64,000 bases of DNA from Dyella terrae. GTDB taxonomy: Bacteria; Pseudomonadota; Gammaproteobacteria; Xanthomonadales; Rhodanobacteraceae. This document shows positions 1-64,000 of the stretch, piece by piece. Within the stretch, counting starts at the first letter, position 1; every line of letters starts with the position of its first letter. The notes beneath the pieces are model-generated. The model saw nothing but the letters and a program-made list of their open reading frames with translations, searched no databases and was not told where the DNA came from. The position numbers were made by a program, and so were the translations under genes. Location of the stretch: the NCBI RefSeq assembly GCF_004322705.1, contig NZ_SIZZ01000001.1, positions 2,063,213 to 2,127,212 on the forward strand, given 5' to 3'.

Positions 1-1
1 A

Positions 2-511
2 CGGATGTTCGCCGCCATCGACTCCACGGTGCCGCAACCGTTTGTCGTGTGCTGCCATACGGGCTCATCCACGGTCGACATGATGTGCGAACTGCTGGCG
101 AAGCACGCCACATTGCCGGTGATCGAGGCGCGTGAACGTGGCCCGGTCATCGGCGGCGCGATCTACGTCGCACCCACTGGCTATCACCTTCTGGTGGAAT
201 CCCAGCGTCGCTTCGCACTTTCGGTGGATCCTCGAGTGAGCTTTGCGCGCCCTTCCATCGATGTACTTTTCGAGTCCGCGGCCGATACCTACCGTGAGGG
301 ACTGGTCGGCGTGATGCTCACCGGCGCGAACAGCGACGGCGCCGTGGGTCTGGCCGCCGTTCGCCGTCACGGTGGACTGGCCATCGTGCAGGACCCCAGG
401 GATGCGGAGTCCCCTGCCATGCCGCAGGCCGCCCTCGATCAGGCCGGCACCGATTTCTGCCTGCCTTTGCCCGAGATTCCCCTTTTGCTCAATCGCCTGT
501 GCCTTTCATGA
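2..511 (+). CDS. cheB: CheB-type protein-glutamate methylesterase, C-terminal part (5' truncated by window edge)
   Basis: The frame is open at the left edge, so the N-terminus, including the nucleophile-serine loop, lies outside the window. The visible part matches the CheB methylesterase domain, which demethylates or deamidates chemoreceptor glutamates. Visible motifs are VVCCHTGS (active-site histidine loop), IYVAPTGYHL, a PSIDVLFESAA segment, and MLTGANSDGAVGL with the catalytic-type aspartate. The ATGA overlap with the following diguanylate cyclase indicates co-transcription and translational coupling. No receiver domain can be seen here. It may be a stand-alone CheB, a two-domain CheB, or the end of a larger chemotaxis hybrid; only the upstream sequence can tell. 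Confidence 0.85.
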   Translation, partial: RMFAAIDSTVPQPFVVCCHTGSSTVDMMCELLAKHATLPVIEARERGPVIGGAIYVAPTGYHLLVESQRRFALSVDPRVSFARPSIDVLFESAADTYREGLVGVMLTGANSDGAVGLAAVRRHGGLAIVQDPRDAESPAMPQAALDQAGTDFCLPLPEIPLLLNRLCLS

Positions 512-1500
512 CACCTACCGCGCCAAAAATCCTCGTTGTCGACGACACGCCCGCCAACCTGGTCGCCATGCGTCGCCTGCTGGCCGACAGCGGCGCGCAG
601 TTGTTCGAGGCCAGCAGTGGCAACGAAGCTCTGACCATGTGCCTGGATCACGATTTCGCGCTGATCCTGCTCGACGTCAACATGCCGGAGATGGATGGGT
701 TCGAAGTAGCCGCCTTGCTCGGCGAGGCCGAACGCTTGCGCGAGACGCCGATCATCTTCGTCACGGCGGCCTATGCCGATGACATCAACCGGTTGAAGGG
801 GTACCGCTTCGGGGCCGTCGATTACATCGCCAAGCCGATCAACGACGTGGTGCTGCAGTCGAAGGTGCGCATCTTCCTGGATCTGTACGACGCGCGCGCC
901 CAGTTGCGCTATGCGCTTGACGCGCTGTCGGAGCGCAATCGCGAACTGAACGAGGAAATCGCCGAGCGCAAGCGCATCGAAGCGCAGATCCTGCACCAGG
1001 CGACGCATGACATGCTCACCGGGCTGCCCAACCGGGCGCTGTTCCACGATCGCCTGCACACCGCCATGCAGCGCGCGCCGCGCCAGAGCACGGGTTTCGC
1101 GTTGGCGCTGCTGGACATCGACGGCTTCAAGGGTGTGAACGATACGCACGGCCATCCGGCGGGCGACGCGCTGCTCTGCGCCATTGCGACGCGCTTGCGC
1201 GACGAGCTGCGTGCCGACGACACGGTGGCGCGACTCGGTGGCGATGAGTTCGCGCTGATCCTGGAAAACGTCAGCGACGTCGATCTGCTGATGGAGCGTT
1301 GCCGTGCACTGGGCGCCCGACTCGCCGAACCTTACCCCCTCCATGGCCGCCAGGGTGCCTTTGATGCCAGGGTCAGCGCCAGCATCGGCATTGCCGTTTG
1401 CGGCGGCGCAGGTATCGATGAGGAACTGATCCAGGCCGCGGACCGGGCGCTCTATGCGGCCAAGGACGGTGGCAAGAACCAGTGCGTACTGGCCGACTGA
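508..1500 (+). CDS. Response regulator with GGDEF domain (diguanylate cyclase)
   Basis: A receiver domain occupies about residues 5-125: VVDD acidic pocket, phosphoacceptor Asp in LLDVNMPEMDGFE, VTA switch residue and KPI lysine. A short helical linker follows, then a GGDEF domain with intact RLGGDEFAL at about residue 243. An RADD inhibitory I-site lies five residues before GGDEF, so an active, product-inhibited cyclase making c-di-GMP in the cytoplasm is expected. The ATG at 508 overlaps the cheB stop (ATGA) and is preferred over a GTG at 499. The pairing suggests that chemotaxis-like sensory input controls c-di-GMP output. The input histidine kinase is not in the window. Confidence 0.93.
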   Translation: MTPTAPKILVVDDTPANLVAMRRLLADSGAQLFEASSGNEALTMCLDHDFALILLDVNMPEMDGFEVAALLGEAERLRETPIIFVTAAYADDINRLKGYRFGAVDYIAKPINDVVLQSKVRIFLDLYDARAQLRYALDALSERNRELNEEIAERKRIEAQILHQATHDMLTGLPNRALFHDRLHTAMQRAPRQSTGFALALLDIDGFKGVNDTHGHPAGDALLCAIATRLRDELRADDTVARLGGDEFALILENVSDVDLLMERCRALGARLAEPYPLHGRQGAFDARVSASIGIAVCGGAGIDEELIQAADRALYAAKDGGKNQCVLAD

Positions 1501-1513
1501 ATCATCCGCTCGC

Positions 1514-1984
1514 TCAGCGCTTCGGGCGCGGCGACACCCACATGGCGATGCGCGCACGAAACACTTCCTGGCCCGCCGCGTCGCGCACGCTCACCAGGGC
1601 CGGCCACTCGTAACCGCTGTCCGACTCGATCGCGGCCGATACCGGCGTGGCCACGGCGCGTAGCGTGCCCACGGCCTTGGCGAGGTATTCCACCGTCATG
1701 CCCTTGGGAATCCAGCGCATGCTGGCGGGAATGCTCACGTCCGTCATCATGCCGGCGCTGAGCTCCGCCATATTGCACAGCGCAATCGCGTGCACGGTGC
1801 CGATGTGGTTATGCACCCGGCGACGATCGGGGATGCGGATCTCGCACCGGCCCAGCTCCAGCACTTCAAATCGAGGTGCAATGGTGGCGAAGTACGGTGC
1901 CTTCAAGCAGATCAGCTTCGAGTACACCCAGCGCCCCGCCGCAGAGCCACCGAAGCGCTTCCACATGGAAAGAGCGGCGCTCAT
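1514..1984 (-). CDS. DUF4442/hotdog-fold thioesterase-like protein
   Basis: A 156-residue protein with the single-domain hotdog layout of the DUF4442 (YiiD C-terminal-like) family. The central segment VHNHIGTVHAIALCNMAE resembles the helix-capping region that forms the acyl-CoA pocket in hotdog thioesterases, followed by strands such as MTVEYLAKAVG. It lies directly downstream of fadE on the same strand with a 34-base gap, which fits a role in fatty acyl-CoA turnover. The substrate is unknown and no signal peptide or membrane segment is seen. The family assignment is firm; the enzyme activity is inference. Confidence 0.8.
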   Translation of the reverse strand: MSAALSMWKRFGGSAAGRWVYSKLICLKAPYFATIAPRFEVLELGRCEIRIPDRRRVHNHIGTVHAIALCNMAELSAGMMTDVSIPASMRWIPKGMTVEYLAKAVGTLRAVATPVSAAIESDSGYEWPALVSVRDAAGQEVFRARIAMWVSPRPKR

Positions 1985-2018
1985 GGCGCCGCTCCTTCAC
2001 ATCGCTGGTTGCCGCGGG

Positions 2019-4487
2019 TCAAGCAGCGTCCGCCAGCGACTTCTTGTCGGCGCGGGTGTGCGCGGCGCGCAACTCGGACGGATCGAAATCGTCCACCGAA
2101 ATGAACTCGAACACGCCGTCACGCACGCGCTTGAGCAAGGCCGCCTCGGCAGCATCCAGGATGCCGGCCTTCTCGGCTTCGGCCAGCTGGCCGTTGTAGT
2201 CATGCGACTTGAACTGACCGGCCTTCTGCGCCTTGGCGAACTTGCGTTCCACCGGTTCAGCCGCGATCACGTCCGGCAGCAACTCGTTCATGCGACCGAT
2301 CGTGTTGTTGGCTGACGGCGTGAGGTAGACCCATTCCATCAGGCGATCGCGCGCCTCGCCCGGCGCCGTGATGATGGCGGCAACGCGACGGCCCAGACGA
2401 TCGGACGGCGGTACTTCGCGACGGCCAAACGGGAACACCAGGGCACGCAGCAGCCAGGCAATGGGACGCACCGGGAAGTTGCGGATGGCGCCATCAAGGG
2501 CCGTCTGGATGCGCCACATGCACTCGTGGAAGGCCCAGGCCAGCAGCGGGCGATCCGCTTCCGGACGACCGGTGTCCTCGTAGCGCTTGAGCATCGCGCT
2601 GGCGATATACAGGTAGCTCAGTACGTCACCGAGGCGGGCGGACAGCTTTTCCTTGAACTTCAGCTTGCCACCCAGAACGCCCATGAAGGTATCGGCGCAC
2701 AAAGCCAGCGCCGCCGAATAGCGGTTGAGCTTGCGGTAGTAGCGGCGAGTGTAGGCGTCGCCGGCGGTATCACCGATGCGCGAACCGGTGATGCCCAGCG
2801 TGAAGGCGCGAACCGCATTGGACACGCCAAAGCCGAGATGACCGAACAGGGCGCGATCAAAGGTCTTCAGGCGCTCGCTGTAGTCGGCAATCGACAGTGC
2901 CTGCATTTCCTTCAGCACATACGGATGGCAGCGAATGGCACCCTGACCGAAGATCATCAGGCTGCGCGTCATGATGTTGGCACCTTCCACCGTGATAGCG
3001 ATGGGCACGCCCTGCCAGGCACGGCCAGCGTAGTTCTTCGGACCCAGCTGCACGGCCTTGCCGCCATGCACGTCCATGGCGTCACCGGCGATGGTGCGAC
3101 CGAACTCGGTGGCGTGATACTTCGCGATGGCCGACGGGACGGCCGGCTTCTCGCCACGATCGACGGCTGCGGCCGTAGCACGCGACAACGCGGCGGTCGC
3201 GTAGGTCAGGCCACCGATGCGAGCCAGGGCTTCTTCGACGCCTTCGAAACGCGCGATCGAAAGGCCGAACTGCTTGCGCATGCGCGCATAGGCACCTGTC
3301 GCGGCAACCGCAGCGCGTACGCCGCCCGTGGCATTGGAGGGCAGCGAAATCGCGCGACCCACCGAGAGGCATTCCACCAGCATGCGCCAGCCATGGCCGG
3401 CCATTTCCGGACCACCGATCAGCACCGACATCGGCACGAAAATGTCCTTGCCGTGCACGGGGCCGTTCTGGAAGGGGATGTTCAGCGGGAAGTGACGACG
3501 GCCGATTTCCAGGCCCGCGGTCGAGCGCGGAATCAGGGCAAGCGTGATGCCGAGGTCTGCCTTGTCGCCCAGCAGCTTGTCCGGGTCGTACATGCGGAAA
3601 GCCAGACCGACCACGGTCGCGATCGGCGCCAGCGTGATGTAGCGCTTGTCGAAGGTCAGGCGCAGGCCAAGCGTTTCCACGCCATCGACCATCTGCTTGC
3701 AGACGATGCCGAAGTCGGTGATCGACGTGGCGTCGGAACCGGCATACGGACCCGTCAGCGCGAAGCACGGGATTTCCTCACCGACGGCGAGGCGCGGCAG
3801 GTAGTGGTTCTTCTGCTCGTCGCTGCCGTAGTGCAGCAGCAGTTCGGCCGGGCCCAGCGAGTTGGGCACGGCGACGGTCGAGGCGACGGTGGCCGACATG
3901 GTGGCCAGCTTTTGCAGCACCGCCGAGTGCGCCAGCGCCGAGAAGCCCAGGCCGCCGTACTGCTTCGGGATGATCATGCCGAAGAACTTGTGCTTCTTGA
4001 TGAAAGCCCAGACGTCCGGCGGAAGATCGGCCAGCTCGTGCGTGATCTGCCAGTCGTCGAGCATGGCGCAGAGTTGTTCGACCGGGCCATCCATGAAGGC
4101 CTGTTCTTCGGTGCTGAGCACGGGCTTGGGCTGCTTGAGCAGCTCGTGCCAGTCGGGCTTGCCGGAGAACAGCTCGCCTTCGAAACCGACAGTGCCGGCT
4201 TCCAGCGCGGTCTGTTCGGTTTCCGACAGTTTCGGCGTGACCTTGGCGAACAGCTTCAGCAGAGGGGCGCTGATCTGCTTGCGGCGGAAGCCAATCATCA
4301 GCAGCGGCACGGCGATGGCCAGCTCGATGATGAGCAGGATCACCATCGTCCAGGGCGCTTGCGCCACCAGGCCGACCACAAGCGTCGCCACGACCGTGAC
4401 AACGGCCCAGGTGCGCAGGCTGGTGCGATGGTAAGCACAGGCGCCGGTGGCGATGAGTGCGGCCAGCAGAGTGAGGATCACGGACAT
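2019..4487 (-). CDS. fadE: Acyl-CoA dehydrogenase FadE (long, membrane-anchored form)
   Basis: Catalyses the first step of beta-oxidation, oxidising acyl-CoA to trans-2-enoyl-CoA and passing electrons to ETF. At 822 residues it matches the long gammaproteobacterial FadE (about 814 in E. coli). Two N-terminal hydrophobic segments (about residues 1-20 and 27-60) suggest inner-membrane anchoring. The acyl-CoA dehydrogenase core follows, with FALTGPYAGSDATS as the FAD/substrate segment, and the C-terminal DUF1974-type extension is present. The ATG at 4487 is chosen over a GTG at 4490 because GAGGT sits six bases before it. An alpha/beta hydrolase lies just upstream on the same strand. ETF and ETF-ubiquinone oxidoreductase, its electron acceptors, are also encoded in this window. 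Confidence 0.95.
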   Translation of the reverse strand: MSVILTLLAALIATGACAYHRTSLRTWAVVTVVATLVVGLVAQAPWTMVILLIIELAIAVPLLMIGFRRKQISAPLLKLFAKVTPKLSETEQTALEAGTVGFEGELFSGKPDWHELLKQPKPVLSTEEQAFMDGPVEQLCAMLDDWQITHELADLPPDVWAFIKKHKFFGMIIPKQYGGLGFSALAHSAVLQKLATMSATVASTVAVPNSLGPAELLLHYGSDEQKNHYLPRLAVGEEIPCFALTGPYAGSDATSITDFGIVCKQMVDGVETLGLRLTFDKRYITLAPIATVVGLAFRMYDPDKLLGDKADLGITLALIPRSTAGLEIGRRHFPLNIPFQNGPVHGKDIFVPMSVLIGGPEMAGHGWRMLVECLSVGRAISLPSNATGGVRAAVAATGAYARMRKQFGLSIARFEGVEEALARIGGLTYATAALSRATAAAVDRGEKPAVPSAIAKYHATEFGRTIAGDAMDVHGGKAVQLGPKNYAGRAWQGVPIAITVEGANIMTRSLMIFGQGAIRCHPYVLKEMQALSIADYSERLKTFDRALFGHLGFGVSNAVRAFTLGITGSRIGDTAGDAYTRRYYRKLNRYSAALALCADTFMGVLGGKLKFKEKLSARLGDVLSYLYIASAMLKRYEDTGRPEADRPLLAWAFHECMWRIQTALDGAIRNFPVRPIAWLLRALVFPFGRREVPPSDRLGRRVAAIITAPGEARDRLMEWVYLTPSANNTIGRMNELLPDVIAAEPVERKFAKAQKAGQFKSHDYNGQLAEAEKAGILDAAEAALLKRVRDGVFEFISVDDFDPSELRAAHTRADKKSLADAA

Positions 4488-4581
4488 CACAGCACCTCGT
4501 TACGTGAATCGTTGTTGCGGTTTGCAGACATGACCATTTCCGGGTCGATCGCCGCGTGGACGCGGCTTGTGTTGTTTGTAC

Positions 4582-5442
4582 TTACGCAAGCTGTCGCACG
4601 AATCGTGCGATCTCCTGGGTGAAAGCATCGTTGGCATCGCCAGCCACCATATGCGTGGCGCGCGAAAGCTCCACGTGTTCGGCATGCGGCACCAACTGGA
4701 GGAATTCCTGCACCGTATCGCTCGACACGACATCGCTGCGACCGCCAGAAAGCAACAGTACGGGCACCTGCACCTTGGCTGCGGCCGACATCAGGCGCGG
4801 CTGATAGCGTTCGCTCTCGCTGACCAGCCCACCGAGCAGAGCCGGATCCCAGTGCCAGCGCAGACGGCCATCAGCGCCTTCGCGCAACAGCGGGCGCAGC
4901 TGCTCTTCGCTCTTGCGTCCGGCGCGATGCGGCAGGTATTTCGAAATCTGTTCCGCGGCATCCTCATAGTTGAGGAAACCATCCGGGTGCGCCTGCATGA
5001 AGGCGAGGATGCGCTCCACCCCCGCCGACTCCCAGCGCGGGGTGATGTCCACCAGCACCAGCGCACGAAATGCCGACGGATCGATTTCACCTGCGACCAC
5101 CAGCGCCAGCAGCCCGCCCATCGATGCGCCCACCAGGACGGGCTTGTCCGGCTGGGCGTGCGCCAGCTGCACCACATCGGAAACGAACTGCTCCATGTGG
5201 TATTCACCGGCGGGGACACGATCGCTTTCGCCATGGCCGCGGCTGTCGAACGTGACGCAGCGATAGCCCTCGCCCGCCAGCGAACGCGCCGTGGCCCTCC
5301 ATGCACCGCGCGTCTGGCCAAAGCCATGCGCGAAAAGGAGGGTCGGTCGCTGGTCGTCTCCATAGATGTCGACGGCAAGGGTCAGGCCGTCGCCGGTGGC
5401 GAAGCGGGTCGATTGGAGCGTGGGCGTCGTCGTGGCAACCAT
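4582..5442 (-). CDS. Alpha/beta-fold hydrolase
   Basis: A 286-residue cytoplasmic alpha/beta hydrolase. Visible are the oxyanion segment LLFAHGFGQTRGAW, nucleophile elbow VGASMGG (Ser), an Asp in LLSGGRSDVV, and a catalytic His in SRATHMVAGD near the C-terminus. The triad is therefore complete. The ATG at 5442 is preferred because AGG sits close upstream; a GTG at 5466 would add eight residues and has no visible ribosome site. It lies upstream of fadE on the same strand (94-base gap) and divergent from a TetR regulator that may control it. Esterase, thioesterase and lactonase are all possible; the substrate cannot be read from sequence. Confidence 0.85.
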   Translation of the reverse strand: MVATTTPTLQSTRFATGDGLTLAVDIYGDDQRPTLLFAHGFGQTRGAWRATARSLAGEGYRCVTFDSRGHGESDRVPAGEYHMEQFVSDVVQLAHAQPDKPVLVGASMGGLLALVVAGEIDPSAFRALVLVDITPRWESAGVERILAFMQAHPDGFLNYEDAAEQISKYLPHRAGRKSEEQLRPLLREGADGRLRWHWDPALLGGLVSESERYQPRLMSAAAKVQVPVLLLSGGRSDVVSSDTVQEFLQLVPHAEHVELSRATHMVAGDANDAFTQEIARFVRQLA

Positions 5443-5456
5443 ACGCCTGAGTATGG
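5439..5456. promoter_or_regulatory. Inverted repeat overlapping the hydrolase start codon, possible TetR operator
   Basis: CCATAC-6 bp-GTATGG is a perfect six-base inverted repeat over the start codon of the minus-strand hydrolase. A further CCATAC occurs at 5572-5577, just before the TetR start. Divergent TetR genes commonly bind such repeats, but six-base arms can arise by chance, so this is only a candidate. Confidence 0.25.
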
Positions 5457-5581
5457 ATGGTGTCACCGGATGCCGTCAACAGGTGCAGCAAAGATGAAAA
5501 AAAGCGTCCAGATGCGGCGAACATTCAACAAGTTGCAGCGTCGCCGATTGCAAAGCCCCTGACAGGGATTACCATACTCGG

Positions 5582-6169
5582 ATGAATGCAAGCGCCAAAC
5601 CCGATCGTCCCGAACGCACCCGCCTGTCCGCCGAGGACTGGGAAGATGCCGCCCTCAAGCTGATCGCCGAGCAAGGCGTCGGCGCGTTGGCCGTCGAGGC
5701 CCTGGCACGGCAACTGGGCGTGACCAAGGGGAGCTTCTACTGGCACTTCCGCACCCGCGAAGCCCTGCTCCAGGCCGCCCTGGAGCGCTGGGAGCAGTAC
5801 GGCGAGCGCGAAGTGATCGCGCAGATCGAAGCCATGCCGGATCCGCGCGCACGCCTGCCGGAGCTGTTCCGCCGCGTGGCGCACGAGCTCGCGCCGCACC
5901 GCGTCTATGCCGCCTTGCTGAAGGCGCTGGATCACCCGCAGGTCGTGCCGGTGATGGCCCGCGTCTCGCAGCGCCGCATGGAATTCCTGACCAACATCTA
6001 TCGTGAAGCCGGCCTCGATACGCATGAGGCGCTGAATCGCGCGCGTCTCACGTACGCCGCCTATGTCGGTTTCCTGCAGCTGAACTTCACGCTGGGCCTG
6101 CCGCGCATCAGCCACGAAGAATTCGACGCCTACGTCGAGCACATGATCCGGACGCTCACGCCGGCCTGA
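5582..6169 (+). CDS. TetR/AcrR-family transcriptional regulator
   Basis: A 195-residue protein with the TetR N-terminal helix-turn-helix at about residues 18-65: ALKLIAEQGVGALAVEALA, then GVTKGSFYWHFRTREALLQA, the recognition helix and following signature. The rest is the variable ligand/dimer domain. It is divergent from the alpha/beta hydrolase-fadE group, so repression of those genes, with an acyl or hydrophobic ligand, is a reasonable inference. It is shorter than PsrA and lacks obvious likeness to FadR/PsrA beyond the helix-turn-helix. A strong intrinsic terminator follows 27 bases after its stop. Confidence 0.92.
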   Translation: MNASAKPDRPERTRLSAEDWEDAALKLIAEQGVGALAVEALARQLGVTKGSFYWHFRTREALLQAALERWEQYGEREVIAQIEAMPDPRARLPELFRRVAHELAPHRVYAALLKALDHPQVVPVMARVSQRRMEFLTNIYREAGLDTHEALNRARLTYAAYVGFLQLNFTLGLPRISHEEFDAYVEHMIRTLTPA

Positions 6170-6196
6170 TCGCCAGCTAAACAGGCTTATGCATGA

Positions 6197-6229
6197 GCGA
6201 AGGGCGCCCCGGCGGCGCCCTTCGCTTTT
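6197..6229 (+). terminator. Rho-independent terminator after the TetR gene
   Basis: A perfect 12-bp stem (GCGAAGGGCGCC at 6197-6208 pairing with 6214-6225), five-base loop and TTTT tail. Confidence 0.9.
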
Positions 6230-6408
6230 AAAGCGCTCAGGCGTCTCAGCAGCACCCCGGCTGCACGCCGATTTCGCATGCCGCACCCTAAAAATCTCTG
6301 ACACATCAGTCCGTTGCTGGCTTTTTGCTGCATCCGTCCTTGCAATGCCACTATTCGTAAACTACCGTTTTCACGCTTTTTTTCCCTAAGACCAGAAGTG
6401 AGGAACGC

Positions 6409-8172
6409 ATGGCGAGCAAGCTGGAATCGCTGCAGCGATGGGTAAACGAGGTGGCGGCGCTGACCCGTCCCGCGCAGATCCATTGGTGCGACGGCTCGGA
6501 CGCCGAATACCAGTCACTGGTGCAGCAAATGCTGCAGACCGGCGACCTGATTGAGCTCAATCAGCAGACCCACCCCGGTTGCTACCTGCACCGCTCCAAT
6601 CCGTCCGACGTGGCGCGCGTCGAGCACCTCACGTTCGTGTGCACGCCCGAAGAAGAAGACGCCGGCCCGAACAACCACTGGCTGTCGCCGGCCGATGCGC
6701 ACGCGCGCATGGACGCCCTGTTCGAAGGCTGCATGGAAGGCCGCACCATGTACGTCATCCCGTACTGCATGGGCCCGATCGATTCGCCGCTGTCGCGTTG
6801 CGGCGTGGAAATCACCGACAGCCCGTACGTTGTCGCCAACATGCGCACCATGACGCGCATGGGCGCCGCGGCACAGGCGCGCATCGAGCGCGAGGGTTCC
6901 TTCGTGAAGGGCCTGCACTCCACCGGTGAACTGGATCCGGAGCGCCGCTTCATCATGCATTTCCCGCATGAGCTGACGATCAAGTCCTACGGTTCGGGCT
7001 ACGGCGGCAACGCCCTGCTGGGCAAGAAGTGCCACGCGCTGCGCATCGCCAGTTCGCAGGCGCGCAACGAGGGCTGGCTGGCCGAGCACATGCTCATCGT
7101 CGGCATCGAAAACCCGAAGGGCGAAACGCATTACATCGCGGCGGCCTTCCCGTCTGCCTGCGGCAAGACCAATCTTGCCATGCTGATTCCTCCGGAAGGC
7201 TATCGCCAGGAAGGCTGGAAGGTGTGGACGGTGGGCGACGACATCTGCTGGATGCGCCCGGGCGCCGATGGCCGCCTGTACGCCATCAATCCGGAAGCGG
7301 GCTTCTTCGGCGTGGCGCCGGGTACCAGCACCAGCAGCAACCCCAACGCGCTGGAGACGATCGCGCGCGATACGATCTTCACCAATGTCGCCGTCACCGC
7401 CGACAACCAGCCGTGGTGGGAAGGCCTGCCGGGCAAGCCTGTCACCGACTGGCAGGGTCGTCCCTACGATCCGGCCAACGGCCCGGCCGCGCACCCCAAT
7501 TCACGCTTCACCGTGAGCGCGAAGCAGTGCCCGACCTGGTCGCCCAAGGCCGAAGACGCCCAGGGCGTGCCGATCAGTGCCATCGTGTTCGGCGGTCGCC
7601 GCCCCTCGCTGGTGCCGTTGGTATTCGAAGCGCGCGACTGGGCCCACGGCGTCTTGGTCGGCGCAGCCATGGGCTCGGAGACGACGGCCGCGGCAACGGG
7701 CGCCGTCGGCGTGCTGCGCCGCGACTCGATGGCGATGAAGCCGTTCTGCGGCTACCACTACGGCGACTACTTCGCCCATTGGTTGTCGTTCGAGGAACAG
7801 GCCGACAAGCTGCCGAAGATCTTCCACGTCAATTGGTTCCGCAAGGGCAAGGACGGTGCGTTCCTGTGGCCGGGCTTCGGTGACAACCTGCGCGTGCTGG
7901 AATGGATGATCGATCGCGTGGAAGGCCGTGCCGAAGGCGAAGCCACCCCCATCGGCACCGTGCCCGCCGACGGTGAGCTGCGCCTGCACGATCTGGACAT
8001 TGCCCCGGCGACGATGGACGAACTGCTCGCCGTCGACCAGGCCGGCTGGCAGGCTGAACTCGGTGCCATCGGCGAATACCTGGACAGCTTCGGCGGCCGC
8101 ATTCCGGCCCGCCTGCAGCAGGAACAGCAGCGGGTGGCCCAGGCGCTCGCCCGGGAAGCCATCACTTCGTGA
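6409..8172 (+). CDS. pckG: Phosphoenolpyruvate carboxykinase (GTP)
   Basis: Converts oxaloacetate and GTP to PEP, GDP and CO2, the entry step of gluconeogenesis. At 587 residues it fits the GTP-dependent family, and it shows the family's hallmarks: P-loop (kinase-1a) AFPSACGKTNLAM at about residue 245, metal-binding VGDDICWM (kinase-2), and a FGGRRPSLVPLV segment. GAGG lies eight bases before the ATG. It is a single-gene unit, preceded by a terminator and followed by a large inverted repeat. Its nearness to fadE may simply reflect growth on fatty acids or acetate-forming substrates, where PEPCK is needed; shared regulation is not shown. Confidence 0.97.
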   Translation: MASKLESLQRWVNEVAALTRPAQIHWCDGSDAEYQSLVQQMLQTGDLIELNQQTHPGCYLHRSNPSDVARVEHLTFVCTPEEEDAGPNNHWLSPADAHARMDALFEGCMEGRTMYVIPYCMGPIDSPLSRCGVEITDSPYVVANMRTMTRMGAAAQARIEREGSFVKGLHSTGELDPERRFIMHFPHELTIKSYGSGYGGNALLGKKCHALRIASSQARNEGWLAEHMLIVGIENPKGETHYIAAAFPSACGKTNLAMLIPPEGYRQEGWKVWTVGDDICWMRPGADGRLYAINPEAGFFGVAPGTSTSSNPNALETIARDTIFTNVAVTADNQPWWEGLPGKPVTDWQGRPYDPANGPAAHPNSRFTVSAKQCPTWSPKAEDAQGVPISAIVFGGRRPSLVPLVFEARDWAHGVLVGAAMGSETTAAATGAVGVLRRDSMAMKPFCGYHYGDYFAHWLSFEEQADKLPKIFHVNWFRKGKDGAFLWPGFGDNLRVLEWMIDRVEGRAEGEATPIGTVPADGELRLHDLDIAPATMDELLAVDQAGWQAELGAIGEYLDSFGGRIPARLQQEQQRVAQALAREAITS

Positions 8173-8179
8173 CGAGTGG

Positions 8180-8345
8180 GGCCGCTCGCTAGCGCTCGCT
8201 GTGAATTCGGCGCTGCGCGCCTGTAAACGGTAAACGGGGAAGAGCGGAAGGGTGAGGCCCCCCTGCTCTTCTCCGTTTACCGTTTACCGTTTTCAAGCCG
8301 CGCCAGCGGCCGGCTTTACAGGTCCGCGCAAGCGGGCCGGCCTCA
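8180..8345. repeat. Intergenic inverted repeat, GGTAAACGG family, copy A
   Basis: Left arm 8223-8245 begins GTAAACGGTAAACGG and ends GAAGAGC. The right arm 8265-8287 is its reverse complement with one difference (G:U compatible in RNA), leaving a 19-base loop. On the left are short hairpin-like words (CGCTAGCGCTCGCTGTGAA, CGCTGCGCG) that recur in copy C; on the right are GC-rich hairpins. The element fills the space between pckG and the sigma factor gene and may act as the pckG terminator. Related copies are at 14849, 25331 and 26740. Confidence 0.85.
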
Positions 8346-8402
8346 CGCTTCCCGGCCAAGCCCTTAAACCATCTCCCCCTTGCAGGCATCCAAGCTGGCA
8401 AG

Positions 8403-8987
8403 ATGATCAGCGCCTGCCCTGCCACCACCGGAACCGCGATGCCGCCTGCGTACGTTGCAGGACAAGACGATGTTGACGACGTCCGCGCTGCCGCGGATGG
8501 CGATCGGCACGCCTTCCAGCGGCTTTATCGCAAGCACCTGGATCGCGTCTACGGCGCGGTGTTTCGCCTCGCCGGCTACGACCACGCTCGCGCCGAAGAC
8601 CTGACCCAGGACGCTTTCGTCCGGGCCTGGCAGAAGCTCGGCAGCTTTCGCCAGGAGAGCTCGTTCGGCACCTGGCTGTACCGGCTGGCGGTGAACGTGG
8701 CGCTGATGGATATCCGCTCGCGGGGCTCGGACCCGGTGAGCACCATGGACGATGAAGACCTGCCTGATCGCGGTGAAACGCCGTTCTGCGCCGCGGAACG
8801 CGAAGAACTGGAACGAGCGATCGGCAAACTGCCCCCGCGTGCGCGTGCCGTCCTGGTGCTGCACGACATCGAAGGCTGGCGACATGAAGAAATCAGTGGC
8901 GAACTCGGCATGGCCGTCGGTTCGTCCAAAGCGCAACTGCACCGTGCCCGCGGGCTGCTGCGCAAGGCATTAGGAGAAGCGTCATGA
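8403..8987 (+). CDS. RNA polymerase sigma factor, ECF subfamily
   Basis: A 194-residue ECF sigma factor. Region 2 lies at about residues 30-100 (AFQRLYRKHLDRVYGAVFRL, then DLTQDAFVRAWQKL and the -10-reading WLYRLAVNVALMD). Region 4 lies at about 135-190 (LPPRARAVLVLHDIEGW, then the helix-turn-helix HEEISGELGMAVGSSKAQL). There is no C-terminal extension. An ATG at 8439 is an alternative start, as the first 12 residues are poorly supported. Its stop overlaps the next start (ATGA), the usual arrangement for a sigma/anti-sigma pair, and a DUF4097 protein follows. An envelope-stress role is inferred from the operon. Confidence 0.93.
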   Translation: MISACPATTGTAMPPAYVAGQDDVDDVRAAADGDRHAFQRLYRKHLDRVYGAVFRLAGYDHARAEDLTQDAFVRAWQKLGSFRQESSFGTWLYRLAVNVALMDIRSRGSDPVSTMDDEDLPDRGETPFCAAEREELERAIGKLPPRARAVLVLHDIEGWRHEEISGELGMAVGSSKAQLHRARGLLRKALGEAS

Positions 8988-9427
8988 ACGAATTCGAATG
9001 GCACCGCCAGATGCGCGCATTGCGCGAGCCGGTAACGCCGCAGCGCGACCTCTGGGCGCGCATCGAAGTGGCAATGGATCAACCGGTTGCCGAACAGGCA
9101 CCCCCTGTCGCCGCCCGCGCGTCGCGCCGGCAGGGCTGGTTGCTGGCTGCCAGCTTCGCGGGGATTTCGCTCCTCGCGGTCAGCCTCAACCTGCGGGTCA
9201 GGCATGAGGAACAGGACATGACGCCCGTGGCCGTCCAACAGACGGTCGAGGCATGGAAGCCGAACGACCCGCGCCTGGCCGGCGCGGCCGTGGAACTGGA
9301 CGCCGCACAGATGGAGCTGCGCCAGGCCATGCAACAGGCACCCCATTCACCTTCACTACAACGGCTGCTGGATCGCACCGAGAAACGACAATCGCAGCTG
9401 CGTCAGTTGGAACACCAGGCAAGCTGA
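8984..9427 (+). CDS. Putative membrane anti-sigma factor
   Basis: A 147-residue protein not assigned to a named family. About 50 N-terminal residues (short, with the W-containing segment DLWARIEVAM) would face the cytoplasm. One transmembrane helix follows (GWLLAASFAGISLLAVSLNL, about residues 48-68), then a periplasmic part ending in a charged, probably helical segment with many Gln/Arg. A four-base overlap with the ECF sigma gene and this single-span topology make it the likely cognate anti-sigma factor. No zinc-binding HxxxCxxC motif is seen, so it is not a ZAS-type anti-sigma factor. Confidence 0.72.
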   Translation: MNEFEWHRQMRALREPVTPQRDLWARIEVAMDQPVAEQAPPVAARASRRQGWLLAASFAGISLLAVSLNLRVRHEEQDMTPVAVQQTVEAWKPNDPRLAGAAVELDAAQMELRQAMQQAPHSPSLQRLLDRTEKRQSQLRQLEHQAS

Positions 9428-9444
9428 GTCACCGGAGCAAAACC

Positions 9445-10350
9445 ATGAAAACCGCACGCTACGTTCCCGTTCTGCTTGCCTTGTGCGTTGGCCAGGCAAT
9501 GGCCGATACACCCATTAACCTCACTCACGACGCGAAGCCTAACGTCCGCCTCAGCATCTCCAACGTCAAGGGTTCAGTGACGGTCAGTGCCTGGGATCGC
9601 AACCAGGTCCAGGTGACCGGCCGCCTCGGTGAAGGCGCCAAGCCGCTGGAGTTCGAGGGTGACGACAAATCGCTCGACCTGCGCATCCAGCCCATGGGCA
9701 AGAACGGCAACTGGTTCAACTGGAACAGCGACGCCAACATGGGTTCGACCACCCTGGATGTCCGCGTGCCCAAGGGTGCCTCGCTTGATATCGACCTGGT
9801 CAGCGCACCGCTGAGCATCGATGGCATCGAGGGCGGCAAGATCGATGTCCACACAGTCAGCGGCAAGATCCGCGTCAACGCGAAGTCCCCGGTGATCGAC
9901 GCCGAAAGCGTGAGTGGCAGCATCGAGCTGGCGGGCTTTGCGCAGAAAGTGACGCTACAGACGGTGAGTGGCGACATCCTGGCCCCCGCCGTCGGCAACG
10001 AAGCCGAGCTTCAGACGGTTTCCGGCCGCATTCGCGTGGCGGGCGGCCCATGGAGTCGCCTCAACCTGAGCACGGTGTCGGGCGACGTGCAGCTTACCGG
10101 CGGCATGGCACCAAACGGCACCTTTGACGTCGACAGCATGAGCGGCGATGTACAGATCCAGGTCCCGACCAACCTCTCCGCCCTGATCAAGGCCAACTCG
10201 TTCAGCGGCGACCTGCGCTCCGATTTCGGCACCGTGAAAAAGGTTGAGCACGGCCCCGGCTCGGAGCTCCATGCCACGGCCGGCAAGGGCAATGCCACCA
10301 TGAACATCGAGAGCTTCAGTGGTGATGTGAGGATCAAGTCGGGAGATTGA
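9445..10350 (+). CDS. Exported DUF4097-family beta-strand repeat protein
   Basis: Starts at the ATG at 9445 (GGAG upstream), giving a 301-residue precursor with a signal peptide cleaved after AMA (residue about 21). The mature part consists of repeated short strands with recurring VSG-D/K/S turns (HTVSGKIRV, ESVSGSIEL, QTVSGDILA, STVSGDVQL, SMSGDVQI, NSFSGDLRS, ESFSGDVRI). This is the right-handed beta-solenoid pattern of DUF4097 proteins. It is presumably periplasmic or surface-exposed; the biochemical role of the family is unknown. It is the third gene of the sigma/anti-sigma unit and probably a target or effector of that system. Confidence 0.88.
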   Translation: MKTARYVPVLLALCVGQAMADTPINLTHDAKPNVRLSISNVKGSVTVSAWDRNQVQVTGRLGEGAKPLEFEGDDKSLDLRIQPMGKNGNWFNWNSDANMGSTTLDVRVPKGASLDIDLVSAPLSIDGIEGGKIDVHTVSGKIRVNAKSPVIDAESVSGSIELAGFAQKVTLQTVSGDILAPAVGNEAELQTVSGRIRVAGGPWSRLNLSTVSGDVQLTGGMAPNGTFDVDSMSGDVQIQVPTNLSALIKANSFSGDLRSDFGTVKKVEHGPGSELHATAGKGNATMNIESFSGDVRIKSGD

Positions 10351-10372
10351 TGCCCTTCGCGCTTGCTTCCAG

Positions 10373-10399
10373 AACGCCGTCGCTTGCGACGGCGTTTTT
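10373..10399 (+). terminator. Rho-independent terminator after the DUF4097 gene
   Basis: AACGCCGTCGC at 10373-10383 pairs perfectly with 10386-10396, followed by TTT. It lies between the DUF4097 stop and the next small gene. The same stem sequence recurs in the terminator at 10767. Confidence 0.9.
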
Positions 10400-10470
10400 C
10401 TTGGGTAAGCCTGCGACCCGTGCCGGGCCCCTGCGAAGTTCAGGCCCCCCTCGTGATCGGCGATATCCTG

Positions 10471-10727
10471 ATGATGTTCGTTTTTTTATCGTCCAACATG
10501 CTCACGTGATCGACGAAGACCGCGAGTGCATCAAGATCATTGGCAGCCACCGCACGAAAGACATGGCGCTGGCCGCCGTCGAGCGACTGAAATCGCGGCC
10601 TGGCTTTCGCGTCTTTCCGGGCATGTGCGACGTGGACAGCAGCACGCCCGACAGTCGCTTCCATGTCGGGGAATACCCACTGGACAAGTGGTCACTGGAC
10701 CGAAGGCTTCGCTATCAGGTGAGGTGA
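10471..10727 (+). pseudogene. Small DUF7336-like protein; start separated from the body by a seven-T tract
   Basis: The in-frame body FFIVQHAHVIDED... through KDMALAAVERLKSRPGFRVF and a final DKWSLDRRLR resembles the small DUF7336 family (about 70-85 residues, function unknown). The conserved first strand has no ATG or GTG in frame nearby; the nearest in-frame ATG, at 10350, lies upstream of a strong terminator. Two ATGs at 10471 and 10474 are one base out of frame across a run of seven Ts (10481-10487). One extra T would give MMFVFFIVQHAH, a plausible native start. It may be a frameshifted gene, a slippage-expressed gene or a sequence error. A GTG at about 10506 would lose the first strand. 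Confidence 0.5.
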
Positions 10728-10766
10728 CGACCACTGCGAATCATGAGGTCGCCGGGACACAAACAA

Positions 10767-10792
10767 AAACGCCGTCGCATGCGACGGCGTTT
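10767..10792. terminator. Bidirectional terminator between convergent genes
   Basis: AAACGCCGTCGC (10767-10778) pairs with GCGACGGCGTTT (10781-10792). An A-rich stretch on the left gives a T-rich tail for the minus-strand gene at 10818-11684, and short Ts follow on the plus side. Confidence 0.75.
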
Positions 10793-10817
10793 CAATGTTG
10801 GGGAGCACCGTTGAGGA

Positions 10818-11684
10818 TTACAGATCCTGGTGGTACTGCACGTAAGGTGTGCGCGACTGATCCGGCTCCGGACCGACCGGCGTATTCACCGCATTGCCCG
10901 ACGACCAGACGTTCTGAGCACCGATGCTCAGCTCACCCTGCCATGGCAGGCGCCAGGTCACACCCAGGTCGATGCTGCTCCAGCGGCGTTCCGGGTTGAG
11001 ACCCGCGCCCGGGATGCCGGCGGTCGGCTGCATCGTGCGACCCACCACGCTGCCACTCAACGGACCGCGATCAACGCCGAAGCTCAGCGCCTTCTGGTCC
11101 AGGGAATTCACGCCCAGGGCATTGCCCGGAAGCAGGCGAATGCGACCGACGCTGGCACCCAGGTCGATGCCGCTTTTGCTGTCCAGCGCGACGCGGCCGT
11201 GCGCATTGAGCTGCGCGCTGCTGTCGAAACCGGACAAGCCGTTCACGCCCGGCGTCGCACCCGGCAGCACGCGAGGCAGCACGGCAGCGGTCGGTGCGCT
11301 GTTGGCCCCCACGCTCAGGCCCAGGCTGTAACGGCCGGCGTTATAGGTGGCACCCACCTCGCTGCCGATGACACGCGGCGCACGATTGTTCATCCAGATG
11401 TGCTCGCTCACGGCAACGTGAGCCTGCACATTGGAGCCCAGACCGTAGGTGAGATCCGTGGAATTAGCCCGGGACGAATCCGTTACGCCAAACTGCAGCG
11501 GCAGGTCGCCACGTGCGGTGAAGGTGCTTGAATCGGTCTCGATGGCCAGCGGCGACGGATTGACGGCCTGCGAATAGGCCGAAAGGTCCTGCTTCTGTCC
11601 CAGGCGATCGCCGGACAGCGACTGCCCTGCCGCGGCGAGCGGCATCAGCAATAACGCTGACAGGGGCAGAAGAAAGCGACGCAT
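10818..11684 (-). CDS. Exported beta-rich protein of unknown function, possible outer-membrane protein
   Basis: A 288-residue precursor. The signal peptide MRRFLLPLSALLLMPLAAAG is probably cleaved near AAAGQ. The mature part is rich in Gly, Ser, Asn and alternating hydrophobic strands (NVQAHVAVSEHIWM, RYSLGLSVGA, SIDLGVTWRLPWQGELSIGAQNVW), as in outer-membrane barrels or their periplasmic relatives. It does not end in the aromatic residue typical of BAM substrates (it ends in YHQDL), so barrel insertion is uncertain. I do not recognise a named family. It is a single-gene unit, convergent with the small gene before it and divergent from the large GGDEF-EAL gene. Confidence 0.7.
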   Translation of the reverse strand: MRRFLLPLSALLLMPLAAAGQSLSGDRLGQKQDLSAYSQAVNPSPLAIETDSSTFTARGDLPLQFGVTDSSRANSTDLTYGLGSNVQAHVAVSEHIWMNNRAPRVIGSEVGATYNAGRYSLGLSVGANSAPTAAVLPRVLPGATPGVNGLSGFDSSAQLNAHGRVALDSKSGIDLGASVGRIRLLPGNALGVNSLDQKALSFGVDRGPLSGSVVGRTMQPTAGIPGAGLNPERRWSSIDLGVTWRLPWQGELSIGAQNVWSSGNAVNTPVGPEPDQSRTPYVQYHQDL

Positions 11685-11947
11685 GAGCGAGAACCGGGTT
11701 AATCCGTATGAGAGCCAGACACACCGCCCTCCCAGGGGTGTGGGTGTACAAACATTACCACGTTTTACTTTTTACTAACACCCATTCTGAGCACATTCCT
11801 AAAGCGAACCAGGCCACAGAATTCGAGCCATATCCGTCCCTTACCCCAACCTCTGGCCGATGCGATTTATGGTCACTCCCCGGCGACAAAGCTGAATAGA
11901 GGCGATATAAAGGCGCATCCCGATACCCATGGACCGGTCGACGCCGG

Positions 11948-14848
11948 ATGAGTTCAGCACCTACCAGCAGCGCCTCCGAACCCATACCGGCGGGATTGAA
12001 CCCCGCGGCGTGGCATTCGGCCGTCGAGGGCCTGTTCCGGGCCAGCGACGCCGCGAGCGTTTTCGAGGTCTGCGAAGCCATGATTGGCGCCCTGGGCGTG
12101 CGCGCCGCCCTGGGCTGGCAACTGCTGGATAACCAACCGGACCAGCCGGGTCCGCACGACCCGCTGCCCCTGGCCGAGGATCCGCAGGGCCTGCGCATGC
12201 TGGTCCTGCAGGTGCCACAAAGCTCAATCTCAGACATCACCCGGGGACACCTCGCCTGGCTGGGCAGGCTCGCGGCGGCTCGACTGCGCCAGTTGGCGGA
12301 GACATCGCGCCTCTACGAGGCCATTTCGCGTCTCGCCCTCGCCGAGCGCCTGCAGCGCGCGCTGTACGCCATCGCCGACCAGGCCGGCACCGACCACAAC
12401 ATGGGCGAGATGATGCATTCCCTGCATTCCATTCTCGGCAGTCTCATGTATGCGGAGAATTTCTACATCGCGCTCTATGACGCGGCGACGGACAGCGTGC
12501 GCTTTCCGTACTACGTCGACACGATGGACAAGGATCCGCCCTCGCCCGACCAGAGCGCCCCGCTCCAGGAAATGCGCCACAGCCTGACCTGGAACCTGCT
12601 GCAGAGCGGCCAGGCCATCATGGGTTCGATGGAAGAGCTGGCGCGGCAGTTCAAGGGCCAGTTCATCCTGCTGGGCCCGGCCTGCGAGCACTGGCTTGGC
12701 GTGCCCCTGCTTCGCGACGGCCGCGTCGTCGGCGGCATCGTCATGCAGAGCTATCGCGAAGACACGCATTACACCGAGCACGATCGCGAACTGCTCAGCT
12801 ACGTCGCCAAACACGTGCAGACGGCGCTGGAGCGGCGCGAAGCCCATGCCGAACTCGAACGTCGCGTCACCAGCCGCACTGCCGCCTTGCGCGAAGCCAA
12901 CCGCGTGCTGCGCCAGCAGGTACTGCAGCGCCAGCGTGGCGAGCGCCTGCAGGCAGCGCTGTTCCGCATTGCTGAGCTGGCCAATGCATCCGAAAGCCTG
13001 GACAACTTCTACGCTGCCGTGCATCGCGTCATCGGCGGCCTGCTGTATGCGCGCAACTTCTACATCGCGCTGCTGGACGAGGAACCCAACCAGCTCACCT
13101 TCCCGTATTCGGTCGACGAGTTCGACACGGTCCGCCTGCCCCGCTCGCACGGCCGCGGCCTGACCGAATTCGTGCTCCGCCATGGCAAGCCGCTGCTCGC
13201 ATCGCCCGACGACATCGAGCGCCTGATGCGCCAGGGCGAAGTCGGCCAGCACGGTTCCCGCTCAGTGTGCTGGCTTGGCGTGCCGCTGATCTGGGGCGAG
13301 CGCGCCATGGGTGTGCTGGCGGTGCAGAGCTACTCGCCCGAACACACCTACGACGTGCGCGACCAGGAGCTGCTCACTTTCGTGAGCTACCACGTCGCCA
13401 ACGCCCTGCAGCGCAAGCACACGACGGAATCGCTGAAGCAGGCGTATGCCGGCCTGGAACGCCGCGTCACCGAACGCACGCGCGCCCTGGCACTGGCCAA
13501 CCGCGACCTGCGCGAACAGATTGCCGAACGCGAACGCGTCGAGCGGCGACTCAAATACGAAACCCTGCACGACTCGCTGACCGGCCTGCCCAACCGCACC
13601 TTGCTGCTGCAGCGCCTGGAGCAGGCCCTGCAGCGCTATCACGGCAATGCACAGGATCTGTTCGCCGTGCTGTTCATTGACCTTGATCGCTTCAAGGTCA
13701 TCAACGATTCGGTCGGGCACCTGGTGGGCGACGACCTGTTGTTCCAGGTCGGCGGACGCATTCGCGCCTGCCTCAAAACACGCGACGTGGTGGCACGCCT
13801 GGGCGGCGACGAGTTCGCCGTGCTCGCCGAAGGCATCACCGACGCGCGCATGGCGCTGCTGATCGCCGAGCGCATCATCGACGAATTGCAGACACCGTTC
13901 CGCCTCGGCGCGAAGGAAATCTTCACCTCCGCGTCCATCGGCATCGCCCTGCCCGGCCCGCATTACCAGCGGCCGGAAGAACTGCTGCGCGACGCCGACG
14001 CCGCGATGTATCGCGCCAAGGATGAAGGTCGCCATCGCGCCGCGGTCTTCGATGATCGCCTGCGCCGCGAAGCGCTGTCGCTGCTCGAGATGGAAGGCGA
14101 CCTGCGCCGCGCGCTGGGTCGCAATGAGTTCGTGCCGTTCTACCAGCCGATCGTGTCGCTGGAAGACGGTCGTACCGTCGGTTACGAAGCGCTGCTTCGC
14201 TGGCGCCACCCCGATCGTGGCCTGCTCACGCCAAGCGACTTCCTCGCTGTCGCGGAAGAAAGCGGCGTGTCGGAGAGCATCGACTGGCAGATCTTCGACC
14301 AGGTTTGCGCACAGGCCGAAGCGTTGGCCGGCGCCGACGGTTTCGTCAGCATCAACGTCTCCGGCCGCCATTTCCGCTCACCGGACCTGGATCGCCGCCT
14401 GCTTGACCTGGTGGAAACCCATCGCCTGCCGCCGCGTTGCCTGCGCATCGAAGTGACGGAACGCGCGCTGCTGGAGAACGCCTCGCAGGTGAAGCGGATC
14501 CTCGATACCTTGCGCGCGCACGGCGTCAGCATCGCGCTGGACGATTTCGGCACCGGTTATTCGTCACTGAGTTACCTGCACCAGTACCCGATCGGCACGC
14601 TCAAGATCGACCGCTCCTTCATCACCGAACTGGCGCGCGAGGGCAGCCACAGCTTCGCCGTGGTCCGTGCCATCCAGGTGCTCGCCGACTCCCTGCAGAT
14701 GCAGGTGATTGCCGAAGGCATCGAGGAAGAGGCACAGCGCGAGGCACTGATGAAGGTCGGCTGCCGTTACGGACAGGGCTTCCTGTTTGCGATTCCGAAG
14801 GCTGCGGATGTGTGGTTGCAGCGCGAGTACCATTTTGCGCTGCCGTGA
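11948..14848 (+). CDS. GAF-GAF-GGDEF-EAL cyclic-di-GMP signalling protein
   Basis: A 966-residue cytoplasmic protein with no transmembrane segments. After an N-terminal region of about 130 residues there are two GAF-type sensor domains (about 135-300 and 330-490), each with the near-identical phrase NFYIAL and each followed by a coiled helical linker starting R-RVT-RTxAL. GGDEF lies at about 540-700 (RLGGDEFAV) and EAL at about 715-955 (YEALLRW, IEVTE, LDDFGTGYSS, AEGIEEE). All key phosphodiesterase residues look intact. The residue expected to be Arg in the I-site (RxxD) is Lys (KTRD), so product inhibition of the cyclase may be lost. The duplicated GAFs look like an internal duplication. 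Confidence 0.95.
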   Translation: MSSAPTSSASEPIPAGLNPAAWHSAVEGLFRASDAASVFEVCEAMIGALGVRAALGWQLLDNQPDQPGPHDPLPLAEDPQGLRMLVLQVPQSSISDITRGHLAWLGRLAAARLRQLAETSRLYEAISRLALAERLQRALYAIADQAGTDHNMGEMMHSLHSILGSLMYAENFYIALYDAATDSVRFPYYVDTMDKDPPSPDQSAPLQEMRHSLTWNLLQSGQAIMGSMEELARQFKGQFILLGPACEHWLGVPLLRDGRVVGGIVMQSYREDTHYTEHDRELLSYVAKHVQTALERREAHAELERRVTSRTAALREANRVLRQQVLQRQRGERLQAALFRIAELANASESLDNFYAAVHRVIGGLLYARNFYIALLDEEPNQLTFPYSVDEFDTVRLPRSHGRGLTEFVLRHGKPLLASPDDIERLMRQGEVGQHGSRSVCWLGVPLIWGERAMGVLAVQSYSPEHTYDVRDQELLTFVSYHVANALQRKHTTESLKQAYAGLERRVTERTRALALANRDLREQIAERERVERRLKYETLHDSLTGLPNRTLLLQRLEQALQRYHGNAQDLFAVLFIDLDRFKVINDSVGHLVGDDLLFQVGGRIRACLKTRDVVARLGGDEFAVLAEGITDARMALLIAERIIDELQTPFRLGAKEIFTSASIGIALPGPHYQRPEELLRDADAAMYRAKDEGRHRAAVFDDRLRREALSLLEMEGDLRRALGRNEFVPFYQPIVSLEDGRTVGYEALLRWRHPDRGLLTPSDFLAVAEESGVSESIDWQIFDQVCAQAEALAGADGFVSINVSGRHFRSPDLDRRLLDLVETHRLPPRCLRIEVTERALLENASQVKRILDTLRAHGVSIALDDFGTGYSSLSYLHQYPIGTLKIDRSFITELAREGSHSFAVVRAIQVLADSLQMQVIAEGIEEEAQREALMKVGCRYGQGFLFAIPKAADVWLQREYHFALP

Positions 14849-15002
14849 GTTCGCTCGCTTCGCTCGCGGTTAACGGTAAACAGGTAAGAGCGGGCTGCGG
14901 CGACCTTGATGTGCCTGGACAATAAAAAAAGAGCGGGCCAAGCCCGCTCTTTGCTTTTACCGTTTATTGTTCCCCGTTTACAGCGAGCGCAAGCGAGCGA
15001 AC
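14849..15002. repeat. Intergenic inverted repeat, GGTAAACGG family, copy B
   Basis: It starts on the base after the GGDEF-EAL stop and nearly reaches the hslO stop. The outer arms GTTCGCTCGCTTCGCTCGC (14849-14867) and 14983-15002 are inverted repeats with one extra base. Inner arms contain ACGGTAAACAGGTAAGAGC on the left and the complementary GCTCTT/TTACCGTTTA words on the right. In the centre sits an intrinsic terminator (14928-14952). Architecture matches the copies at 8180, 25331 and 26740. Confidence 0.82.
14928..14952. terminator. Bidirectional terminator inside repeat copy B
   Basis: AAAGAGCGGGC and GCCCGCTCTTT form a perfect 11-bp stem with a CAA loop. An A-run precedes it and a T-rich stretch (TTGCTTTT) follows, so it can stop transcription from both convergent genes. 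Confidence 0.88.
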
Positions 15003-15012
15003 CCTCACCGCG

Positions 15013-15912
15013 CTACTGCGCGGTGGGAGGCGTGGCAGCCGCGGCCGAATCGCTCAGCAGATGCTCCACGTCGATGCGGTCGAAGGTGTAGCGCTGCGCG
15101 CAGAACTCGCAGGTTACCTCGATCTCGTCGTTGTGCGCTTCGAGGGCCGCCTCGGCCTCTTCGCGACCGAGCATGCGCAGCACGGCTTCCACGCGCTCAC
15201 GCGTGCAACTGCAACCGAATGCGAGCGGGCGCGGCTCGAACAGGCGCACGGACTCCTCGTGGAACAGGCGATACAGCAACTGTTCCGGCGCGGTGGTGAG
15301 CATTTCCTCGCGACCGAGCGTGGCGGCCAGGTGCATGATGCGGTTCCAGGCGTCCTCGTCCTCGACGGCGTCGTAGCCACCTTCGCCCGGCATCTTCTGC
15401 AACATGAGCCCCACGGCGTGTTCGCCGTCGGCCGCCAGCATGATGCGCGCGGGCAGCTGTTCGGACTGGCTGAAGTAGTTCTCCAGCGCACCGATCAGAT
15501 CCGGATGCTGCAGGTCAACCAGGCCCTGGTAGCGCTGACCACGCTCGGCCGAGCCAATGGTGATCGCCATGATGGCGTCGGGCAGACTGGCCAGTTCGAG
15601 CGTCTCCGGCAGCGGATCGCTCCAGCGGGCCAGGCCACGCAGGTGACCCTGGTCGGTGCATTCGGTGAACAGCAGGCGCATGGCACCGCTGCTCTTGAGC
15701 TCGATCGAAAGCGAACCGTCGAGCTTGATATTGCCCGTGAGCATGGCGCTGGCCGTCAGTGCTTCGCCCAGCAGGTTGCGCAATGCCGGCGGGTAATCGG
15801 CGCGACCGGCGACTTCGCGCCAGGCGGCGCCCAGGCGCACCAACACCCCGCGAACGCCAGCGCGCTCGAGCAGGAAGCGATGCAGCACGTCTTCAACAAG
15901 CACAGTTTCCAC
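15013..15912 (-). CDS. hslO: Hsp33 redox-regulated chaperone
   Basis: Hsp33 is a cytoplasmic holdase that is activated when its zinc-bound cysteines are oxidised. The N-terminal substrate-binding domain is followed by the C-terminal redox switch with FGCSCTRERVE and then CEFCAQRY, the expected CxC...CxxC zinc motif. The GTG at 15912, with AGAGG about nine bases upstream, gives a 299-residue protein that starts at the conserved first strand; an ATG at 15957 would add 15 unsupported residues. It is monocistronic, convergent with the GGDEF-EAL gene and divergent from mtgA. Confidence 0.95.
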   Translation of the reverse strand: METVLVEDVLHRFLLERAGVRGVLVRLGAAWREVAGRADYPPALRNLLGEALTASAMLTGNIKLDGSLSIELKSSGAMRLLFTECTDQGHLRGLARWSDPLPETLELASLPDAIMAITIGSAERGQRYQGLVDLQHPDLIGALENYFSQSEQLPARIMLAADGEHAVGLMLQKMPGEGGYDAVEDEDAWNRIMHLAATLGREEMLTTAPEQLLYRLFHEESVRLFEPRPLAFGCSCTRERVEAVLRMLGREEAEAALEAHNDEIEVTCEFCAQRYTFDRIDVEHLLSDSAAAATPPTAQ

Positions 15913-16111
15913 GGAATAGAACCTCTGTCGGCAAGGCGCGAAAGATGGGGACGCCAAGCGGCCGACGCAAGCGGCGGCCCTTCAGGCGCGCCCATGCGCC
16001 GGGTCCGGGCTGAATGGTGACCCGACCAGTGTAAGGCCTGATCGTCGCCGACGGGCCGGCGACCCGGGGCCGAGCCCCTATACTGCCGCCCAATCTGACC
16101 ACCGCGCCGCC

Positions 16112-16855
16112 ATGACCACACGACGCCCGCTGTTCGCCACCCTGTTGCGCTCGATCGTGATCCTGGCCGCGGGCTGGTTGCTCCTGAGCTGGCTGGTGGT
16201 GCTGGTGCTGCGCTTCGTCCCGCCCTGGACCTCGGCCGTGATGATGGAGCGCCAGGTGGGCGCCTGGGTGCGCAGCGAACAGGATTTCCAGCTGCGCCAC
16301 CGCTGGGTGCCGTGGAGCCAGGTGTCGCCTTACGTGCCGCTCGCCATGGTGGCCGGAGAGGACCAGAAATTCCCCTTTCATCACGGCTTCGACTTCGATT
16401 CGATCCAGAACGCCATGGATGCCGCGGACGAAGGCCGGCGCCTGCGCGGCGCCAGCACCATCAGCCAGCAGACCGCAAAAAACCTGTTCCTTTGGAACGG
16501 CCGCAGCTTCGTCCGCAAAGGGCTGGAGGCGTATTTCACGGTGCTGATCGAGCTGACCTGGCCCAAGCAGCGCATTCTCGAGGTCTATATGAACATCGCT
16601 GAGCTGGGCAACGGCGTTTACGGCGTCGGCGCCGCCAGCGACGTGTACTTCCATACCCCGCCGGCACGCCTGGGCCCGGCCCAGGCAGCGCGACTGGCAG
16701 CCGTGCTGCCCAATCCGCGCCGCTTCCGCGTCGACCAGCCCAGCGCTTACGTGATGGGACGCGCCAACTGGATCCAGGGACAGATGGCGCAGCTCGGCGG
16801 CCCCGGCTACCTGCGCGCCGAACAGGCACCGGCAAACACCCGCCGCCGACGCTGA
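16112..16855 (+). CDS. mtgA: Monofunctional biosynthetic peptidoglycan transglycosylase
   Basis: A GT51-family enzyme that polymerises lipid II glycan strands in the periplasm, 247 residues, the usual MtgA size. It has one N-terminal transmembrane anchor (about residues 10-35). The catalytic core shows AMVAGEDQKFPFHHGFD (first catalytic Glu), then the conserved GASTISQQTAKNLFLW and KQRILEVYMNIAELG motifs. No transpeptidase domain is present, so it is MtgA rather than a class A PBP. A glycosyltransferase gene follows 59 bases later on the same strand. Confidence 0.96.
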   Translation: MTTRRPLFATLLRSIVILAAGWLLLSWLVVLVLRFVPPWTSAVMMERQVGAWVRSEQDFQLRHRWVPWSQVSPYVPLAMVAGEDQKFPFHHGFDFDSIQNAMDAADEGRRLRGASTISQQTAKNLFLWNGRSFVRKGLEAYFTVLIELTWPKQRILEVYMNIAELGNGVYGVGAASDVYFHTPPARLGPAQAARLAAVLPNPRRFRVDQPSAYVMGRANWIQGQMAQLGGPGYLRAEQAPANTRRRR

Positions 16856-16914
16856 ACCTCGCCGGGGCCCGCCCGATTCGTTAGCATGCCGCCGTCTTCA
16901 TGGATGGCACCTTC

Positions 16915-17847
16915 ATGTCCAAGCTCACCGTCGTTGTCCCCGCCTTCAACGAGGCGGCCGTGCTCGAAGCCTTCCACGAGCGCCTGGCCCGCGTATTCGA
17001 TGACATGCCGCTGGATTGCCGCGTGCTCTATGTGGATGACGGCAGCAGCGACCGCACCTGGGACATCATGGCCTCGCTGACGACGCGCGATCCGCGCGCC
17101 GAAGCCATCAAGCTGTCGCGCAATTTCGGCAAGGAGGCGGCCATGACAGCCGGACTCGATGCTGTCGACGCGGATGCGGTAGTCGTCATCGATGCCGACC
17201 TGCAGGATCCGCCGGAACTGATTCCCTCGCTCGTCGAACAGTGGCACGCCGGGTTCGACGTCGTTTACGCCACGCGCAGCGCCCGCGAAGGTGAGACCGG
17301 CCTCAAGAAGTTCACTTCCGCGGCCTTCTACCGCAGCATGGAAAAGATTTCCCAGACCCCGGTACCGCGCGATACCGGCGACTTCCGGCTCTTGTCGCGA
17401 CGCGCGGTCGACGCGCTGCGCCAGCTGCGCGAGCGCCAGCGCTTCATGAAGGGCCTGTTCGCCTGGATCGGCTATCGCCAGACGGCCGTCTATTACCTGC
17501 GGGAACCGCGCGCTGCCGGCACCACGAAATGGAACTACTGGCGCCTGACCCAGTTGGCCATCGAGGGCATCACGTCGTTCTCCACCGCGCCGCTTCGCCT
17601 GGCTACCTGGACTGGCGTGGGCGCCTCGGTACTGGCCTTTCTGTACGGCATCTGGGTGCTGGTCAAGGCCATGATCTACGGCGACCCGGTACGCGGCTAC
17701 CCGACCCTGATGACCGTCATCCTGTTTTTGGGTGGCGTGCAATTGCTGGCCCTGGGCGTCATCGGCGAATACCTCGGCCGCAACTACGCTGAAAGCAAGC
17801 AGCGCCCGCTCTACTTCATCGATGAACACCGCCGCAGTCGCGGCTGA
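16915..17847 (+). CDS. GT2 glycosyltransferase with C-terminal membrane anchor (GtrB/dolichol-phosphate-sugar synthase-like)
   Basis: A 310-residue protein. The GT2 domain begins LTVVVPAFNEAAV, has VDDGSSD and then DADLQDPPEL (DxD metal site), and retains the DTGDFRLLSR motif seen in polyprenyl-phosphate glycosyltransferases. Two transmembrane helices close the protein (about residues 230-255 and 265-290). It likely moves glucose or another hexose onto undecaprenyl phosphate for later transfer to a surface glycan. ATG 16915 begins at the domain edge; ATG 16900 is possible. The usual GtrA flippase partner is not adjacent. Confidence 0.88.
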   Translation: MSKLTVVVPAFNEAAVLEAFHERLARVFDDMPLDCRVLYVDDGSSDRTWDIMASLTTRDPRAEAIKLSRNFGKEAAMTAGLDAVDADAVVVIDADLQDPPELIPSLVEQWHAGFDVVYATRSAREGETGLKKFTSAAFYRSMEKISQTPVPRDTGDFRLLSRRAVDALRQLRERQRFMKGLFAWIGYRQTAVYYLREPRAAGTTKWNYWRLTQLAIEGITSFSTAPLRLATWTGVGASVLAFLYGIWVLVKAMIYGDPVRGYPTLMTVILFLGGVQLLALGVIGEYLGRNYAESKQRPLYFIDEHRRSRG

Positions 17848-17942
17848 ACAGTCAGCTTCACATCGGCGCTACATCTGTTCCATCGACCAGCGCTAGACTC
17901 GTCGCAAGCGTTTCGTCCACGGCAAACCCGGAGGCATGAGGC

Positions 17943-18371
17943 ATGCGTCAGGTCAAGCATCTGCTCGAAGGCAAGGGCCACCAGATCTTCAGCGTCGCGC
18001 CGGACGCGCAAGTGCTCGAGGCCATCAAGCACATGGCCGAGAAACGCGTCGGCGCCCTGATCGTCATGCGCGGCGAACTTCTTGTCGGCATCGTTTCCGA
18101 GCGCGACTATGCGCGCAAGGTCATCCTGCAAGGGCGTTCGTCGGCCCAGACCCTGGTCGCCGAAATCATGTCCAGCCCCGCCCTGACCGTCAGCCCCGAT
18201 ACCGATGTCTTCGACTGCATGCGCCTGTGTACCGACAGCCGCATCCGTCACCTGCCAGTGGTCTCGGGCGACCGCGTCGTCGGCGTGATTTCCATCGGCG
18301 ACCTGGTGAAGGCCGTGATCGATGCCCAGGCCGAACAGATCGAACAGCTGCAGCGCTACATCACCAGCTGA
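17943..18371 (+). CDS. Two-CBS-domain protein
   Basis: A 142-residue stand-alone Bateman module: the first CBS covers about residues 8-65 (MAEKRVGALIVM, LVGIVSERDYARK), the second about 75-135 (SPDTDVFDCMRLCTDSRIRHLPVV, VVGVISIGDLVK). CBS pairs bind adenine nucleotides and sense energy state or act as regulatory subunits. No catalytic domain is attached. GGAGG is placed well before the ATG at 17943. The partner protein is unknown. Confidence 0.92.
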   Translation: MRQVKHLLEGKGHQIFSVAPDAQVLEAIKHMAEKRVGALIVMRGELLVGIVSERDYARKVILQGRSSAQTLVAEIMSSPALTVSPDTDVFDCMRLCTDSRIRHLPVVSGDRVVGVISIGDLVKAVIDAQAEQIEQLQRYITS

Positions 18372-18381
18372 ACCGGCGACG

Positions 18382-19689
18382 TCAGGCCGTTGCGCCTGAT
18401 GCTTTTTCTTCGCTCGCGTCGTGCGGCGTGTCCGGCGCCAGATCGGGGGACTGGCCCGCGCGTTGCGCCACCCACGCGGCGACCACCGAAATGCCCGCTC
18501 CCATGCCCGCCATGCCCGCAGCCGTGATGCCGATGGCGGCAAGCACCTGCACGCCGCTGGTGACGGCGAAGTCGCCGAAGCGCCACACGGCGGTTTCCAC
18601 GAAGTTCTTGCCCTTGTAACGCGTCTCTCGCGGCACGCGGGTATACAGCGCATCGACCGCTGGCTTGGTCATGCCATAGGCGAAGGCGCGCGAGCCAACC
18701 ATCATGATGGCGAGCATCGGCGTCGTCAGGCCGAGTACGGTGATGTCACCTATGCCGTAGACCCAAACCGCAACCAACAAAACCAGATTCGCGAGCGCCG
18801 GCACCACCAGCGCCCGGCCGGCACCGAAGCGCACCATGATCCAGCGCGTCGCCGTAAGCTGAAGCACGGCGCCGATCAGGTTAGTGACCAGGTCCATGTC
18901 GTTGTAGAACGACGTGCGCAACACCTTGTCGGTGAGATGTACCTTGGCGTAGTCCGCCATCAGGGCGTAGGCCAGCGTACCGATGCCATCGCCCAGCACC
19001 ATGAGGATCGCCATGTAGCGCAGGAACGGGCGCGACCACAGTTCCTTCGCGCCTGCCCACAACGAGCCACCGATCGGCTCCTGCGCCACGCCACTGCGCT
19101 CATGATTGGATGACAGCGTCAGCAGCATGATTTCGGCGATGGCCAGCGCGATGGCCGAAACCACCAGCAGGGGCGCCACGCCAATGACGCCCACCAGCAG
19201 CTTGGTGATGCCCGGCCCGAAGATCGCGCCGGCCATGCCGCCCAGGGCGATCAGTGGGAATACTCTGCGCGCTTCCAGGCTGCTGAAAATGTCCGCCATG
19301 AAGCTCCAGAAGAGCGACACGACGAAGAGATTGAACACGCTCACCCAGACGTAGAACACCACGCCCAGGTTCCGCGCTCCGATCTGGTCCTGCGCCACGA
19401 AAGCCGGCACGAAAGCCAGCAGGCACAGCACGAAAAATGTGTAGCTCCAACCCAGCAGTTGCTTGCGTCGAAAGCGTGTCACCAGCATGCCGAATACGGG
19501 CGTCAGCAGGAGCATCACCACGAACACGACCAGATAGAACAGCGGCAGCGACTGCGATCCCACGGCGCCGCTCAGCTGGTCGCGCACCGGGCGCACGATG
19601 TAATAGGCCGTCATCACGAAGAAAAAGGCCAGCGCGGACAGGACAGAGGGCATGGCCTGTGCTGTCACGGCAGATCGGGGCGCATTCAC
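18382..19689 (-). CDS. Polytopic transporter of the MFS/nucleotide-transporter-like (Npt) group
   Basis: About 12 hydrophobic segments span this 435-residue protein. The N-terminal phrase MTAYYIVRPVRDQLSG followed by an LFYLVVFVVMLLLTPVFG helix resembles the ATP/ADP-translocase-like (Npt1/AAA) branch of the major facilitator fold. Free-living bacteria carry such homologues without proven nucleotide exchange, so the substrate is unknown. The GTG at 19689 has AGGAT eight bases upstream and is preferred to an ATG at 19728. It is divergent from the GMC oxidoreductase and convergent with the CBS gene. Confidence 0.8.
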   Translation of the reverse strand: MNAPRSAVTAQAMPSVLSALAFFFVMTAYYIVRPVRDQLSGAVGSQSLPLFYLVVFVVMLLLTPVFGMLVTRFRRKQLLGWSYTFFVLCLLAFVPAFVAQDQIGARNLGVVFYVWVSVFNLFVVSLFWSFMADIFSSLEARRVFPLIALGGMAGAIFGPGITKLLVGVIGVAPLLVVSAIALAIAEIMLLTLSSNHERSGVAQEPIGGSLWAGAKELWSRPFLRYMAILMVLGDGIGTLAYALMADYAKVHLTDKVLRTSFYNDMDLVTNLIGAVLQLTATRWIMVRFGAGRALVVPALANLVLLVAVWVYGIGDITVLGLTTPMLAIMMVGSRAFAYGMTKPAVDALYTRVPRETRYKGKNFVETAVWRFGDFAVTSGVQVLAAIGITAAGMAGMGAGISVVAAWVAQRAGQSPDLAPDTPHDASEEKASGATA

Positions 19690-19763
19690 CGGGGGACATC
19701 CTGCATGGGTCGCGGCGAAGCCTAGCATGCGACCATGGACGGATCGTCGATGGGGGCATCTGA

Positions 19764-21368
19764 GTGTACGACTACATCATTGTGGGGGGCGGCTCGGCGG
19801 GTTGCGTGCTGGCCCATCGCCTGAGCGCCGCGCCGGGCAAGCGGGTCCTCCTGCTGGAGGCCGGGCCAAAAGACTGGAACCCGTTGATCCATATGCCGGC
19901 GGGCATCGCCAAGCTGGTGGGCGACCATCGGGGATGGTCGCGCCTGTTCGGGGCGCACAGCATCAACTGGGGCTACCGTACCGAGCCGGAAGCACAGCTG
20001 GACGGCCGTCGCCTCTGGTGGCCGCGTGGCAAGACGCTCGGCGGCTCCAGCGCCATCAACGCGATGATCTATATGCGTGGCGCGCCGCGCGATTACGCCC
20101 AATGGACGGATGCCACGGGCGACGATACCTGGGGCTGGGACCGGGTTTTACCCTGGTTCCTGCGCAGCGAGGACAACACCCGCGGCGCCGGTCCGTGGCA
20201 CGGGCAAGGCGGGCCGCTGGGGGTCGACGACCTGCGTTTCCACAGCGAGCTGACCGATGCCTTCATCGATGCCGGCGTGCAGGCCGGCTTCCCTCGCAAT
20301 GACGACTTCAACGGCCCCAGCCAGGAAGGCTTCGGCCTGTACCAGGTCACGCAACGCGATGGTGCACGTTGTTCGGCAGCCGTCGCCTATCTCACACCCG
20401 CACGCTCGCGCGCGAACCTGACGGTGCGCACGGGCGTCCTCGTCCATCGGGTACTGTTCGACGGCACCCGCGCCATGGGCGTGCAGCTGGCTGATGGTGA
20501 GCGTATTGAGGCAGGCGAAGTCGTTCTGTCGGCAGGCGCGATCAATACGCCACAGTTGCTGATGCTGTCGGGCGTCGGCCCCGCCGACGAACTGCGCCAG
20601 CACGGTATCCCAACGGTCCTCGACCAGCCCCACGTCGGCGCGCACCTGCAGGATCACCTGGACATCTGCACCGTCACCGGCACGCGCAGCAATGCGACGT
20701 TCGATCATCTCAATGACGCCGCCGTGGCCTGGCGTTACCTGCGCCACCGCGATGGTATCGGCACCTCCAATGCCGCCGAAGGCGCAGGGTTCGTACGCAG
20801 TCGGTTCGCCCCGGACGAGCGCTGCGACATCCAGTTCCATTTCATTCCGGCGCAGCTCGACGATCACGGTGCCCGCTCCCTGCCCGGCCGCGGTTACACG
20901 CTGCATGCCTGTTACCTGCATCCACGCAGTCGCGGTCGCCTGGGCCTGCATTCCGCCGACCCGCGCCAGCACGCTCGCATCGAGGCCAATTATCTGGGTG
21001 ACCCGGAGGGCCACGATCTCACGCTGATGATCGAAGCGGCGAAGCTCTCCCGTGACGTGCTCGCCCAGCATGCCTTCGATCCCTATCGCACCTCATCGGT
21101 CCAGCCGCCGCACGCGCTGCAAACAGATGACGACTACGCCCGCTTCATCCGCGCGCGCGCCGAAACCATCTATCACCCCATCGGCACCTGCCGCATGGGC
21201 CGGCAGGGCGAAGGCGTGGTGGACAGCCAGTTGCGCGCCTACGGACTGGAGGGCCTTCGCATCGTCGACGCCTCCACGATGCCCACCCTGATCACTGGCA
21301 ACACCAATGCGCCGACGATCATGATGGCCGAGCGTGCCAGCGCCTGGATGCTGGGACAATCCGCCTGA
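19764..21368 (+). CDS. GMC-family FAD oxidoreductase (choline/alcohol dehydrogenase-like)
   Basis: A 534-residue flavoprotein of the glucose-methanol-choline family. It has the N-terminal FAD Rossmann motif YIIVGGGSAGCVLAHRLS, a GMC signature at GKTLGGSSAINAMIYMRG, a second signature GAINTPQLLMLSGVGP, and the C-terminal catalytic region YHPIGTCRMG with active-site His followed by NTNAPTIMMAERAS. It begins at a GTG with a G-rich ribosome site. Typical relatives oxidise primary alcohols or choline; this one is not next to betaine genes, so choline is unproven. It stands alone in its orientation. Confidence 0.92.
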   Translation: MYDYIIVGGGSAGCVLAHRLSAAPGKRVLLLEAGPKDWNPLIHMPAGIAKLVGDHRGWSRLFGAHSINWGYRTEPEAQLDGRRLWWPRGKTLGGSSAINAMIYMRGAPRDYAQWTDATGDDTWGWDRVLPWFLRSEDNTRGAGPWHGQGGPLGVDDLRFHSELTDAFIDAGVQAGFPRNDDFNGPSQEGFGLYQVTQRDGARCSAAVAYLTPARSRANLTVRTGVLVHRVLFDGTRAMGVQLADGERIEAGEVVLSAGAINTPQLLMLSGVGPADELRQHGIPTVLDQPHVGAHLQDHLDICTVTGTRSNATFDHLNDAAVAWRYLRHRDGIGTSNAAEGAGFVRSRFAPDERCDIQFHFIPAQLDDHGARSLPGRGYTLHACYLHPRSRGRLGLHSADPRQHARIEANYLGDPEGHDLTLMIEAAKLSRDVLAQHAFDPYRTSSVQPPHALQTDDDYARFIRARAETIYHPIGTCRMGRQGEGVVDSQLRAYGLEGLRIVDASTMPTLITGNTNAPTIMMAERASAWMLGQSA

Positions 21369-21374
21369 GGCGAC

Positions 21375-23288
21375 CTACGCGCAGGCAGCGCGCTCGGGCG
21401 TCGGCAGGTCCATGCTGGTGGATGCCACGCGGATCCAGGCGATGCCCGTTCGCCCCTCGTCGTCGCGGTTGACGGTTTTCATCAGGGCCTGCAGCGCCAA
21501 CAGGCGCGCAGGCTCGGATAGCCAGTAGAGCTCGTCCAGGGCCGCGTCCACCATCGGCTGCCAGGCTCCCGGCATCAAGGGCCAGACGAGATCGCTCTCG
21601 GGCAAGGCGTCATGCACGGCCACGCGCCAGACGCGCCGCGCATCGGCTTCCTCGGGGCGACCGATGGTGGCGGCGACGGCACACACCAGACCAAATGCTT
21701 CGCGACACTGCGACAGCTTCCGCTCGCGCGCACCACGCAGGGTCGCCCGGTTGCGCAAGCGCATGCGCAACATACGCAGCGTGCAGTAGGTGGCGAGGTC
21801 CGACTGCGCGTCGATGCGGGCGATATCGTCGAGCACGTTGCTCAGCGTATGCCGACGCCCTTCAGGAAGCTTCAGCACGGACTGCGCGGCGAACTGAAGC
21901 ACCGTGCGACGCTGACGCTCCGTCAGGCGCGACAGACTGCCGGCGCACGCGCGGATCTGGTCCACCGTGTCATCGCCGAGGGCGCTGCCCATGAGCCGGT
22001 CGCGCTCGCCTCCCGCCAGGTAACCGGGCATCGCAGCCAGCAACAGCCATATCGCCGACTCAGGGTCCTGCGTCGCATGGACGACGGATTCGGGCGGCCG
22101 GCTGGATCCTGCCTCATCAGCGCCCGGTGCGCCGACCAGGGCCGCGAACAAAGTCATCGCGGGCATGCGCTCGTTGAACGGCTCCTGCGCCCCCTCACCC
22201 ACCCGGCCAAAGTGATCGCCCTGGGTGTAGCGCTCGGCCCGCCAGACGTCGAGCTGTTTGGCGTAGCGCATCGTGAACAGCTTCAGCGCCGTCGCGCTGT
22301 AGCCCGGTTCGAGCGCGATAATGCGTTCCAGAATGGGCGGATGGGTGGCGAACATCGAACGCCACGGCCCCACCTCGCCGAACATCATGTGAGCCACTTC
22401 GTCGCGCGTCGCGAGCGACAGGCTCGAGCCTTCGTCCACCGCCGCGATCTTGCGCAGGGCGCCGACCAGGCCGTTGGTCTGACGCGTGAACTGCACGGCC
22501 GAGGCATCGGCAAGTGTTTCGCGCGAACGCGACACCGCGGCCTGAATCAGGCGCCCCAGCACCAACCCCACGTAACCGGCCGCCACCATCGCAAGACCCA
22601 GTATCCAGAGCAGTGCATCGCCGCGCGGATCGCGGTTGCGACCGTTGTCATCAAGGTCGGTGCTCATCAGCTCGCGTCCGAGCAGTCCCAGCACCTGGAT
22701 GCCGTACAACAGGCCCATCATGCGAATGTTGATGCGCATGTCGCCATTGAGGATGTGGCTGAACTCGTGCGCGATCACGCCCTGCAGCTCGTCGCGGGTG
22801 AGGTGGTCCAGGCAACCCTGGGTCACGCACACGGCGGCGTCGCTCATTTCGTAACCGGCGGCGAAGGCGTTGATGCCATCCTCGGTCGCCAGGACGTACA
22901 CGCGCGGCACCCGGACGCCGGAGGCAATCGCGACTTCCTCAACCACGTTGTACAGCCGGCGAAGCTGCGGCTCGCGCGTCTCGGGCGAAACCTCGTCGGC
23001 CCCCACGGAGCGCGCGACGGCCGGACCGCCTTCGGCAAGGCTGCGGATACGACTGAGCGAGAACCACAGGATGCCGCCCACCACGGTGAGTGACGTCACC
23101 ACCAGGACACCGGTTTCCCAGTGGAAGCGATGACGAAACGCGCCGATCCAGCCATGCCGAACGATGGCCCACAGCCAAAGCGCCGGGATGTCGACCATCA
23201 CGACGATGATCGCTACCGCCACGATAAACAGCAGGATCAGCTTGCGCGTCAATGCGCGCTGATGCGCTTGCTCTGCAAAAAAATCCAT
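21375..23288 (-). CDS. M48-family membrane metalloprotease (HtpX-like) with long C-terminal region
   Basis: 637 residues. Two N-terminal transmembrane helices (about 15-40 and 58-80) precede an M48 peptidase domain with zinc motif VIAHEFSHILNGD (HExxH) at about residue 175 and further hydrophobic segments (GLLYGIQVLGLLG, ILGLAMVAAGYVGLVLG). The C-terminal half (about 350-637) is extra compared with HtpX and is predicted soluble. LemA is encoded 46 bases upstream on the same strand, a very common LemA-M48 pairing. Probably inner-membrane protein quality control. Confidence 0.9.
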   Translation of the reverse strand: MDFFAEQAHQRALTRKLILLFIVAVAIIVVMVDIPALWLWAIVRHGWIGAFRHRFHWETGVLVVTSLTVVGGILWFSLSRIRSLAEGGPAVARSVGADEVSPETREPQLRRLYNVVEEVAIASGVRVPRVYVLATEDGINAFAAGYEMSDAAVCVTQGCLDHLTRDELQGVIAHEFSHILNGDMRINIRMMGLLYGIQVLGLLGRELMSTDLDDNGRNRDPRGDALLWILGLAMVAAGYVGLVLGRLIQAAVSRSRETLADASAVQFTRQTNGLVGALRKIAAVDEGSSLSLATRDEVAHMMFGEVGPWRSMFATHPPILERIIALEPGYSATALKLFTMRYAKQLDVWRAERYTQGDHFGRVGEGAQEPFNERMPAMTLFAALVGAPGADEAGSSRPPESVVHATQDPESAIWLLLAAMPGYLAGGERDRLMGSALGDDTVDQIRACAGSLSRLTERQRRTVLQFAAQSVLKLPEGRRHTLSNVLDDIARIDAQSDLATYCTLRMLRMRLRNRATLRGARERKLSQCREAFGLVCAVAATIGRPEEADARRVWRVAVHDALPESDLVWPLMPGAWQPMVDAALDELYWLSEPARLLALQALMKTVNRDDEGRTGIAWIRVASTSMDLPTPERAACA

Positions 23289-23334
23289 GTCCCCGTCCCC
23301 CTAGGGATGCGCCGCCTTGCAGCGGCGCCAGCGT

Positions 23335-23922
23335 TCAGGCGAACGAAACCCTGGGCACGTCGCGCTTGACCGGATCCTCGATCTGCAGCGAGGTCGCCGG
23401 CCCGAAGTCGAACTGGCGGGCCAGGATCGAGCCGGGGAACACTTCGCAGGCGTTGTTGTAGCCCATCACGGCGTCGTTGTAGGCCTGCCGCGCAAATGCC
23501 ACGCGGTTCTCCGTCGACGACAGCTCTTCGGAGAGCTGCATCATGGTCTGGCTGGCCTTGAGATCGGGATAGCTTTCGCTCAGGGCGAACAGACGCCCGA
23601 GATTCTGCGTCAGCGCGTTCTCGGCACCCGCCAGCTGTTGCATGGCCGCTTCATCGCCAGGCTGGGCCTTGGCACCCGCCAGGCCGCTGACGGCCGCGTT
23701 GCGCGCCTGGATCACGGCTTCAAGCGTGGTGCGCTCGTGGGTGAGATAGGCTTTGGCTGTCTCGACGAGGTTGGGCACCAGGTCGTGACGTCGCGTAAGC
23801 TGAACGTCGATCTGTGCAAAGGCATTCTTGTAGCCATTGCGTGCTCGCACGAGTCCGTTGTAGAGCGACACGAAGTACACGACAATCAGGACGATTATGA
23901 TCAGAAAGATCAACAGGCCCAC
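23335..23922 (-). CDS. LemA family protein
   Basis: A 195-residue protein with one N-terminal transmembrane helix (IFLIIIVLIVVYFVSLYNGL) and a helical LemA domain (NAFAQIDVQLTRRHDLVPNL, then LSESYPDLKAS and RQAYNDAVMGYN). LemA proteins are membrane-anchored coiled-coil proteins of uncertain role, often encoded beside M48 proteases. It is the first gene of a two-gene operon with the M48 protease and is divergent from the serine hydrolase. Confidence 0.94.
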   Translation of the reverse strand: MGLLIFLIIIVLIVVYFVSLYNGLVRARNGYKNAFAQIDVQLTRRHDLVPNLVETAKAYLTHERTTLEAVIQARNAAVSGLAGAKAQPGDEAAMQQLAGAENALTQNLGRLFALSESYPDLKASQTMMQLSEELSSTENRVAFARQAYNDAVMGYNNACEVFPGSILARQFDFGPATSLQIEDPVKRDVPRVSFA

Positions 23923-23975
23923 GGGCTTCCCCTGTCATTTGAGCGCCCCCGGCGCCCATCGCCACGCAGAGTAGC

Positions 23976-25322
23976 ATGCAGTTTCGCAAGATATTCCTGT
24001 CGATCGCTGGCAGCCTCGGACTCGCCAGCGCCACGCTCCCCGCTCTCGCGGCCACGCCGCAGCCTCCCGCTCAGCCGCCAGCCAAGCCGGTCGCGCCGTC
24101 ACCCGCAAAGACGACGCCCACACCGCCTCAGCAGCACCTGCCCGCCGAACGCGTGAAGGAGACGCTGGCCGATTACCGGCAGTGGCTGGACAAACTCGAG
24201 CAGCGCCATGCCGTCGCCGGCCTGGCGACGGCTGTGGTCGTCGATGACAAGGTCGTGTTCGAAGGCACTGTCGGTTACGCCAACGCGACGACGCAGGAGC
24301 CGATCACGCCCGAGACCGTATTCCGCCTTGCCTCGCTCTCCAAGGCCTTCGCCACGGCCGTGACCGGCGTGCTGGTCGGCGACGGCAAGCTGAGCTGGGA
24401 TACCAAGCTTGCTGACGTCCTGCCCTACTTCAAGCTCAAGGATGCGCAAGCCGCCGAGCAGGCCACGGTGCGCGACATTCTTGGCCAGCGCCTGGGCCTG
24501 CCGCGCAACACCTACGACAACATGCTCGAAGGTGACGTGTCCTACGAAGAGCTGGTGCGCAAGCTCGATGAAGTGGACATGGCCTGCGGCGTCGGCAAGT
24601 GCTACGGCTATCAGAACGTTGCCTTCAGCATGATCGGCGACGTGATCTACGCCATGACCGGCGATTTCTTTTACCGCCAGGTCGACAAGCGGATCTTCTT
24701 CCCGCTCGGCATGAAGACCGCCAGCTACGGGCGCGAAGCGCTGGAGGCCAGCCCGAGCTGGGCGCGTCCGCATCGTCCCGCCGGCGGCGGCAACTGGCGT
24801 CCGTTCGAACCGAAGGAAGCCTATTACCGCGTGGCTCCCGCGGCCGGCGTCAATGCCAGCCTGCGCGACATGGAGCAGTGGCTGATCGCGCAGATGGGCG
24901 GACGCCCCGACGTGCTGTCGCCTGCTCTGCTCGAAACGCTGCACACGCCCGAAGTCACCACGCCGGTCGAATTGCGTTCCACCCCGTGGCGCAGCGCTCG
25001 ACTGACGTCCGCGCACTACGCGCTGGGCTGGCGCGTCTTCACCTACGGCGGTGAGACCCTCGTGTTCCACGCCGGCGCGGTCGAAGGCTATCGCACCATG
25101 ATCGGCTTTTTTCCGAAGTACCACGCCGGCGTTGTCACGATGTGGAACTCCGCCGGCCCCGTGCCGTCGGGCCTGATGCCGATGGTGCTGGACAGCCTGC
25201 TGGGCCTGCCGCATGTGGACTGGGCAGGACTCGACAGCAATCCCGCAGCCGCGCCCGCAAAGAAGGCGGCACCCGCCAAGGCAAAGCCCAAGGCCACCAA
25301 GAAGAAGAAAGCCGCGAAGTAA
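23976..25322 (+). CDS. Exported serine hydrolase (class C beta-lactamase/AmpH-type) with lysine-rich tail
   Basis: A 448-residue precursor. The signal peptide (to about ALAA, residue 26) is followed by a proline-rich linker. The beta-lactamase domain carries the active-site SLSK (SxxK) in FRLASLSKAFAT, the YQN (YxN) motif in CYGYQNVAF, and HAG in VFHAGAVEGY in place of KTG. The family includes AmpC, AmpH and EstB-like esterases or peptidases. The last 26 residues (PAAAPAKKAAPAK onward) contain ten lysines, unlike ordinary family members, and could bind anionic cell-envelope polymers. It is divergent from lemA and convergent with the tonB-like gene. Confidence 0.9.
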   Translation: MQFRKIFLSIAGSLGLASATLPALAATPQPPAQPPAKPVAPSPAKTTPTPPQQHLPAERVKETLADYRQWLDKLEQRHAVAGLATAVVVDDKVVFEGTVGYANATTQEPITPETVFRLASLSKAFATAVTGVLVGDGKLSWDTKLADVLPYFKLKDAQAAEQATVRDILGQRLGLPRNTYDNMLEGDVSYEELVRKLDEVDMACGVGKCYGYQNVAFSMIGDVIYAMTGDFFYRQVDKRIFFPLGMKTASYGREALEASPSWARPHRPAGGGNWRPFEPKEAYYRVAPAAGVNASLRDMEQWLIAQMGGRPDVLSPALLETLHTPEVTTPVELRSTPWRSARLTSAHYALGWRVFTYGGETLVFHAGAVEGYRTMIGFFPKYHAGVVTMWNSAGPVPSGLMPMVLDSLLGLPHVDWAGLDSNPAAAPAKKAAPAKAKPKATKKKKAAK

Positions 25323-25330
25323 GGTGGGGG

Positions 25331-25492
25331 GCGGGCCGCTAGCGCGGCCCTGTGAAGGCGCCCGCTGCGCGGAGCTGTGAACGGTGAACGGTAAGAGCGA
25401 GAGCCACGCTCATCCGGTTCTCGGCTCTTGGCTCTTACCGTTTACTGTTCACAGCGCCAAGGGCGCGCCCTCCCAGCCCGCATAGCGGGCTC
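25331..25492. repeat. Intergenic inverted repeat, GGTAAACGG family, copy C
   Basis: Left arm 25375-25398 (begins CTGTGAACGGTGAACGG, ends TAAGAGC) and right arm 25431-25454 are inverted over 24 bases with two differences, both G:U compatible in RNA. The left shoulder (CGCTAGCGCGGCCCTGTGAA then CGCTGCGCGGA) parallels copy A, and the right shoulder has GCGCCAAGGGCGC and GCCCGCATAGCGGGC hairpins. It occupies the space between two convergent genes. Confidence 0.87.
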
Positions 25493-25510
25493 CCCCACCG
25501 CACAAACGAC

Positions 25511-25535
25511 AACGCCGCGCACAGGGCGCGGCGTT
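25511..25535 (-). terminator. Terminator of the tonB-like gene
   Basis: AACGCCGCGC (25511-25520) pairs perfectly with 25526-25535. On the minus strand it is followed by GTCGTTTGTG, a modest T-rich tail. Confidence 0.6.
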
Positions 25536-25555
25536 ACATCGAAACTCAGTCACCT

Positions 25556-26605
25556 TTACAGCTTGAACTCGATGCGCTGACGCTTGTTGGAAACAACCGG
25601 GTTGCCGTCCTGGGTGGCAGGCTGGTACTTCCAGCGGCTCACGGCATCGACGGCGGCTCGGTCGAAGACGTGGCGGGGCTGTGCGTCGAGCACCTTCACG
25701 TCGGACACATCGCCGGACGCCGTAATGGTGAACGAAAGCTCCACCCAGCCTTCCTGGTTGGCACGCATGGCGGCCGTCGGATAGCGCGGCGGCGCGTTCT
25801 TCACCAGGACAGCGGCATGCGAACCGGCTGCACCACCTGCACTCTCGCCGGCGGGCGCGGCGGACTGGCTGGCATTGGCCTGCAACTGGCGCGCCGCCGC
25901 TTCGGCCGCCGCCTGCTGCTGGGCGAGACGACTCTGCGCGGTGCGCTGTTGCTGCTCAGAAGCCTGCGACTTGGCCTGCTCGGACGCAGCGCGTTCGGCT
26001 TCAGCCTTGTCAGCAGCTGCCTTCTGCGCGGCGAGTTGCTGCTGCTTTTCCTTGTCCGCCGCCAGCTGCTGTTCGCGGTCGAGCAGCTTGCGCTGGGCAT
26101 CGAGCTTGGAACGCAGGATGTTCAGGGTGTAGTTGGACGGGTCGGCCTTGGCGAGCAGGTCGATCTGGCGTTGCGCGTCATTGAAGTCGCGCTGGTTGAT
26201 CGCCTGTTCCGCATTGGTGGCGGCAAACGGGAACGTCTCGCGCAGCGCGTCGGTCGCCACCTGGTTGCCGGGCTGCTTCTGCAGCACCTTCAGGTAGAAC
26301 TCGAACGCGTTGTTGCCGGCCGGCGAGGCCAGGCGCTGCTCGTTCATCGCGCGACGCGCTTCGGACAGCAGCTGGTTGAGACTCATGGCCTCAACGTTCA
26401 CTGGCGGCGGCGGTGCCTCACGACTGGCGGCCACCGGCGTGGACGGATGGTCGCCCAGGTCGGCACGCGTCAGATCCTGATGCGGCTTGATGATCAAAAA
26501 CCACGCGGCACCCGCCAACACGGCGATGATGACCAGAATGGCGTAAACGGCGGGCTGAACAGCCCCACGCGCAAAGCGCGCCTGACGTATGGTTCGGGTA
26601 TCCAT
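25556..26605 (-). CDS. TonB-family energy-transducer-like protein
   Basis: A 349-residue protein with one N-terminal transmembrane helix (AVYAILVIIAVLAGAAWFLII, about residues 20-40). A periplasmic helical region of about 150 residues is rich in Ala, Gln, Lys and Glu (coiled-coil-like, with AADKAEAERAASEQ-type runs). A C-terminal TonB domain (about 265-349) has TAAMRANQEGWVELSF, VLDAQPRHVFDRAAVDAVSRWKY and a final basic strand. There is no proline-rich spacer and no exbB/exbD nearby, so coupling to TonB-dependent receptors is uncertain. The DUF-like segment around residues 75-150 looks like short helical repeats. Confidence 0.85.
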   Translation of the reverse strand: MDTRTIRQARFARGAVQPAVYAILVIIAVLAGAAWFLIIKPHQDLTRADLGDHPSTPVAASREAPPPPVNVEAMSLNQLLSEARRAMNEQRLASPAGNNAFEFYLKVLQKQPGNQVATDALRETFPFAATNAEQAINQRDFNDAQRQIDLLAKADPSNYTLNILRSKLDAQRKLLDREQQLAADKEKQQQLAAQKAAADKAEAERAASEQAKSQASEQQQRTAQSRLAQQQAAAEAAARQLQANASQSAAPAGESAGGAAGSHAAVLVKNAPPRYPTAAMRANQEGWVELSFTITASGDVSDVKVLDAQPRHVFDRAAVDAVSRWKYQPATQDGNPVVSNKRQRIEFKL

Positions 26606-26739
26606 GGTCTCTCACTGAGTGGCATCGATACCCGCGCTTTTTCCCCCTGTGGTACCCAGGAGCGGCGAGCCTCCCCAGGCTGGCCGCGGCGCGGATGTGC
26701 GAAAGGTAACCGCAATGAAGCATCACGGCAAATGGCGTG

Positions 26740-26970
26740 TAGGGGAAGAGAGGTAAAGGGAGAGCGGTAAAGGGGGAACGGTGAACGGTGAACAGGTAAG
26801 AGCACAGCGGCTTCGCCATCATGGAAGCGCGGCGAATCGACGCGTGGGGCAAGTGCGCAACGGGCGGCTCTCGTACCGATAGGAATTTTTCCAGTGTCGC
26901 GAAGATGCGACCCGCAAGTCGCGACCCCGCTTTTCACTGTTTACCGTTCACCGTTGTCCGTTCACCGCTT
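26740..26970. repeat. Intergenic inverted repeat, GGTAAACGG family, copy D (long loop)
   Basis: The left side (26752-26802) stacks degenerate units (AGGTAAAGGGAGAGCGG, GGAACGGTGAACGGTGAAC, AGGTAAGAGC). The right side (26935-26969) has the complementary CACTGTTTACCGTTCACCG and GTCCGTTCACCGC. About 130 bases lie between, with no convincing gene. This 482-base space between the tonB-like gene and the MetJ fusion (26606-27087) holds only this repeat and a terminator. Confidence 0.75.
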
Positions 26971-26991
26971 TTTCCAACCCCACAAACGAAG

Positions 26992-27012
26992 CGTCCCGGC
27001 CAGGCCGGGACG
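26992..27012 (-). terminator. Terminator-like hairpin after the MetJ-histone gene
   Basis: CGTCCCGGCC and GGCCGGGACG are perfectly complementary around a single A. The minus strand continues CTTCGTTTGTG, weakly T-rich, similar to the tail at 25511. Confidence 0.55.
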
Positions 27013-27087
27013 AATCGATCTTCTAATGCCCCTCCCCGCGCTGGGCATCGCAGGGAGGGAAATCAGTACAGACTGTTCTTCTAATGC

Positions 27088-27666
27088 TTACTTCTTGGCC
27101 TTGGCGGCCTTGGCAGCGCGCGGCTTGCTGGTCTTGGTGGCCTTGACCACCTTGGCAGCAGCAGCCTTCTTCACCGTCTTGCGAGCGGCCTTCTTGGCCA
27201 CCTTCTTCACGGCAACCTTCTTGACGGACGCCTTCTTGGCAGCCGCCGGACGCTTCTTGGCAACAGCCTTGCGAGCGACCTTCTTGGCAGCCTTCTTGGC
27301 AGCAGGCTTACGGGCAACCGGCTTCTTGGTTGCGGCCTTCTTCACGGCGGTCTTCTTGACGGCCTTCTTCACAGCCTTCTTGGCGGCGGCTTTCTTCACA
27401 GCTTTCTTTGCAGCTTTCTTGGCAGTGGCCATAGTTCGTCTCAGCTCCTCATCAGTTGGCAGTGGTTGCCCAGTAAAAGCGTGCAGGAACGCCTCAACAA
27501 GCAGATCGCTATTGGTGGCGTGCCGAAGATTATTCACCTGACGGCGGGTGCGCTCGTCGGATAGGGGCTGCAGGACGTGCAGCGGAATGGAGACCGTAAT
27601 CTTGCGTACCGCGCCGGCTTTCTCGCCGTGCTCGACATACGGTTTTATGAATTTCGATGATGCCAT
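27088..27666 (-). CDS. metJ: MetJ methionine repressor fused to a lysine/alanine-rich histone H1-like tail
   Basis: Residues 1-78 closely match MetJ, the SAM-responsive repressor of methionine genes. The ribbon-helix-helix strand [30 protein letters not shown] and [13 protein letters not shown] are nearly identical to the E. coli protein. The normal MetJ C-terminus (about 30 residues) is missing. In its place is a 114-residue tail made of AKKA/VKKA units, with 43 lysines, no acidic residues, and some Pro and Arg. The ATG at 27666 has GGGGAA upstream and matches the MetJ start. An internal ATG at 27432 begins the tail exactly and has GAGGAG 12 bases upstream, so a separate histone-like product is possible. 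Confidence 0.92.
27100..27425. repeat. Low-complexity in-frame repeat encoding the KKA tail
   Basis: Imperfect repetition of CTTCTTGGC/CTTCTTCAC words on the plus strand (minus-strand codons GCC AAG AAG). It encodes the lysine-rich tail of the MetJ fusion, and its length is likely to vary between strains. Confidence 0.8.
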
Positions 27667-27694
27667 GACGCCTGTTCCCCGATATCTGGAGCGA

Positions 27695-27746
27695 AAGCTA
27701 TTCCCGATTATTTCAGCTGTCAATTGATTTCTATAATGAAATCAAT
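27695..27746 (-). promoter_or_regulatory. Candidate metJ-fusion promoter with adjoining palindrome
   Basis: On the minus strand TTGACA (27718-27723), a 17-base spacer and TAGCTT (27695-27700) place a start about 22 bases before the ATG. The -35 is perfect and the -10 weak. Abutting it, sharing base 27723, is a nine-base inverted repeat, ATTGATTTC (27723-27731) with GAAATCAAT (27738-27746), enclosing TATAAT. It may be an operator or a divergent promoter. Confidence 0.45.
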
Positions 27747-28419
27747 CAGCCTGACCCAGTCCGCACACCCCGGAAACGGTGCCACACAAGGGTTCCGGGA
27801 GTAACACGGACATATTCGATTGGACGTCTAAACAGCCAAACGAATTAATCCGATAAAATATAAAATCCACAGAAAATCCCTTGAAATAAGGCATTCCCTG
27901 AAGTGGCATGCATTGACGGTCGCCTCGACTGTCTCAATATGCGACGAACCTTATAGCGGCGCCGTTTGCGGTCGATCCGGCGGTGTTTTCGTGGATGAAC
28001 GGCGCTCGACTGAAACCCGCCCCGGAAGGTCGCCGAACCTGCCCGAACGACCCGAATCGATCGCCGACCGACGGCCAACGCCCTCCCGGCGGCAACGCCA
28101 TCCCGCGCGAACGACACCCGCCAATGATCGGCCGCATGGATGGCTAAGCATCCAAATTCCGACCTCGCCAAAGCGTGTACGCACAGGTGCCAGGCGCAGG
28201 GATCAGGAAGAAATCGTGCGCGCACAGGGAGCGATCTCGTCGATGAAAACTCGACATTTCGATCTTGCACCGGCGCGGCCTCGCCATGACCCGACCACGA
28301 TAAATCGCCATCGCGATGTGCGCGGCGCGGGATCCTGCAAACGTCCCACGGCCCGGGAATGGGGGTCATGCCGGCATGACCGGCCCGGTCAGCGCGACAA
28401 CCGTCACCCCTACAAACCA
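27747..28419. other. Gene-free stretch between the MetJ fusion and gcvH
   Basis: No convincing gene. An A/T-rich patch lies at about 27830-27895, unlike the surroundings. Open frames here have Arg-rich, shadow-like composition. A perfect 16-bp palindrome GTCATGCCGGCATGAC is at 28365-28380, overlapping a second one, GACCGG-C-CCGGTC, at 28378-28390. GGACGTCT at 27822-27829 is one base off a single met box but has no tandem neighbour. Confidence 0.5.
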
Positions 28420-28439
28420 ACGGCCGCTTGCGCGGCCGT
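28420..28439 (-). terminator. Terminator-like hairpin after gcvH
   Basis: ACGGCCGC and GCGGCCGT pair perfectly around TTGC. The minus strand continues with TTGGTTTGTAGG. Confidence 0.55.
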
Positions 28440-28465
28440 CGGGGGTACCTGGCGGGCGATGCCGC

Positions 28466-28861
28466 TTAGTGGTCTTCGTTCTCGATCAGCTCGGCGTAGG
28501 CATCGGCGTCGAGCAGATCGTTAAGCTCGTCGCGGTTGCTGATGCGCACGGCAAAGATCCAGCCGTTGCCGTAAGCGTCTTCGTTGATGGTCTCCGGCTT
28601 GTCGGCCAGGATTTCGTTGACCTCGACTACTTCGCCCGACACCGGCGAGTAAATGTCCGAGGCGGCCTTGACCGACTCGACCACGGCAGCACCCGTGCCG
28701 GCGGTCACGCTGGCACCGATCTCCGGCAGCTCAACGTAGACCAGGTCGCCCAGTGCGCTCTGCGCATGGTCGGAAATGCCAACGCGCACCAGACCGTTGT
28801 CTTCGACGCGGGCCCATTCGTGGGACTTGAGAAACTTCAGATCGCCGGGAATCTCGCTCAT
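28466..28861 (-). CDS. gcvH: Glycine cleavage system H protein
   Basis: A 131-residue lipoyl carrier of the glycine cleavage complex, shuttling the aminomethyl group between the P, T and L proteins. The lipoylated lysine is in [14 protein letters not shown], and the N-terminal [16 protein letters not shown] is typical. The ATG at 28861 gives the standard length; an upstream frame extension is not supported. The gene lies 133 bases downstream of gcvT on the same strand; gcvP and lpd are not in the window. No glycine riboswitch was recognised. Confidence 0.97.
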
Positions 28862-28994
28862 GATCGGGTCCAGTCTTTGGGTTTGCGGGGAACAATGAAG
28901 CGCCATTCTAGCCGCTTCGCGCCGACGGCAAAACGTGCAGCCGGCGCAATCATGGAATTGTGAAGACGCCACGCACGCAGACGCGGCGCCTGGA

Positions 28995-30095
28995 TCAGAT
29001 ACCTTCGCAGGGCTTGCCGTCGCGCACGAACGGGTACTTCACCACGCGCACGGGCACTTCCTTGCCGCGGATATCGACGCGCACATCACCCAGGTCGCCC
29101 ACCGGCACGCGCGCAAAGGCGACAGCCTTGTTGAGCGTCGGGGCGAAGCTGCCGGACAGGATCTCGCCGTCGCCGGCTGCGGTCAGCACCTTCTGGCCAT
29201 GGCGAAGCACGCCCTTGTCATCCAGGACGAGGCCGATCATCTGGCGCTTCACGCCGGCAGCCTTCTGTGCTTCGAGTGCCTTGCGCCCGATGAAGTCACG
29301 GCCTTCGTCCAGCGCGATGGTCCAGGCCAGGTTGGCTTCCCACGGCGACACATCGTCATCCATGTCCTGGCCGTAGAGGTTCATGCCGGCTTCCAGGCGC
29401 AGGGTATCGCGCGCGCCCAGGCCAGCGGGGACGACGCCCGCCGCGGCGAGGGCTTCCCACAGGGCCACGGCCTGCTCCTGCGGCACGATGATTTCGAAGC
29501 CGTCTTCACCGGTGTAACCCGTGCGTGCGATAAACAGCGGCATGCCGTGGGGACCCTGCGCGGCAGCGGCGACGAACTTGCCCAGCTTGCGGATGCGGTC
29601 GCGATCCACGTCGTGAAGCAGGCCAACCACCTTGTCGCGTGCCGAGGGACCCTGCACCGCGATCATCGCGAACTCGGGGCGCTCCTTCACTTCCACGCCG
29701 AAGGCCTTGGCCTGCTGCTCGATCCACGCCAGATCCTTGGCGCGGGTGGCGGCGTTTACCACCAGGCGGAAATGGGCTTCGTCGAAGAAATAGACGATCA
29801 GGTCGTCGATGACGCCGCCGTTCTCGTTGAGCATGCAGGAGTACAGCGCCTTGCCCTGCACCTTGAGCTTGTCGACGTTGTTGGCCAGCAGGTGGCGCAG
29901 GAAGGCGCGAGCCTGATCGCCGTGGAGGTCGACGACCGTCATGTGGGAAACGTCGAACATGCCGGCTTCGCGGCGCACGGCGTGGTGCTCCTCGATCTGC
30001 GAACCGTAGTTGATCGGCATGTCCCAGCCGCCGAAATCGACCATGCGAGCGCCCAGCGCGCGGTGAGTAGCGTTGAGTACGGTCTTCTCGGTCAT
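28995..30095 (-). CDS. gcvT: Aminomethyltransferase, glycine cleavage T protein
   Basis: A 366-residue enzyme that transfers the methylene group from H-protein-bound aminomethyl to tetrahydrofolate, releasing ammonia. The N-terminus ([24 protein letters not shown]) and [13 protein letters not shown] are diagnostic, as are [13 protein letters not shown] and the catalytic-type [13 protein letters not shown] 30095 is the family start; a longer frame to 30146 overlaps the promoter. It is transcribed from a good sigma-70-type promoter just upstream. Confidence 0.97.
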
Positions 30096-30122
30096 CGCAG
30101 GATCGCCTTGGGGAAAGGCGGC

Positions 30123-30151
30123 ATTATCGCCGCCGTTCCCGCGCAATCCAA
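30123..30151 (-). promoter_or_regulatory. Sigma-70-type promoter of gcvT
   Basis: On the minus strand TTGGAT (30146-30151), a 17-base spacer, and GATAAT (30123-30128). The -10 hexamer sits exactly between perfect inverted repeats GGCGGC/GCCGCC (30117-30122 and 30129-30134), which could be an operator or simply a hairpin. Confidence 0.65.
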
Positions 30152-30189
30152 GCCGAGACGCCGTGCGCCAGCGTATGCAGTGATCTTTC

Positions 30190-32061
30190 TTACTCGTCCG
30201 CCAGCAGGTAGGTCACCACTTGCGCCGCCAGCACGGTGGCTTCATCGCGCCCGGAGGCCAATCGCAACTCGGGCGACTGCGGGGCCTCGTACGGCGAATC
30301 GATGCCGGTGAAATTCTGAATCAGGCCGGCACGCGCCTTGTGATACAGGCCCTTGGGATCGCGTTGCTCGCAGACTTCAAGCGGCGTGTCGACGAAGACT
30401 TCGACGAACTCGCCCTCGTCGAACAACTCGCGGGCAAAGCGACGCTCCTCCTGGAAGGGCGAAATGACGCAGACCAGCACGATCAGGCCGGCGTCAACCA
30501 TCAGCTTTGCCACTTCGGCGACGCGGCGGACGTTTTCGACGCGCGCTTCCGCCGTGAAGCCAAGATCCTTGTTGAGGCCATGGCGAAGGTTGTCGCCGTC
30601 GAGCAGATAGGTGTGCAGGCCCTGTGCGTGCAGGCGCCGCTCGACCAGATTGGCGACCGTCGACTTGCCGGCACCCGACAGACCGGTGAACCACAGGCAA
30701 CGCGGCACCTGCCCTTTCAGGGCGCCGCGCATGCGCTTGTCCAGGTCCAGATGCTGCCAGTGGACGTTGTGCGCGCGACGCAGGCCGAAGTCGAACATGC
30801 CGCAGGCCACCGTGGCCTGGCTCTGGCGGTCGATCAGGATGAAGCCGCCCAGCGTCCGGTTCTGAGCGTAAGGCTCGAAGGCGATCGGGTGATCGAGATC
30901 GAGATTGCAGTAGCCGACCTCATTGAGCTCCAGCCGCCGCGCGGCCAGCTCGGCCTGGGTGTTCACGTCCACCTTGTGCTTGATGGCCGTGATGCGCGCG
31001 CTGACCGATCGCGTGCCGCACTTGAGGATATAGGTGCGGTTGGGCAGCAAGGCCTCATCACCCATCCAAAGCAAATGGGCGGCGAACTGGTCGCTGACCT
31101 GCGCCGGCTGCGCGGCGTCAGCCAGGACATCGCCGCGAACAATGTCGATCTCACGGTCCAGCGTCAGCGTCACCGCCTGGCCTTCGCGCGCCTGCGGCAG
31201 GTCGCCATCCGCAGTGACGATGCGTTCGATGTGCGCCCGCTGCGATCCCGGCTGGACGACCACGGGCATACCCACGGCGACCGTGCCGCCGCAGATGGTG
31301 CCCGCATAGCCGCGAAATTCCGGATCGGGTCGGTTGACCCACTGCACGGGCATACGGAACGCCGCACCCCGAACGGCCGGCACCTCGATGCACTCCAGCC
31401 GTTCCAACAGGCTCGGGCCGTCGTACCAGGGCATGCGTGCAGAGCGCTTGCCGATGTTGTCGCCATCGGTTGCCACCACCGGCAGGCACTGCACGTCGTC
31501 GATGCCCAGGCTGGCGATCATCTCGCGACAGGCCATCTCGATGGACGCGTAGATGTCCTGCCGGAACTCGACCAGGTCCATCTTGTTCACCGCCAGGATG
31601 ACTTGCCTCACGCCCAGCAACGCGCAAATGTACGAATGCCGCCGCGTCTGGGTCAGCAGGCCCTTGCGCGCATCCACCAGCACTACCGCCACGTCGGCGG
31701 TCGAGGCGCCGGTGGCCATGTTGCGGGTGTACTGCTCATGCCCCGGGCAATCGGCCACGATGAAACTACGGCGCGGCGTCTGGAAATAGCGGTAGGCCAC
31801 GTCGATGGTGATGCCCTGTTGCCGTTCGGCATCCAGGCCATCCGTCAGCAGGGAGAAATCCAGGCTCGGCGCTTCGCCCGGGCAGGTGCGCGCGCTGTCA
31901 CGCTCCAGGGCTGCCAGCTGATCCTCCGGCACCATGCCCGCGTCATAGAGCAGGCGACCCAGCAAGGTGCTCTTGCCGTCATCCACGCTGCCGCAGGTGA
32001 TGAAGCGCAGCAGGCTGGCGGTGGTGGCGAAGGCTTCGCCGCGATGAGACAGCAAGTTCAT
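30190..32061 (-). CDS. cysNC: Bifunctional sulfate adenylyltransferase subunit 1 / adenylylsulfate kinase
   Basis: 623 residues. The N-terminal CysN GTPase (about 1-430) has P-loop [29 protein letters not shown] (G3) and VNKMD (G4); with CysD it makes APS from ATP and sulfate. The C-terminal CysC kinase (about 450-620) has P-loop [12 protein letters not shown] and [15 protein letters not shown], making PAPS. The fusion is common in Xanthomonadales relatives. It overlaps the cysD stop by one base (TGATG). PAPS serves cysteine synthesis and also sulfotransferases such as the two encoded in this window. Confidence 0.97.
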
Positions 32062-32963
32062 CAGAAGTAGCCCTCGCGCTTCTTGCGTTCCATCGAAGCC
32101 GCGCCGTCGTGGTCGATCATGCGACCCTGGCGCTCGGATACCCGGGAAACTGCCATTTCGTCGATGACGGCCTCAAGCGTCGCTGCGGTTGACGGCACCG
32201 CGCCGGTCAGGGGATAGCAGCCCAGCGTGCGGAAACGCACCGAGCGCATCTGTGCTTCCTCGCCATCGCGCAGGTGAAGGCGCTCGTCATCGACCATGAT
32301 CAGTGCACCGTCGCGCTCGATCACCGGCCGGGGTTTGGCGAAATACAAGGGTACGACCGGAATCGACTCGCGCTGGATGTAACGCCATACATCCATTTCG
32401 GTCCAGTTGGACAACGGAAACACGCGCACGCTTTCGCCTGCGCGGATCTGGGTATTGAAGCAATGCCAGAGTTCCGGCCGCTGGCGACGCGGGTCCCAGG
32501 CGTGGTTGGCGCTGCGGAACGAGAACACGCGCTCTTTGGCGCGCGACTTTTCCTCGTCGCGGCGCGCGCCGCCAATGGCCGCGTCGAAGCCGTACTTGTC
32601 CAGCGCCTGCTTGAGTCCGACGGTTTTCATGATGTCGGTGTAGTACGAGGATCCATGCACCAGCGGCGAAATCCCCTGGCGCAAGCCTTCCTCGTTGATA
32701 TGCACGAGCATTTCGATATCGCCGTCGCCAGCGACGCGCTCGCGCCAGGCGATCATCTCGCGAAATTTCCAGGTCGTGTCCACGTGCAGCAATGGCATCG
32801 GCGGCCGCGCGGGATAAAAGGCCTTCCGCAACAGGTGCAGCAGGACCGATGAGTCCTTGCCGATGGAGTACAGAAGGACGGGCCGCCGGAACTCTGCCGC
32901 GGTCTCACGAAGAATATGAATGCTCTCGGCCTCGAGTGCATCCAGCAACGAATGATCTTGCAT
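32061..32963 (-). CDS. cysD: Sulfate adenylyltransferase subunit 2
   Basis: A 300-residue ATP-pyrophosphatase-fold subunit that forms APS with CysN. Visible are the PP-loop [45 protein letters not shown] and the C-terminal [17 protein letters not shown] 32963 matches the family start ([14 protein letters not shown]). It is the first gene of the cysD-cysNC operon and divergent from the MCE transport operon. The 245-base space upstream (32964-33208) shows no clear CysB site. Confidence 0.97.
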
Positions 32964-33208
32964 GTCGTTCGGTACGGCCTGTGCGAAGTGAATCAGTTCG
33001 GCAACGCCCCTCCCACGGGCGTTGCGATCCCGCCATGCCACGAGCCTTCCCCTTCCTGGCTTGCGGCGGGCTGACGACTCTAACGCATATCATGTCACTG
33101 GGATGACGTGAAGCGGCCCGAACATCCTTTGCGATGACACATCAGTGACGACCATGGCCGTCACCCGTCGTCCACGCTGCAACGCACAATCTCGATACTC
33201 CATATAAG

Positions 33209-34363
33209 ATGCGGCCCATGAAATCATCGAAGGCGACAGGAAGCGCACAGTTCGATGCCCATGCGCAGCCGCCTAGCCTGTGCATCGCAGGCGATTGGAC
33301 ACTCACCCACTATGCCGCGCTGGAGCAAGTGGTCGCCGGCCTGTCAGGCAAGCTGGGCGAATCCGTGACGGTGAACCTCGACCCCCTGGGTGAGCTCGAT
33401 ACTGCCGGGGCGTCGCTTCTGGTTCGTCTGATCGGGCCCGAACGCATCAAGGACCTGGCCCAGGAGGCGCCCCACCTTCCGGAGGCACAACGCGCCCTGA
33501 TGCAAACCGTCGGCGCGGCGATGGCAACCTACAAAAAGCCCCCGCGCGGTCCAAAAACTTCGACGCTGTCCGATGTCCTGGCGCGCATCGGGCGCACCAT
33601 GGAGGGCCTGTGGCACCAGCAGGTCCAGCTGCTGGGATTCATTGGCCTCACGCTCGAAACCATTTTTCGCACGGCCCCCCGGCCTCGACGATGGCGGGTC
33701 ACGTCGCTGGTATCGCACATCGAGCAGACCGGTCTCGACGCCGTGCCGATCGTCGCCCTGCTCACCTTCATGGTGGGCGCCGTGGTGGCGTTCCTGGGCT
33801 CCACTGTGCTGGCCGACTTCGGTGCCAGCATCTACACCGTCGACCTGGTGGCGTTTTCCTTCCTGCGCGAATTCGGCGTACTGCTCACCGCCATCCTGAT
33901 GGCCGGTCGTACGGCCAGTGCCTTCACCGCGCAGATCGGATCGATGAAAGCCAACGAGGAAATCGACGCGATCCGCGCCCTCGGCCTCGATCCGATGGAA
34001 CTGCTGGTCGTACCGCGCGTACTGGCCATGCTGGTGTCGCTGCCTCTGCTCACCTTCCTGGCCATGATGGCCGGCCTGATCGGCGGCGGCGTGGTGTGCG
34101 CCCTGGTGCTGGATATCTCGCCGGTGATGTTCATTTCGCTGCTGAAATCGGACATCGGCGTGCGCCACTTCGTGGTCGGCATCGTCAAGGCGCCGGTCTT
34201 CGCCTTCATCATCGCCGTCATCGGCTGCCTCGAGGGCTTCAAGGTCAGCGGCAGCGCGCAGTCCGTCGGCGAACACACCACCTCGAGCGTCGTGCAGTCG
34301 ATCTTCGTGGTGATCCTGCTCGATGCCATGGCTGCCCTGTTCTTCATGGAGATGAACTGGTGA
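33209..34363 (+). CDS. MlaE-type ABC permease with N-terminal STAS domain
   Basis: 384 residues. The first 110 form a STAS-like domain (LCIAGDWTLTHYAALEQV, NLDPLGELDTAGASLLVRLI), equivalent to MlaB. The rest is the MlaE permease with five or six membrane segments, the conserved LREFGVLLTAILMAGRTASAF coupling region and EEIDAIRALGLDPMELLVVPR. This is the membrane core of an MCE lipid transporter that moves phospholipids between inner and outer membranes. An ATG at 33218 is an alternative start; TATAAG sits immediately before 33209. It overlaps the ATPase gene by four bases. Confidence 0.93.
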   Translation: MRPMKSSKATGSAQFDAHAQPPSLCIAGDWTLTHYAALEQVVAGLSGKLGESVTVNLDPLGELDTAGASLLVRLIGPERIKDLAQEAPHLPEAQRALMQTVGAAMATYKKPPRGPKTSTLSDVLARIGRTMEGLWHQQVQLLGFIGLTLETIFRTAPRPRRWRVTSLVSHIEQTGLDAVPIVALLTFMVGAVVAFLGSTVLADFGASIYTVDLVAFSFLREFGVLLTAILMAGRTASAFTAQIGSMKANEEIDAIRALGLDPMELLVVPRVLAMLVSLPLLTFLAMMAGLIGGGVVCALVLDISPVMFISLLKSDIGVRHFVVGIVKAPVFAFIIAVIGCLEGFKVSGSAQSVGEHTTSSVVQSIFVVILLDAMAALFFMEMNW

Positions 34364-35160
34364 ACGCCAGCGCCGCACCGGACAACATCATCCAGGTTCG
34401 CGACCTGACCAATCGCTTCGGTAGCCAGGCGGTGCACGAACATCTGAATCTCGACGTGCGTCGTGGTGAGATCCTGGGCGTCGTCGGCGGTTCGGGCACG
34501 GGCAAATCCGTGCTCCTGCGCACCATCGTCGGCCTGCGCCGCCCTACCTCGGGCCACGTGCATGTTTTCGGCGAGGACCTGCTCGCGCTTTCCCCGGAGC
34601 GGCGCTCGCTGATCGAGCGGCGTTTCGGCGTGCTGTTCCAGAATGGCGCGCTGTTCTCGTCGCAGAACATCGCCGAAAACATTGCTACGCCGCTGATCGA
34701 ACACGCCGGCCTGACGCGCGCGGACGCCGAATCGCTGGCCGAGGTGAAACTCGCCCTGGCGGGCTTGCCGCAGGGCACGGACGTGAAGTACCCCTCGGAA
34801 CTCTCCGGCGGCATGGTCAAACGCGCCGCACTGGCTCGCGCGCTGGCGCTCGATCCGGAAATCCTGTTCCTCGATGAACCGACCGCCGGCCTCGACCCCA
34901 TCAGCGCAGCGGCGTTCGATCAGCTCATTCTGACCCTGCGCGATGCGCTGGGACTGACGGTCTTCCTGGTCACGCATGACCTGGACACGCTTTACACCAC
35001 GTGCGATCGCGTCGCCGTGCTGTCGCAGAAAAAGGTGCTGGTGTGCGACACGCTGGACGTAGTCGCCGCCAATCCCGATGCCTGGGTTCAAGCCTATTTC
35101 CATGGCCCACGCGGCCGGGCTGCCGAAGCGGCGGCCGAACGTTCGCAAGAGGTGAAGTGA
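34360..35160 (+). CDS. MlaF-type ABC transporter ATP-binding protein
   Basis: A GTG at 34360 overlapping the permease stop (GTGA) gives 266 residues. Walker A is GGSGTGKSVLL, the signature is LSGGMVKRAALARAL, and Walker B is ILFLDEPTAGLDP followed by the H-loop VTHD. It resembles MlaF/TTG2A and energises lipid transport by the MlaE-type permease. It begins NIIQVRDLTNRFGSQAVH, a normal family start. Second gene of the four-gene MCE operon. Confidence 0.95.
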   Translation: MNASAAPDNIIQVRDLTNRFGSQAVHEHLNLDVRRGEILGVVGGSGTGKSVLLRTIVGLRRPTSGHVHVFGEDLLALSPERRSLIERRFGVLFQNGALFSSQNIAENIATPLIEHAGLTRADAESLAEVKLALAGLPQGTDVKYPSELSGGMVKRAALARALALDPEILFLDEPTAGLDPISAAAFDQLILTLRDALGLTVFLVTHDLDTLYTTCDRVAVLSQKKVLVCDTLDVVAANPDAWVQAYFHGPRGRAAEAAAERSQEVK

Positions 35161-35161
35161 G

Positions 35162-36100
35162 ATGGAAACCCGTGCCCATCATGTGTTGATCGGCCTGTTC
35201 ACGGTGATCGTGGTCGCCGCCGCCCTGCTCTTCGCGCTATGGCTGGCCAAGTCCAGCGCGGACCGACAGTTCAACCAATACGACATTGTGTTCAACGAAG
35301 CCGTGACTGGCCTGTCGGTGGGCGGTGCCGTGCAATACAACGGCATCAAGGTCGGCGACGTCACCCAGCTCAAGCTGGACCCCAAGGATCCGCGCCGCGT
35401 GCTGGCACGCATTCGCGTCGGCGCCGATACGCCAGTGAAGGAAGACACGCACGCGCGCATCGCGCTCACCGGTGTCACGGGGCTTTCGATCATCCAGCTC
35501 AGTGGCGGCAACCCGACGAGCGCGCCGCTGACGTCCAGGGATGGATCGATCCCGGTCATCGTCGCCGATCCGTCGCCGCTGAGCCGACTGCTCGCCAATG
35601 GCGAGGACGTGGTCACCAATATCAACGAGGTGATTTCGCGCGCCAGCCTGCTGCTGTCCTCGGAGAACGTGGATCGCATCAGCCGTACGCTCGATCACCT
35701 GGATAAAACCACGGGCGCCATTGCCGATCAGCGCGACGACATCCGCCAGCTGATTGTCCAGCTCGCCGAAGCCAGCAAGCAGGCCAATGCCACGCTGGCG
35801 CAGACCGAGCAACTGGCGCGCCAGGCCAATGGGCTGGTGAACGGGCCGGCGCATGACACGCTCGAGAGCGCGAAAAATGCGATGGCCTCGCTCGAACGCT
35901 CCACCGCCGCCATCGATCGCCTGCTGAGCGAAAACCGCGCGTCGCTGGACGGTGGCATGCAGGGCATTGGCGAACTGGGACCGGCGGTGCGCGAACTGCG
36001 CGACGCCGCCAGTTCGCTGCGCGGGATCACCCGCAAACTCGACGAAAACCCGGCGGGCTACCTGCTTGGCCGCGACCGCAACAAGGAGTTCACGCCATGA
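35162..36100 (+). CDS. MlaD-family MCE-domain periplasmic substrate-binding protein
   Basis: 312 residues: one N-terminal transmembrane helix (LIGLFTVIVVAAALLFALWL), a single MCE domain (about 40-115, VTGLSVGGAVQYNGIKVGDV, GVTGLSIIQLSGG), then a long helical C-terminal region with heptad-like sequence (about 150-300). The helical part likely forms the multimeric tube seen in PqiB/YebT-like or actinobacterial MCE proteins. It is longer than E. coli MlaD (183 residues). It starts two bases after the ATPase stop and overlaps the lipoprotein gene by four bases. Confidence 0.93.
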   Translation: METRAHHVLIGLFTVIVVAAALLFALWLAKSSADRQFNQYDIVFNEAVTGLSVGGAVQYNGIKVGDVTQLKLDPKDPRRVLARIRVGADTPVKEDTHARIALTGVTGLSIIQLSGGNPTSAPLTSRDGSIPVIVADPSPLSRLLANGEDVVTNINEVISRASLLLSSENVDRISRTLDHLDKTTGAIADQRDDIRQLIVQLAEASKQANATLAQTEQLARQANGLVNGPAHDTLESAKNAMASLERSTAAIDRLLSENRASLDGGMQGIGELGPAVRELRDAASSLRGITRKLDENPAGYLLGRDRNKEFTP

Positions 36101-36723
36101 GTTTTCATCGTCGCCTTGCGCACGCATCCGCCGCGCTCGCGCTCCTGGCGCTGACGGCCTGCTCGGTCCTTCCCAAGGCGGAGTCGCCCGACGTGTATCG
36201 TCTTCCCGCCACCGCCATGCAGCATCAGGGCACGGCGCCGGTGGCCTGGTCGTTGCGCATCAACACGCCGCAGGCCAGCCGCATGCTCGACAGCTCGCGC
36301 ATCGCCGTGATGCCGCAAGGTGACGTCATCAGCGTGTACCAGGGCGCCCGCTGGAGCGACCGCGGCACCACCATACTGCGGGATCGCCTGATGCAGGCCT
36401 TCCGCGATGACGGTCGCGTCGGTGCCCTGAGCAGTGACGACTCGAATCTCCAGGCTGATTTCCTCCTCGATGCCGACCTCACGGCCTTCCAGTCGGAGTA
36501 TCGCAATGGCCAGCCGGTCGTGGTCATCCGCTACGACGCCCGCCTGGTGCGCAATTCGGGATTGCGCATCGTTGCCACGCAGCGTTTTGAAATCACGCAG
36601 CCGGCGAGTGGCACCGCGGTTCCGCAGGTGGTCGCAGCCTTTGGCCTGGCCGGTGACGCGCTGGCCACCCAGGTCGTCAACTGGACGATGCAGCAGTCAC
36701 TTCAAGCATCCACGACCCGCTGA
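36097..36723 (+). CDS. ABC-type transport auxiliary lipoprotein (PqiC/YmbA-like)
   Basis: A 208-residue lipoprotein with lipobox LLALTACSV (Cys about residue 22). The mature domain, with SPDVYRLP, SSRIAVMPQGDVISVYQGARWSD and LRDRLMQAF, fits the ABC_trans_aux family (PF03886), outer-membrane partners of MCE systems such as PqiC. ATGA overlap with the MCE gene. It closes the operon; its presence makes the system closer to PqiABC-like or IM-to-OM MCE complexes than to canonical mlaFEDCB. Confidence 0.9.
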   Translation: MSFHRRLAHASAALALLALTACSVLPKAESPDVYRLPATAMQHQGTAPVAWSLRINTPQASRMLDSSRIAVMPQGDVISVYQGARWSDRGTTILRDRLMQAFRDDGRVGALSSDDSNLQADFLLDADLTAFQSEYRNGQPVVVIRYDARLVRNSGLRIVATQRFEITQPASGTAVPQVVAAFGLAGDALATQVVNWTMQQSLQASTTR

Positions 36724-36724
36724 C

Positions 36725-37357
36725 TCAGCGTCGCGCGCCGGCGTCGATCCACCGAAACGTCAGGTTGATGCGCAGACCACTGCGCGTGGTTTTCGGCAAG
36801 GCGTGCTGATAGAGGCGCTGCGTCTGACCGGCCATGCGCAGCAAGCTTCCATGGGGCAATCGCAGCCCGAGGCTTTCGCGACGACCGGCGTCGATGGCCC
36901 GCTTGCGCAGGCGAAAGACGCGTTCGGCCCCGAGGCTGAGGGAGGCGATGACCGGCGAAGGCCCCAGCTCCGGCTCGTCATCGCTATGCCAGCCCATCGA
37001 GTCATGGCCGTCACGGTACAAGTTGGCAAGCACACTGTTGAAACGCGCGCCGCACGCGGACGCAAGGCGCGGCCGCAAGGCATCCAGGGCAGGCAACCAC
37101 GGATGGGGATCGAAGCGCGTGCCGGAATAGACATAGGTCGCTTCCCGTTCGCCCATCCAGCAGCTCAGTCGAGGCGAATCCACCTCGCGCCCGAAGATTC
37201 GGATGCGATGGGTTTCCCAGGGAATATCGTCGATGCACTGCTGCAGCAGGCCATCCGCCTCTTCGCGCGACAGCCATTGGGGCAACAGCGCGACATCGCC
37301 ACCCGGTAAGGCGAGCGATTGCCACGGCCCACTTTGCATGTGACTGAATAGATCCAT
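36725..37357 (-). CDS. alkB: AlkB-type 2-oxoglutarate/Fe(II)-dependent dioxygenase
   Basis: A 210-residue DNA/RNA repair dioxygenase that oxidatively removes alkyl groups from bases. Iron ligands are WHSDDE (HxD) and the distal His in YQHALPKT; the 2-oxoglutarate Arg lies in RINLTFR. The substrate-lid region has YVYSGTRFDPHPWLP and NLYRDGHDSMGWH. It is closer to the AlkB2/AlkB3-like bacterial group than to E. coli AlkB. It is convergent with the MCE operon (one base between stops) and two bases downstream of the VOC gene. Confidence 0.92.
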   Translation of the reverse strand: MDLFSHMQSGPWQSLALPGGDVALLPQWLSREEADGLLQQCIDDIPWETHRIRIFGREVDSPRLSCWMGEREATYVYSGTRFDPHPWLPALDALRPRLASACGARFNSVLANLYRDGHDSMGWHSDDEPELGPSPVIASLSLGAERVFRLRKRAIDAGRRESLGLRLPHGSLLRMAGQTQRLYQHALPKTTRSGLRINLTFRWIDAGARR

Positions 37358-37359
37358 GG

Positions 37360-37725
37360 CTACGAGCGTATCGGCTGACCAAACTGAAGCAAGTAGCCCT
37401 CCGGGTCGTAGATGCCGAATTCGCGCATGCCGTAGGGAAAATCTTCAATCGGGTAGCAAACCGTCGCGCGCTCGCACAGCAGGAGCCAGCGCGTATCGAC
37501 ATCATCGACCCGGAAGTACAGCGAGCCGGTGAAATGGGGGCGCTGGTCGCCCTCGTGTTCGCTCAGGCGCGACAGCATGATGCTCACGTCGTCGCGGGCC
37601 AGCGATACCCAACCGAGCGCCTCGTCACCGCCGTCAATGCGAAAACCCAGCGTCTGGCAATAGAAGCGCACCATCGTGCCGATGTCCGCACAGCGCAGCA
37701 TCGGCACGAGCGCTTCGACGGTCAT
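37360..37725 (-). CDS. VOC-superfamily (glyoxalase/bleomycin-resistance-like) protein
   Basis: A 121-residue single-VOC protein: MLRCADIGTMVRFYCQTLGF start, then SLYFRVDDVDTRW, and the terminal FGIYDPEGYLLQF. The metal-site pattern is incomplete: a Glu-type residue near the end is replaced by Gln in LLQFGQ. Glyoxalase I activity is therefore unlikely and antibiotic-binding or isomerase-like roles are possible. ATG 37725 is the domain start. It is packed between the amidase and alkB genes on the same strand. Confidence 0.85.
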   Translation of the reverse strand: MTVEALVPMLRCADIGTMVRFYCQTLGFRIDGGDEALGWVSLARDDVSIMLSRLSEHEGDQRPHFTGSLYFRVDDVDTRWLLLCERATVCYPIEDFPYGMREFGIYDPEGYLLQFGQPIRS

Positions 37726-37727
37726 CG

Positions 37728-39128
37728 CTACGCCGCCGCCACCGGATAGGTGGGATCGGCATCCAGCGTCGCCGAACAGACCGCCGCCAACTCCAGCAGT
37801 CGAAGATCGGAGCCGCGTGCGCCCACGAATTGCAGGCCGATGGGCAAGCCGTTGGGCAGGGTGCCCATCGGAATGGAGACCGCCGGGCAACCGGCGAGGC
37901 TGGCGAAGCTGGTCAGGTCGGCCTGTGAGTCGGGCACCGGGCCATCGAGCGGGAACGCGCCCTGCGGCGTCGTCGGCAACACCAGCACGTCGACCTGCGC
38001 GAACAGCCGGCGCATTTTCAGCGTGGCGGCATCGAGCACGCGATCCGCCTCGGCATAGTCGGCGGCACTCTTCTTCGACGCATATGACAACATCTGGCGG
38101 AAACGATCGGACACCGGATGCTGCTTGTCGGCCAGATCCCCGGCATAGGTGCTGAGCATCTCCGCTTCCATCAGGAACAGACCGGCGCGACGGGTCCGCG
38201 CAAAATCCCAGTCCGCGAAATCGACATGGCGGCGCTCACCCAGTTCGCGCGGCAGGCGTGCGAGCGCCTCTTCGAAAACGTCGATGACATCGGCATCGAC
38301 GCCGATGGCGGCAAGGTCCGGCAGCAGGCCGCAACGGAGATTGCCCGGCTCCCAGTCCGGCGGCGCAAATGCCACGCGGCGACGGCGCGAGCGCGCATCG
38401 TCAGCGTCATAGCCGGCGAGCACCTGGAGCAATACGGTCAGGTCGTTTGCACTGCGCCCCAGCAGACCCACCACGTCCAGACGACGCGCTGCCGGCACCA
38501 GCCCCCGCGCGGAAATCTCACCATGCGTCGGCTTGAGCGCGTAAATGCCGCAGTAACTGGCGGGAATACGAATCGAACCCAGGCTGTCGGAACCGACGGC
38601 TACGGCCGCCAATCCCGCAGCCACCGCGGCCGCCGCGCCACCGGAAGAACCACCTGCGGTGTAGCCATGGCGATGGGGATTGTGGGTCGCGCCGTAGTGA
38701 GGGTTGTTGGTAGTGGCGCCCAGCGCGCCTTCATCCATATTGGTCTTGCCCAGCAGGACGGCACCGGACGCGCGCAAGCGCGCCACCGCGTGGGCGTCCT
38801 CTTGCACCGGCGTGCGCCGGCCCGGCAGGCCCGCATGCGTCGGCCAGCCGGCAATATCGAAGTTGTCCTTGAGGGCCACCGGAATGCCGTCGAGGCGACC
38901 GATGACGCCGTCACGCCGGCGATGCTGGGCGGCGGCGGCCTGTTCCTGGAGCAAAGCCGAGCTCAGGCCAACGTAGGCGTTGAGTTGGGGATTGAACCGC
39001 TCGATGGCGTCTTGATAGGCATCCGTCAGGGTCTGGGGCTGGATCCGTCCACTGGCCAGCCAGTGCAGCAACTGGCAGACCGTAGCGCGGCGTAGATCGT
39101 GATCGGAGATCGGCGGCAACTGATTCAT
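37728..39128 (-). CDS. Amidase signature-family enzyme
   Basis: A 466-residue amidase-signature hydrolase with the full Ser-cisSer-Lys triad: Lys in IPVALKDNFDIAG, the glycine-rich TAGGSSGGAAAAVAAG carrying the cis-Ser, and nucleophile Ser in DSLGSIRIPASYCG. Members include aryl-acylamidases, AtzF-like allophanate hydrolases and GatA; no gatC/gatB nearby and the short C-terminus argue against GatA. Substrate unknown. It is the first gene of the amidase-VOC-alkB minus-strand group and divergent from the ETF-ubiquinone oxidoreductase gene. Confidence 0.9.
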   Translation of the reverse strand: MNQLPPISDHDLRRATVCQLLHWLASGRIQPQTLTDAYQDAIERFNPQLNAYVGLSSALLQEQAAAAQHRRRDGVIGRLDGIPVALKDNFDIAGWPTHAGLPGRRTPVQEDAHAVARLRASGAVLLGKTNMDEGALGATTNNPHYGATHNPHRHGYTAGGSSGGAAAAVAAGLAAVAVGSDSLGSIRIPASYCGIYALKPTHGEISARGLVPAARRLDVVGLLGRSANDLTVLLQVLAGYDADDARSRRRRVAFAPPDWEPGNLRCGLLPDLAAIGVDADVIDVFEEALARLPRELGERRHVDFADWDFARTRRAGLFLMEAEMLSTYAGDLADKQHPVSDRFRQMLSYASKKSAADYAEADRVLDAATLKMRRLFAQVDVLVLPTTPQGAFPLDGPVPDSQADLTSFASLAGCPAVSIPMGTLPNGLPIGLQFVGARGSDLRLLELAAVCSATLDADPTYPVAAA

Positions 39129-39174
39129 GAACGCTCCCTTTCGTCGAACCGATTATCAATGCGTCTTGTGAAGT

Positions 39175-39188
39175 GTTTGCAAGCAAAC
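39175..39188. promoter_or_regulatory. Palindrome in the amidase/ETF-QO divergent region
   Basis: GTTTGC-AA-GCAAAC, six-base arms, 47 bases from the amidase start. Its half-sites face the opposite way from the CAAACG/CGTTTG palindrome before etfB, so it is not simply the same site. Function unknown. Confidence 0.3.
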
Positions 39189-39386
39189 GGCGCCGCTTGG
39201 CCGTTCGGACGCACCCTGGACGGATCCTGCCACGCCGTTGATTCGGTTCTCGTTATCCCGCGCCGAGGCACCATGCGTTGCCGCACGGAGCCCGAAACCG
39301 GACAATGGAGCGTTAAAGCACCTCCCGGAGCCTCGTTGCCCCGGAACCGGCCAGCCACCGCCAGCCCTGAATGTTTGGAGCACGCC

Positions 39387-40988
39387 ATGAGCGAACGCGA
39401 AACCATGGAATACGACGTCATCGTCGTCGGCGCAGGCCCTGCGGGCCTGTCCTTCGCGATTCGCCTCAAGCAGCTCAAGCCGGATGTGAGCGTGTGCGTC
39501 ATCGAAAAGGCCTCGACCATCGGCGCCCAGATCCTGTCCGGCGCGGTGATCGAACCCCAACCGCTGGACGCCCTGCTCCCCGGTTGGCGCAACAGTCCGC
39601 CGCCGATCTGCGTCCCCGCCACGGAGGACGAGTTCTGGCTGCTGAGCAAGACAGGCGCTCGCAAGCTGCCGGTGCCACCGGGCATGCACAACCAGGGCAA
39701 CTTCATCGTGTCGCTGGGCGCCATGTGCGCATGGCTCGCGCCCCAGGCCGAAGCGCTGGGCGTGGACGTGTTCCCTGGCTTTGCTGCCGCCGACACCGTC
39801 TATAACGACGACGGTTCGGTCGCCGGCGTGCGCATCGGTGACATGGGCGTGGCCAAGGATGGTTCGCACAAGCCCGGTTACACCCAGGGCATCGACATCA
39901 AGGCAAAGGTCACCGTGCTCGCCGAAGGCGCGCGTGGCAGCCTGACCAAGCAGCTGATCAAGCGCTTCAAGCTGGACAAGGACAGCGACCCGCAGGGTTA
40001 TTCCATCGGAATCAAAGAGCTCTGGCAGGTCCCGGCCGGCCGCGTGCAGCCGGGCAAGATCGTGCACAGCTTCGGCTGGCCGGCGGACAACCACACTTAC
40101 GGCGGCAGCTTCCTCTATCACCTGGACAAGGACCGCATCGCCCTGGGTTACGTCAGTGGCCTGGACTACAGCGACCCGAACTACCAGCCCTGGGAAGCCT
40201 TCCAGCAGTGGAAGAACCACCCATCGGTGAAGGCGTTGCTGGAAGGCGGCACCATTCTTTCGGCCGGTGCGCGTGCCATCGTCACCGGCGGCTACCAGTC
40301 GCTGCCGAACGTGGATATGCCCGGCGCCCTGCTGATCGGCGATACCGCCGGCCTGCTCAACGTGCCCAAGATCAAGGGCACCCACCAGGCGATCAAGAGC
40401 GGCATGCTTGCCGCCGAGCACCTGGCGGCGAATGACCTCAAGCCGGCCGGTTTCAACGCGAAGCTTCGCGGCTCCGACGTCATGGCCGAGCTGAAGAAGG
40501 TTCGCAACATCAAGCCCGGCTTCAAGAAGGGCCTGTGGTTCGGCATGGCCAACGCAGCCTGGGAAACGGTGACCGGCGGCGCCTCGCCGTGGACGCTGAA
40601 GAACAAGGCCGACTGGTCCTCGCTGCACAAGCTCGGCGAACAGGAAGAGCCCAGGCGCGATTACGTGCAGCGTGACCTGGCGCCGCGCGATCGACTGGCT
40701 GGCGTGTATTTCGCCGCCACCGAACACGACGAAGACCAGCCGGTTCATTTGCACGTCGCCGACACGTCTATCTGCGTGACCAAGTGCACGGTGGAATACG
40801 GCAACCCCTGCCAGCGCTTCTGCCCCGCGAACGTCTATGAGATCGTGGAAGACGAGGCCGGCAAGCGCTTGCAGATCAACGCCGCCAACTGCGTGCACTG
40901 CAAGACCTGCGACATCAAGGACCCGTACCAGATCATCAACTGGGTAACGCCGGAAGGCGGTTCAGGCCCGAATTATCAGAATCTGTAA
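39387..40988 (+). CDS. Electron transfer flavoprotein-ubiquinone oxidoreductase
   Basis: A 533-residue membrane-associated FAD/4Fe-4S enzyme that passes electrons from ETF to ubiquinone, linking FadE-type dehydrogenases to respiration. FAD motif DVIVVGAGPAGLSFAIRL is at the N-terminus. The C-terminal cluster ligands are in CPANVYEIVED (preceded by CTVEYGNPCQRFC) and CVHCKTCDIKDP. ATG 39387 has GGAG upstream and matches the family start; a longer frame extending to 39099 is not supported. etfBA lies downstream, interrupted by a glycosyltransferase gene. Confidence 0.97.
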   Translation: MSERETMEYDVIVVGAGPAGLSFAIRLKQLKPDVSVCVIEKASTIGAQILSGAVIEPQPLDALLPGWRNSPPPICVPATEDEFWLLSKTGARKLPVPPGMHNQGNFIVSLGAMCAWLAPQAEALGVDVFPGFAAADTVYNDDGSVAGVRIGDMGVAKDGSHKPGYTQGIDIKAKVTVLAEGARGSLTKQLIKRFKLDKDSDPQGYSIGIKELWQVPAGRVQPGKIVHSFGWPADNHTYGGSFLYHLDKDRIALGYVSGLDYSDPNYQPWEAFQQWKNHPSVKALLEGGTILSAGARAIVTGGYQSLPNVDMPGALLIGDTAGLLNVPKIKGTHQAIKSGMLAAEHLAANDLKPAGFNAKLRGSDVMAELKKVRNIKPGFKKGLWFGMANAAWETVTGGASPWTLKNKADWSSLHKLGEQEEPRRDYVQRDLAPRDRLAGVYFAATEHDEDQPVHLHVADTSICVTKCTVEYGNPCQRFCPANVYEIVEDEAGKRLQINAANCVHCKTCDIKDPYQIINWVTPEGGSGPNYQNL

Positions 40989-41070
40989 GGCGCGCCACGC
41001 CGTCGTCATGACTGACTGGCCCGTTGTTTTGGACAAGCCCTGACCGGGCCAGCAGTGACATGAGGTAGGA

Positions 41071-43152
41071 ATGTCGTTCAGCACATTGCCATGGCGGATC
41101 AAGCGGCTGCGATATCTCTCGCAACGCGTGATTGGCAGCATCGCGCAACGCGGGTTCAAGGGAACCGTTTCCCGCGTGATGCAGGAATTCCGCCCCGTGC
41201 CGGCCGAGGACCAGGCGCTGGAACTGGAGCCACTGGACGCCGCATTCGAGCCGTTCGCCCTGCCCACCAGCGAGGCACCGCTCGTCTCGGTCATCATCCC
41301 GGTTCACGGGAAAGTGGCGTGGACCGTCGCCTGCCTGCGTTCAATCGCCCGCTACGGCGCCGCCGCGCCCTTCGAAGTGCTCGTCATCGACGATGCATCG
41401 CCGGACAACACCCGTCAGACGCTCGCCCAGGTCGATGGGCTCCGACTCATTGCCAACGAGCAGAACCTCGGTTTCATCGGCAGCTGCAACGCGGGCGCCC
41501 ACGCGGCGCGCTCGCCTTACCTGCTGTTCCTCAACAACGACACGCAAGTCACGCCGGGCTGGCTCGATAACCTCCTGCGTACGCATCGCGATGAACCGGG
41601 CGCGGGTATCGTCGGCAGCCAGCTGATCTATCCGGACGGGCGCCTGCAGGAAGCCGGAGCACTGGTGTTTTCCGACGGCGAAGCCTGGAATGTCGGGCGT
41701 TTCGAGAAGCGCGACGATCCGCGTTTCCTCTATCGTCGCGATGTCGACTACGTTTCCGGCGCCGCCCTGCTGATCGACAGGGCGCTGTTCGACCACGTCG
41801 GCGGCTTCGACGTGCGCTACATGCCCGCGTATTGCGAAGACATGGACCTGGCCTTTGCCGTGCGCGACGCCGGTCGCCGCGTCATCTACGAACCCACCAG
41901 CGTGGTGGTGCATTGCGAAGGCATCAGCTCCGGCACCGACCTGACCCAGGGCGTCAAGCAATACCAGGTGCTGAACCGCGTGAAGTTCAGGGAAAAGTGG
42001 GCCGAAGCGCTCACGCACCTGCCACCGCGCAGTACCTCGGTGGCCAGGGCATTGCGCGGCGGGCGCCGGCACGTCTTCATCATGGACGCGCTCACGCCCG
42101 ACCCGCGTCGCGATGCCGGCTCGCTGCAGCTCTACAACATCATGAAGCTGTTCCGCGACATGGGTTGGCGTGTGACGTTCATGGCCGACAACGGCCAGGC
42201 CAGTGCGAGCGATCTGCGAACGCTGGGCGAGATCGGCGTCGAAGTGCTGTGCAAGCCTTTCGTCAACTCGCTCGCCACCTGGCTGCGCGATGAAGGACCC
42301 GATCTCGACGCGGTATTGCTGTGCCGGCACTACGTCGCCGATCCCAACCTCCCCTTGATGAAGCGACTGGCGCCGCAGGCCCGCCTCCTGTTCGACACGG
42401 TCGACGTGCACTTCCTGCGCGAACAGCGCGCGGCCGAGCACACCAACAACCCTGCCCTCGCGCGCCGCGCAGCCGCCTCGCAGCAACGCGAGCTGGCCAT
42501 CATTCGCGACTGCCATGCCACCTTCGTTGTCAGCACGGTTGAACTGGCCCTGCTGCGCGAAGCGGTGCCAGGCGCCAGCGTGATGTTGCTGCCCAACATG
42601 CACGAGGTGCATGGCCGCAAGAAGGGCTATGACGAACGCCGCCACCTGGTTTTCGTCGGTGGATTCGGCCACCCGCCCAACGTCGATGCCGTGCACTGGC
42701 TCACCCGCGAGATCTTCCCGAAGATCCATGCGGCGCGCCCTGAGATCGAACTTCATTTGATCGGCCAGATGCCCGACGCCACGCGCGAGGAACTCACCGG
42801 CCATGGCGTCATTGCCCACGGTCGCGTCGAGGACATCGACCCCTGGATGGACGGCGCAAGAATTGCCCTCGCCCCGCTGCGCTATGGCGCGGGCGTGAAG
42901 GGCAAGGTGAACACCGCCATGAGCCACGGCCTGCCCGTGGTAGCCACGAGCATCGCCGCCGAAGGCATGTTCCTGGAGGATGATCGCAATGTCCTGATCG
43001 CCGACGACACCGACGCCTACGTCGATGCCGTGCTGCGGCTGTACGACGATCCGGTGCTGTGGCAGCGCATTTCCGACGCCAGCCTCAGGAACATCCAGGA
43101 CCATTTCTCACCGGCCATTGCCCGGGCGACGCTAGAAGCGGCCCTGGCTTGA
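41071..43152 (+). CDS. Two-domain glycosyltransferase (GT2 + GT4)
   Basis: 693 residues. After a basic N-terminus comes a GT2 domain (about 70-320): SVIIPVHGKVAWTVACLRSI, VIDDASPDNT, FLNNDTQVTPGWLDNLL (NDT in place of DxD), and the QEAGALVFSDG and AYCEDMDLAF motifs. A GT4-type domain follows (about 332-690): RYGAGVKGKVNTAMSHGLPV and VATSIAAEGMF. It is clearly related to residues about 700-1339 of the large protein at 54275-58294. It likely builds surface polysaccharide. Its position between ETF-QO and etfBA is unusual and suggests insertion into an ancestral etf cluster. Confidence 0.9.
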   Translation: MSFSTLPWRIKRLRYLSQRVIGSIAQRGFKGTVSRVMQEFRPVPAEDQALELEPLDAAFEPFALPTSEAPLVSVIIPVHGKVAWTVACLRSIARYGAAAPFEVLVIDDASPDNTRQTLAQVDGLRLIANEQNLGFIGSCNAGAHAARSPYLLFLNNDTQVTPGWLDNLLRTHRDEPGAGIVGSQLIYPDGRLQEAGALVFSDGEAWNVGRFEKRDDPRFLYRRDVDYVSGAALLIDRALFDHVGGFDVRYMPAYCEDMDLAFAVRDAGRRVIYEPTSVVVHCEGISSGTDLTQGVKQYQVLNRVKFREKWAEALTHLPPRSTSVARALRGGRRHVFIMDALTPDPRRDAGSLQLYNIMKLFRDMGWRVTFMADNGQASASDLRTLGEIGVEVLCKPFVNSLATWLRDEGPDLDAVLLCRHYVADPNLPLMKRLAPQARLLFDTVDVHFLREQRAAEHTNNPALARRAAASQQRELAIIRDCHATFVVSTVELALLREAVPGASVMLLPNMHEVHGRKKGYDERRHLVFVGGFGHPPNVDAVHWLTREIFPKIHAARPEIELHLIGQMPDATREELTGHGVIAHGRVEDIDPWMDGARIALAPLRYGAGVKGKVNTAMSHGLPVVATSIAAEGMFLEDDRNVLIADDTDAYVDAVLRLYDDPVLWQRISDASLRNIQDHFSPAIARATLEAALA

Positions 43153-43185
43153 TATCCTGATCCGTTCCCCGCCTCCCCCAAGGAC

Positions 43186-43215
43186 TTCAAACGAGCGTTT
43201 GACGGCGGGTACAAT
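43186..43215 (+). promoter_or_regulatory. etfBA promoter with overlapping PsrA-type operator
   Basis: CAAACGAGCGTTTG (43188-43201) matches the PsrA consensus (C/G)AAAC-N2-4-GTTTG/C. It lies between TTCAAA (43186-43191, -35-like) and TACAAT (43210-43215, -10), spacer 18. PsrA is a TetR-family repressor relieved by long-chain acyl groups and controls etf and fad genes in Pseudomonas and Shewanella. Confidence 0.55.
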
Positions 43216-43263
43216 CCGGTTTTTGGGCTACCGGCCGGTAGCCACCGTACTAAGGACTCGCAC

Positions 43264-44010
43264 ATGAAGATTCTTGTCGGCTACAAGCGCGTGGTGGACT
43301 ACAACGTCCGCATCCAGGTCAAACCCGATGGCACCGGCGTGGTGACCGATGGCGTCAAGCTTTCGGCCAACCCGTTCGACGATATCGCCCTCGAAGAGGC
43401 CCTGCGCCTGCGTGAGAAGGGTGTTGCCACCGAGGTCGTCGTGGTGGGCATCGGCCCGGCCGACCTGACCGCGCACCTGCGCAACGGCCTGGCCATGGGC
43501 GCCAACCGCGCCATCCATGTGGTCACTGCCGACGAAGTGCAGCCGCTCACGGCCGCCCGCACGCTTCTCAAGCTGGTTGAGAAGGAGCAGCCGGAGCTGG
43601 TCATCCTGGGCAAGCAGGCCATCGACGATGATGCCAACCAGACCGGCCAGATGCTGGCCGCGCTGTGGGACCGCCCGCAGGCCACGTTCGCCAGCAAGGT
43701 CGAGATCGCCGATGGCAAAGCCACGGTCACCCGCGAGGTGGACGCCGGCCTGGAAGTGATCGAGGCCGATCTCCCGGCGGTGCTCACGACCGACCTGCGC
43801 CTCAACGAGCCGCGCTTCATCAAGCTGCCGGACATCATGAAGGCCAAGGCCAAGCCGATCGACACCATCGAGTTCGGCTCGCTGGGCGTGGAAGCCCACG
43901 ACCACCTCAAGACCACCCATTTCGCCGCCCCCGCCAAGCGCAGCAAGGGCGTCATGGTGAAGGATGCCGCCGAGCTGGTCGCCGTCCTCAAGCAGAAGGG
44001 CCTGCTGTAA
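43264..44010 (+). CDS. etfB: Electron transfer flavoprotein beta subunit
   Basis: A 248-residue subunit that binds AMP and, with EtfA, carries electrons from acyl-CoA dehydrogenases to ETF-QO. KILVGYKRVVDYNVRI start, NPFDDIALEEALRLREKG, GKQAIDDDANQTGQMLAALW (nucleotide-binding loop) and TADLRLNEPR-type region (TTDLRLNEPRFIKLPDI) are diagnostic. It starts an etfBA operon with its own promoter and likely PsrA operator, 21 bases before etfA. Confidence 0.98.
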   Translation: MKILVGYKRVVDYNVRIQVKPDGTGVVTDGVKLSANPFDDIALEEALRLREKGVATEVVVVGIGPADLTAHLRNGLAMGANRAIHVVTADEVQPLTAARTLLKLVEKEQPELVILGKQAIDDDANQTGQMLAALWDRPQATFASKVEIADGKATVTREVDAGLEVIEADLPAVLTTDLRLNEPRFIKLPDIMKAKAKPIDTIEFGSLGVEAHDHLKTTHFAAPAKRSKGVMVKDAAELVAVLKQKGLL

Positions 44011-44031
44011 GCAGGTTGCCAGGAGACAGAC

Positions 44032-44976
44032 ATGAGCAAGATTCTCGTCATCGCCGAGCACCTCAACGGCAAGCTGAACCCCTCCACCGCCCGCGCCGTG
44101 AGCGCCGCCAACGCCGTCAAGGGCGATACCGTCGACGTGCTGGTGCTGGCCGATAGCGTCGACGCCATCGCTGCCGAGGCCGCGACGATCGAAGGCGTCA
44201 GCCGCGTCCTCACCATCGCCCGCGCTGAAAACGCCCATCCGCTGGCCGCCGTCCTGGCCCCGCAGATCGCCAAGGCCGCCGCCGGGTACTCCCACGTCTT
44301 CCTGCCGTCGACCACGTTCGGCAAGGACGTCGCCCCCCGCGTGGCCGCCCTGCTGGGCGTGTCCCAGGTCAGCGACGTCATGACCGTCGAAGGCGCACAC
44401 AGCTTCAAGCGCCCCATCTACGCCGGCAACGCGATCATCACCGTCGAGGCCAACCCGGCCCATGCGGTGGTCGCCACCATCCGCACGGCTTCGTGGCCGG
44501 CAGCCGCCAACGGCGCCAACAGCGCCCCCGTCGAGGCCCTGTCGGTGGACGCCGCCCTGCCCTCGCACACCCGCTTCGTCGAGCTGCAGCAGGGCAAGAG
44601 CGATCGCCCTGACCTTCAGAGCGCCAGCAAGGTGGTCTCCGGTGGCCGTGGCGTCGGCTCGAAGGAGAACTTCGAGATCATCTACAAGCTCGCCGACAAG
44701 ATCGGTGCGGCCGTGGGCGCCTCCCGCGCCGCGGTGGATGCCGGCTACGTACCGAACGAGCTGCAGGTGGGCCAGACCGGCAAGATCATCGCCCCCGAGC
44801 TGTACATGGCCTTCGGCATCTCCGGCGCCATCCAGCACCTGACCGGCATCAAGGACGCCGGCACCATTGTCGCCATCAACAAGGACGGCGAGGCCCCGAT
44901 TTTCGAGATCGCGGACATCGGCTTGGTGGGGGATCTGTTCAAGCTGATCCCGGAGATCGAGGCGGCTGTCGGTTAA
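44032..44976 (+). CDS. etfA: Electron transfer flavoprotein alpha subunit
   Basis: 314 residues; the FAD-binding subunit. N-terminal [16 protein letters not shown], then the C-terminal FAD domain with [50 protein letters not shown] and [25 protein letters not shown] precedes the ATG. It is the last gene of the etfBA pair and marks the left border of the O-antigen locus, as etfA does in Xanthomonas. Confidence 0.98.
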
Positions 44977-44990
44977 GCGCAAGACAAATA

Positions 44991-45032
44991 CCCGCGGATT
45001 GTTGCGTACGAACTTGCGCAACCATCCGTGGG
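44991..45032 (+). terminator. Hairpin downstream of etfA
   Basis: CGGATTGTTGCG (44995-45006) pairs with CGCAACCATCCG (45017-45028) with one mismatch, and the stem extends by four more pairs (one G:U) at the base. There is no T tract, so termination is uncertain. Confidence 0.4.
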
Positions 45033-45122
45033 GCACGCATGATTCAGCCCGGCGTAATTTGCCGGGGTGAATCCATCGCGCTGAGACGAGCGGACCCCCG
45101 GCCGCAAGAAAGGCAGGGGAAA

Positions 45123-46466
45123 ATGGTGTTCCGCTCACTACGGTTCGGTAAGCCGGGCCCGATCTTCATCATCGGATCGTACCGCTCGGCCACCAGCGCC
45201 CTCACCTGGGCGATGGGACAGCACCCCAATGTATTTCCATTGGAGGAAACGCATTTCCTCTACAAGCTCTCCGTGGATCTGGAATATCTCTACCGGATCG
45301 GCAGCGCGCAGGGTGAGCACTCCTTGCTGGGTTTGGCGGGCTATACGCCACGCGAATTTCGTGAGCACTTTGGCCAGACCGTCCATGACCTGGTCACCGA
45401 CGCAAAAAAACGCATCGCCAAGAATGCGGTGAGTGCTGCGAGGCGCAACGCCTCGTTGATCTCTGACAACGTCAAGCTAACGCGTGGTCGCTTTCAGCCC
45501 AAGCGGCGCTGGGTAGACGGCACGCCGGAAAATTCGCACTACGTCCTGCCTCTTCTGCGCATGTTCCCTGATGCGCGATTCATCCATGTTCTGCGCAACC
45601 CCAAACGAGTTGCCACGTCGCTGATGAACTTCTCGACCATGGGCGCCACGGACTACGCCGAGGAAGAGGCGTACCGCACGTGGTATCGGCTCGTCCACAA
45701 CAGCGCGCTAGCCGAACAGGCGCTTGGGCCAAAGACCGTCATGCGGCTCGACCATGAGGAACTGGTGACCTCTCCGGAGCACGCGCTTCGCAAGTGCCTC
45801 GAATTCGCCGGTGAACGCTTTCATCCACATTGCCTGCTGCCGCTGCGCGAAAAGCTCAACAGTTCTCGCTATGACGATCCGGGCGACTGCAGCATAGAAA
45901 CGAATCTGCAATCGGAAAAGCCGTGGATTCGCGAAGCATTTGAGCTTTTCAAGCGCCTTAGCCAAGGCCTTCCCGTGATCAATGGCGACAGGTCGACCGC
46001 ACTTCGCCACATGAAGCGGTCCATGGATGAGTACGTCCGCGGACTCAGGCCCGAGACGAACGAGCGCCTCGCGGCTGAGAACCTCGCACTCAGACAAGAC
46101 AATGAAACGTTGCAGGCCCGCCTCAAGCGACTTGAATCGCCGATGTCCATCGTGGAATGGGGGCCGCAAGAGGTCATGGCAGGCGCCCCGTTCAATCCGC
46201 AGCCCAATGGCTCTAATGCACTTTGGATACGAACCCGCCATGCGGCTTTCGATACCGTTGCCTCGCTCAACGACGTTCCGCTCGCCACGACCGTACATCC
46301 CGGAGGTGATCTGGTGACCATCGAGGTACCTCCTGCGCTCACTGCCATGGCGGGACCGATGGCACTGACACTTCGCAGTATGACTTACGAAGAATCCACG
46401 CCCCCGGTCAATTTCACCATCCATGGCAGCGATATCGTCGACAGCAGCGACGTCGTCGCGCTTTAA
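45123..46466 (+). CDS. Sulfotransferase family protein with C-terminal coiled coil and beta domain
   Basis: 447 residues. The N-terminal sulfotransferase fold has the 5'-phosphosulfate loop FIIGSYRSATSALTWAMG and the 3'-phosphate segment RFIHVLRNPKRVATSLMNF, so PAPS is the expected donor. A heptad segment (NERLAAENLALRQDNETL, about 345-370) then links to a compact beta-rich C-terminal domain (about 370-447) that I do not recognise. A longer frame to 45039 has no supporting start. It is the first gene of the variable locus; it may sulfate a surface glycan or lipid. Confidence 0.85.
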   Translation: MVFRSLRFGKPGPIFIIGSYRSATSALTWAMGQHPNVFPLEETHFLYKLSVDLEYLYRIGSAQGEHSLLGLAGYTPREFREHFGQTVHDLVTDAKKRIAKNAVSAARRNASLISDNVKLTRGRFQPKRRWVDGTPENSHYVLPLLRMFPDARFIHVLRNPKRVATSLMNFSTMGATDYAEEEAYRTWYRLVHNSALAEQALGPKTVMRLDHEELVTSPEHALRKCLEFAGERFHPHCLLPLREKLNSSRYDDPGDCSIETNLQSEKPWIREAFELFKRLSQGLPVINGDRSTALRHMKRSMDEYVRGLRPETNERLAAENLALRQDNETLQARLKRLESPMSIVEWGPQEVMAGAPFNPQPNGSNALWIRTRHAAFDTVASLNDVPLATTVHPGGDLVTIEVPPALTAMAGPMALTLRSMTYEESTPPVNFTIHGSDIVDSSDVVAL

Positions 46467-46558
46467 CGTGATGTGGTCGAAGCCCACGCGGTCATCACCA
46501 TCGGCGCGAACCTCTTCGATACACTGATCGACGATATGTCACCCTTGGAGATGCATCG

Positions 46559-46957
46559 ATGACGTACAAGCGCTACCTGGCCGTACTCTTCCTCGCCAGC
46601 CTGGCGGGATGCCAGCACCCGGACAACGATCAGGCGGCAGCCCCGTCGACGGGAGCCGGCACCGCCCCCAAATCATCTTCCGGCCTCACGGTGTCACCAG
46701 ATCACCTGGCTGCCTGCGAACCCGGGGCTGTAACGTCGATCACGTGGGATGCCTCTGCTGCCGGGGTGGCGACCGAGGCCGTGGAGGTCTGGGTGGGCTC
46801 CACGCTAGAGGGTGCCAAGCTCTTTGCAGCTGGCGGTGCCATCGGCGAAGCCAGGACCGGACCCTGGACACATCCAGGCCTGCACTTTTTCCTGAAGAAC
46901 AAGAGCGACGGGAAGGTCCTGGCCGATGCGACCGTGGGCGGACCCTCCTGCCCCTGA
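46559..46957 (+). CDS. Small lipoprotein of unknown function
   Basis: A 132-residue lipoprotein with lipobox LASLAGCQ (Cys about 19) and a low-complexity Ala/Pro/Ser linker. The mature domain has two further cysteines (LAACEPGAV and the near-terminal GPSCP) that could form a disulfide. The fold looks small and beta-rich (VTSITWDA, AVEVWVG, WTHPGLHFFLKN), possibly Ig-like. It follows the sulfotransferase by 92 bases on the same strand. No family recognised. Confidence 0.75.
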   Translation: MTYKRYLAVLFLASLAGCQHPDNDQAAAPSTGAGTAPKSSSGLTVSPDHLAACEPGAVTSITWDASAAGVATEAVEVWVGSTLEGAKLFAAGGAIGEARTGPWTHPGLHFFLKNKSDGKVLADATVGGPSCP

Positions 46958-47047
46958 AAGGCGCATCACTTGCGGCGACGCTGGACGGACGCCACCGCAT
47001 CGGTGCGGGGCTCGTCCGATGCCAAATCTAGGCCGAGCTGCGTGCCA

Positions 47048-47836
47048 TCAGCCCAGCGTCGCCACCAGGTATTGACACCAGCGCGTCTTGAGCCAATAGG
47101 CAAACTGCAGCGCCACCCTGTCTCCCGCGTGCCTGGAGTACGCGAGTAGCTCATCTTCAAACAAGGGCATGGAGACAATGCCTGACGCATTGATATCGAA
47201 GCCAAGCTTTCGAAGCGTCGCCTCCAGCACTCCGCGATCAGGCAAGGGATCGCGATGCGTGTCATCGTCGAAGTAGTTCCCCGTGAGTCCGGAGAATCCC
47301 CACTCGGCCAGCAATTGATTGGAAGGCGAAGTTAGTGCGTACGCGGACGGCCACTCAATGTAGACCCGGCCGTTTTCACTGAGTTTCGAGGCCATCCAGG
47401 TAATAAAGGCAACGGGATCGGCGATGTGTTCGACGAAATGTGAACAGAAGATCGCATCGAAGGTGCGATCGGCAAAGGGCTTCTGGACATTCCAGTCGCT
47501 AAGTTCGTAACCGTCGTAGTCGTCGAAGTTCTGTCCCTTTTCCAGGGAGTAGGCGTATATCTTCAAGTCCTGTCGGGCGGGGCGAGGCCAACGCCTGAAG
47601 ATGCTCAGGGCACCGTCACCCGCTCCAACGTCCAGCACCGATGAACGGGCTTTGAGCGACTTCACGAAGAGGGTTCGAGGGTGCTGCCCGTGAAAGGTTT
47701 CGAGCAGCTCACCCCTTGGCAGAACGGTGGTGGCCGAGTGCGCTAACCATGCCTTCACCGCCAAAGGGTCGCTCTCGGAGCCCCCTTGGGGCGCCTTGTC
47801 AGGTGCTATGAGATCCTGATTTACAAGCTCGTCCAT
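47048..47836 (-). CDS. Class I SAM-dependent methyltransferase
   Basis: 262 residues with SAM motif I SSVLDVGAGDGALSIF and the post-motif FDAIFCSHFVEHIADP, as in type-11 methyltransferases of polysaccharide loci. The ATG at 47836 is preceded by GGAGG six bases away. The C-terminal part (RGVLEATLRKLGFDI onwards) is probably the acceptor domain. It lies downstream of the polytopic membrane protein on the same strand. Target unknown; sugar O-methylation is likely from context. Confidence 0.85.
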   Translation of the reverse strand: MDELVNQDLIAPDKAPQGGSESDPLAVKAWLAHSATTVLPRGELLETFHGQHPRTLFVKSLKARSSVLDVGAGDGALSIFRRWPRPARQDLKIYAYSLEKGQNFDDYDGYELSDWNVQKPFADRTFDAIFCSHFVEHIADPVAFITWMASKLSENGRVYIEWPSAYALTSPSNQLLAEWGFSGLTGNYFDDDTHRDPLPDRGVLEATLRKLGFDINASGIVSMPLFEDELLAYSRHAGDRVALQFAYWLKTRWCQYLVATLG

Positions 47837-47988
47837 CACCGCCTCCGAAGAAGTTGTCGGTCCATGGACCGACAGGCAAGGGCAATGGAACTTGCCACCT
47901 CTATGAACAACGGGTGGCAAATTCCTAAGGACTCAAGCTAACACATCAGGTGCGGCGGGATGATGCAAATGCGTGACAAAAGAGCGAC

Positions 47989-49920
47989 CTACTCCGCAGC
48001 TGAATCACTGGCTTCGCTGGAATGCAGGTCAATATCGCCAGCCGCCCTGACCGACTCGAGCAACACGGAACCCTTGGCGCCATCGTGCAGCGTTGCGTAG
48101 ACAGCGCCAATGGCGGAACCCGGCGGGGCCGCGGCAAACAGGGCGTGTTCGGTGAACTCAGGGGTAATGCTAACGACGACAATTTGCGCGCCCAGGAATT
48201 TGCCGGACGCGTCACTCCAGTTGATTTGCAGGCGCATGGGGACCTGATCCCCTTCGGTGGCCCGGGCACGGTAGATGAGCAAGCGCCCATCCACGCGCGC
48301 AGCCGCAACATTCATGAAATTGTCCGCGAGGCGGCTTAGCTTCACGCCTTCCGGGCCAACCATGGTCGGGTCGGACCACGCCCAGCCTTTCCACTCAGCA
48401 CCTTCGCCAAGGACATCGCCTTGAGCCGGAAACGGCTTCTCATTGAGGAGCAATTCGGCCATGGGCCGGCCCACCAATCGGTAGGAGGGATTGGTGCGAT
48501 CGATCGTGGTGGCTACGAGGCCAAAACTGTATCCGGCGAAAGGCTCTCCGCTGTATGAACGGGCCCGATGCAGGCAATTCTGTCCACCCAGATTGATACG
48601 ACAGAAAAGTGCGCCGTCGCCGCCCAATATCCACCCCGTATCTGGCTCGGGTACGCCGATCAGCACACCCTCACCTTGCGCCGGCCGAACATGACTGAAC
48701 GACTCTGCAAGCGATCGCGCGGTGCGGGAACCTGAAATGCTGGAGATAGTTGCGATCCCGCCAAAGCCCACGAAAGCGACCTGTTGGACCGCAAGCAGCA
48801 GCAACAACACGAGTCGCGCACGCGCCGGATAGGTCGCCACGACCAGCAGAAGCATCATCACGAAAGCGGGATACATCCAGCGCGCTTCTTGACGATCGGC
48901 GCCAGGCAGGCTGGCAATGCACACGAAACCGAGCAGTGTCGCCAGGAAAATCACTGGTGCGCGGGGACTGGCCAGCATCTTCTTGCGCTGAAAAATCCAC
49001 GGAGCGATCCAGCAGATGACGAAGGCAGCCACCAACAACCAGAAACGCTTCGAATGAACGAGCACTTCCTGATTGACGACCCCAACGAACCAGGGCGGAC
49101 CGTAATTCGTGCCCACGAAAAGATTACCCAGATACGTCAGGGCAACTTTGAATGTCTCCACGTTCAGCGTCACGACGCGACCCGTGGAGCCCATCGTGAT
49201 GGGGTTATCCGAAAGCAGCTTTACCATGCAGGCAAAGAGGCCCAGCGGCACAACGGCTATCAGGATCGCGAACAGCATGGGATGCGTCAGCTTCTTCTGC
49301 GTGAGCGCCTTCAGCTGAAATACCGCGACGGCACCCGCGAACCCGAGCACGCCAACCGCGTAGCGCTCATGGACGAAGACGCAGAGAAGGAAGAAGGCAA
49401 ACGCCGCTGCAAGCATGCGTGGACGCGGTTGACGCCCAGCTTCAAACAGATCCGAGCCGCAGTAGATGCCCGCCAGAAAGAGCGCGAGGCTGAGCGTCTC
49501 CACCGTGCCTGATACGTAATCCCAGTAAAGCATCACGTCGTAGCGCGAGCCAATGACCAGTGCCGCGACCAGCAGTGCAGTCAATCGACCTGTCGAGAAG
49601 CGCCGCACGCACAGCGCATAGGCCAGTGATGCGGAGGCCGCAATACACGCGGCATTGAACAGCATCGCAACCCATCGCGGCCAACTATCGCCAACAACGA
49701 ACGCCCAGAAGATGTTCATTACCAGACGGGGCTTATAGCTGTTCAATCCCTTATAGACGGATAGAACACCATTCCCCAGGCGCTCTCCGAAATTGAATGG
49801 CAGGAGTTCGTCGCCAAAGAAGTAGGGGTGATACGGCAGGAGTGAGACAACGAGAACGGCAAGGCCGATCAGGCAGACGTCTCGGAGGGCGACTTTCATG
49901 CCCTGGTGGTCAATATGCAT
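47989..49920 (-). CDS. Large polytopic membrane protein, possible GT-C-type glycosyltransferase
   Basis: 643 residues with about ten to twelve transmembrane helices in the first 420 residues and a soluble C-terminal domain (about 470-643) rich in beta strands. FFGDELLPFNFGER near residue 35 places acidic residues in the first periplasmic loop, the usual site of the catalytic acidic motif in GT-C enzymes. HERYAVGVLGF follows later. An O-antigen modifying or acyl/glycosyl transferase is plausible, but no named family is recognised. ATG 49899 is an alternative start. Confidence 0.65.
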   Translation of the reverse strand: MHIDHQGMKVALRDVCLIGLAVLVVSLLPYHPYFFGDELLPFNFGERLGNGVLSVYKGLNSYKPRLVMNIFWAFVVGDSWPRWVAMLFNAACIAASASLAYALCVRRFSTGRLTALLVAALVIGSRYDVMLYWDYVSGTVETLSLALFLAGIYCGSDLFEAGRQPRPRMLAAAFAFFLLCVFVHERYAVGVLGFAGAVAVFQLKALTQKKLTHPMLFAILIAVVPLGLFACMVKLLSDNPITMGSTGRVVTLNVETFKVALTYLGNLFVGTNYGPPWFVGVVNQEVLVHSKRFWLLVAAFVICWIAPWIFQRKKMLASPRAPVIFLATLLGFVCIASLPGADRQEARWMYPAFVMMLLLVVATYPARARLVLLLLLAVQQVAFVGFGGIATISSISGSRTARSLAESFSHVRPAQGEGVLIGVPEPDTGWILGGDGALFCRINLGGQNCLHRARSYSGEPFAGYSFGLVATTIDRTNPSYRLVGRPMAELLLNEKPFPAQGDVLGEGAEWKGWAWSDPTMVGPEGVKLSRLADNFMNVAAARVDGRLLIYRARATEGDQVPMRLQINWSDASGKFLGAQIVVVSITPEFTEHALFAAAPPGSAIGAVYATLHDGAKGSVLLESVRAAGDIDLHSSEASDSAAE

Positions 49921-50237
49921 ATCAAACGTTTCCGGATTTTATGTCCGGCACGTTCCTCATGCCGGCCCCCTGTCTGAAACCGGAGCAGGAGGCGCCACAC
50001 GCGAGCGCTCCGTCCTCCCTGTGTGGAATCTGCTGGAACACCGATTCCAACTGCGCTTCTGTGCGTCTTATCGTCCACATCGCACATCGCGCAGCCGTAT
50101 CAGCAGCATAACAAATCACCCTGCTCCAGGGTTACGGGCCATGGGACCCGATGACCCGCGGCTTCGCTTGCAGCAGGCAGATCAGCCTGCCGACATCCCG
50201 ACGCGAACAAAGGTAGCCAGCACGCCCCGAGGCTGAC
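49921..50237. other. Intergenic stretch in the O-antigen locus
   Basis: 317 bases between two minus-strand genes. Composition is less GC-rich than the flanks at about 49920-49945. No convincing gene, RNA or repeat is visible; it presumably carries the promoter of the polytopic membrane protein. Confidence 0.4.
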
Positions 50238-51338
50238 TCAAGCCGATCTGATGCAGGTTGCCGGTCCAATGCCTCGCGAAAAACGGGGGTTGCTGCAGGA
50301 CGCCCCGCTCATAATGGCAACCATATGGGTGGGAGAAAGACGTCCGCTTTGGAACGCCTCCTCGTCGAATTGATGGATTCGATCGATGAAGCTTCGATCC
50401 CATTCGGCGTTCGCATCAAAATTATGACCAAATGCGCGATCGATGAACGGGTCGATGACATTGGCGAATCCGATGAACAGTCGCGGATGGAATCGTTCCA
50501 GCAACAAAGGAACAATGTCCTGCGCGCGAATCCCCTCAAACCCCTCGTTCGAGCAATCCCAATTTACATAAACCTTTTCCTGGCGCTTGAGCAGCCGGTT
50601 ATAGCGGTAAGCAAGGGGCAACTCGCTCCAGAATGCTGACACGGACTCATAGGCTTCAGGCCAGCGCATGTGACCGTTGCGGCCAATCATGTCGTGCATC
50701 ACCAGGTAACCGTCCGCTGGCAAAGCCTTGCGGAGTCCGTCAAACAGTCCTTCGAGGTTGAGGACATGATGCAGCGACTGGTTGGCCATGGCACCCGCAT
50801 AGGTCTTTTGGGGAGCCCACCGATTGAAATCACCCTCCACGAATGCCAGGTGTTCTGCGACACCTTCCTTTTCGGCAAGCGCCTTGCCCCGAGCCAACAT
50901 ATGCGGATTGATGTCCAGGCACTCGATGGTGAAGTCTTTCAGACCAGCCTGAACCATGAGTCTGGCGACGGCGACTTCCGTTTCGCAATTACCCACACCG
51001 ACGCTGATGAATACCGGATTATCGGCACTGACGCGTTCCGCACTTTCCAGCAGGGAACGCGCAAAAAACTGCTCGAAACTCGTTATCTCATACTCGTCGA
51101 GCATGGGTTTCAGATAACGATGCGACCAATAGTGGAAAATGTCCGGCAGGACATTGATGTTGACGACATCCTTGTAGATATCCGTCTCGCGCTGAAGCTT
51201 GCGACGATAATCATCGGAGGTATCTGCGTCTGGCAGTGCCAGTGCATGGTCGACGCGCATGGCGCGCTTGACGCGATATAGCAGCGAACTCATGAAATTC
51301 ATAAGTGACCCGAGCTGGTTTCGCAACCCGCCGATCAT
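50238..51338 (-). CDS. Class I SAM-dependent methyltransferase
   Basis: 366 residues; ATG 51338 is chosen over an in-frame TTG two codons earlier. SAM motif I is FISVGVGNCETEVAVA at about residue 110, followed by CLDINPHMLARG (acidic ribose contact) and YAGAMANQSLHHVLNLEGLF. An N-terminal extension of about 90 residues and a long C-terminal region (RYNRLLKRQEKVY, VIDPFIDRAFGHNF) set it apart from minimal methyltransferases. Last gene of the heptose/O-antigen operon, 68 bases after gmhB. Probably methylates a sugar of the O-chain. Confidence 0.85.
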   Translation of the reverse strand: MIGGLRNQLGSLMNFMSSLLYRVKRAMRVDHALALPDADTSDDYRRKLQRETDIYKDVVNINVLPDIFHYWSHRYLKPMLDEYEITSFEQFFARSLLESAERVSADNPVFISVGVGNCETEVAVARLMVQAGLKDFTIECLDINPHMLARGKALAEKEGVAEHLAFVEGDFNRWAPQKTYAGAMANQSLHHVLNLEGLFDGLRKALPADGYLVMHDMIGRNGHMRWPEAYESVSAFWSELPLAYRYNRLLKRQEKVYVNWDCSNEGFEGIRAQDIVPLLLERFHPRLFIGFANVIDPFIDRAFGHNFDANAEWDRSFIDRIHQFDEEAFQSGRLSPTHMVAIMSGASCSNPRFSRGIGPATCIRSA

Positions 51339-51405
51339 AGTCAAATAATCATGACTGAACCACTTCGCCGCAGTTCACGATTTTCTCACAGCTGGCGGAC
51401 GGGCC

Positions 51406-51966
51406 TCAGAGGCCTTCCACGAATTCCCGGAATGGCTCTGGCGACCGGTCGTCAATAAGCCAGGAACGTTCAATGCCAGCCGATGCCGCAGCCTGCAGGT
51501 CACTTGTTTGATCGCCCACGAGAAGCGACTGACCCAAGTCGATCTCCAGGTCCTTTCCTGCCGCGAGAATCATTCCCGGGCCAGGCTTGCGGCATTCGCA
51601 ACTCACATTCAGTCCAGGGACGATCCCTTCCGGATGATGTGGGCAGTAATAGGTCGCAAGAAGGTCGGCGCCATGGATTGCAAACTGCTCGTGTATCCAG
51701 CGAGTGAACTGGAGAAACTGGTCCTCGCTGTAATAGCCGCGCGCTATGCCCGCCTGGTTCGTAACGATCACCAGTCCGTAACCGGCGCGCTTCGCCGCGC
51801 GCGCGGCATCAAACACACCTGCCACCCAATCCGTTTGATCGGGCCGATGAACATAGCCGTGATTGATATTGACCACGCCATCGCGATCCAGAAACAGAAC
51901 TTTCCTCGCGGCGCCGCTGGCGGGCGGGGGCGGAGACGACCAGAACCGGCCAGGATGGGGTGTCAT
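51406..51966 (-). CDS. gmhB: D-glycero-D-manno-heptose 1,7-bisphosphate 7-phosphatase (HAD family)
   Basis: 186 residues. HAD motifs are VLFLDRDGVVNINHG (nucleophile and acid Asp), VTNQAGIARGY, and CRKPGPGMIL with VGDQTSDLQAA. The zinc site typical of GmhB is CPHHPEG and CECRKP. It removes the 7-phosphate to give heptose 1-phosphate, the step before nucleotidylation. ATGA overlap with hddC. In this operon it likely acts on the alpha-anomer for GDP-heptose synthesis, although a GmhB is also needed for LPS core ADP-heptose. Confidence 0.92.
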   Translation of the reverse strand: MTPHPGRFWSSPPPPASGAARKVLFLDRDGVVNINHGYVHRPDQTDWVAGVFDAARAAKRAGYGLVIVTNQAGIARGYYSEDQFLQFTRWIHEQFAIHGADLLATYYCPHHPEGIVPGLNVSCECRKPGPGMILAAGKDLEIDLGQSLLVGDQTSDLQAAASAGIERSWLIDDRSPEPFREFVEGL

Positions 51967-52679
51967 GCCCCGTTCTGCAGTGACTGAGAGAACATGCTTT
52001 GCGCGCGCTCAAAGTCTTCCGGAATGCCTATGTCGATGAACCGGGACGTTTGCGTAAATGCGCGGACCCGCCCCTTGGCGGCTGCAGGCACCAGAACATC
52101 CTGCTCGAACGAGAATGGGCCATGGGGAAATTCCGCCGATAGAGACGCCAGGTCGATATCGTACACGCCGGCATTGATCATGCCCGGCCCGTGGCCTCCC
52201 TTTTCGGAAAACCCGGTCACGCGATCACCGGACAACATCACGGCACCATACCGACCCACGTCGTCGACCGACGCCAGCGCCATGGTGATGGGCGAAGCCC
52301 CGCCGATCGCAAGTTGGCCTAAACGGGCATAGTCAAGCGCCAGATGCGTGTCGCCATTAAGCACGAACGCCCGCTTGCCTGAAACCGCCGACGCCGCCTT
52401 GGCGATGGCTCCCCCGGTGCCTAAGGGCTGCTCTTCACGGGAGTAGACAAGTTTCATGCCATGCCAGTCGCTTCCAAGCGTCGATTCCACGACGTCCGCC
52501 AGGTAACCCGTCGCAAGCACGGCCCGCCTGACCCCCTGGCCGGCGAGTTGATCCAGCAGCCAGGCCAGAAACGGCCGTCCGGCAACGGGTGCCAACGGCT
52601 TGGGAACATCCCTGACTACGCTTTGCAGGCGTGTGCCGAAACCACCGGCGAGGATGATGGCCTCGTCAGTGGCGAGCAT
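51963..52679 (-). CDS. hddC: D-glycero-alpha-D-manno-heptose 1-phosphate guanylyltransferase-like nucleotidyltransferase
   Basis: 238 residues. The nucleotidyltransferase signature IILAGGFGTRLQSVVRDVPKP is followed by PFLAWLLDQLAGQGV, and FVLNGDTHLALD carries the metal Asp. The family includes glucose-1-phosphate thymidylyl- and mannose-1-phosphate guanylyltransferases. Assignment to HddC rests on the neighbours hddA, gmhA and gmhB. Expected product: GDP-D-glycero-alpha-D-manno-heptose. Its ATG lies inside the end of gmhA (14-base overlap). Confidence 0.85.
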   Translation of the reverse strand: MLATDEAIILAGGFGTRLQSVVRDVPKPLAPVAGRPFLAWLLDQLAGQGVRRAVLATGYLADVVESTLGSDWHGMKLVYSREEQPLGTGGAIAKAASAVSGKRAFVLNGDTHLALDYARLGQLAIGGASPITMALASVDDVGRYGAVMLSGDRVTGFSEKGGHGPGMINAGVYDIDLASLSAEFPHGPFSFEQDVLVPAAAKGRVRAFTQTSRFIDIGIPEDFERAQSMFSQSLQNGA

Positions 52680-53265
52680 CGCCAAACATTTCCTGTTCGA
52701 TCAACGCGCAAAGCAGGTGGCCAAGTGCCTCATGGCCTTCCTGGATACGGGGTGTCTCCGTGGAAGGAATGCGAAAACAGATGTCGCATGCCGATGCCAT
52801 CGCACCACCTGACTGGCCGGTGAATCCAATGACCTTGATACCCTTTGCGCGAGCAGCGTCAATGGCACGAATGATGTTCTTTGAGTTACCGGAGGTCGAG
52901 ATGGCGTAGAAGACATCACCCTCCGCGCCGAGCGCTTCGATCTGGCGCGCGAATACGTAGTCGTAGCCGTAGTCGTTGCCAACCGCGGTAATGATGCTGG
53001 TATCCGTCGTCAACGCGATGCCCGGCAAACCCGGCCGATCGAAGTAAAACCGACTGACCAGCTCTCCTGCCCAGTGCTGCGCGTCAGCCGCGCTGCCACC
53101 ATTGCCGGCGAAGAGTATTTTCTTACCGCTCTTGAGCGCGGAAACCGAAATTTCGAGCGCCTGCTGCACCTGGTCGTGCAGGCCCGTGTCGTTACGCATC
53201 GTCGTGAGCAATGCGATGGACTTGCTGAATTCCGACTCAAGCATGGACGTCACATGATTCGCCAC
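52666..53265 (-). CDS. gmhA: Sedoheptulose-7-phosphate isomerase (SIS domain)
   Basis: 199 residues. The SIS fold has KILFAGNGGSAADAQHWAGE, FYAISTSGNSKNIIRAIDAA and ITAVGNDYGYDYVF, characteristic of GmhA, which converts sedoheptulose 7-phosphate to D-glycero-D-manno-heptose 7-phosphate. QEGHEALGHLLCALIE near the end holds the catalytic-type Glu/His residues. A GTG at 53265 (overlapping hddA) is taken; ATG 53244 is an alternative but would trim the first helix. Confidence 0.93.
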   Translation of the reverse strand: MANHVTSMLESEFSKSIALLTTMRNDTGLHDQVQQALEISVSALKSGKKILFAGNGGSAADAQHWAGELVSRFYFDRPGLPGIALTTDTSIITAVGNDYGYDYVFARQIEALGAEGDVFYAISTSGNSKNIIRAIDAARAKGIKVIGFTGQSGGAMASACDICFRIPSTETPRIQEGHEALGHLLCALIEQEMFGDARH

Positions 53266-54278
53266 GAGGTCGCTCCTTGCTGCGTGAAATGAAAATCAAG
53301 CAGTCGACCGCCCTGTTCGGCGAGTGCTCTGGTCAACCCGACGCGCTTGTCGGGGCTGCACATGAACATCATGAATCCGCCACCGCCAGCGCCCGAGACC
53401 TTGGCCGCGTATGCACCATTGGCAAAGGCCACGCGCTCGACCTCTTCGATCAACGGGTTGCTGATCGACGTGGCCATGTTCTTCTTTGCTTCCCAGCCAG
53501 CCTGCAAAGTGCGGGCAAGCCCCTGAATGTCTCCCCGAAGAACGCATTCCTTCATTTGCACGGCCTCCTGCTTGAGGCTGTGCATGGCGTCGATGGACGC
53601 CTGATTGCCCTGAACGACGTTACGCGACTGCTGGTCGATAATGTCGGACGATGCGCGCGACACGCCGGTGAAGTAAAGCACCAGTGATGCTTCCAGCTCG
53701 GACCAGACCCAGTCTTTCACACGCAATGGGTTCACAATGACGCGATCGTCCTTGTAGAACTCCATGAAGTTGAAGCCACCGAACGTCGCGGCGTACTGAT
53801 CCTGCTTGCCGCCTGCGAGCTGAAGATCCTTGCGCTCGATGTTGTAGGCAAGATGCGCGACCTCGTACTCGCCCAGAGGGAGCATGAAGTACTCGGCGAA
53901 GGCCTGAACAAGCGCGACTACCATCGTGGACGACGAACCGAGACCGGAGCCAGGAGGCGCGTCAGAAAACGTCTGGACGCGCAATGGCCGGTGCTCACCG
54001 CCCAGAAACTCCTTGCAGATGCGCGAATAGACGCCCTTTAGCAGCTGCAGCGGACCGTTCGAAGCGAACTCCTGATGACAGGCATAGGACTCGCTGACAC
54101 CCACGTCCATGGCCGCGAACTCACACTTGCCGTCCGGTGAATCCGAAATGATGGCAAATGCATGCTTGTCGATGGTCACGTTCATCACATGACCACCGAA
54201 GACATCGCAATAAGGCGACACATCGGTGCCACCGCCGGCCAGGCCTAGTCGCAACGGCGCTCGCGATCGAACGATCAT
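53250..54278 (-). CDS. hddA: D-glycero-alpha-D-manno-heptose 7-phosphate kinase (GHMP family)
   Basis: 342 residues. [19 protein letters not shown] is the GHMP N-terminal motif; the ATP loop is [17 protein letters not shown]; the C-terminal motif [12 protein letters not shown] closes the active site. HddA phosphorylates C1 in the alpha configuration, which commits the sugar to GDP-heptose rather than to ADP-heptose made by HldE. ATGA overlap with the large methyltransferase/glycosyltransferase gene upstream. Confidence 0.92.
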
Positions 54279-57200
54279 GCCGCCGTCTCCAGGCGAAACA
54301 CCTCCGCGAGCGCCTTTCGCATGCTGCCCGACGAGAAGTGAGCTTCGGCGTAGCGACTGCCGCCGGCCGACATCAGGCGCCAGGCATCGCCACTGGTCAG
54401 CAGCTCAACCAGCGCATCGGCCATGGCATCTTCATCGTCGACGACTCGCGCCACGCGCTCCACGCCTGGCAAACCCTGGGCGCCGACTGACGTCGTGACC
54501 AGGGGAACCCCCTGCTGCAACGCCTCCACCACCTTGGACTTGATGCCTGCGCCGAAGCGAAGCGGCACCACCGCTACGCGGCTCTTGCTATAGAAGTCGC
54601 GCAGGACATCGTCTTCAACAAAGCCCGTTACGACCACCCTGCCGTGCGCCAGTGCTTCCACGCGTGGCGTAGGGTTGGAGCCGACCAGGTAAAGCCGGGC
54701 ATCAGGCACCCGCGCCTGCACCTTTGGGAAGATCGACTCAGCCAACCAAACGGCCGCATCTTCATTCGGCGGATGTCCGAATCCAGCCACGAAGAGAATG
54801 TCCGAGCGCTGCTCAGGCGGGCGGTTTCCGCTACCAAACGCCTCGTAGCAATAGGCCTGGATCGCGCGTGCCTTGACTGCGGGAGCGAGCTTGCCAACCT
54901 CGGTGATTTCATCCGGCGACGGATATAGCACCATGTCACTCTTCTGCCACAGCGCCAGCTCCATCGACTTGAAGCGGTTCGCTTCGTCGAGGTACTCCTG
55001 GTTGCCGGACAGCTCGAAGCGCTGCTGCGCGCGCGCGAAATGGAGATCGTGCCCGTAGTAAACGACACGCGCGTTCGGCGCGTGTTTGCGGATCGCATCG
55101 ATGAATTGCACGGAGATATGGGGGCGGCTAAGCAACACGCGATCGATGTTGCCATTGGCTTCCTGAAGATAGCGTTCGAATCCGCCCACCCATTCGTGCC
55201 CGTAGATCACCTCGACGCCCATTTCCTGCAGGCGCGGCGTGTAGTGCGGATCGCGCCAGAGGTTCTCGGGCCAAAACTTGACCGAGCAACCAAGTGCGCA
55301 GAGCTGGCGGATGAACTGCATCATGGTCCGCGAGCCCGCATCGCGGTCCGGCTGGGGAACGTAGTGATCCACCACCAGCACGACAGGCTTATGGCGAGAA
55401 CGCTCGCGTGCGCGAAAGACGTTCTGCGCATTGGGATACTGCTCGGACTCGAGCACCGCCTTCCAGCGCGCAAAGAACTTTTTTTGGTTCTCTACCTGAT
55501 ACGCCTTGATGCCACTGGTCTCGTCCGTTCCGTGCGAGATGCCTTCATAGTGCACAACGGTCGAGAATGGCGTGTAGTAGAGCTTCAGCCCCGCTTGGCG
55601 CACCTTGAATGCAAGATCGGAGTCCTCGCAGTACGCCGGCACATAATGCTCATCGAAACGCCCCAGGCGATCGAAGAGCGTCGACTTGATCAATAGTGAT
55701 GCGCCGGAACAGTAGTCCACTTCGTGCACATAGTTGAAACGCGATTCCTCCGGATCGGCCAGCCGACCGAAATTCCATCCGGATGCGTCATTCCAGATGA
55801 TCCCGCCCGCTTCCTGCAGGCGACCGTCGGGATACACCAGCCTGGAACCAACCATGCCGCAATCGTCGAAACGCTCAAAGACCTCGAGCATGGCGTCGAG
55901 CCACCCTTCGGTCACGCGCGTATCGTTATTGAGAAAATAGATGTACTCGCCGCGCGCTAGCGTCGACGCGCGATTGCAGGAGCGAATGAAGCCAAGGTTT
56001 TCCGGATTCACTTCGTAACGAAGGCCGGGAACATCCGCCAGGAGGTGGATCTCTTCGTCGCCCGAGACATCTTCCACTACCAGCACTTCGAATTCACAGC
56101 TGGGTTTGTGCTGCAAAATCGAGCGCAGGCAGGCAGCGGTGAAGTCCAGCCTGCCATAGGCCGGGATGATGATACTGACCTTTGGATCAGTGAACACCGG
56201 GAATGCAAGCTGGGCAACGATGTCACGCGGCGACTCATCGCTCGGCGCGTCCAGCCTGGGTGCGGGCGCCGTGGTCTTGAGAAGATGCTTCCTGACCAGC
56301 TTGCGCACAGGTGCAAGCGCCGGCGAACGAGCCAGTGGGATGTGCTTGACCGAATCGACGGCACCGCTCCAGTCGCCACGGAAGACGCGTCCCATGAGGC
56401 GAAGCGGCCGGGTCATTTTCCACGAGCGCGACGCGATCAACTGATCGTTGAGGGCGCGCAGGTGGCGCGACTCCTCCATCAATGCATTGATGCGTTCGCG
56501 TGCGTGATTTTCGTACAGCTCGAGTTTGTCGATGGAGGCACGCTGGCTATCGGCGCGTGCTTCCACGGCATTCAGGCGCTCCCGAAGAATCAGGTTCTCG
56601 AGGCGAAACTCACCAATTTCCGACATGAGCGAATCATGTCGCGCCATCAGGCTGGTGTTGGTTTCGACACTCTCCTGCAGATAGGTCTCGCCAAGCAGGT
56701 TGACACCGAGCCTATCGAGCTTCCGCTCGACTTCCTTAGCCCACAACTCCACGTCCTTGCGCCCCTGCTCAAGCTCTGCGACATTCCTGAGTGTAGCCTG
56801 TATTTCATTGTGCGCAAGATTGAGGCGCTCATCGCGCTCCAGCAGCTTGACACTCAGGTCGGAGATCTGCGCCAGCGCGGAACGGAACTCGCGCTCGTAT
56901 TCGCCGCAGCGCGCCTGGAGCTCGGCAATGTCGCTGGTCTGGGTTGCGACGAGGTGATTGGCGGATTCGTGCGCCTCACTCAGCGAGTTGAAACGCAACT
57001 GCCATGATTCGAGATCATGCTTGCCGGTTTGAACCTGGCGCTCCCACTGGTCGCGCTCAACGGTGATCTTCCTGGCGTGAATATGGGCTTCCGACAATTC
57101 ACGTTCGAGGTGCACCAGCTTTTCGGCGAGCTCGCGTGTGTCATCCATGTGTCGCGAACTGAGCTGGTTCAACTCGCCGAGCCTGGACAAGGCCGAGCGC

Positions 57201-58294
57201 ACCATGGTCTCGACACCCGACAGCACCGGCGACAGATCGTCAGCAACGGATGACACGCCGGAGATGCCCTGTTGCTTGCCTTCATCCAGCAACACGGCCA
57301 GGCGAGACGTCATCTTGTCGTGCTTATCGCGCAGGTCGGCCAACAGTCGCTCGTCCTCATCCAGCAATCCGGACAGCTCCTGCTCATGCTTGAGCACTCC
57401 GGTATGGAATCCGCGGAGCTTTTGAAGATCACCATCGAGTCCAAGCGCCCACTTGGCAGTCTTCTCGTGCTCCTGCACGAGGTTGCCGTACTTGGTGCGA
57501 ACCTCGCTGAGCTCCTTGTCGATGCGTTGCGCCCACTTCGCAATGTCGTGGTGATGGTTGTAGAGATCTTCGGCCTCGGAAAAAAACACCGAAGGCTGGA
57601 GCCTGGGCAAATCGACCTGCTCGCCCGCCGCAATGGCGACGTAGTACACGGGATCGATCAGGCGGACCGATCGCTCAACGACATCGGTACCCGTGTCGGT
57701 AAAGGCCTCCATGGCCTGCTCGGTATCTTCGAGTGCCATGGGCGCGACGGCTGAACCCACCGCCAGGCGCTGGCCGTAATAACGAACGCGCGGGAAGACC
57801 GAGCGCAGCAACGCATCCAGTTCGGCGAGATCGAGTTCCTTGACGTGAAATTCGTTGTGGTGACCGGCCTTGTCAGAATAGACCGGTCGATTCGGCGATG
57901 AGATGACCAGTACGCCATCGGGGCGAAGGACGCGCCGAATTTCCGAAATCATTTCCTCATGGCGATCGTGGTGCTCGATCGTCTCGAACGACACCACGAG
58001 ATCCACGCTGTTGTCTTCCAGCGGGATGCGCGCCGCGTCACCCTGGCGGAACGAGAGATTGGAGGCACCCCGGTATGCATTCGTGGCGTGATCGACGGCC
58101 TCTTGGGCGATATCCACGCCAGTGACCGAACCGGCAACGGTGGCAAGCATCGCGCTGCCATAGCCTTCGCCGCATGCGATATCAAGGACCTGTTTGCCCC
58201 GCGCCAGCTCCCTGCACCAGGCATAGCGATGCAGGTGTTCGTGGCGGATTTCCCCCGCCTCGGTGGGAATGAATCGTTCGCCGGTGAACTCCAT
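54275..58294 (-). CDS. 1339-residue methyltransferase-coiled coil-GT2-GT4 protein, predicted O-antigen polymerising/capping enzyme
   Basis: Domains in order: SAM-dependent methyltransferase (about 1-235; [31 protein letters not shown]); a long heptad-rich coiled coil (about 250-620); GT2 (about 700-950; [36 protein letters not shown]); GT4 (about 966-1335; [31 protein letters not shown]). ATG 58294 has GGAGG seven bases upstream and starts two bases after the wzt stop. WbdD of E. coli O9a uses a methyltransferase/kinase and a coiled-coil ruler to cap chains exported by Wzm/Wzt; this protein adds two glycosyltransferases. No kinase domain is seen. The GT half is paralogous to the gene at 41071-43152. 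Confidence 0.88.
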
Positions 58295-58296
58295 CG

Positions 58297-59730
58297 TCAA
58301 ACCTCCACCTGACGCAGATCGATGGACAGCATCGGGATGCCCACCAGGCCATATCGCATGGTGCTCTCGCTGGCCCGGAAGGAGAGAGCGTCGTGAATCC
58401 AGTGCTGGTGCGTGTGGTCAATCTGCGTTCCGCTGGCAAGCGCCACGTCGATTGAGTACTCACCCGTCGGGAGAATGGGCATGCGAAAGTGGAAGGACGC
58501 ACGCACGCGCGCGCCGGCCCCTGGCATCAGCGGCTTGTCCACATACGACACAAAGGTGTTGTCACCAAACAGGCGCTGCCCAAGACGGTCTTTCACGTAG
58601 AACCCGAAAATGGGGCCTTCGATGGGCTCACGAATCCGGGCGTCGATCGAAAGCTCCACCAGCTCGCCACCCAGCACGATCTGGGCACTCTCGCCCGTCG
58701 CTCCGGCAAGCTTGACGTCGACGATTTCCGCCGCGCCCGCCCCGAACGACGAACCCACCTGATCCGGATCAAACTCAAAGAATTCGACGATATTGCGGGC
58801 ACCCCGGCCATGCAGCTCCGCCAGGCGCCCGTCCATGACATCATCGGGATGGGCATCCGTAGCCGGCATCGCGAGCGGCGCGGGGGCAGCGTCCGCCGAC
58901 TCGGCTGCACGAGCCGAGGTCGCCCTGGGTTTTTCCACCGAAATGGATTGCCCGATACTTGCCCGGTCCGCGGCGTGCTGGGCCGCAAGATACGACTCCA
59001 CGACGTCGCGAGTGATTCCGTCCATCACCATTTCACCACGATCCAGCCAGACGGCACGATCACAAAGATTGGTGACGGCACCTGTATCGTGACTGACGAA
59101 AAGCAGCGTGCCGCGCTTTTGGAACTCGCGCAGATATCGCATGCACTTTTGCGTGAACCGGATATCACCGACGCTGAGCGCCTCGTCGATCACCAGCGTG
59201 TCGGCATCCACATGCGCGGCGATGGAAAACGCGAGGCGCACGTACATGCCGCTGGAGTAGGTCTTCACCGGCTGCTTGATGAAGTCGCCGATATCGGCGA
59301 ACGCCAGGATGGAATCGAAACGCTTGCGCAGCTCGACTTCCGGGATACCGTACAGCAAGCCGCTCAGGTAGACGTTTTCCTCGCCCGTGAACTCGGGATT
59401 GAAACCCGCACCCAGCTCCAGCAGCGCGGCGATGCGGCCGAATGTCTTTACCTCGCCTTCGGTAGGGTGCAACGTGCCGCAGATCATCTGCAGCAACGTG
59501 GACTTGCCGGAACCGTTGCGACCGATGATGCCCACGGTCTCGCCACGACGAACGCTGAAACTCACGTTGCGCAGCGCCCAGAATTCCTTGTGGTATCGCA
59601 GGTCGTGACGACCCACGGCGCGACCAAGACGCGGCAGGATCATCTGCTTGAGGCGATCGACCGGCTGGGCATAAATGTCGTACTTCTTGCCCAGCGAATC
59701 GACGGAAATGATGAGTTCGTCAGAGGACAT
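58297..59730 (-). CDS. wzt: O-antigen ABC exporter ATP-binding protein with C-terminal carbohydrate-binding domain
   Basis: 477 residues. The ATPase (about 1-250) has Walker [32 protein letters not shown], signature [13 protein letters not shown], and Walker [14 protein letters not shown] with the SHD H-loop. A linker follows, then a beta-sandwich domain (about 320-477, with [16 protein letters not shown] and [17 protein letters not shown]), as in Wzt proteins that recognise capped O-chains. ATG 59730 overlaps the wzm stop by 11 bases; an upstream start at 59757 is less likely. Confidence 0.95.
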
Positions 59731-60544
59731 CGGCGAACCCCTTGCGCGTGCGTTCAAACCATCCGAAAGAAAGCCAGGCGAACAGCACGGCAGCCAGCGT
59801 ATAGGCGCCCAGCATGCCCCAATCGGGCATGCGTCCCCAGATCAGGACGTCGCGCGTCGATTCGACGATCGCCGTCAGCGGATTGAGATAAAGCAGCTTC
59901 CTGTAGTGCTCCGGGATCATTTCCTTTGAGTAGAAAATGGGCGCGAGGAACATCAGCATGATCGTGATGATGGTGATGGCGTGCTTGAGATCGCGCAGGA
60001 ACACGCCAAGCGACGACAGGAACCATACCAGCCCCGCCATGAAAGGCAGGAAGACGAGCACCACGATCGGAAACAGCACCACGGTCCACGGCAGCGTTCC
60101 ACGCACGACCAGCGCGAATATCAGCAGGACGATTGTTGAGATCAGCAAATGGAACAGCGCCGATCCGATGGTCGTCCAGGACAACGTTTCCAGCGGGAAC
60201 ACGATCTTCTTGACGAAATTGCGGTTCTCCAGGATCAGCGTCGGCGCGCGGTTGGCGCACTCCTGGAAAAACGTGTTGATATTGAGACCGGCGAACAGGA
60301 TCACCGCGAACTCAAACTGACCGCCACCCTGCCCGGCCCAACGCGATTTGAAGACGTAGCCAAAGACGAACGTGTATACGCTCAACATCAAAAGCGGATT
60401 GAAGAACGACCACAGCAGGCCGATGAATGAACCGCGATAGCGGCCAATGACATCGCGCTTGGCCATCTGCACCACCAGGTGAAAATGGCGCAGGAGGGCC
60501 CGATAGGGCGACAGGGGATCAGCTAGCCTGTACTTCGAAATCAT
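59720..60544 (-). CDS. wzm: O-antigen ABC exporter permease
   Basis: A 274-residue ABC-2-type permease with six transmembrane helices. The amphipathic N-terminus with LVVQMAKRDVIGRYRGSFIGLLWSF and the C-terminal [12 protein letters not shown] coupling end are typical of Wzm/KpsM-like exporters. It moves undecaprenyl-linked polysaccharide to the periplasm. It is the first gene of the minus-strand export/heptose operon and overlaps wzt. The 96-base space upstream to the metB stop holds its presumed promoter, but no clear -35/-10 pair is seen. Confidence 0.96.
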   Translation of the reverse strand: MISKYRLADPLSPYRALLRHFHLVVQMAKRDVIGRYRGSFIGLLWSFFNPLLMLSVYTFVFGYVFKSRWAGQGGGQFEFAVILFAGLNINTFFQECANRAPTLILENRNFVKKIVFPLETLSWTTIGSALFHLLISTIVLLIFALVVRGTLPWTVVLFPIVVLVFLPFMAGLVWFLSSLGVFLRDLKHAITIITIMLMFLAPIFYSKEMIPEHYRKLLYLNPLTAIVESTRDVLIWGRMPDWGMLGAYTLAAVLFAWLSFGWFERTRKGFADVL

Positions 60545-60640
60545 GCAGTTCCGATTGAAGTGCGGGGAGAGTTGTATTGCAGACCATGGCTAGTCGCGCC
60601 TGAAAGTGCGACCAGCCGGTCCATTACCTTCGAAAGCCTT

Positions 60641-61819
60641 TCAGCGCAGTGCAGCATCGAGTTCATGCCGCAAGTCGTCGATGTCTTCCACGCCGACCGA
60701 AAGACGGATGAGCGAGTCACTGATGCCCAGGCGCTTTCGATTGGCCGGCGGGACCGAAGCGTGCGTCATGATGGCCGGATGCTCGATGAGGCTTTCGACC
60801 CCGCCGAGCGATTCAGCGAGTGCAAACAGTTCGCAGCGCTCGAGGACACGGCGGGCCTTGCGCAGACCGCCCTTCACCTCGACGCTGATGATGCCGCCGA
60901 AGCCATCCATCTGACGGCGCGCCAGGGCGTGCTGCGGATGGCTCTTGAGTCCGGGATAGATCACCCGATCAATGGCCGGGTGCTTCTCCAGCCACTGGGC
61001 AAGGATCAGCGCGCTCTCGCAGTGAGCCTTCATGCGCAGGTGCAGGGTCTTGAGGCCCCGCATGGCCAGGAAAGCATCGAAGGGTCCCCCCACGGCGCCC
61101 ACCGAGTTCTGCAGGAAAGCCATCTGCTCAGCCAGGGCCTGTTCGCGAGCCACGACGATGCCGCCGACCATGTCGGAATGGCCGTTGAGGTACTTCGTTG
61201 CCGAATGCAGGACCAGATCCGCGCCGCTCTCGAAGGGGCGCTGGATCATGGGCGAACAGAAGGTGTTGTCTACCACCAGGATCAATCCGTGCTTGCGTGC
61301 AAAATCGGCGATCTTGCGCAGATCTACCAGCTTCAGCATCGGATTGGTGGGGGTTTCGGCCCAGATCATGCGCGTATTGGGCTTGAGTGCGGCTTTGACT
61401 GCAGCAAGGTCGTTCAGATCGACGAAGCTGAAATCCAGGCCGGCTGAGCGGCGACGCACGCGCTCGAACAAGCGATACGTGCCGCCATAGAGATCGTCCA
61501 TGGCGATGACGTGGCTGCCACTGTCGAGCAGATCCAGCACCGTGGCGGCCGCTGCCAGCCCCGAGCCGAAGGCGAAGCCCGCTACGCCACCCTCAAGCGC
61601 CGCCACGCAGCGCTCATAGGCCATGCGCGTCGGATTTTGCGTGCGCGAATATTCGTAGCCCTTGTGAACGCCCGGGCTCTCTTGCACGTACGTGGACGTG
61701 GCGTAAATCGGGGTCATGATGGCCCCGGTCGATGGGTCGGGCTGCTGCCCGGCATGAATGGCGAGCGTGCCCAGACCGAGCTCGCGCTGCCCCTGAACCT
61801 TCTTCTTCGATGTAGCCAT
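60641..61819 (-). CDS. metB: Cystathionine gamma-synthase/lyase (PLP-dependent trans-sulfuration enzyme)
   Basis: 392 residues. PLP-lysine motif SATKYLNGHSDMVGG, YEYSRTQNPTRMAYE near the N-terminus, DNTFCSPMIQRP and the C-terminal SLGGVESLIEHPAIMTHASVP are diagnostic of the Cys/Met-metabolism PLP family. Gamma-synthase and gamma-lyase are not separable by eye. The position at the right border of the O-antigen locus matches metB in Xanthomonas. ATG 61819 is preferred to a longer frame from 61849. No met box is visible upstream despite a MetJ homologue in the window. Confidence 0.9.
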   Translation of the reverse strand: MATSKKKVQGQRELGLGTLAIHAGQQPDPSTGAIMTPIYATSTYVQESPGVHKGYEYSRTQNPTRMAYERCVAALEGGVAGFAFGSGLAAAATVLDLLDSGSHVIAMDDLYGGTYRLFERVRRRSAGLDFSFVDLNDLAAVKAALKPNTRMIWAETPTNPMLKLVDLRKIADFARKHGLILVVDNTFCSPMIQRPFESGADLVLHSATKYLNGHSDMVGGIVVAREQALAEQMAFLQNSVGAVGGPFDAFLAMRGLKTLHLRMKAHCESALILAQWLEKHPAIDRVIYPGLKSHPQHALARRQMDGFGGIISVEVKGGLRKARRVLERCELFALAESLGGVESLIEHPAIMTHASVPPANRKRLGISDSLIRLSVGVEDIDDLRHELDAALR

Positions 61820-62071
61820 ACGTAGCGAAACCTGCTCCACCCGGATCAATCGCGCATCTTACCTGCCCTGGCAGGCCCTACCGTTTCAACGATGGCTTTT
61901 GTTCATTTTCGCGCACGCCACCAACAACCCACGTGAAGTGGGCGTTCGAGAGGACATCCGCGGCGTCATCTTGCGTCAAACAAATGTTGTATTTGCGTGA
62001 AGACTGCCAACCCGCGCTCAAATGGCGCGTTGTTATGTAGCGATGACAAAACCCTTCGCTAAGCTTACGAA

Positions 62072-62872
62072 ATGATGAAAGCACGCGCACTAGTCCACTA
62101 TCACATCTTCAAAAATGCCGGAACCAGTATTGATTCGAGCCTGAAACGGAGCTTTGGCGACCGATGGGCGGCTTTCGAGGGCTCGAACGCTCATGACATC
62201 CAGTCGGCATCCCAGCTGGCAACGTTCATGACGTCCAATCCCGGATTTCTCGCAATTTCGAGTCATCTGGCGCGCCCGCCGCTGCCATATCCCGACTGCC
62301 TGCCGGTGGTTTTTCTTCGCCACCCCCTGCTGCGCGCCTATTCCGTTTACCTGTTCAAAAGGAAGGACCCCGGCCAGCCGTTTGCCGATGCCGCGGCGGA
62401 ACAGGGATTTGCCGACTACATCGAATGGGCCCTTCGCGAGGAGCCCGGAAGCATCGTCATCCGCAACTACCAGGTCGTCCACCTCAGCGACGCTTCATGG
62501 CGGTGCGACCACATTCTCGACGCGCGCGCGACGGAGGCCGATCTGCGCCAGGCCACGGCCCTGCTCAATGCATGGGGTGTAGCGGGCGTCGTGGAGCGTT
62601 TCGAGGAATCTGTCGATACCTATCAGGCTCTGTACGGCGCACCCTTGCCCGGGTTGAGACTGGCTTATGACCGTGAAAACGTTTCGGAGCCCGAAGCGGC
62701 GCTCCATCCGGACAGGCTTGCGTGGCTCGCCGGCCTTCTGGGCGAGGAATTGCACGCCCGTTTCATGGCGGCCAATGCCCTCGACCTCGCGCTCCACGCC
62801 CATGCCGGGAAAGTGCTCGATGCCGCCATCGCCCGCCTTTCGCATGCCGGCCATGGGTCACCGATGGCTTAA
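62072..62872 (+). CDS. Sulfotransferase-family protein (sulfotransferase-2-like)
   Basis: 266 residues. The 5'-phosphosulfate-binding segment is VHYHIFKNAGTSIDSSL and the 3'-phosphate segment is VVFLRHPLLRAYSVYLF, the pattern of carbohydrate sulfotransferase 2-type proteins in surface glycan loci. No membrane segment or signal peptide is seen, so action on a cytoplasmic glycan or lipid-linked intermediate is expected. It lies between divergent metB and rfbB. With the protein at 45123-46466 it gives two potential PAPS users close to the glycan genes. Confidence 0.8.
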   Translation: MMKARALVHYHIFKNAGTSIDSSLKRSFGDRWAAFEGSNAHDIQSASQLATFMTSNPGFLAISSHLARPPLPYPDCLPVVFLRHPLLRAYSVYLFKRKDPGQPFADAAAEQGFADYIEWALREEPGSIVIRNYQVVHLSDASWRCDHILDARATEADLRQATALLNAWGVAGVVERFEESVDTYQALYGAPLPGLRLAYDRENVSEPEAALHPDRLAWLAGLLGEELHARFMAANALDLALHAHAGKVLDAAIARLSHAGHGSPMA

Positions 62873-63093
62873 GGTTCGCGTCCTGCTGGTTGCCCATCCG
62901 TCGGCCGTGGCTGGCCGTTAAGTGAATTTCATCTTCACGCCGCCCATCCGTCAGCATGATCTGCACCAAGCCTGACCGTAACGCCCTGCGCGGCGCACTC
63001 GAGCTTGGTTTGTTCTGGCCTTAACAGGCATCATTGAAGAAATGCGCTGCCATCCATCGCGACGCACTCCCCCTTGAAATACGGACCCATTTC

Positions 63094-64000
63094 ATGAGCG
63101 ACACTTCCCGCGGACCCGCGACAATTCTGGTAACCGGAGGTGCGGGTTTCATCGGCGCCAACTTCGTACTCGGCGCATTGGCGCGTGGGCAGAAGGTCGT
63201 CAATCTCGACAAGCTCACGTACGCCGGCAACCTCGACACCCTGACTTCGGTCAAAGAGAACCCGCACCACGTCTTCGTGCAGGGCGACATCGGCGACCGG
63301 ACCCTGGTAGCACGGCTGTTGGCAGAGCACCACCCTGCAGCCATCGTCAACTTCGCGGCGGAGTCCCATGTCGACCGCTCGATCGACGGCCCGGCTGCAT
63401 TCGTGGAAACCAACGTCGTCGGCACCCTGGGCCTGCTCGAGTGCGCCCGCGATTACTGGCGCGCCCTGGCCCCGGCGCAAGCTGAGGCGTTCCGCTTCCT
63501 GCATGTGTCGACGGATGAGGTCTACGGCTCCCTCGGTGCCGACGGCAAGTTCACCGAAACGACCGCTTACGCCCCCAACTCGCCGTACTCGGCGTCGAAG
63601 GCGGCATCCGACCACCTGGTTCGTGCGTTCCATCACACTTATGGACTTCCGACGCTCACGACGAACTGCTCGAACAACTACGGGCCGTATCAGTTCCCGG
63701 AAAAATTGATCCCTCTGGTCATCCAGAAGGCACTCGCCGGTGAGCCTTTGCCGGTCTATGGCGATGGCCTGAACATTCGCGACTGGTTGTTCGTCGGCGA
63801 TCACTGCAGCGCCATTGCGCGCGTGCTTGAAGCCGGTACCGTGGGCGAGACCTACAACGTCGGCGGCAACGCCGAGCGGGAGAACATCACCGTGGTGAAA
63901 ACCATCTGCGCCCTGCTCGACCAGCGTCGCCCCCTGGCGGATGGTCGTAAGCGCGAGTCGCTGATCACCTACGTCAAGGATCGCCCGGGGCACGATCGCC
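63094..64000 (+). CDS. rfbB: dTDP-glucose 4,6-dehydratase (3' truncated by window edge)
   Basis: 302 of roughly 350 residues are present. The NAD Rossmann motif is [15 protein letters not shown], then [23 protein letters not shown], the catalytic STDEVYGSL and the YSASK (YxxxK) motif, and [17 protein letters not shown]. RfbB makes dTDP-4-keto-6-deoxyglucose, the second step of dTDP-L-rhamnose synthesis. ATG 63094 is the family start. The remaining rhamnose genes (rfbA, rfbC, rfbD) probably follow outside the window. Confidence 0.96.

Follow-up and report, generated by a model that had tools for sequence, protein, structure and literature searches.

Several described systems combine the termination of an O-polysaccharide with its polymerization. 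According to the accessible excerpts of PMC11231755, a terminator, a coiled coil and a polymerase are joined in Klebsiella O12 WbbB and O7 ORF6, the role of the coiled coil as a ruler is established for O9 and O12, and the cryptic kinase of O7 ORF6 came to light through AlphaFold. In E. coli O9a, altering the length of the coil shifts chain length (excerpts of PMC5082667), and the E. coli O8 cap is presented in the available parts of PMC3482155 and PMC5082667 as methyl alone, with no phosphate. For the WsaE protein, the portion of PMC2943079 at hand reports that methylation in vitro is independent of chain length.

The protein considered here is encoded in a 64,000-nucleotide stretch of Dyella terrae DNA (hereafter the window), in an O-antigen locus lying between etfA and metB, where it adjoins wzm-wzt (Table 1). 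An alternative TTG start would lengthen it to 1341 residues. The preliminary description had placed four modules in a single frame. Pfam and AlphaFold uphold this, with the amendment that the frame is on the minus strand, the plus-strand reading of 54275-58300 being interrupted by stops. From the N- to the C-terminus, they give a class I methyltransferase (MT), three helical segments, an amphipathic helix, a GT2 and a GT4 module. The N-terminal part (aa 1-720) was modelled with a mean pLDDT of 75.7 and a pTM of 0.43, and the GT2-GT4 part with an AF2 pLDDT of 93.4 and a pTM of 0.91. As in the WbbB and O7 ORF6 kind of protein, a terminator-type domain (the MT, aa 15-223) occupies the N-terminus, the GT2 and GT4 modules at the C-terminus are predicted to be of polymerase type, and an extended coiled coil, with two breaks, lies between them. 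The neighbouring genes would likewise encode a Wzm/Wzt exporter, and the C-terminal carbohydrate-binding domain earlier ascribed to Wzt was recovered (PF14524, E 1.7e-33).

Table 1. Features of the locus, in window coordinates
Feature	Coordinates	Strand	Remarks
MT - coiled coil - GT2 - GT4 protein	54275..58300	-	1339 aa, ATG at 58294
Class I SAM-dependent MT	57626..58252	-	Fold aa 15-223; PF08241 aa 37-131, E 6e-25
Helical segment 1	57269..57565	-	aa 244-342; one 28-residue repeat step (W254, W282)
Helical segment 2	56708..57256	-	aa 347-529
Helical segment 3	56432..56689	-	aa 536-621; heptad signal not significant
Cationic amphipathic helix, putative membrane contact	56375..56428	-	About aa 623-640
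GT2 module	55463..56182	-	About aa 705-944; PF00535 aa 707-854, E 2.1e-20
GT4 module	54299..55384	-	About aa 971-1332; PF13692 aa 1165-1300, E 2.5e-25
wzt, ATPase of O-antigen exporter	58297..59757	-	
Wzt_C domain (PF14524), MT class	58339..58749	-	E 1.7e-33
wzm, exporter permease	59720..60544	-	Single genome match at E <= 0.001
hddA, D-glycero-D-manno-heptose 7-phosphate kinase	53250..54278	-	Best NCBIfam match, under its cut-off
gmhA, sedoheptulose 7-phosphate isomerase	52666..53265	-	Best NCBIfam matches, under cut-off
hddC, heptose 1-phosphate guanylyltransferase	51963..52685	-	Best NCBIfam match, under its cut-off
gmhB, heptose bisphosphate phosphatase	51406..51966	-	Above NCBIfam cut-off
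metB-type PLP enzyme (PF01053), one LPS-locus border	60641..61849	-	
etfB-etfA, opposite LPS-locus border	43264..44976	+	
rmlB start	63034..64000	+	

The MT carries two residues, E107 and H108, that are invariant among 22 aligned sequences, and its fold neighbours include RebM and AtmM, the latter labelled a D-glucose O-methyltransferase. Its likeness to the WbdD structure 4azs (phmmer E 5.6e-5, aa 27-124) is unspecific, since many other MTs score higher. Two additional MT-like genes are present in the LPS locus.

Between the MT and the GT modules, the model holds 368 helical residues (99 + 183 + 86). The hydrophobic residues of aa 244-621 have a local periodicity of 3.5 residues (z 7.6; none of 1000 shuffles was as high), although segment 3 by itself falls short of significance (178 of 1000 shuffles reached its value). 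The coil of about 370 residues proposed earlier is therefore retained in extent and overall periodicity, but as a rod broken twice and with a weak third segment; likewise, the 55 nm given for one continuous helix agrees with about 56 nm for 378 straight residues at 0.1485 nm each, a length that the two breaks in the model qualify. Rods of the family bear a 28-residue repeat, for which the literature search returned no paper on such coils. A rod length strictly quantised in 28-residue units is unsupported, because a single 39-residue gap in the coil, worth about 5.8 nm of straight helix, separates the Paraburkholderia pair L062/L065, and the linkers of the window protein and of G004 differ by 218 residues. 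Next to the rod, the four highest hydrophobic moments among 470 windows begin at aa 626-629, in the amphipathic helix.

The search for homologues with the same four-domain order, suggested in the preliminary description, returned 26 MT-coil-GT2-GT4 proteins from Proteobacteria and Bacillota, whose linkers span 90-408 residues. The same GT2-GT4 tail is also found behind other N-terminal modules: an MT plus a second domain (MTK class), a sulfotransferase-like domain, DUF4915 and a pyruvyltransferase. Cap classes were assigned by comparison with references, an all-against-all BLAST clustering having been abandoned because the coils joined unrelated caps. The sulfotransferase-like label corresponds to PF13469 scores under the Pfam cut-off in three proteins (24.8, 24.3 and 20.7 versus 27 bits), PF13469 being unlisted in L070 and L088 and the remaining members being assigned by BLAST only. 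The MTK second domain is termed kinase-like solely because of its analogue in O7 ORF6; in the proteins scanned, no match to it was listed from Pfam or among PDB sequences. The MT of locus L089 belongs to a different family (PF13578). The linker is at least 85 residues long in all 58 capped proteins of the cap classes that were measured. Coil-less homologues, which were also to be sought, do exist, but those with little or no coil are the uncapped ones, such as the paralogue at 41071-43152 of the window. The uncapped class (n=14) includes L093, which is truncated by a contig start and could once have been capped, and L120, for which no polymerase alignment was obtained. Around six GT4-capped relatives (L047-L052), the DNA retrieved showed neither wzt nor heptose genes, and these loci were excluded from the cap-reader test. 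Neither DUF4915 in the literature searched nor, in titles and abstract starts, a sulfate terminator was found described, which does not establish that the latter is absent.

The sugar donor is suggested by the genes downstream. Of 55 capped polymerases, 35 are followed by an hddA homologue (GDP-D,D-heptose pathway), versus 1 of 13 uncapped ones; such a homologue is missing downstream at the other 20 capped loci, 10 of the 35 homologues are less than 40% identical, and the count leaves out 9 of 80 loci with less than 3 kb downstream and three unclassified loci, two of which have hddA. A role of these heptose genes in an ordinary ADP-heptose core is made unlikely by a survey in which none of 37 genomes, the window's included, held an HldD above the TIGR02197 cut-off, with the caveat that weaker epimerase-like matches occur in all 37 and that the control passed this threshold in just 2 of 14. 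GDP-mannose-bound PimB' is among the fold neighbours of the GT4 module. Past rmlB, beyond the window, lie rmlA, rmlC-like, rmlD and manC-like frames.

In Proteobacteria, the class of Wzt_C tracks the class of the cap. For this comparison, loci were kept if they encoded, upstream on the same strand, a Wzt with 360 aa or more (48 loci), L042 and L046 having been dropped before counting as copies of L054 and L083. On trees of 29 proteobacterial loci, the cap is scattered over the polymerase (12 changes; shuffled mean 11.5) and changes 5 times on Wzt_C (minimum 4; shuffled mean 11.4) and also 5 times on the Wzt ATPase domain, the trees coming from a single quick method (LG+G4) and the permutation tests taking related loci as exchangeable. 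Same-cap and different-cap pairs score 0.433 and 0.074 for Wzt_C, 0.690 and 0.546 for the ATPase domain, and 0.539 and 0.530 for the polymerase. The nearest Wzt_C neighbour comes from another class at 5 of 44 loci. These counts speak for a reading of the cap by Wzt. Matching also occurs where wzt is not adjacent: both Wzt_C domains found for such sulfotransferase-like-capped loci are of the matching class, in G028 (Wzt and cap gene some 24 kb apart, with wzm between them on the other strand) and in L070 (5.6 kb away, opposite strand), and in L084, L072 and L088 a wzt 2.4-3.8 kb upstream matches as well. All distant matching Wzt genes remain in the chromosomal region of the cap gene.

The protein is probably polymerase and terminator in one, acting on an O-polysaccharide that an ABC transporter exports. 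Its GT2-GT4 end would be held at the membrane by the amphipathic helix and elongate an undecaprenyl-linked chain, probably of D-glycero-D-manno-heptose from GDP, perhaps of rhamnose from dTDP. The coil would place the MT at a distance of up to about 55 nm, and O-methylation at the non-reducing end would be confined to chains whose length allows them to reach it. Methylation would halt elongation, and Wzt_C would bind the methylated end and clear the chain for export. The cap module may be exchangeable, with the matching Wzt reader changing along with it. We infer that the chain is capped by methyl, that the coil acts as a ruler and that heptose is used; terminal O-methylation and a chain length scaling with the coil are plausible. 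To call the machine self-contained, as was done before, goes beyond the data, the donor-synthesis genes being separate. More tentatively, the family might be a conserved, heptose-linked GT2-GT4 chassis into which caps (methyl, methyl plus second domain, sulfate, pyruvate or a DUF4915 reaction) plug via the 28-residue-repeat rod, with Wzt_C as the matching reader code. Were this joint reading true, the Wzt_C class would predict cap chemistry, and capping by sulfate or by DUF4915 would represent terminator chemistry not met in the literature searched.

The co-variation of cap and Wzt_C could also result only from the inheritance of wzm, wzt and cap as one DNA block, with no reading of the cap. 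Shared inheritance does account for part of the pattern, since the Wzt ATPase domain follows the cap almost as closely as Wzt_C does, and in L063/L064 the entire wzm-wzt-cap-coil block has diverged, the polymerase and heptose genes lying in a 98.5% identical stretch. As the sole cause it is unlikely, given the matches over distance described above and the L083/L089 pair, whose caps differ while Wzt_C is kept. It is still less probable that the MT decorates internal repeat residues and that Wzt reads something other than a methylated end: the two other MT-like genes would fit this, as terminal methylation could also be the work of their products, but the MT occupies the terminator position of known systems (excerpts of PMC11231755), Wzt_C class follows MT versus non-MT caps, and L089 retains an MT-class Wzt_C despite its PF13578 MT.

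The ruler function of the coil meets its own competitor, in which the MT caps and licenses export, the helical region is a mere tether or scaffold, and length follows from stoichiometry, donor supply or export rate. The two breaks, the weak periodicity of segment 3, the wide variation of linker length among close relatives and the chain-length independence of WsaE in vitro all lean that way; the effect of coil length in O9a, the established rulers of O9 and O12 and the minimum linker length of the capped proteins leave it with a low probability. Finally, the protein might be a WbdD-type MT-kinase with a kinase too diverged for sequence searches, as the case of O7 ORF6 could suggest. This is very improbable: in the AlphaFold model of aa 1-720, no further globular domain stands between the end of the MT fold (aa 223) and the helix from 244, and a hidden kinase was rejected because the first long helix begins about 20 residues past the fold and leaves no room for one. 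The absence of a kinase is thereby borne out in the model, but is less notable for methyl capping than had been thought, as the example of E. coli O8 indicates that none is needed.

The architecture is known in outline, and the arrangement has precedents in Klebsiella O12 WbbB, O7 ORF6 and Geobacillus WsaE. What is new is the presence of other N-terminal modules on the same tail and the tracking of the cap by Wzt_C, together with the hddA homologues behind capped polymerases and the 28-residue repeat of the rods. The terminator-ruler-polymerase principle of Klebsiella and E. coli is extended to a family that occurs in both Proteobacteria and Bacillota and in which one polymerase is combined with six or more kinds of N-terminal module. 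Natural cap exchanges in Pseudoxanthomonas and Stenotrophomonas and natural coil-length variants in Paraburkholderia (39 residues) make two questions testable without engineering, namely whether Wzt reads the cap only and whether the coil sets chain length.

Compared with the described systems, as far as the available parts of the sources go, O7 ORF6 shares the N-terminal MT, the central coil with the terminator at its far end, two C-terminal GTs and wzm/wzt, but its cap is methyl-phosphate, both of its GT modules are GT2, and a kinase and a CBM-like domain separate its MT from the coil (PMC11231755), whereas the window protein has an MT alone, GT2 plus GT4, and adjacent heptose genes. O12 WbbB also unites in a single polypeptide a terminator, a coil and a pair of polymerase GTs, with a Wzt CBM that reads the terminus, but its cap is a beta-Kdo added by a GT99 glycosyltransferase instead of methyl (PMC11231755). 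WbdD of E. coli O9a and its MT-only O8 homologue carry an MT terminator on a coiled-coil ruler, of about 20 nm in O9a; WbdD is without GT modules, WbdA is separate, and the O9a protein has a kinase (PMC3482155, PMC5082667), whereas GT2 and GT4 here share the frame of the MT. WsaE of Geobacillus stearothermophilus, finally, combines an MT with two GT domains, a 2-O-methyl cap and adjacent wzm/wzt, but serves an S-layer rhamnan, with no coiled coil mentioned in the excerpts (PMC2943079), and the window protein, with its MT, two GT domains and predicted ABC export, resembles it in architecture.

The single reading frame with four modules proposed in the preliminary description is real. It overlaps hddA by 4 bases, and it either overlaps wzt by 4 bases, with a TTG start, or is separated from it by a gap of 2 bases, with the ATG at 58294. 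Pfam places the methyltransferase (MT) at residues 37-131, GT2 at 707-854 and GT4 at 1165-1300. An AlphaFold model of residues 1-720 (input alignment of 22 rows) shows an MT fold at 15-223 (pLDDT >85 in most blocks), long helices at 244-342, 347-529 and 536-621, and shorter ones at 623-674. Nothing kinase-like appears past the MT fold, in agreement with the preliminary description. Confidence in the rod is moderate (pLDDT block means 56-80); its heptad periodicity is strong in segments 1 and 2 and falls short of significance in segment 3. The predicted structure of the GT2-GT4 part (pLDDT 93.4, pTM 0.91) counts PimB' with bound GDP-mannose among its fold neighbours (TM 0.77, by target length), together with sucrose-phosphate synthase and GalNAc transferases, so that the fold leaves the donor unsettled.

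In two studies of xanthomonads (PMC2238763, PMC2585010), the LPS locus is highly variable with etfA and metB as borders, and in the strains they cover wzm and wzt are the first genes when the locus is read from metB. Homologues of hddA, gmhA, hddC and gmhB lie downstream of the MT-coil-GT2-GT4 gene. Past the metB-type gene are rmlB, rmlA and rmlD (Pfam), as well as rmlC-like and manC-like frames assigned from position and first residues only. A sulfotransferase adjoining etfA might sulfate the glycan of this locus.

Features in and next to the locus in the window
Feature	Coordinates	Strand	Remark
Uncapped GT2-GT4 paralogue	41071-43152	+	No coil; just outside etfB; 39% identical to residues 672-1329 of the MT-coil-GT2-GT4 protein
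etfB-etfA	43264-44976		One side of the MT-coil-GT2-GT4 gene
Sulfotransferase	45039-46466	+	PF13469, E 2.2e-28; adjoins etfA
Methyltransferase-like protein	47048-47920	-	Same locus
Apparent membrane protein	47989-49920	-	643 aa; unmatched in Pfam and NCBIfam at E 0.01
Methyltransferase-like protein	50238-51344	-	Same locus
MT-coil-GT2-GT4	54275-58300	-	Four modules
metB-type gene	60641-61849		Other side of the MT-coil-GT2-GT4 gene

Genome contigs were searched with the polymerase alignment, and the best 80 of 583 relatives were taken (more exist). Adding 13 proteins, encoded in the window or by further relatives, gave 93, which were classed by BLAST to reference caps: 27 MT, 15 sulfotransferase-like, 14 uncapped, 11 L106-type, 6 GT4, 3 DUF4915 and 3 unclassified, two classes with an MT plus a second domain (5 and 4), one each with GT2, a PF13578-family MT, a pyruvyltransferase (L101) and GT4 (L104), and one, L124, combining pyruvyltransferase and ferredoxin-like domains in a single protein. 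All three enzyme domains are Pfam-confirmed in the window protein and three MT relatives, and the MT alone in three more. With two copies removed, the MT proteins (n=26) span Lysobacterales, Burkholderiales, Alphaproteobacteria and Bacillota, among others. L106, L122, L128, L129, L130 and six more carry a ~300-residue N-terminal or second domain at the cap position or beside it, without a Pfam match in L106, the one class protein scanned alone. A DUF4915-type domain, of which no mention was found in the literature searched, occupies the cap position in L066 and L100 (Pfam) and L076 (BLAST), and these three loci form a Wzt_C class of their own. Family- and order-level relatives L047-L052 encode GT4-coil-GT2-GT4 proteins of 1441-1566 aa, with neither wzt nor heptose genes within the surrounding DNA examined.

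The linkers of the 26 MT proteins range from 90 to 408 residues (397 in the window protein) and many share a repeat of 28 residues, or four heptads, starting W-A-Q-x-L-D. Among 58 linkers, 72 tryptophan pairs are spaced by 28 residues, against a shuffled mean of 3.4 (maximum 9, 200 shuffles), and identity reaches 0.203 at lag 28, the mean for lags 4-63 being 0.091. Such pairs occur in 16/26 MT, 11/15 sulfotransferase-like and 3/3 DUF4915 proteins, in 1/4 and 0/4 of the MT-plus-domain classes and in 0/6 GT4 proteins; the window protein has a single one, W254 and W282. Length also varies between close relatives: aligning L062 with L065 leaves a single clean gap of 39 residues, within the coil, and the linkers of the window protein and its G004 relative differ by 218 residues, despite 78% (MT) and 74% (GT) identity.

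Among loci whose downstream DNA extends for 3 kb or more, an hddA homologue lies within 6 kb in 35 of 55 capped loci (25 of the 35 at ≥40% identity) and in 1 of 13 uncapped ones (27% identity). HldD scored over the cut-off in none of 37 genomes, the window's included. Both rmlA and rmlB were found in the surrounding DNA examined at 11/40 loci with hddA and hddC, 3/26 others and 0/14 uncapped loci, three unclassified loci falling within the first two groups. These data suggest a chain with D,D-heptose, and possibly also rhamnose, with the caution that donors vary, since 20 of the 55 capped loci lack hddA.

At the 48 loci with an upstream Wzt, the Wzt C-terminal domain resembles that of loci sharing the same cap. 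For 29 proteobacterial loci, pairwise resemblance between same-cap and different-cap loci is 0.433 versus 0.074 for Wzt_C, 0.690 versus 0.546 for the Wzt NBD and 0.539 versus 0.530 for the polymerase. With NBD and polymerase regressed out, permuting the labels gives p 0.0002 for the Wzt_C-cap link, related loci being treated as exchangeable. A locus and its nearest neighbour share a cap in 39/44 cases by Wzt_C (exceptions L073, L090, L118, L127 and L045, the last nearest to L089), 36/44 by NBD and 26/44 by polymerase. Quick trees of the 29 loci require at least 12 cap changes for the polymerase, not below shuffled labels (mean 11.5), and 5 each for Wzt_C and NBD (shuffled means 11.4 and 11.5); with Bacillota-type loci (43), the numbers are 13, 6 and 7. 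Locus L081 encodes two Wzt proteins, 4599-5975 (-) and 7347-8795 (+), both nearest to MT-class C-domains.

Natural exchanges are visible in the DNA. Pseudoxanthomonas taiwanensis (L063, MT cap) and Pseudoxanthomonas sp. J31 (L064, MT plus domain) are 98.5% identical over 10.6 kb starting at the coil end and 86% identical as far as the wzm start; wzm, wzt, cap and coil, between these stretches, are diverged or unalignable. In two Stenotrophomonas loci (L083 and L089), the break spans the cap and coil start, exchanging PF08241 and PF13578 MTs, and Wzt_C is retained (0.79). Adjacency of the genes alone could also produce the cap-Wzt_C pairing, but at several sulfotransferase-like loci wzt does not adjoin. 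In two of these, G028 and L070, the distant Wzt C-domain shares 52-56% identity with the L088/L072 class and 40-43% with L058, and its matches outside that class are weak. The G028 Wzt lies ~24 kb off on the same strand, with wzm in between on the other strand, and that of L070 5.6 kb off on the opposite strand. A distant Wzt of matching class speaks against adjacency as the sole cause; at eight more such loci, no Wzt was found in the surrounding DNA examined. In L074 (7303-8466 and 8444-11986), the sulfotransferase-like-capped version directly adjoins a metB-like frame, and wzm-wzt are absent from that place.

Every biochemical step for this family is one that we infer. Among known systems, a single protein holding terminator, coil and polymerase is established for O12 WbbB and O7 ORF6 (PMC11231755), methyl-only capping occurs in E. 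coli O8 (PMC3482155), WsaE combines an MT with two GTs (PMC2943079), and the WbdD coil sets caps about 20 nm away from the polymerase (PMC5082667). As far as the literature searched shows, the MT-coil-GT2-GT4 family and its heptose linkage, exchangeable caps with matching Wzt_C, and the 28-residue repeat are new.
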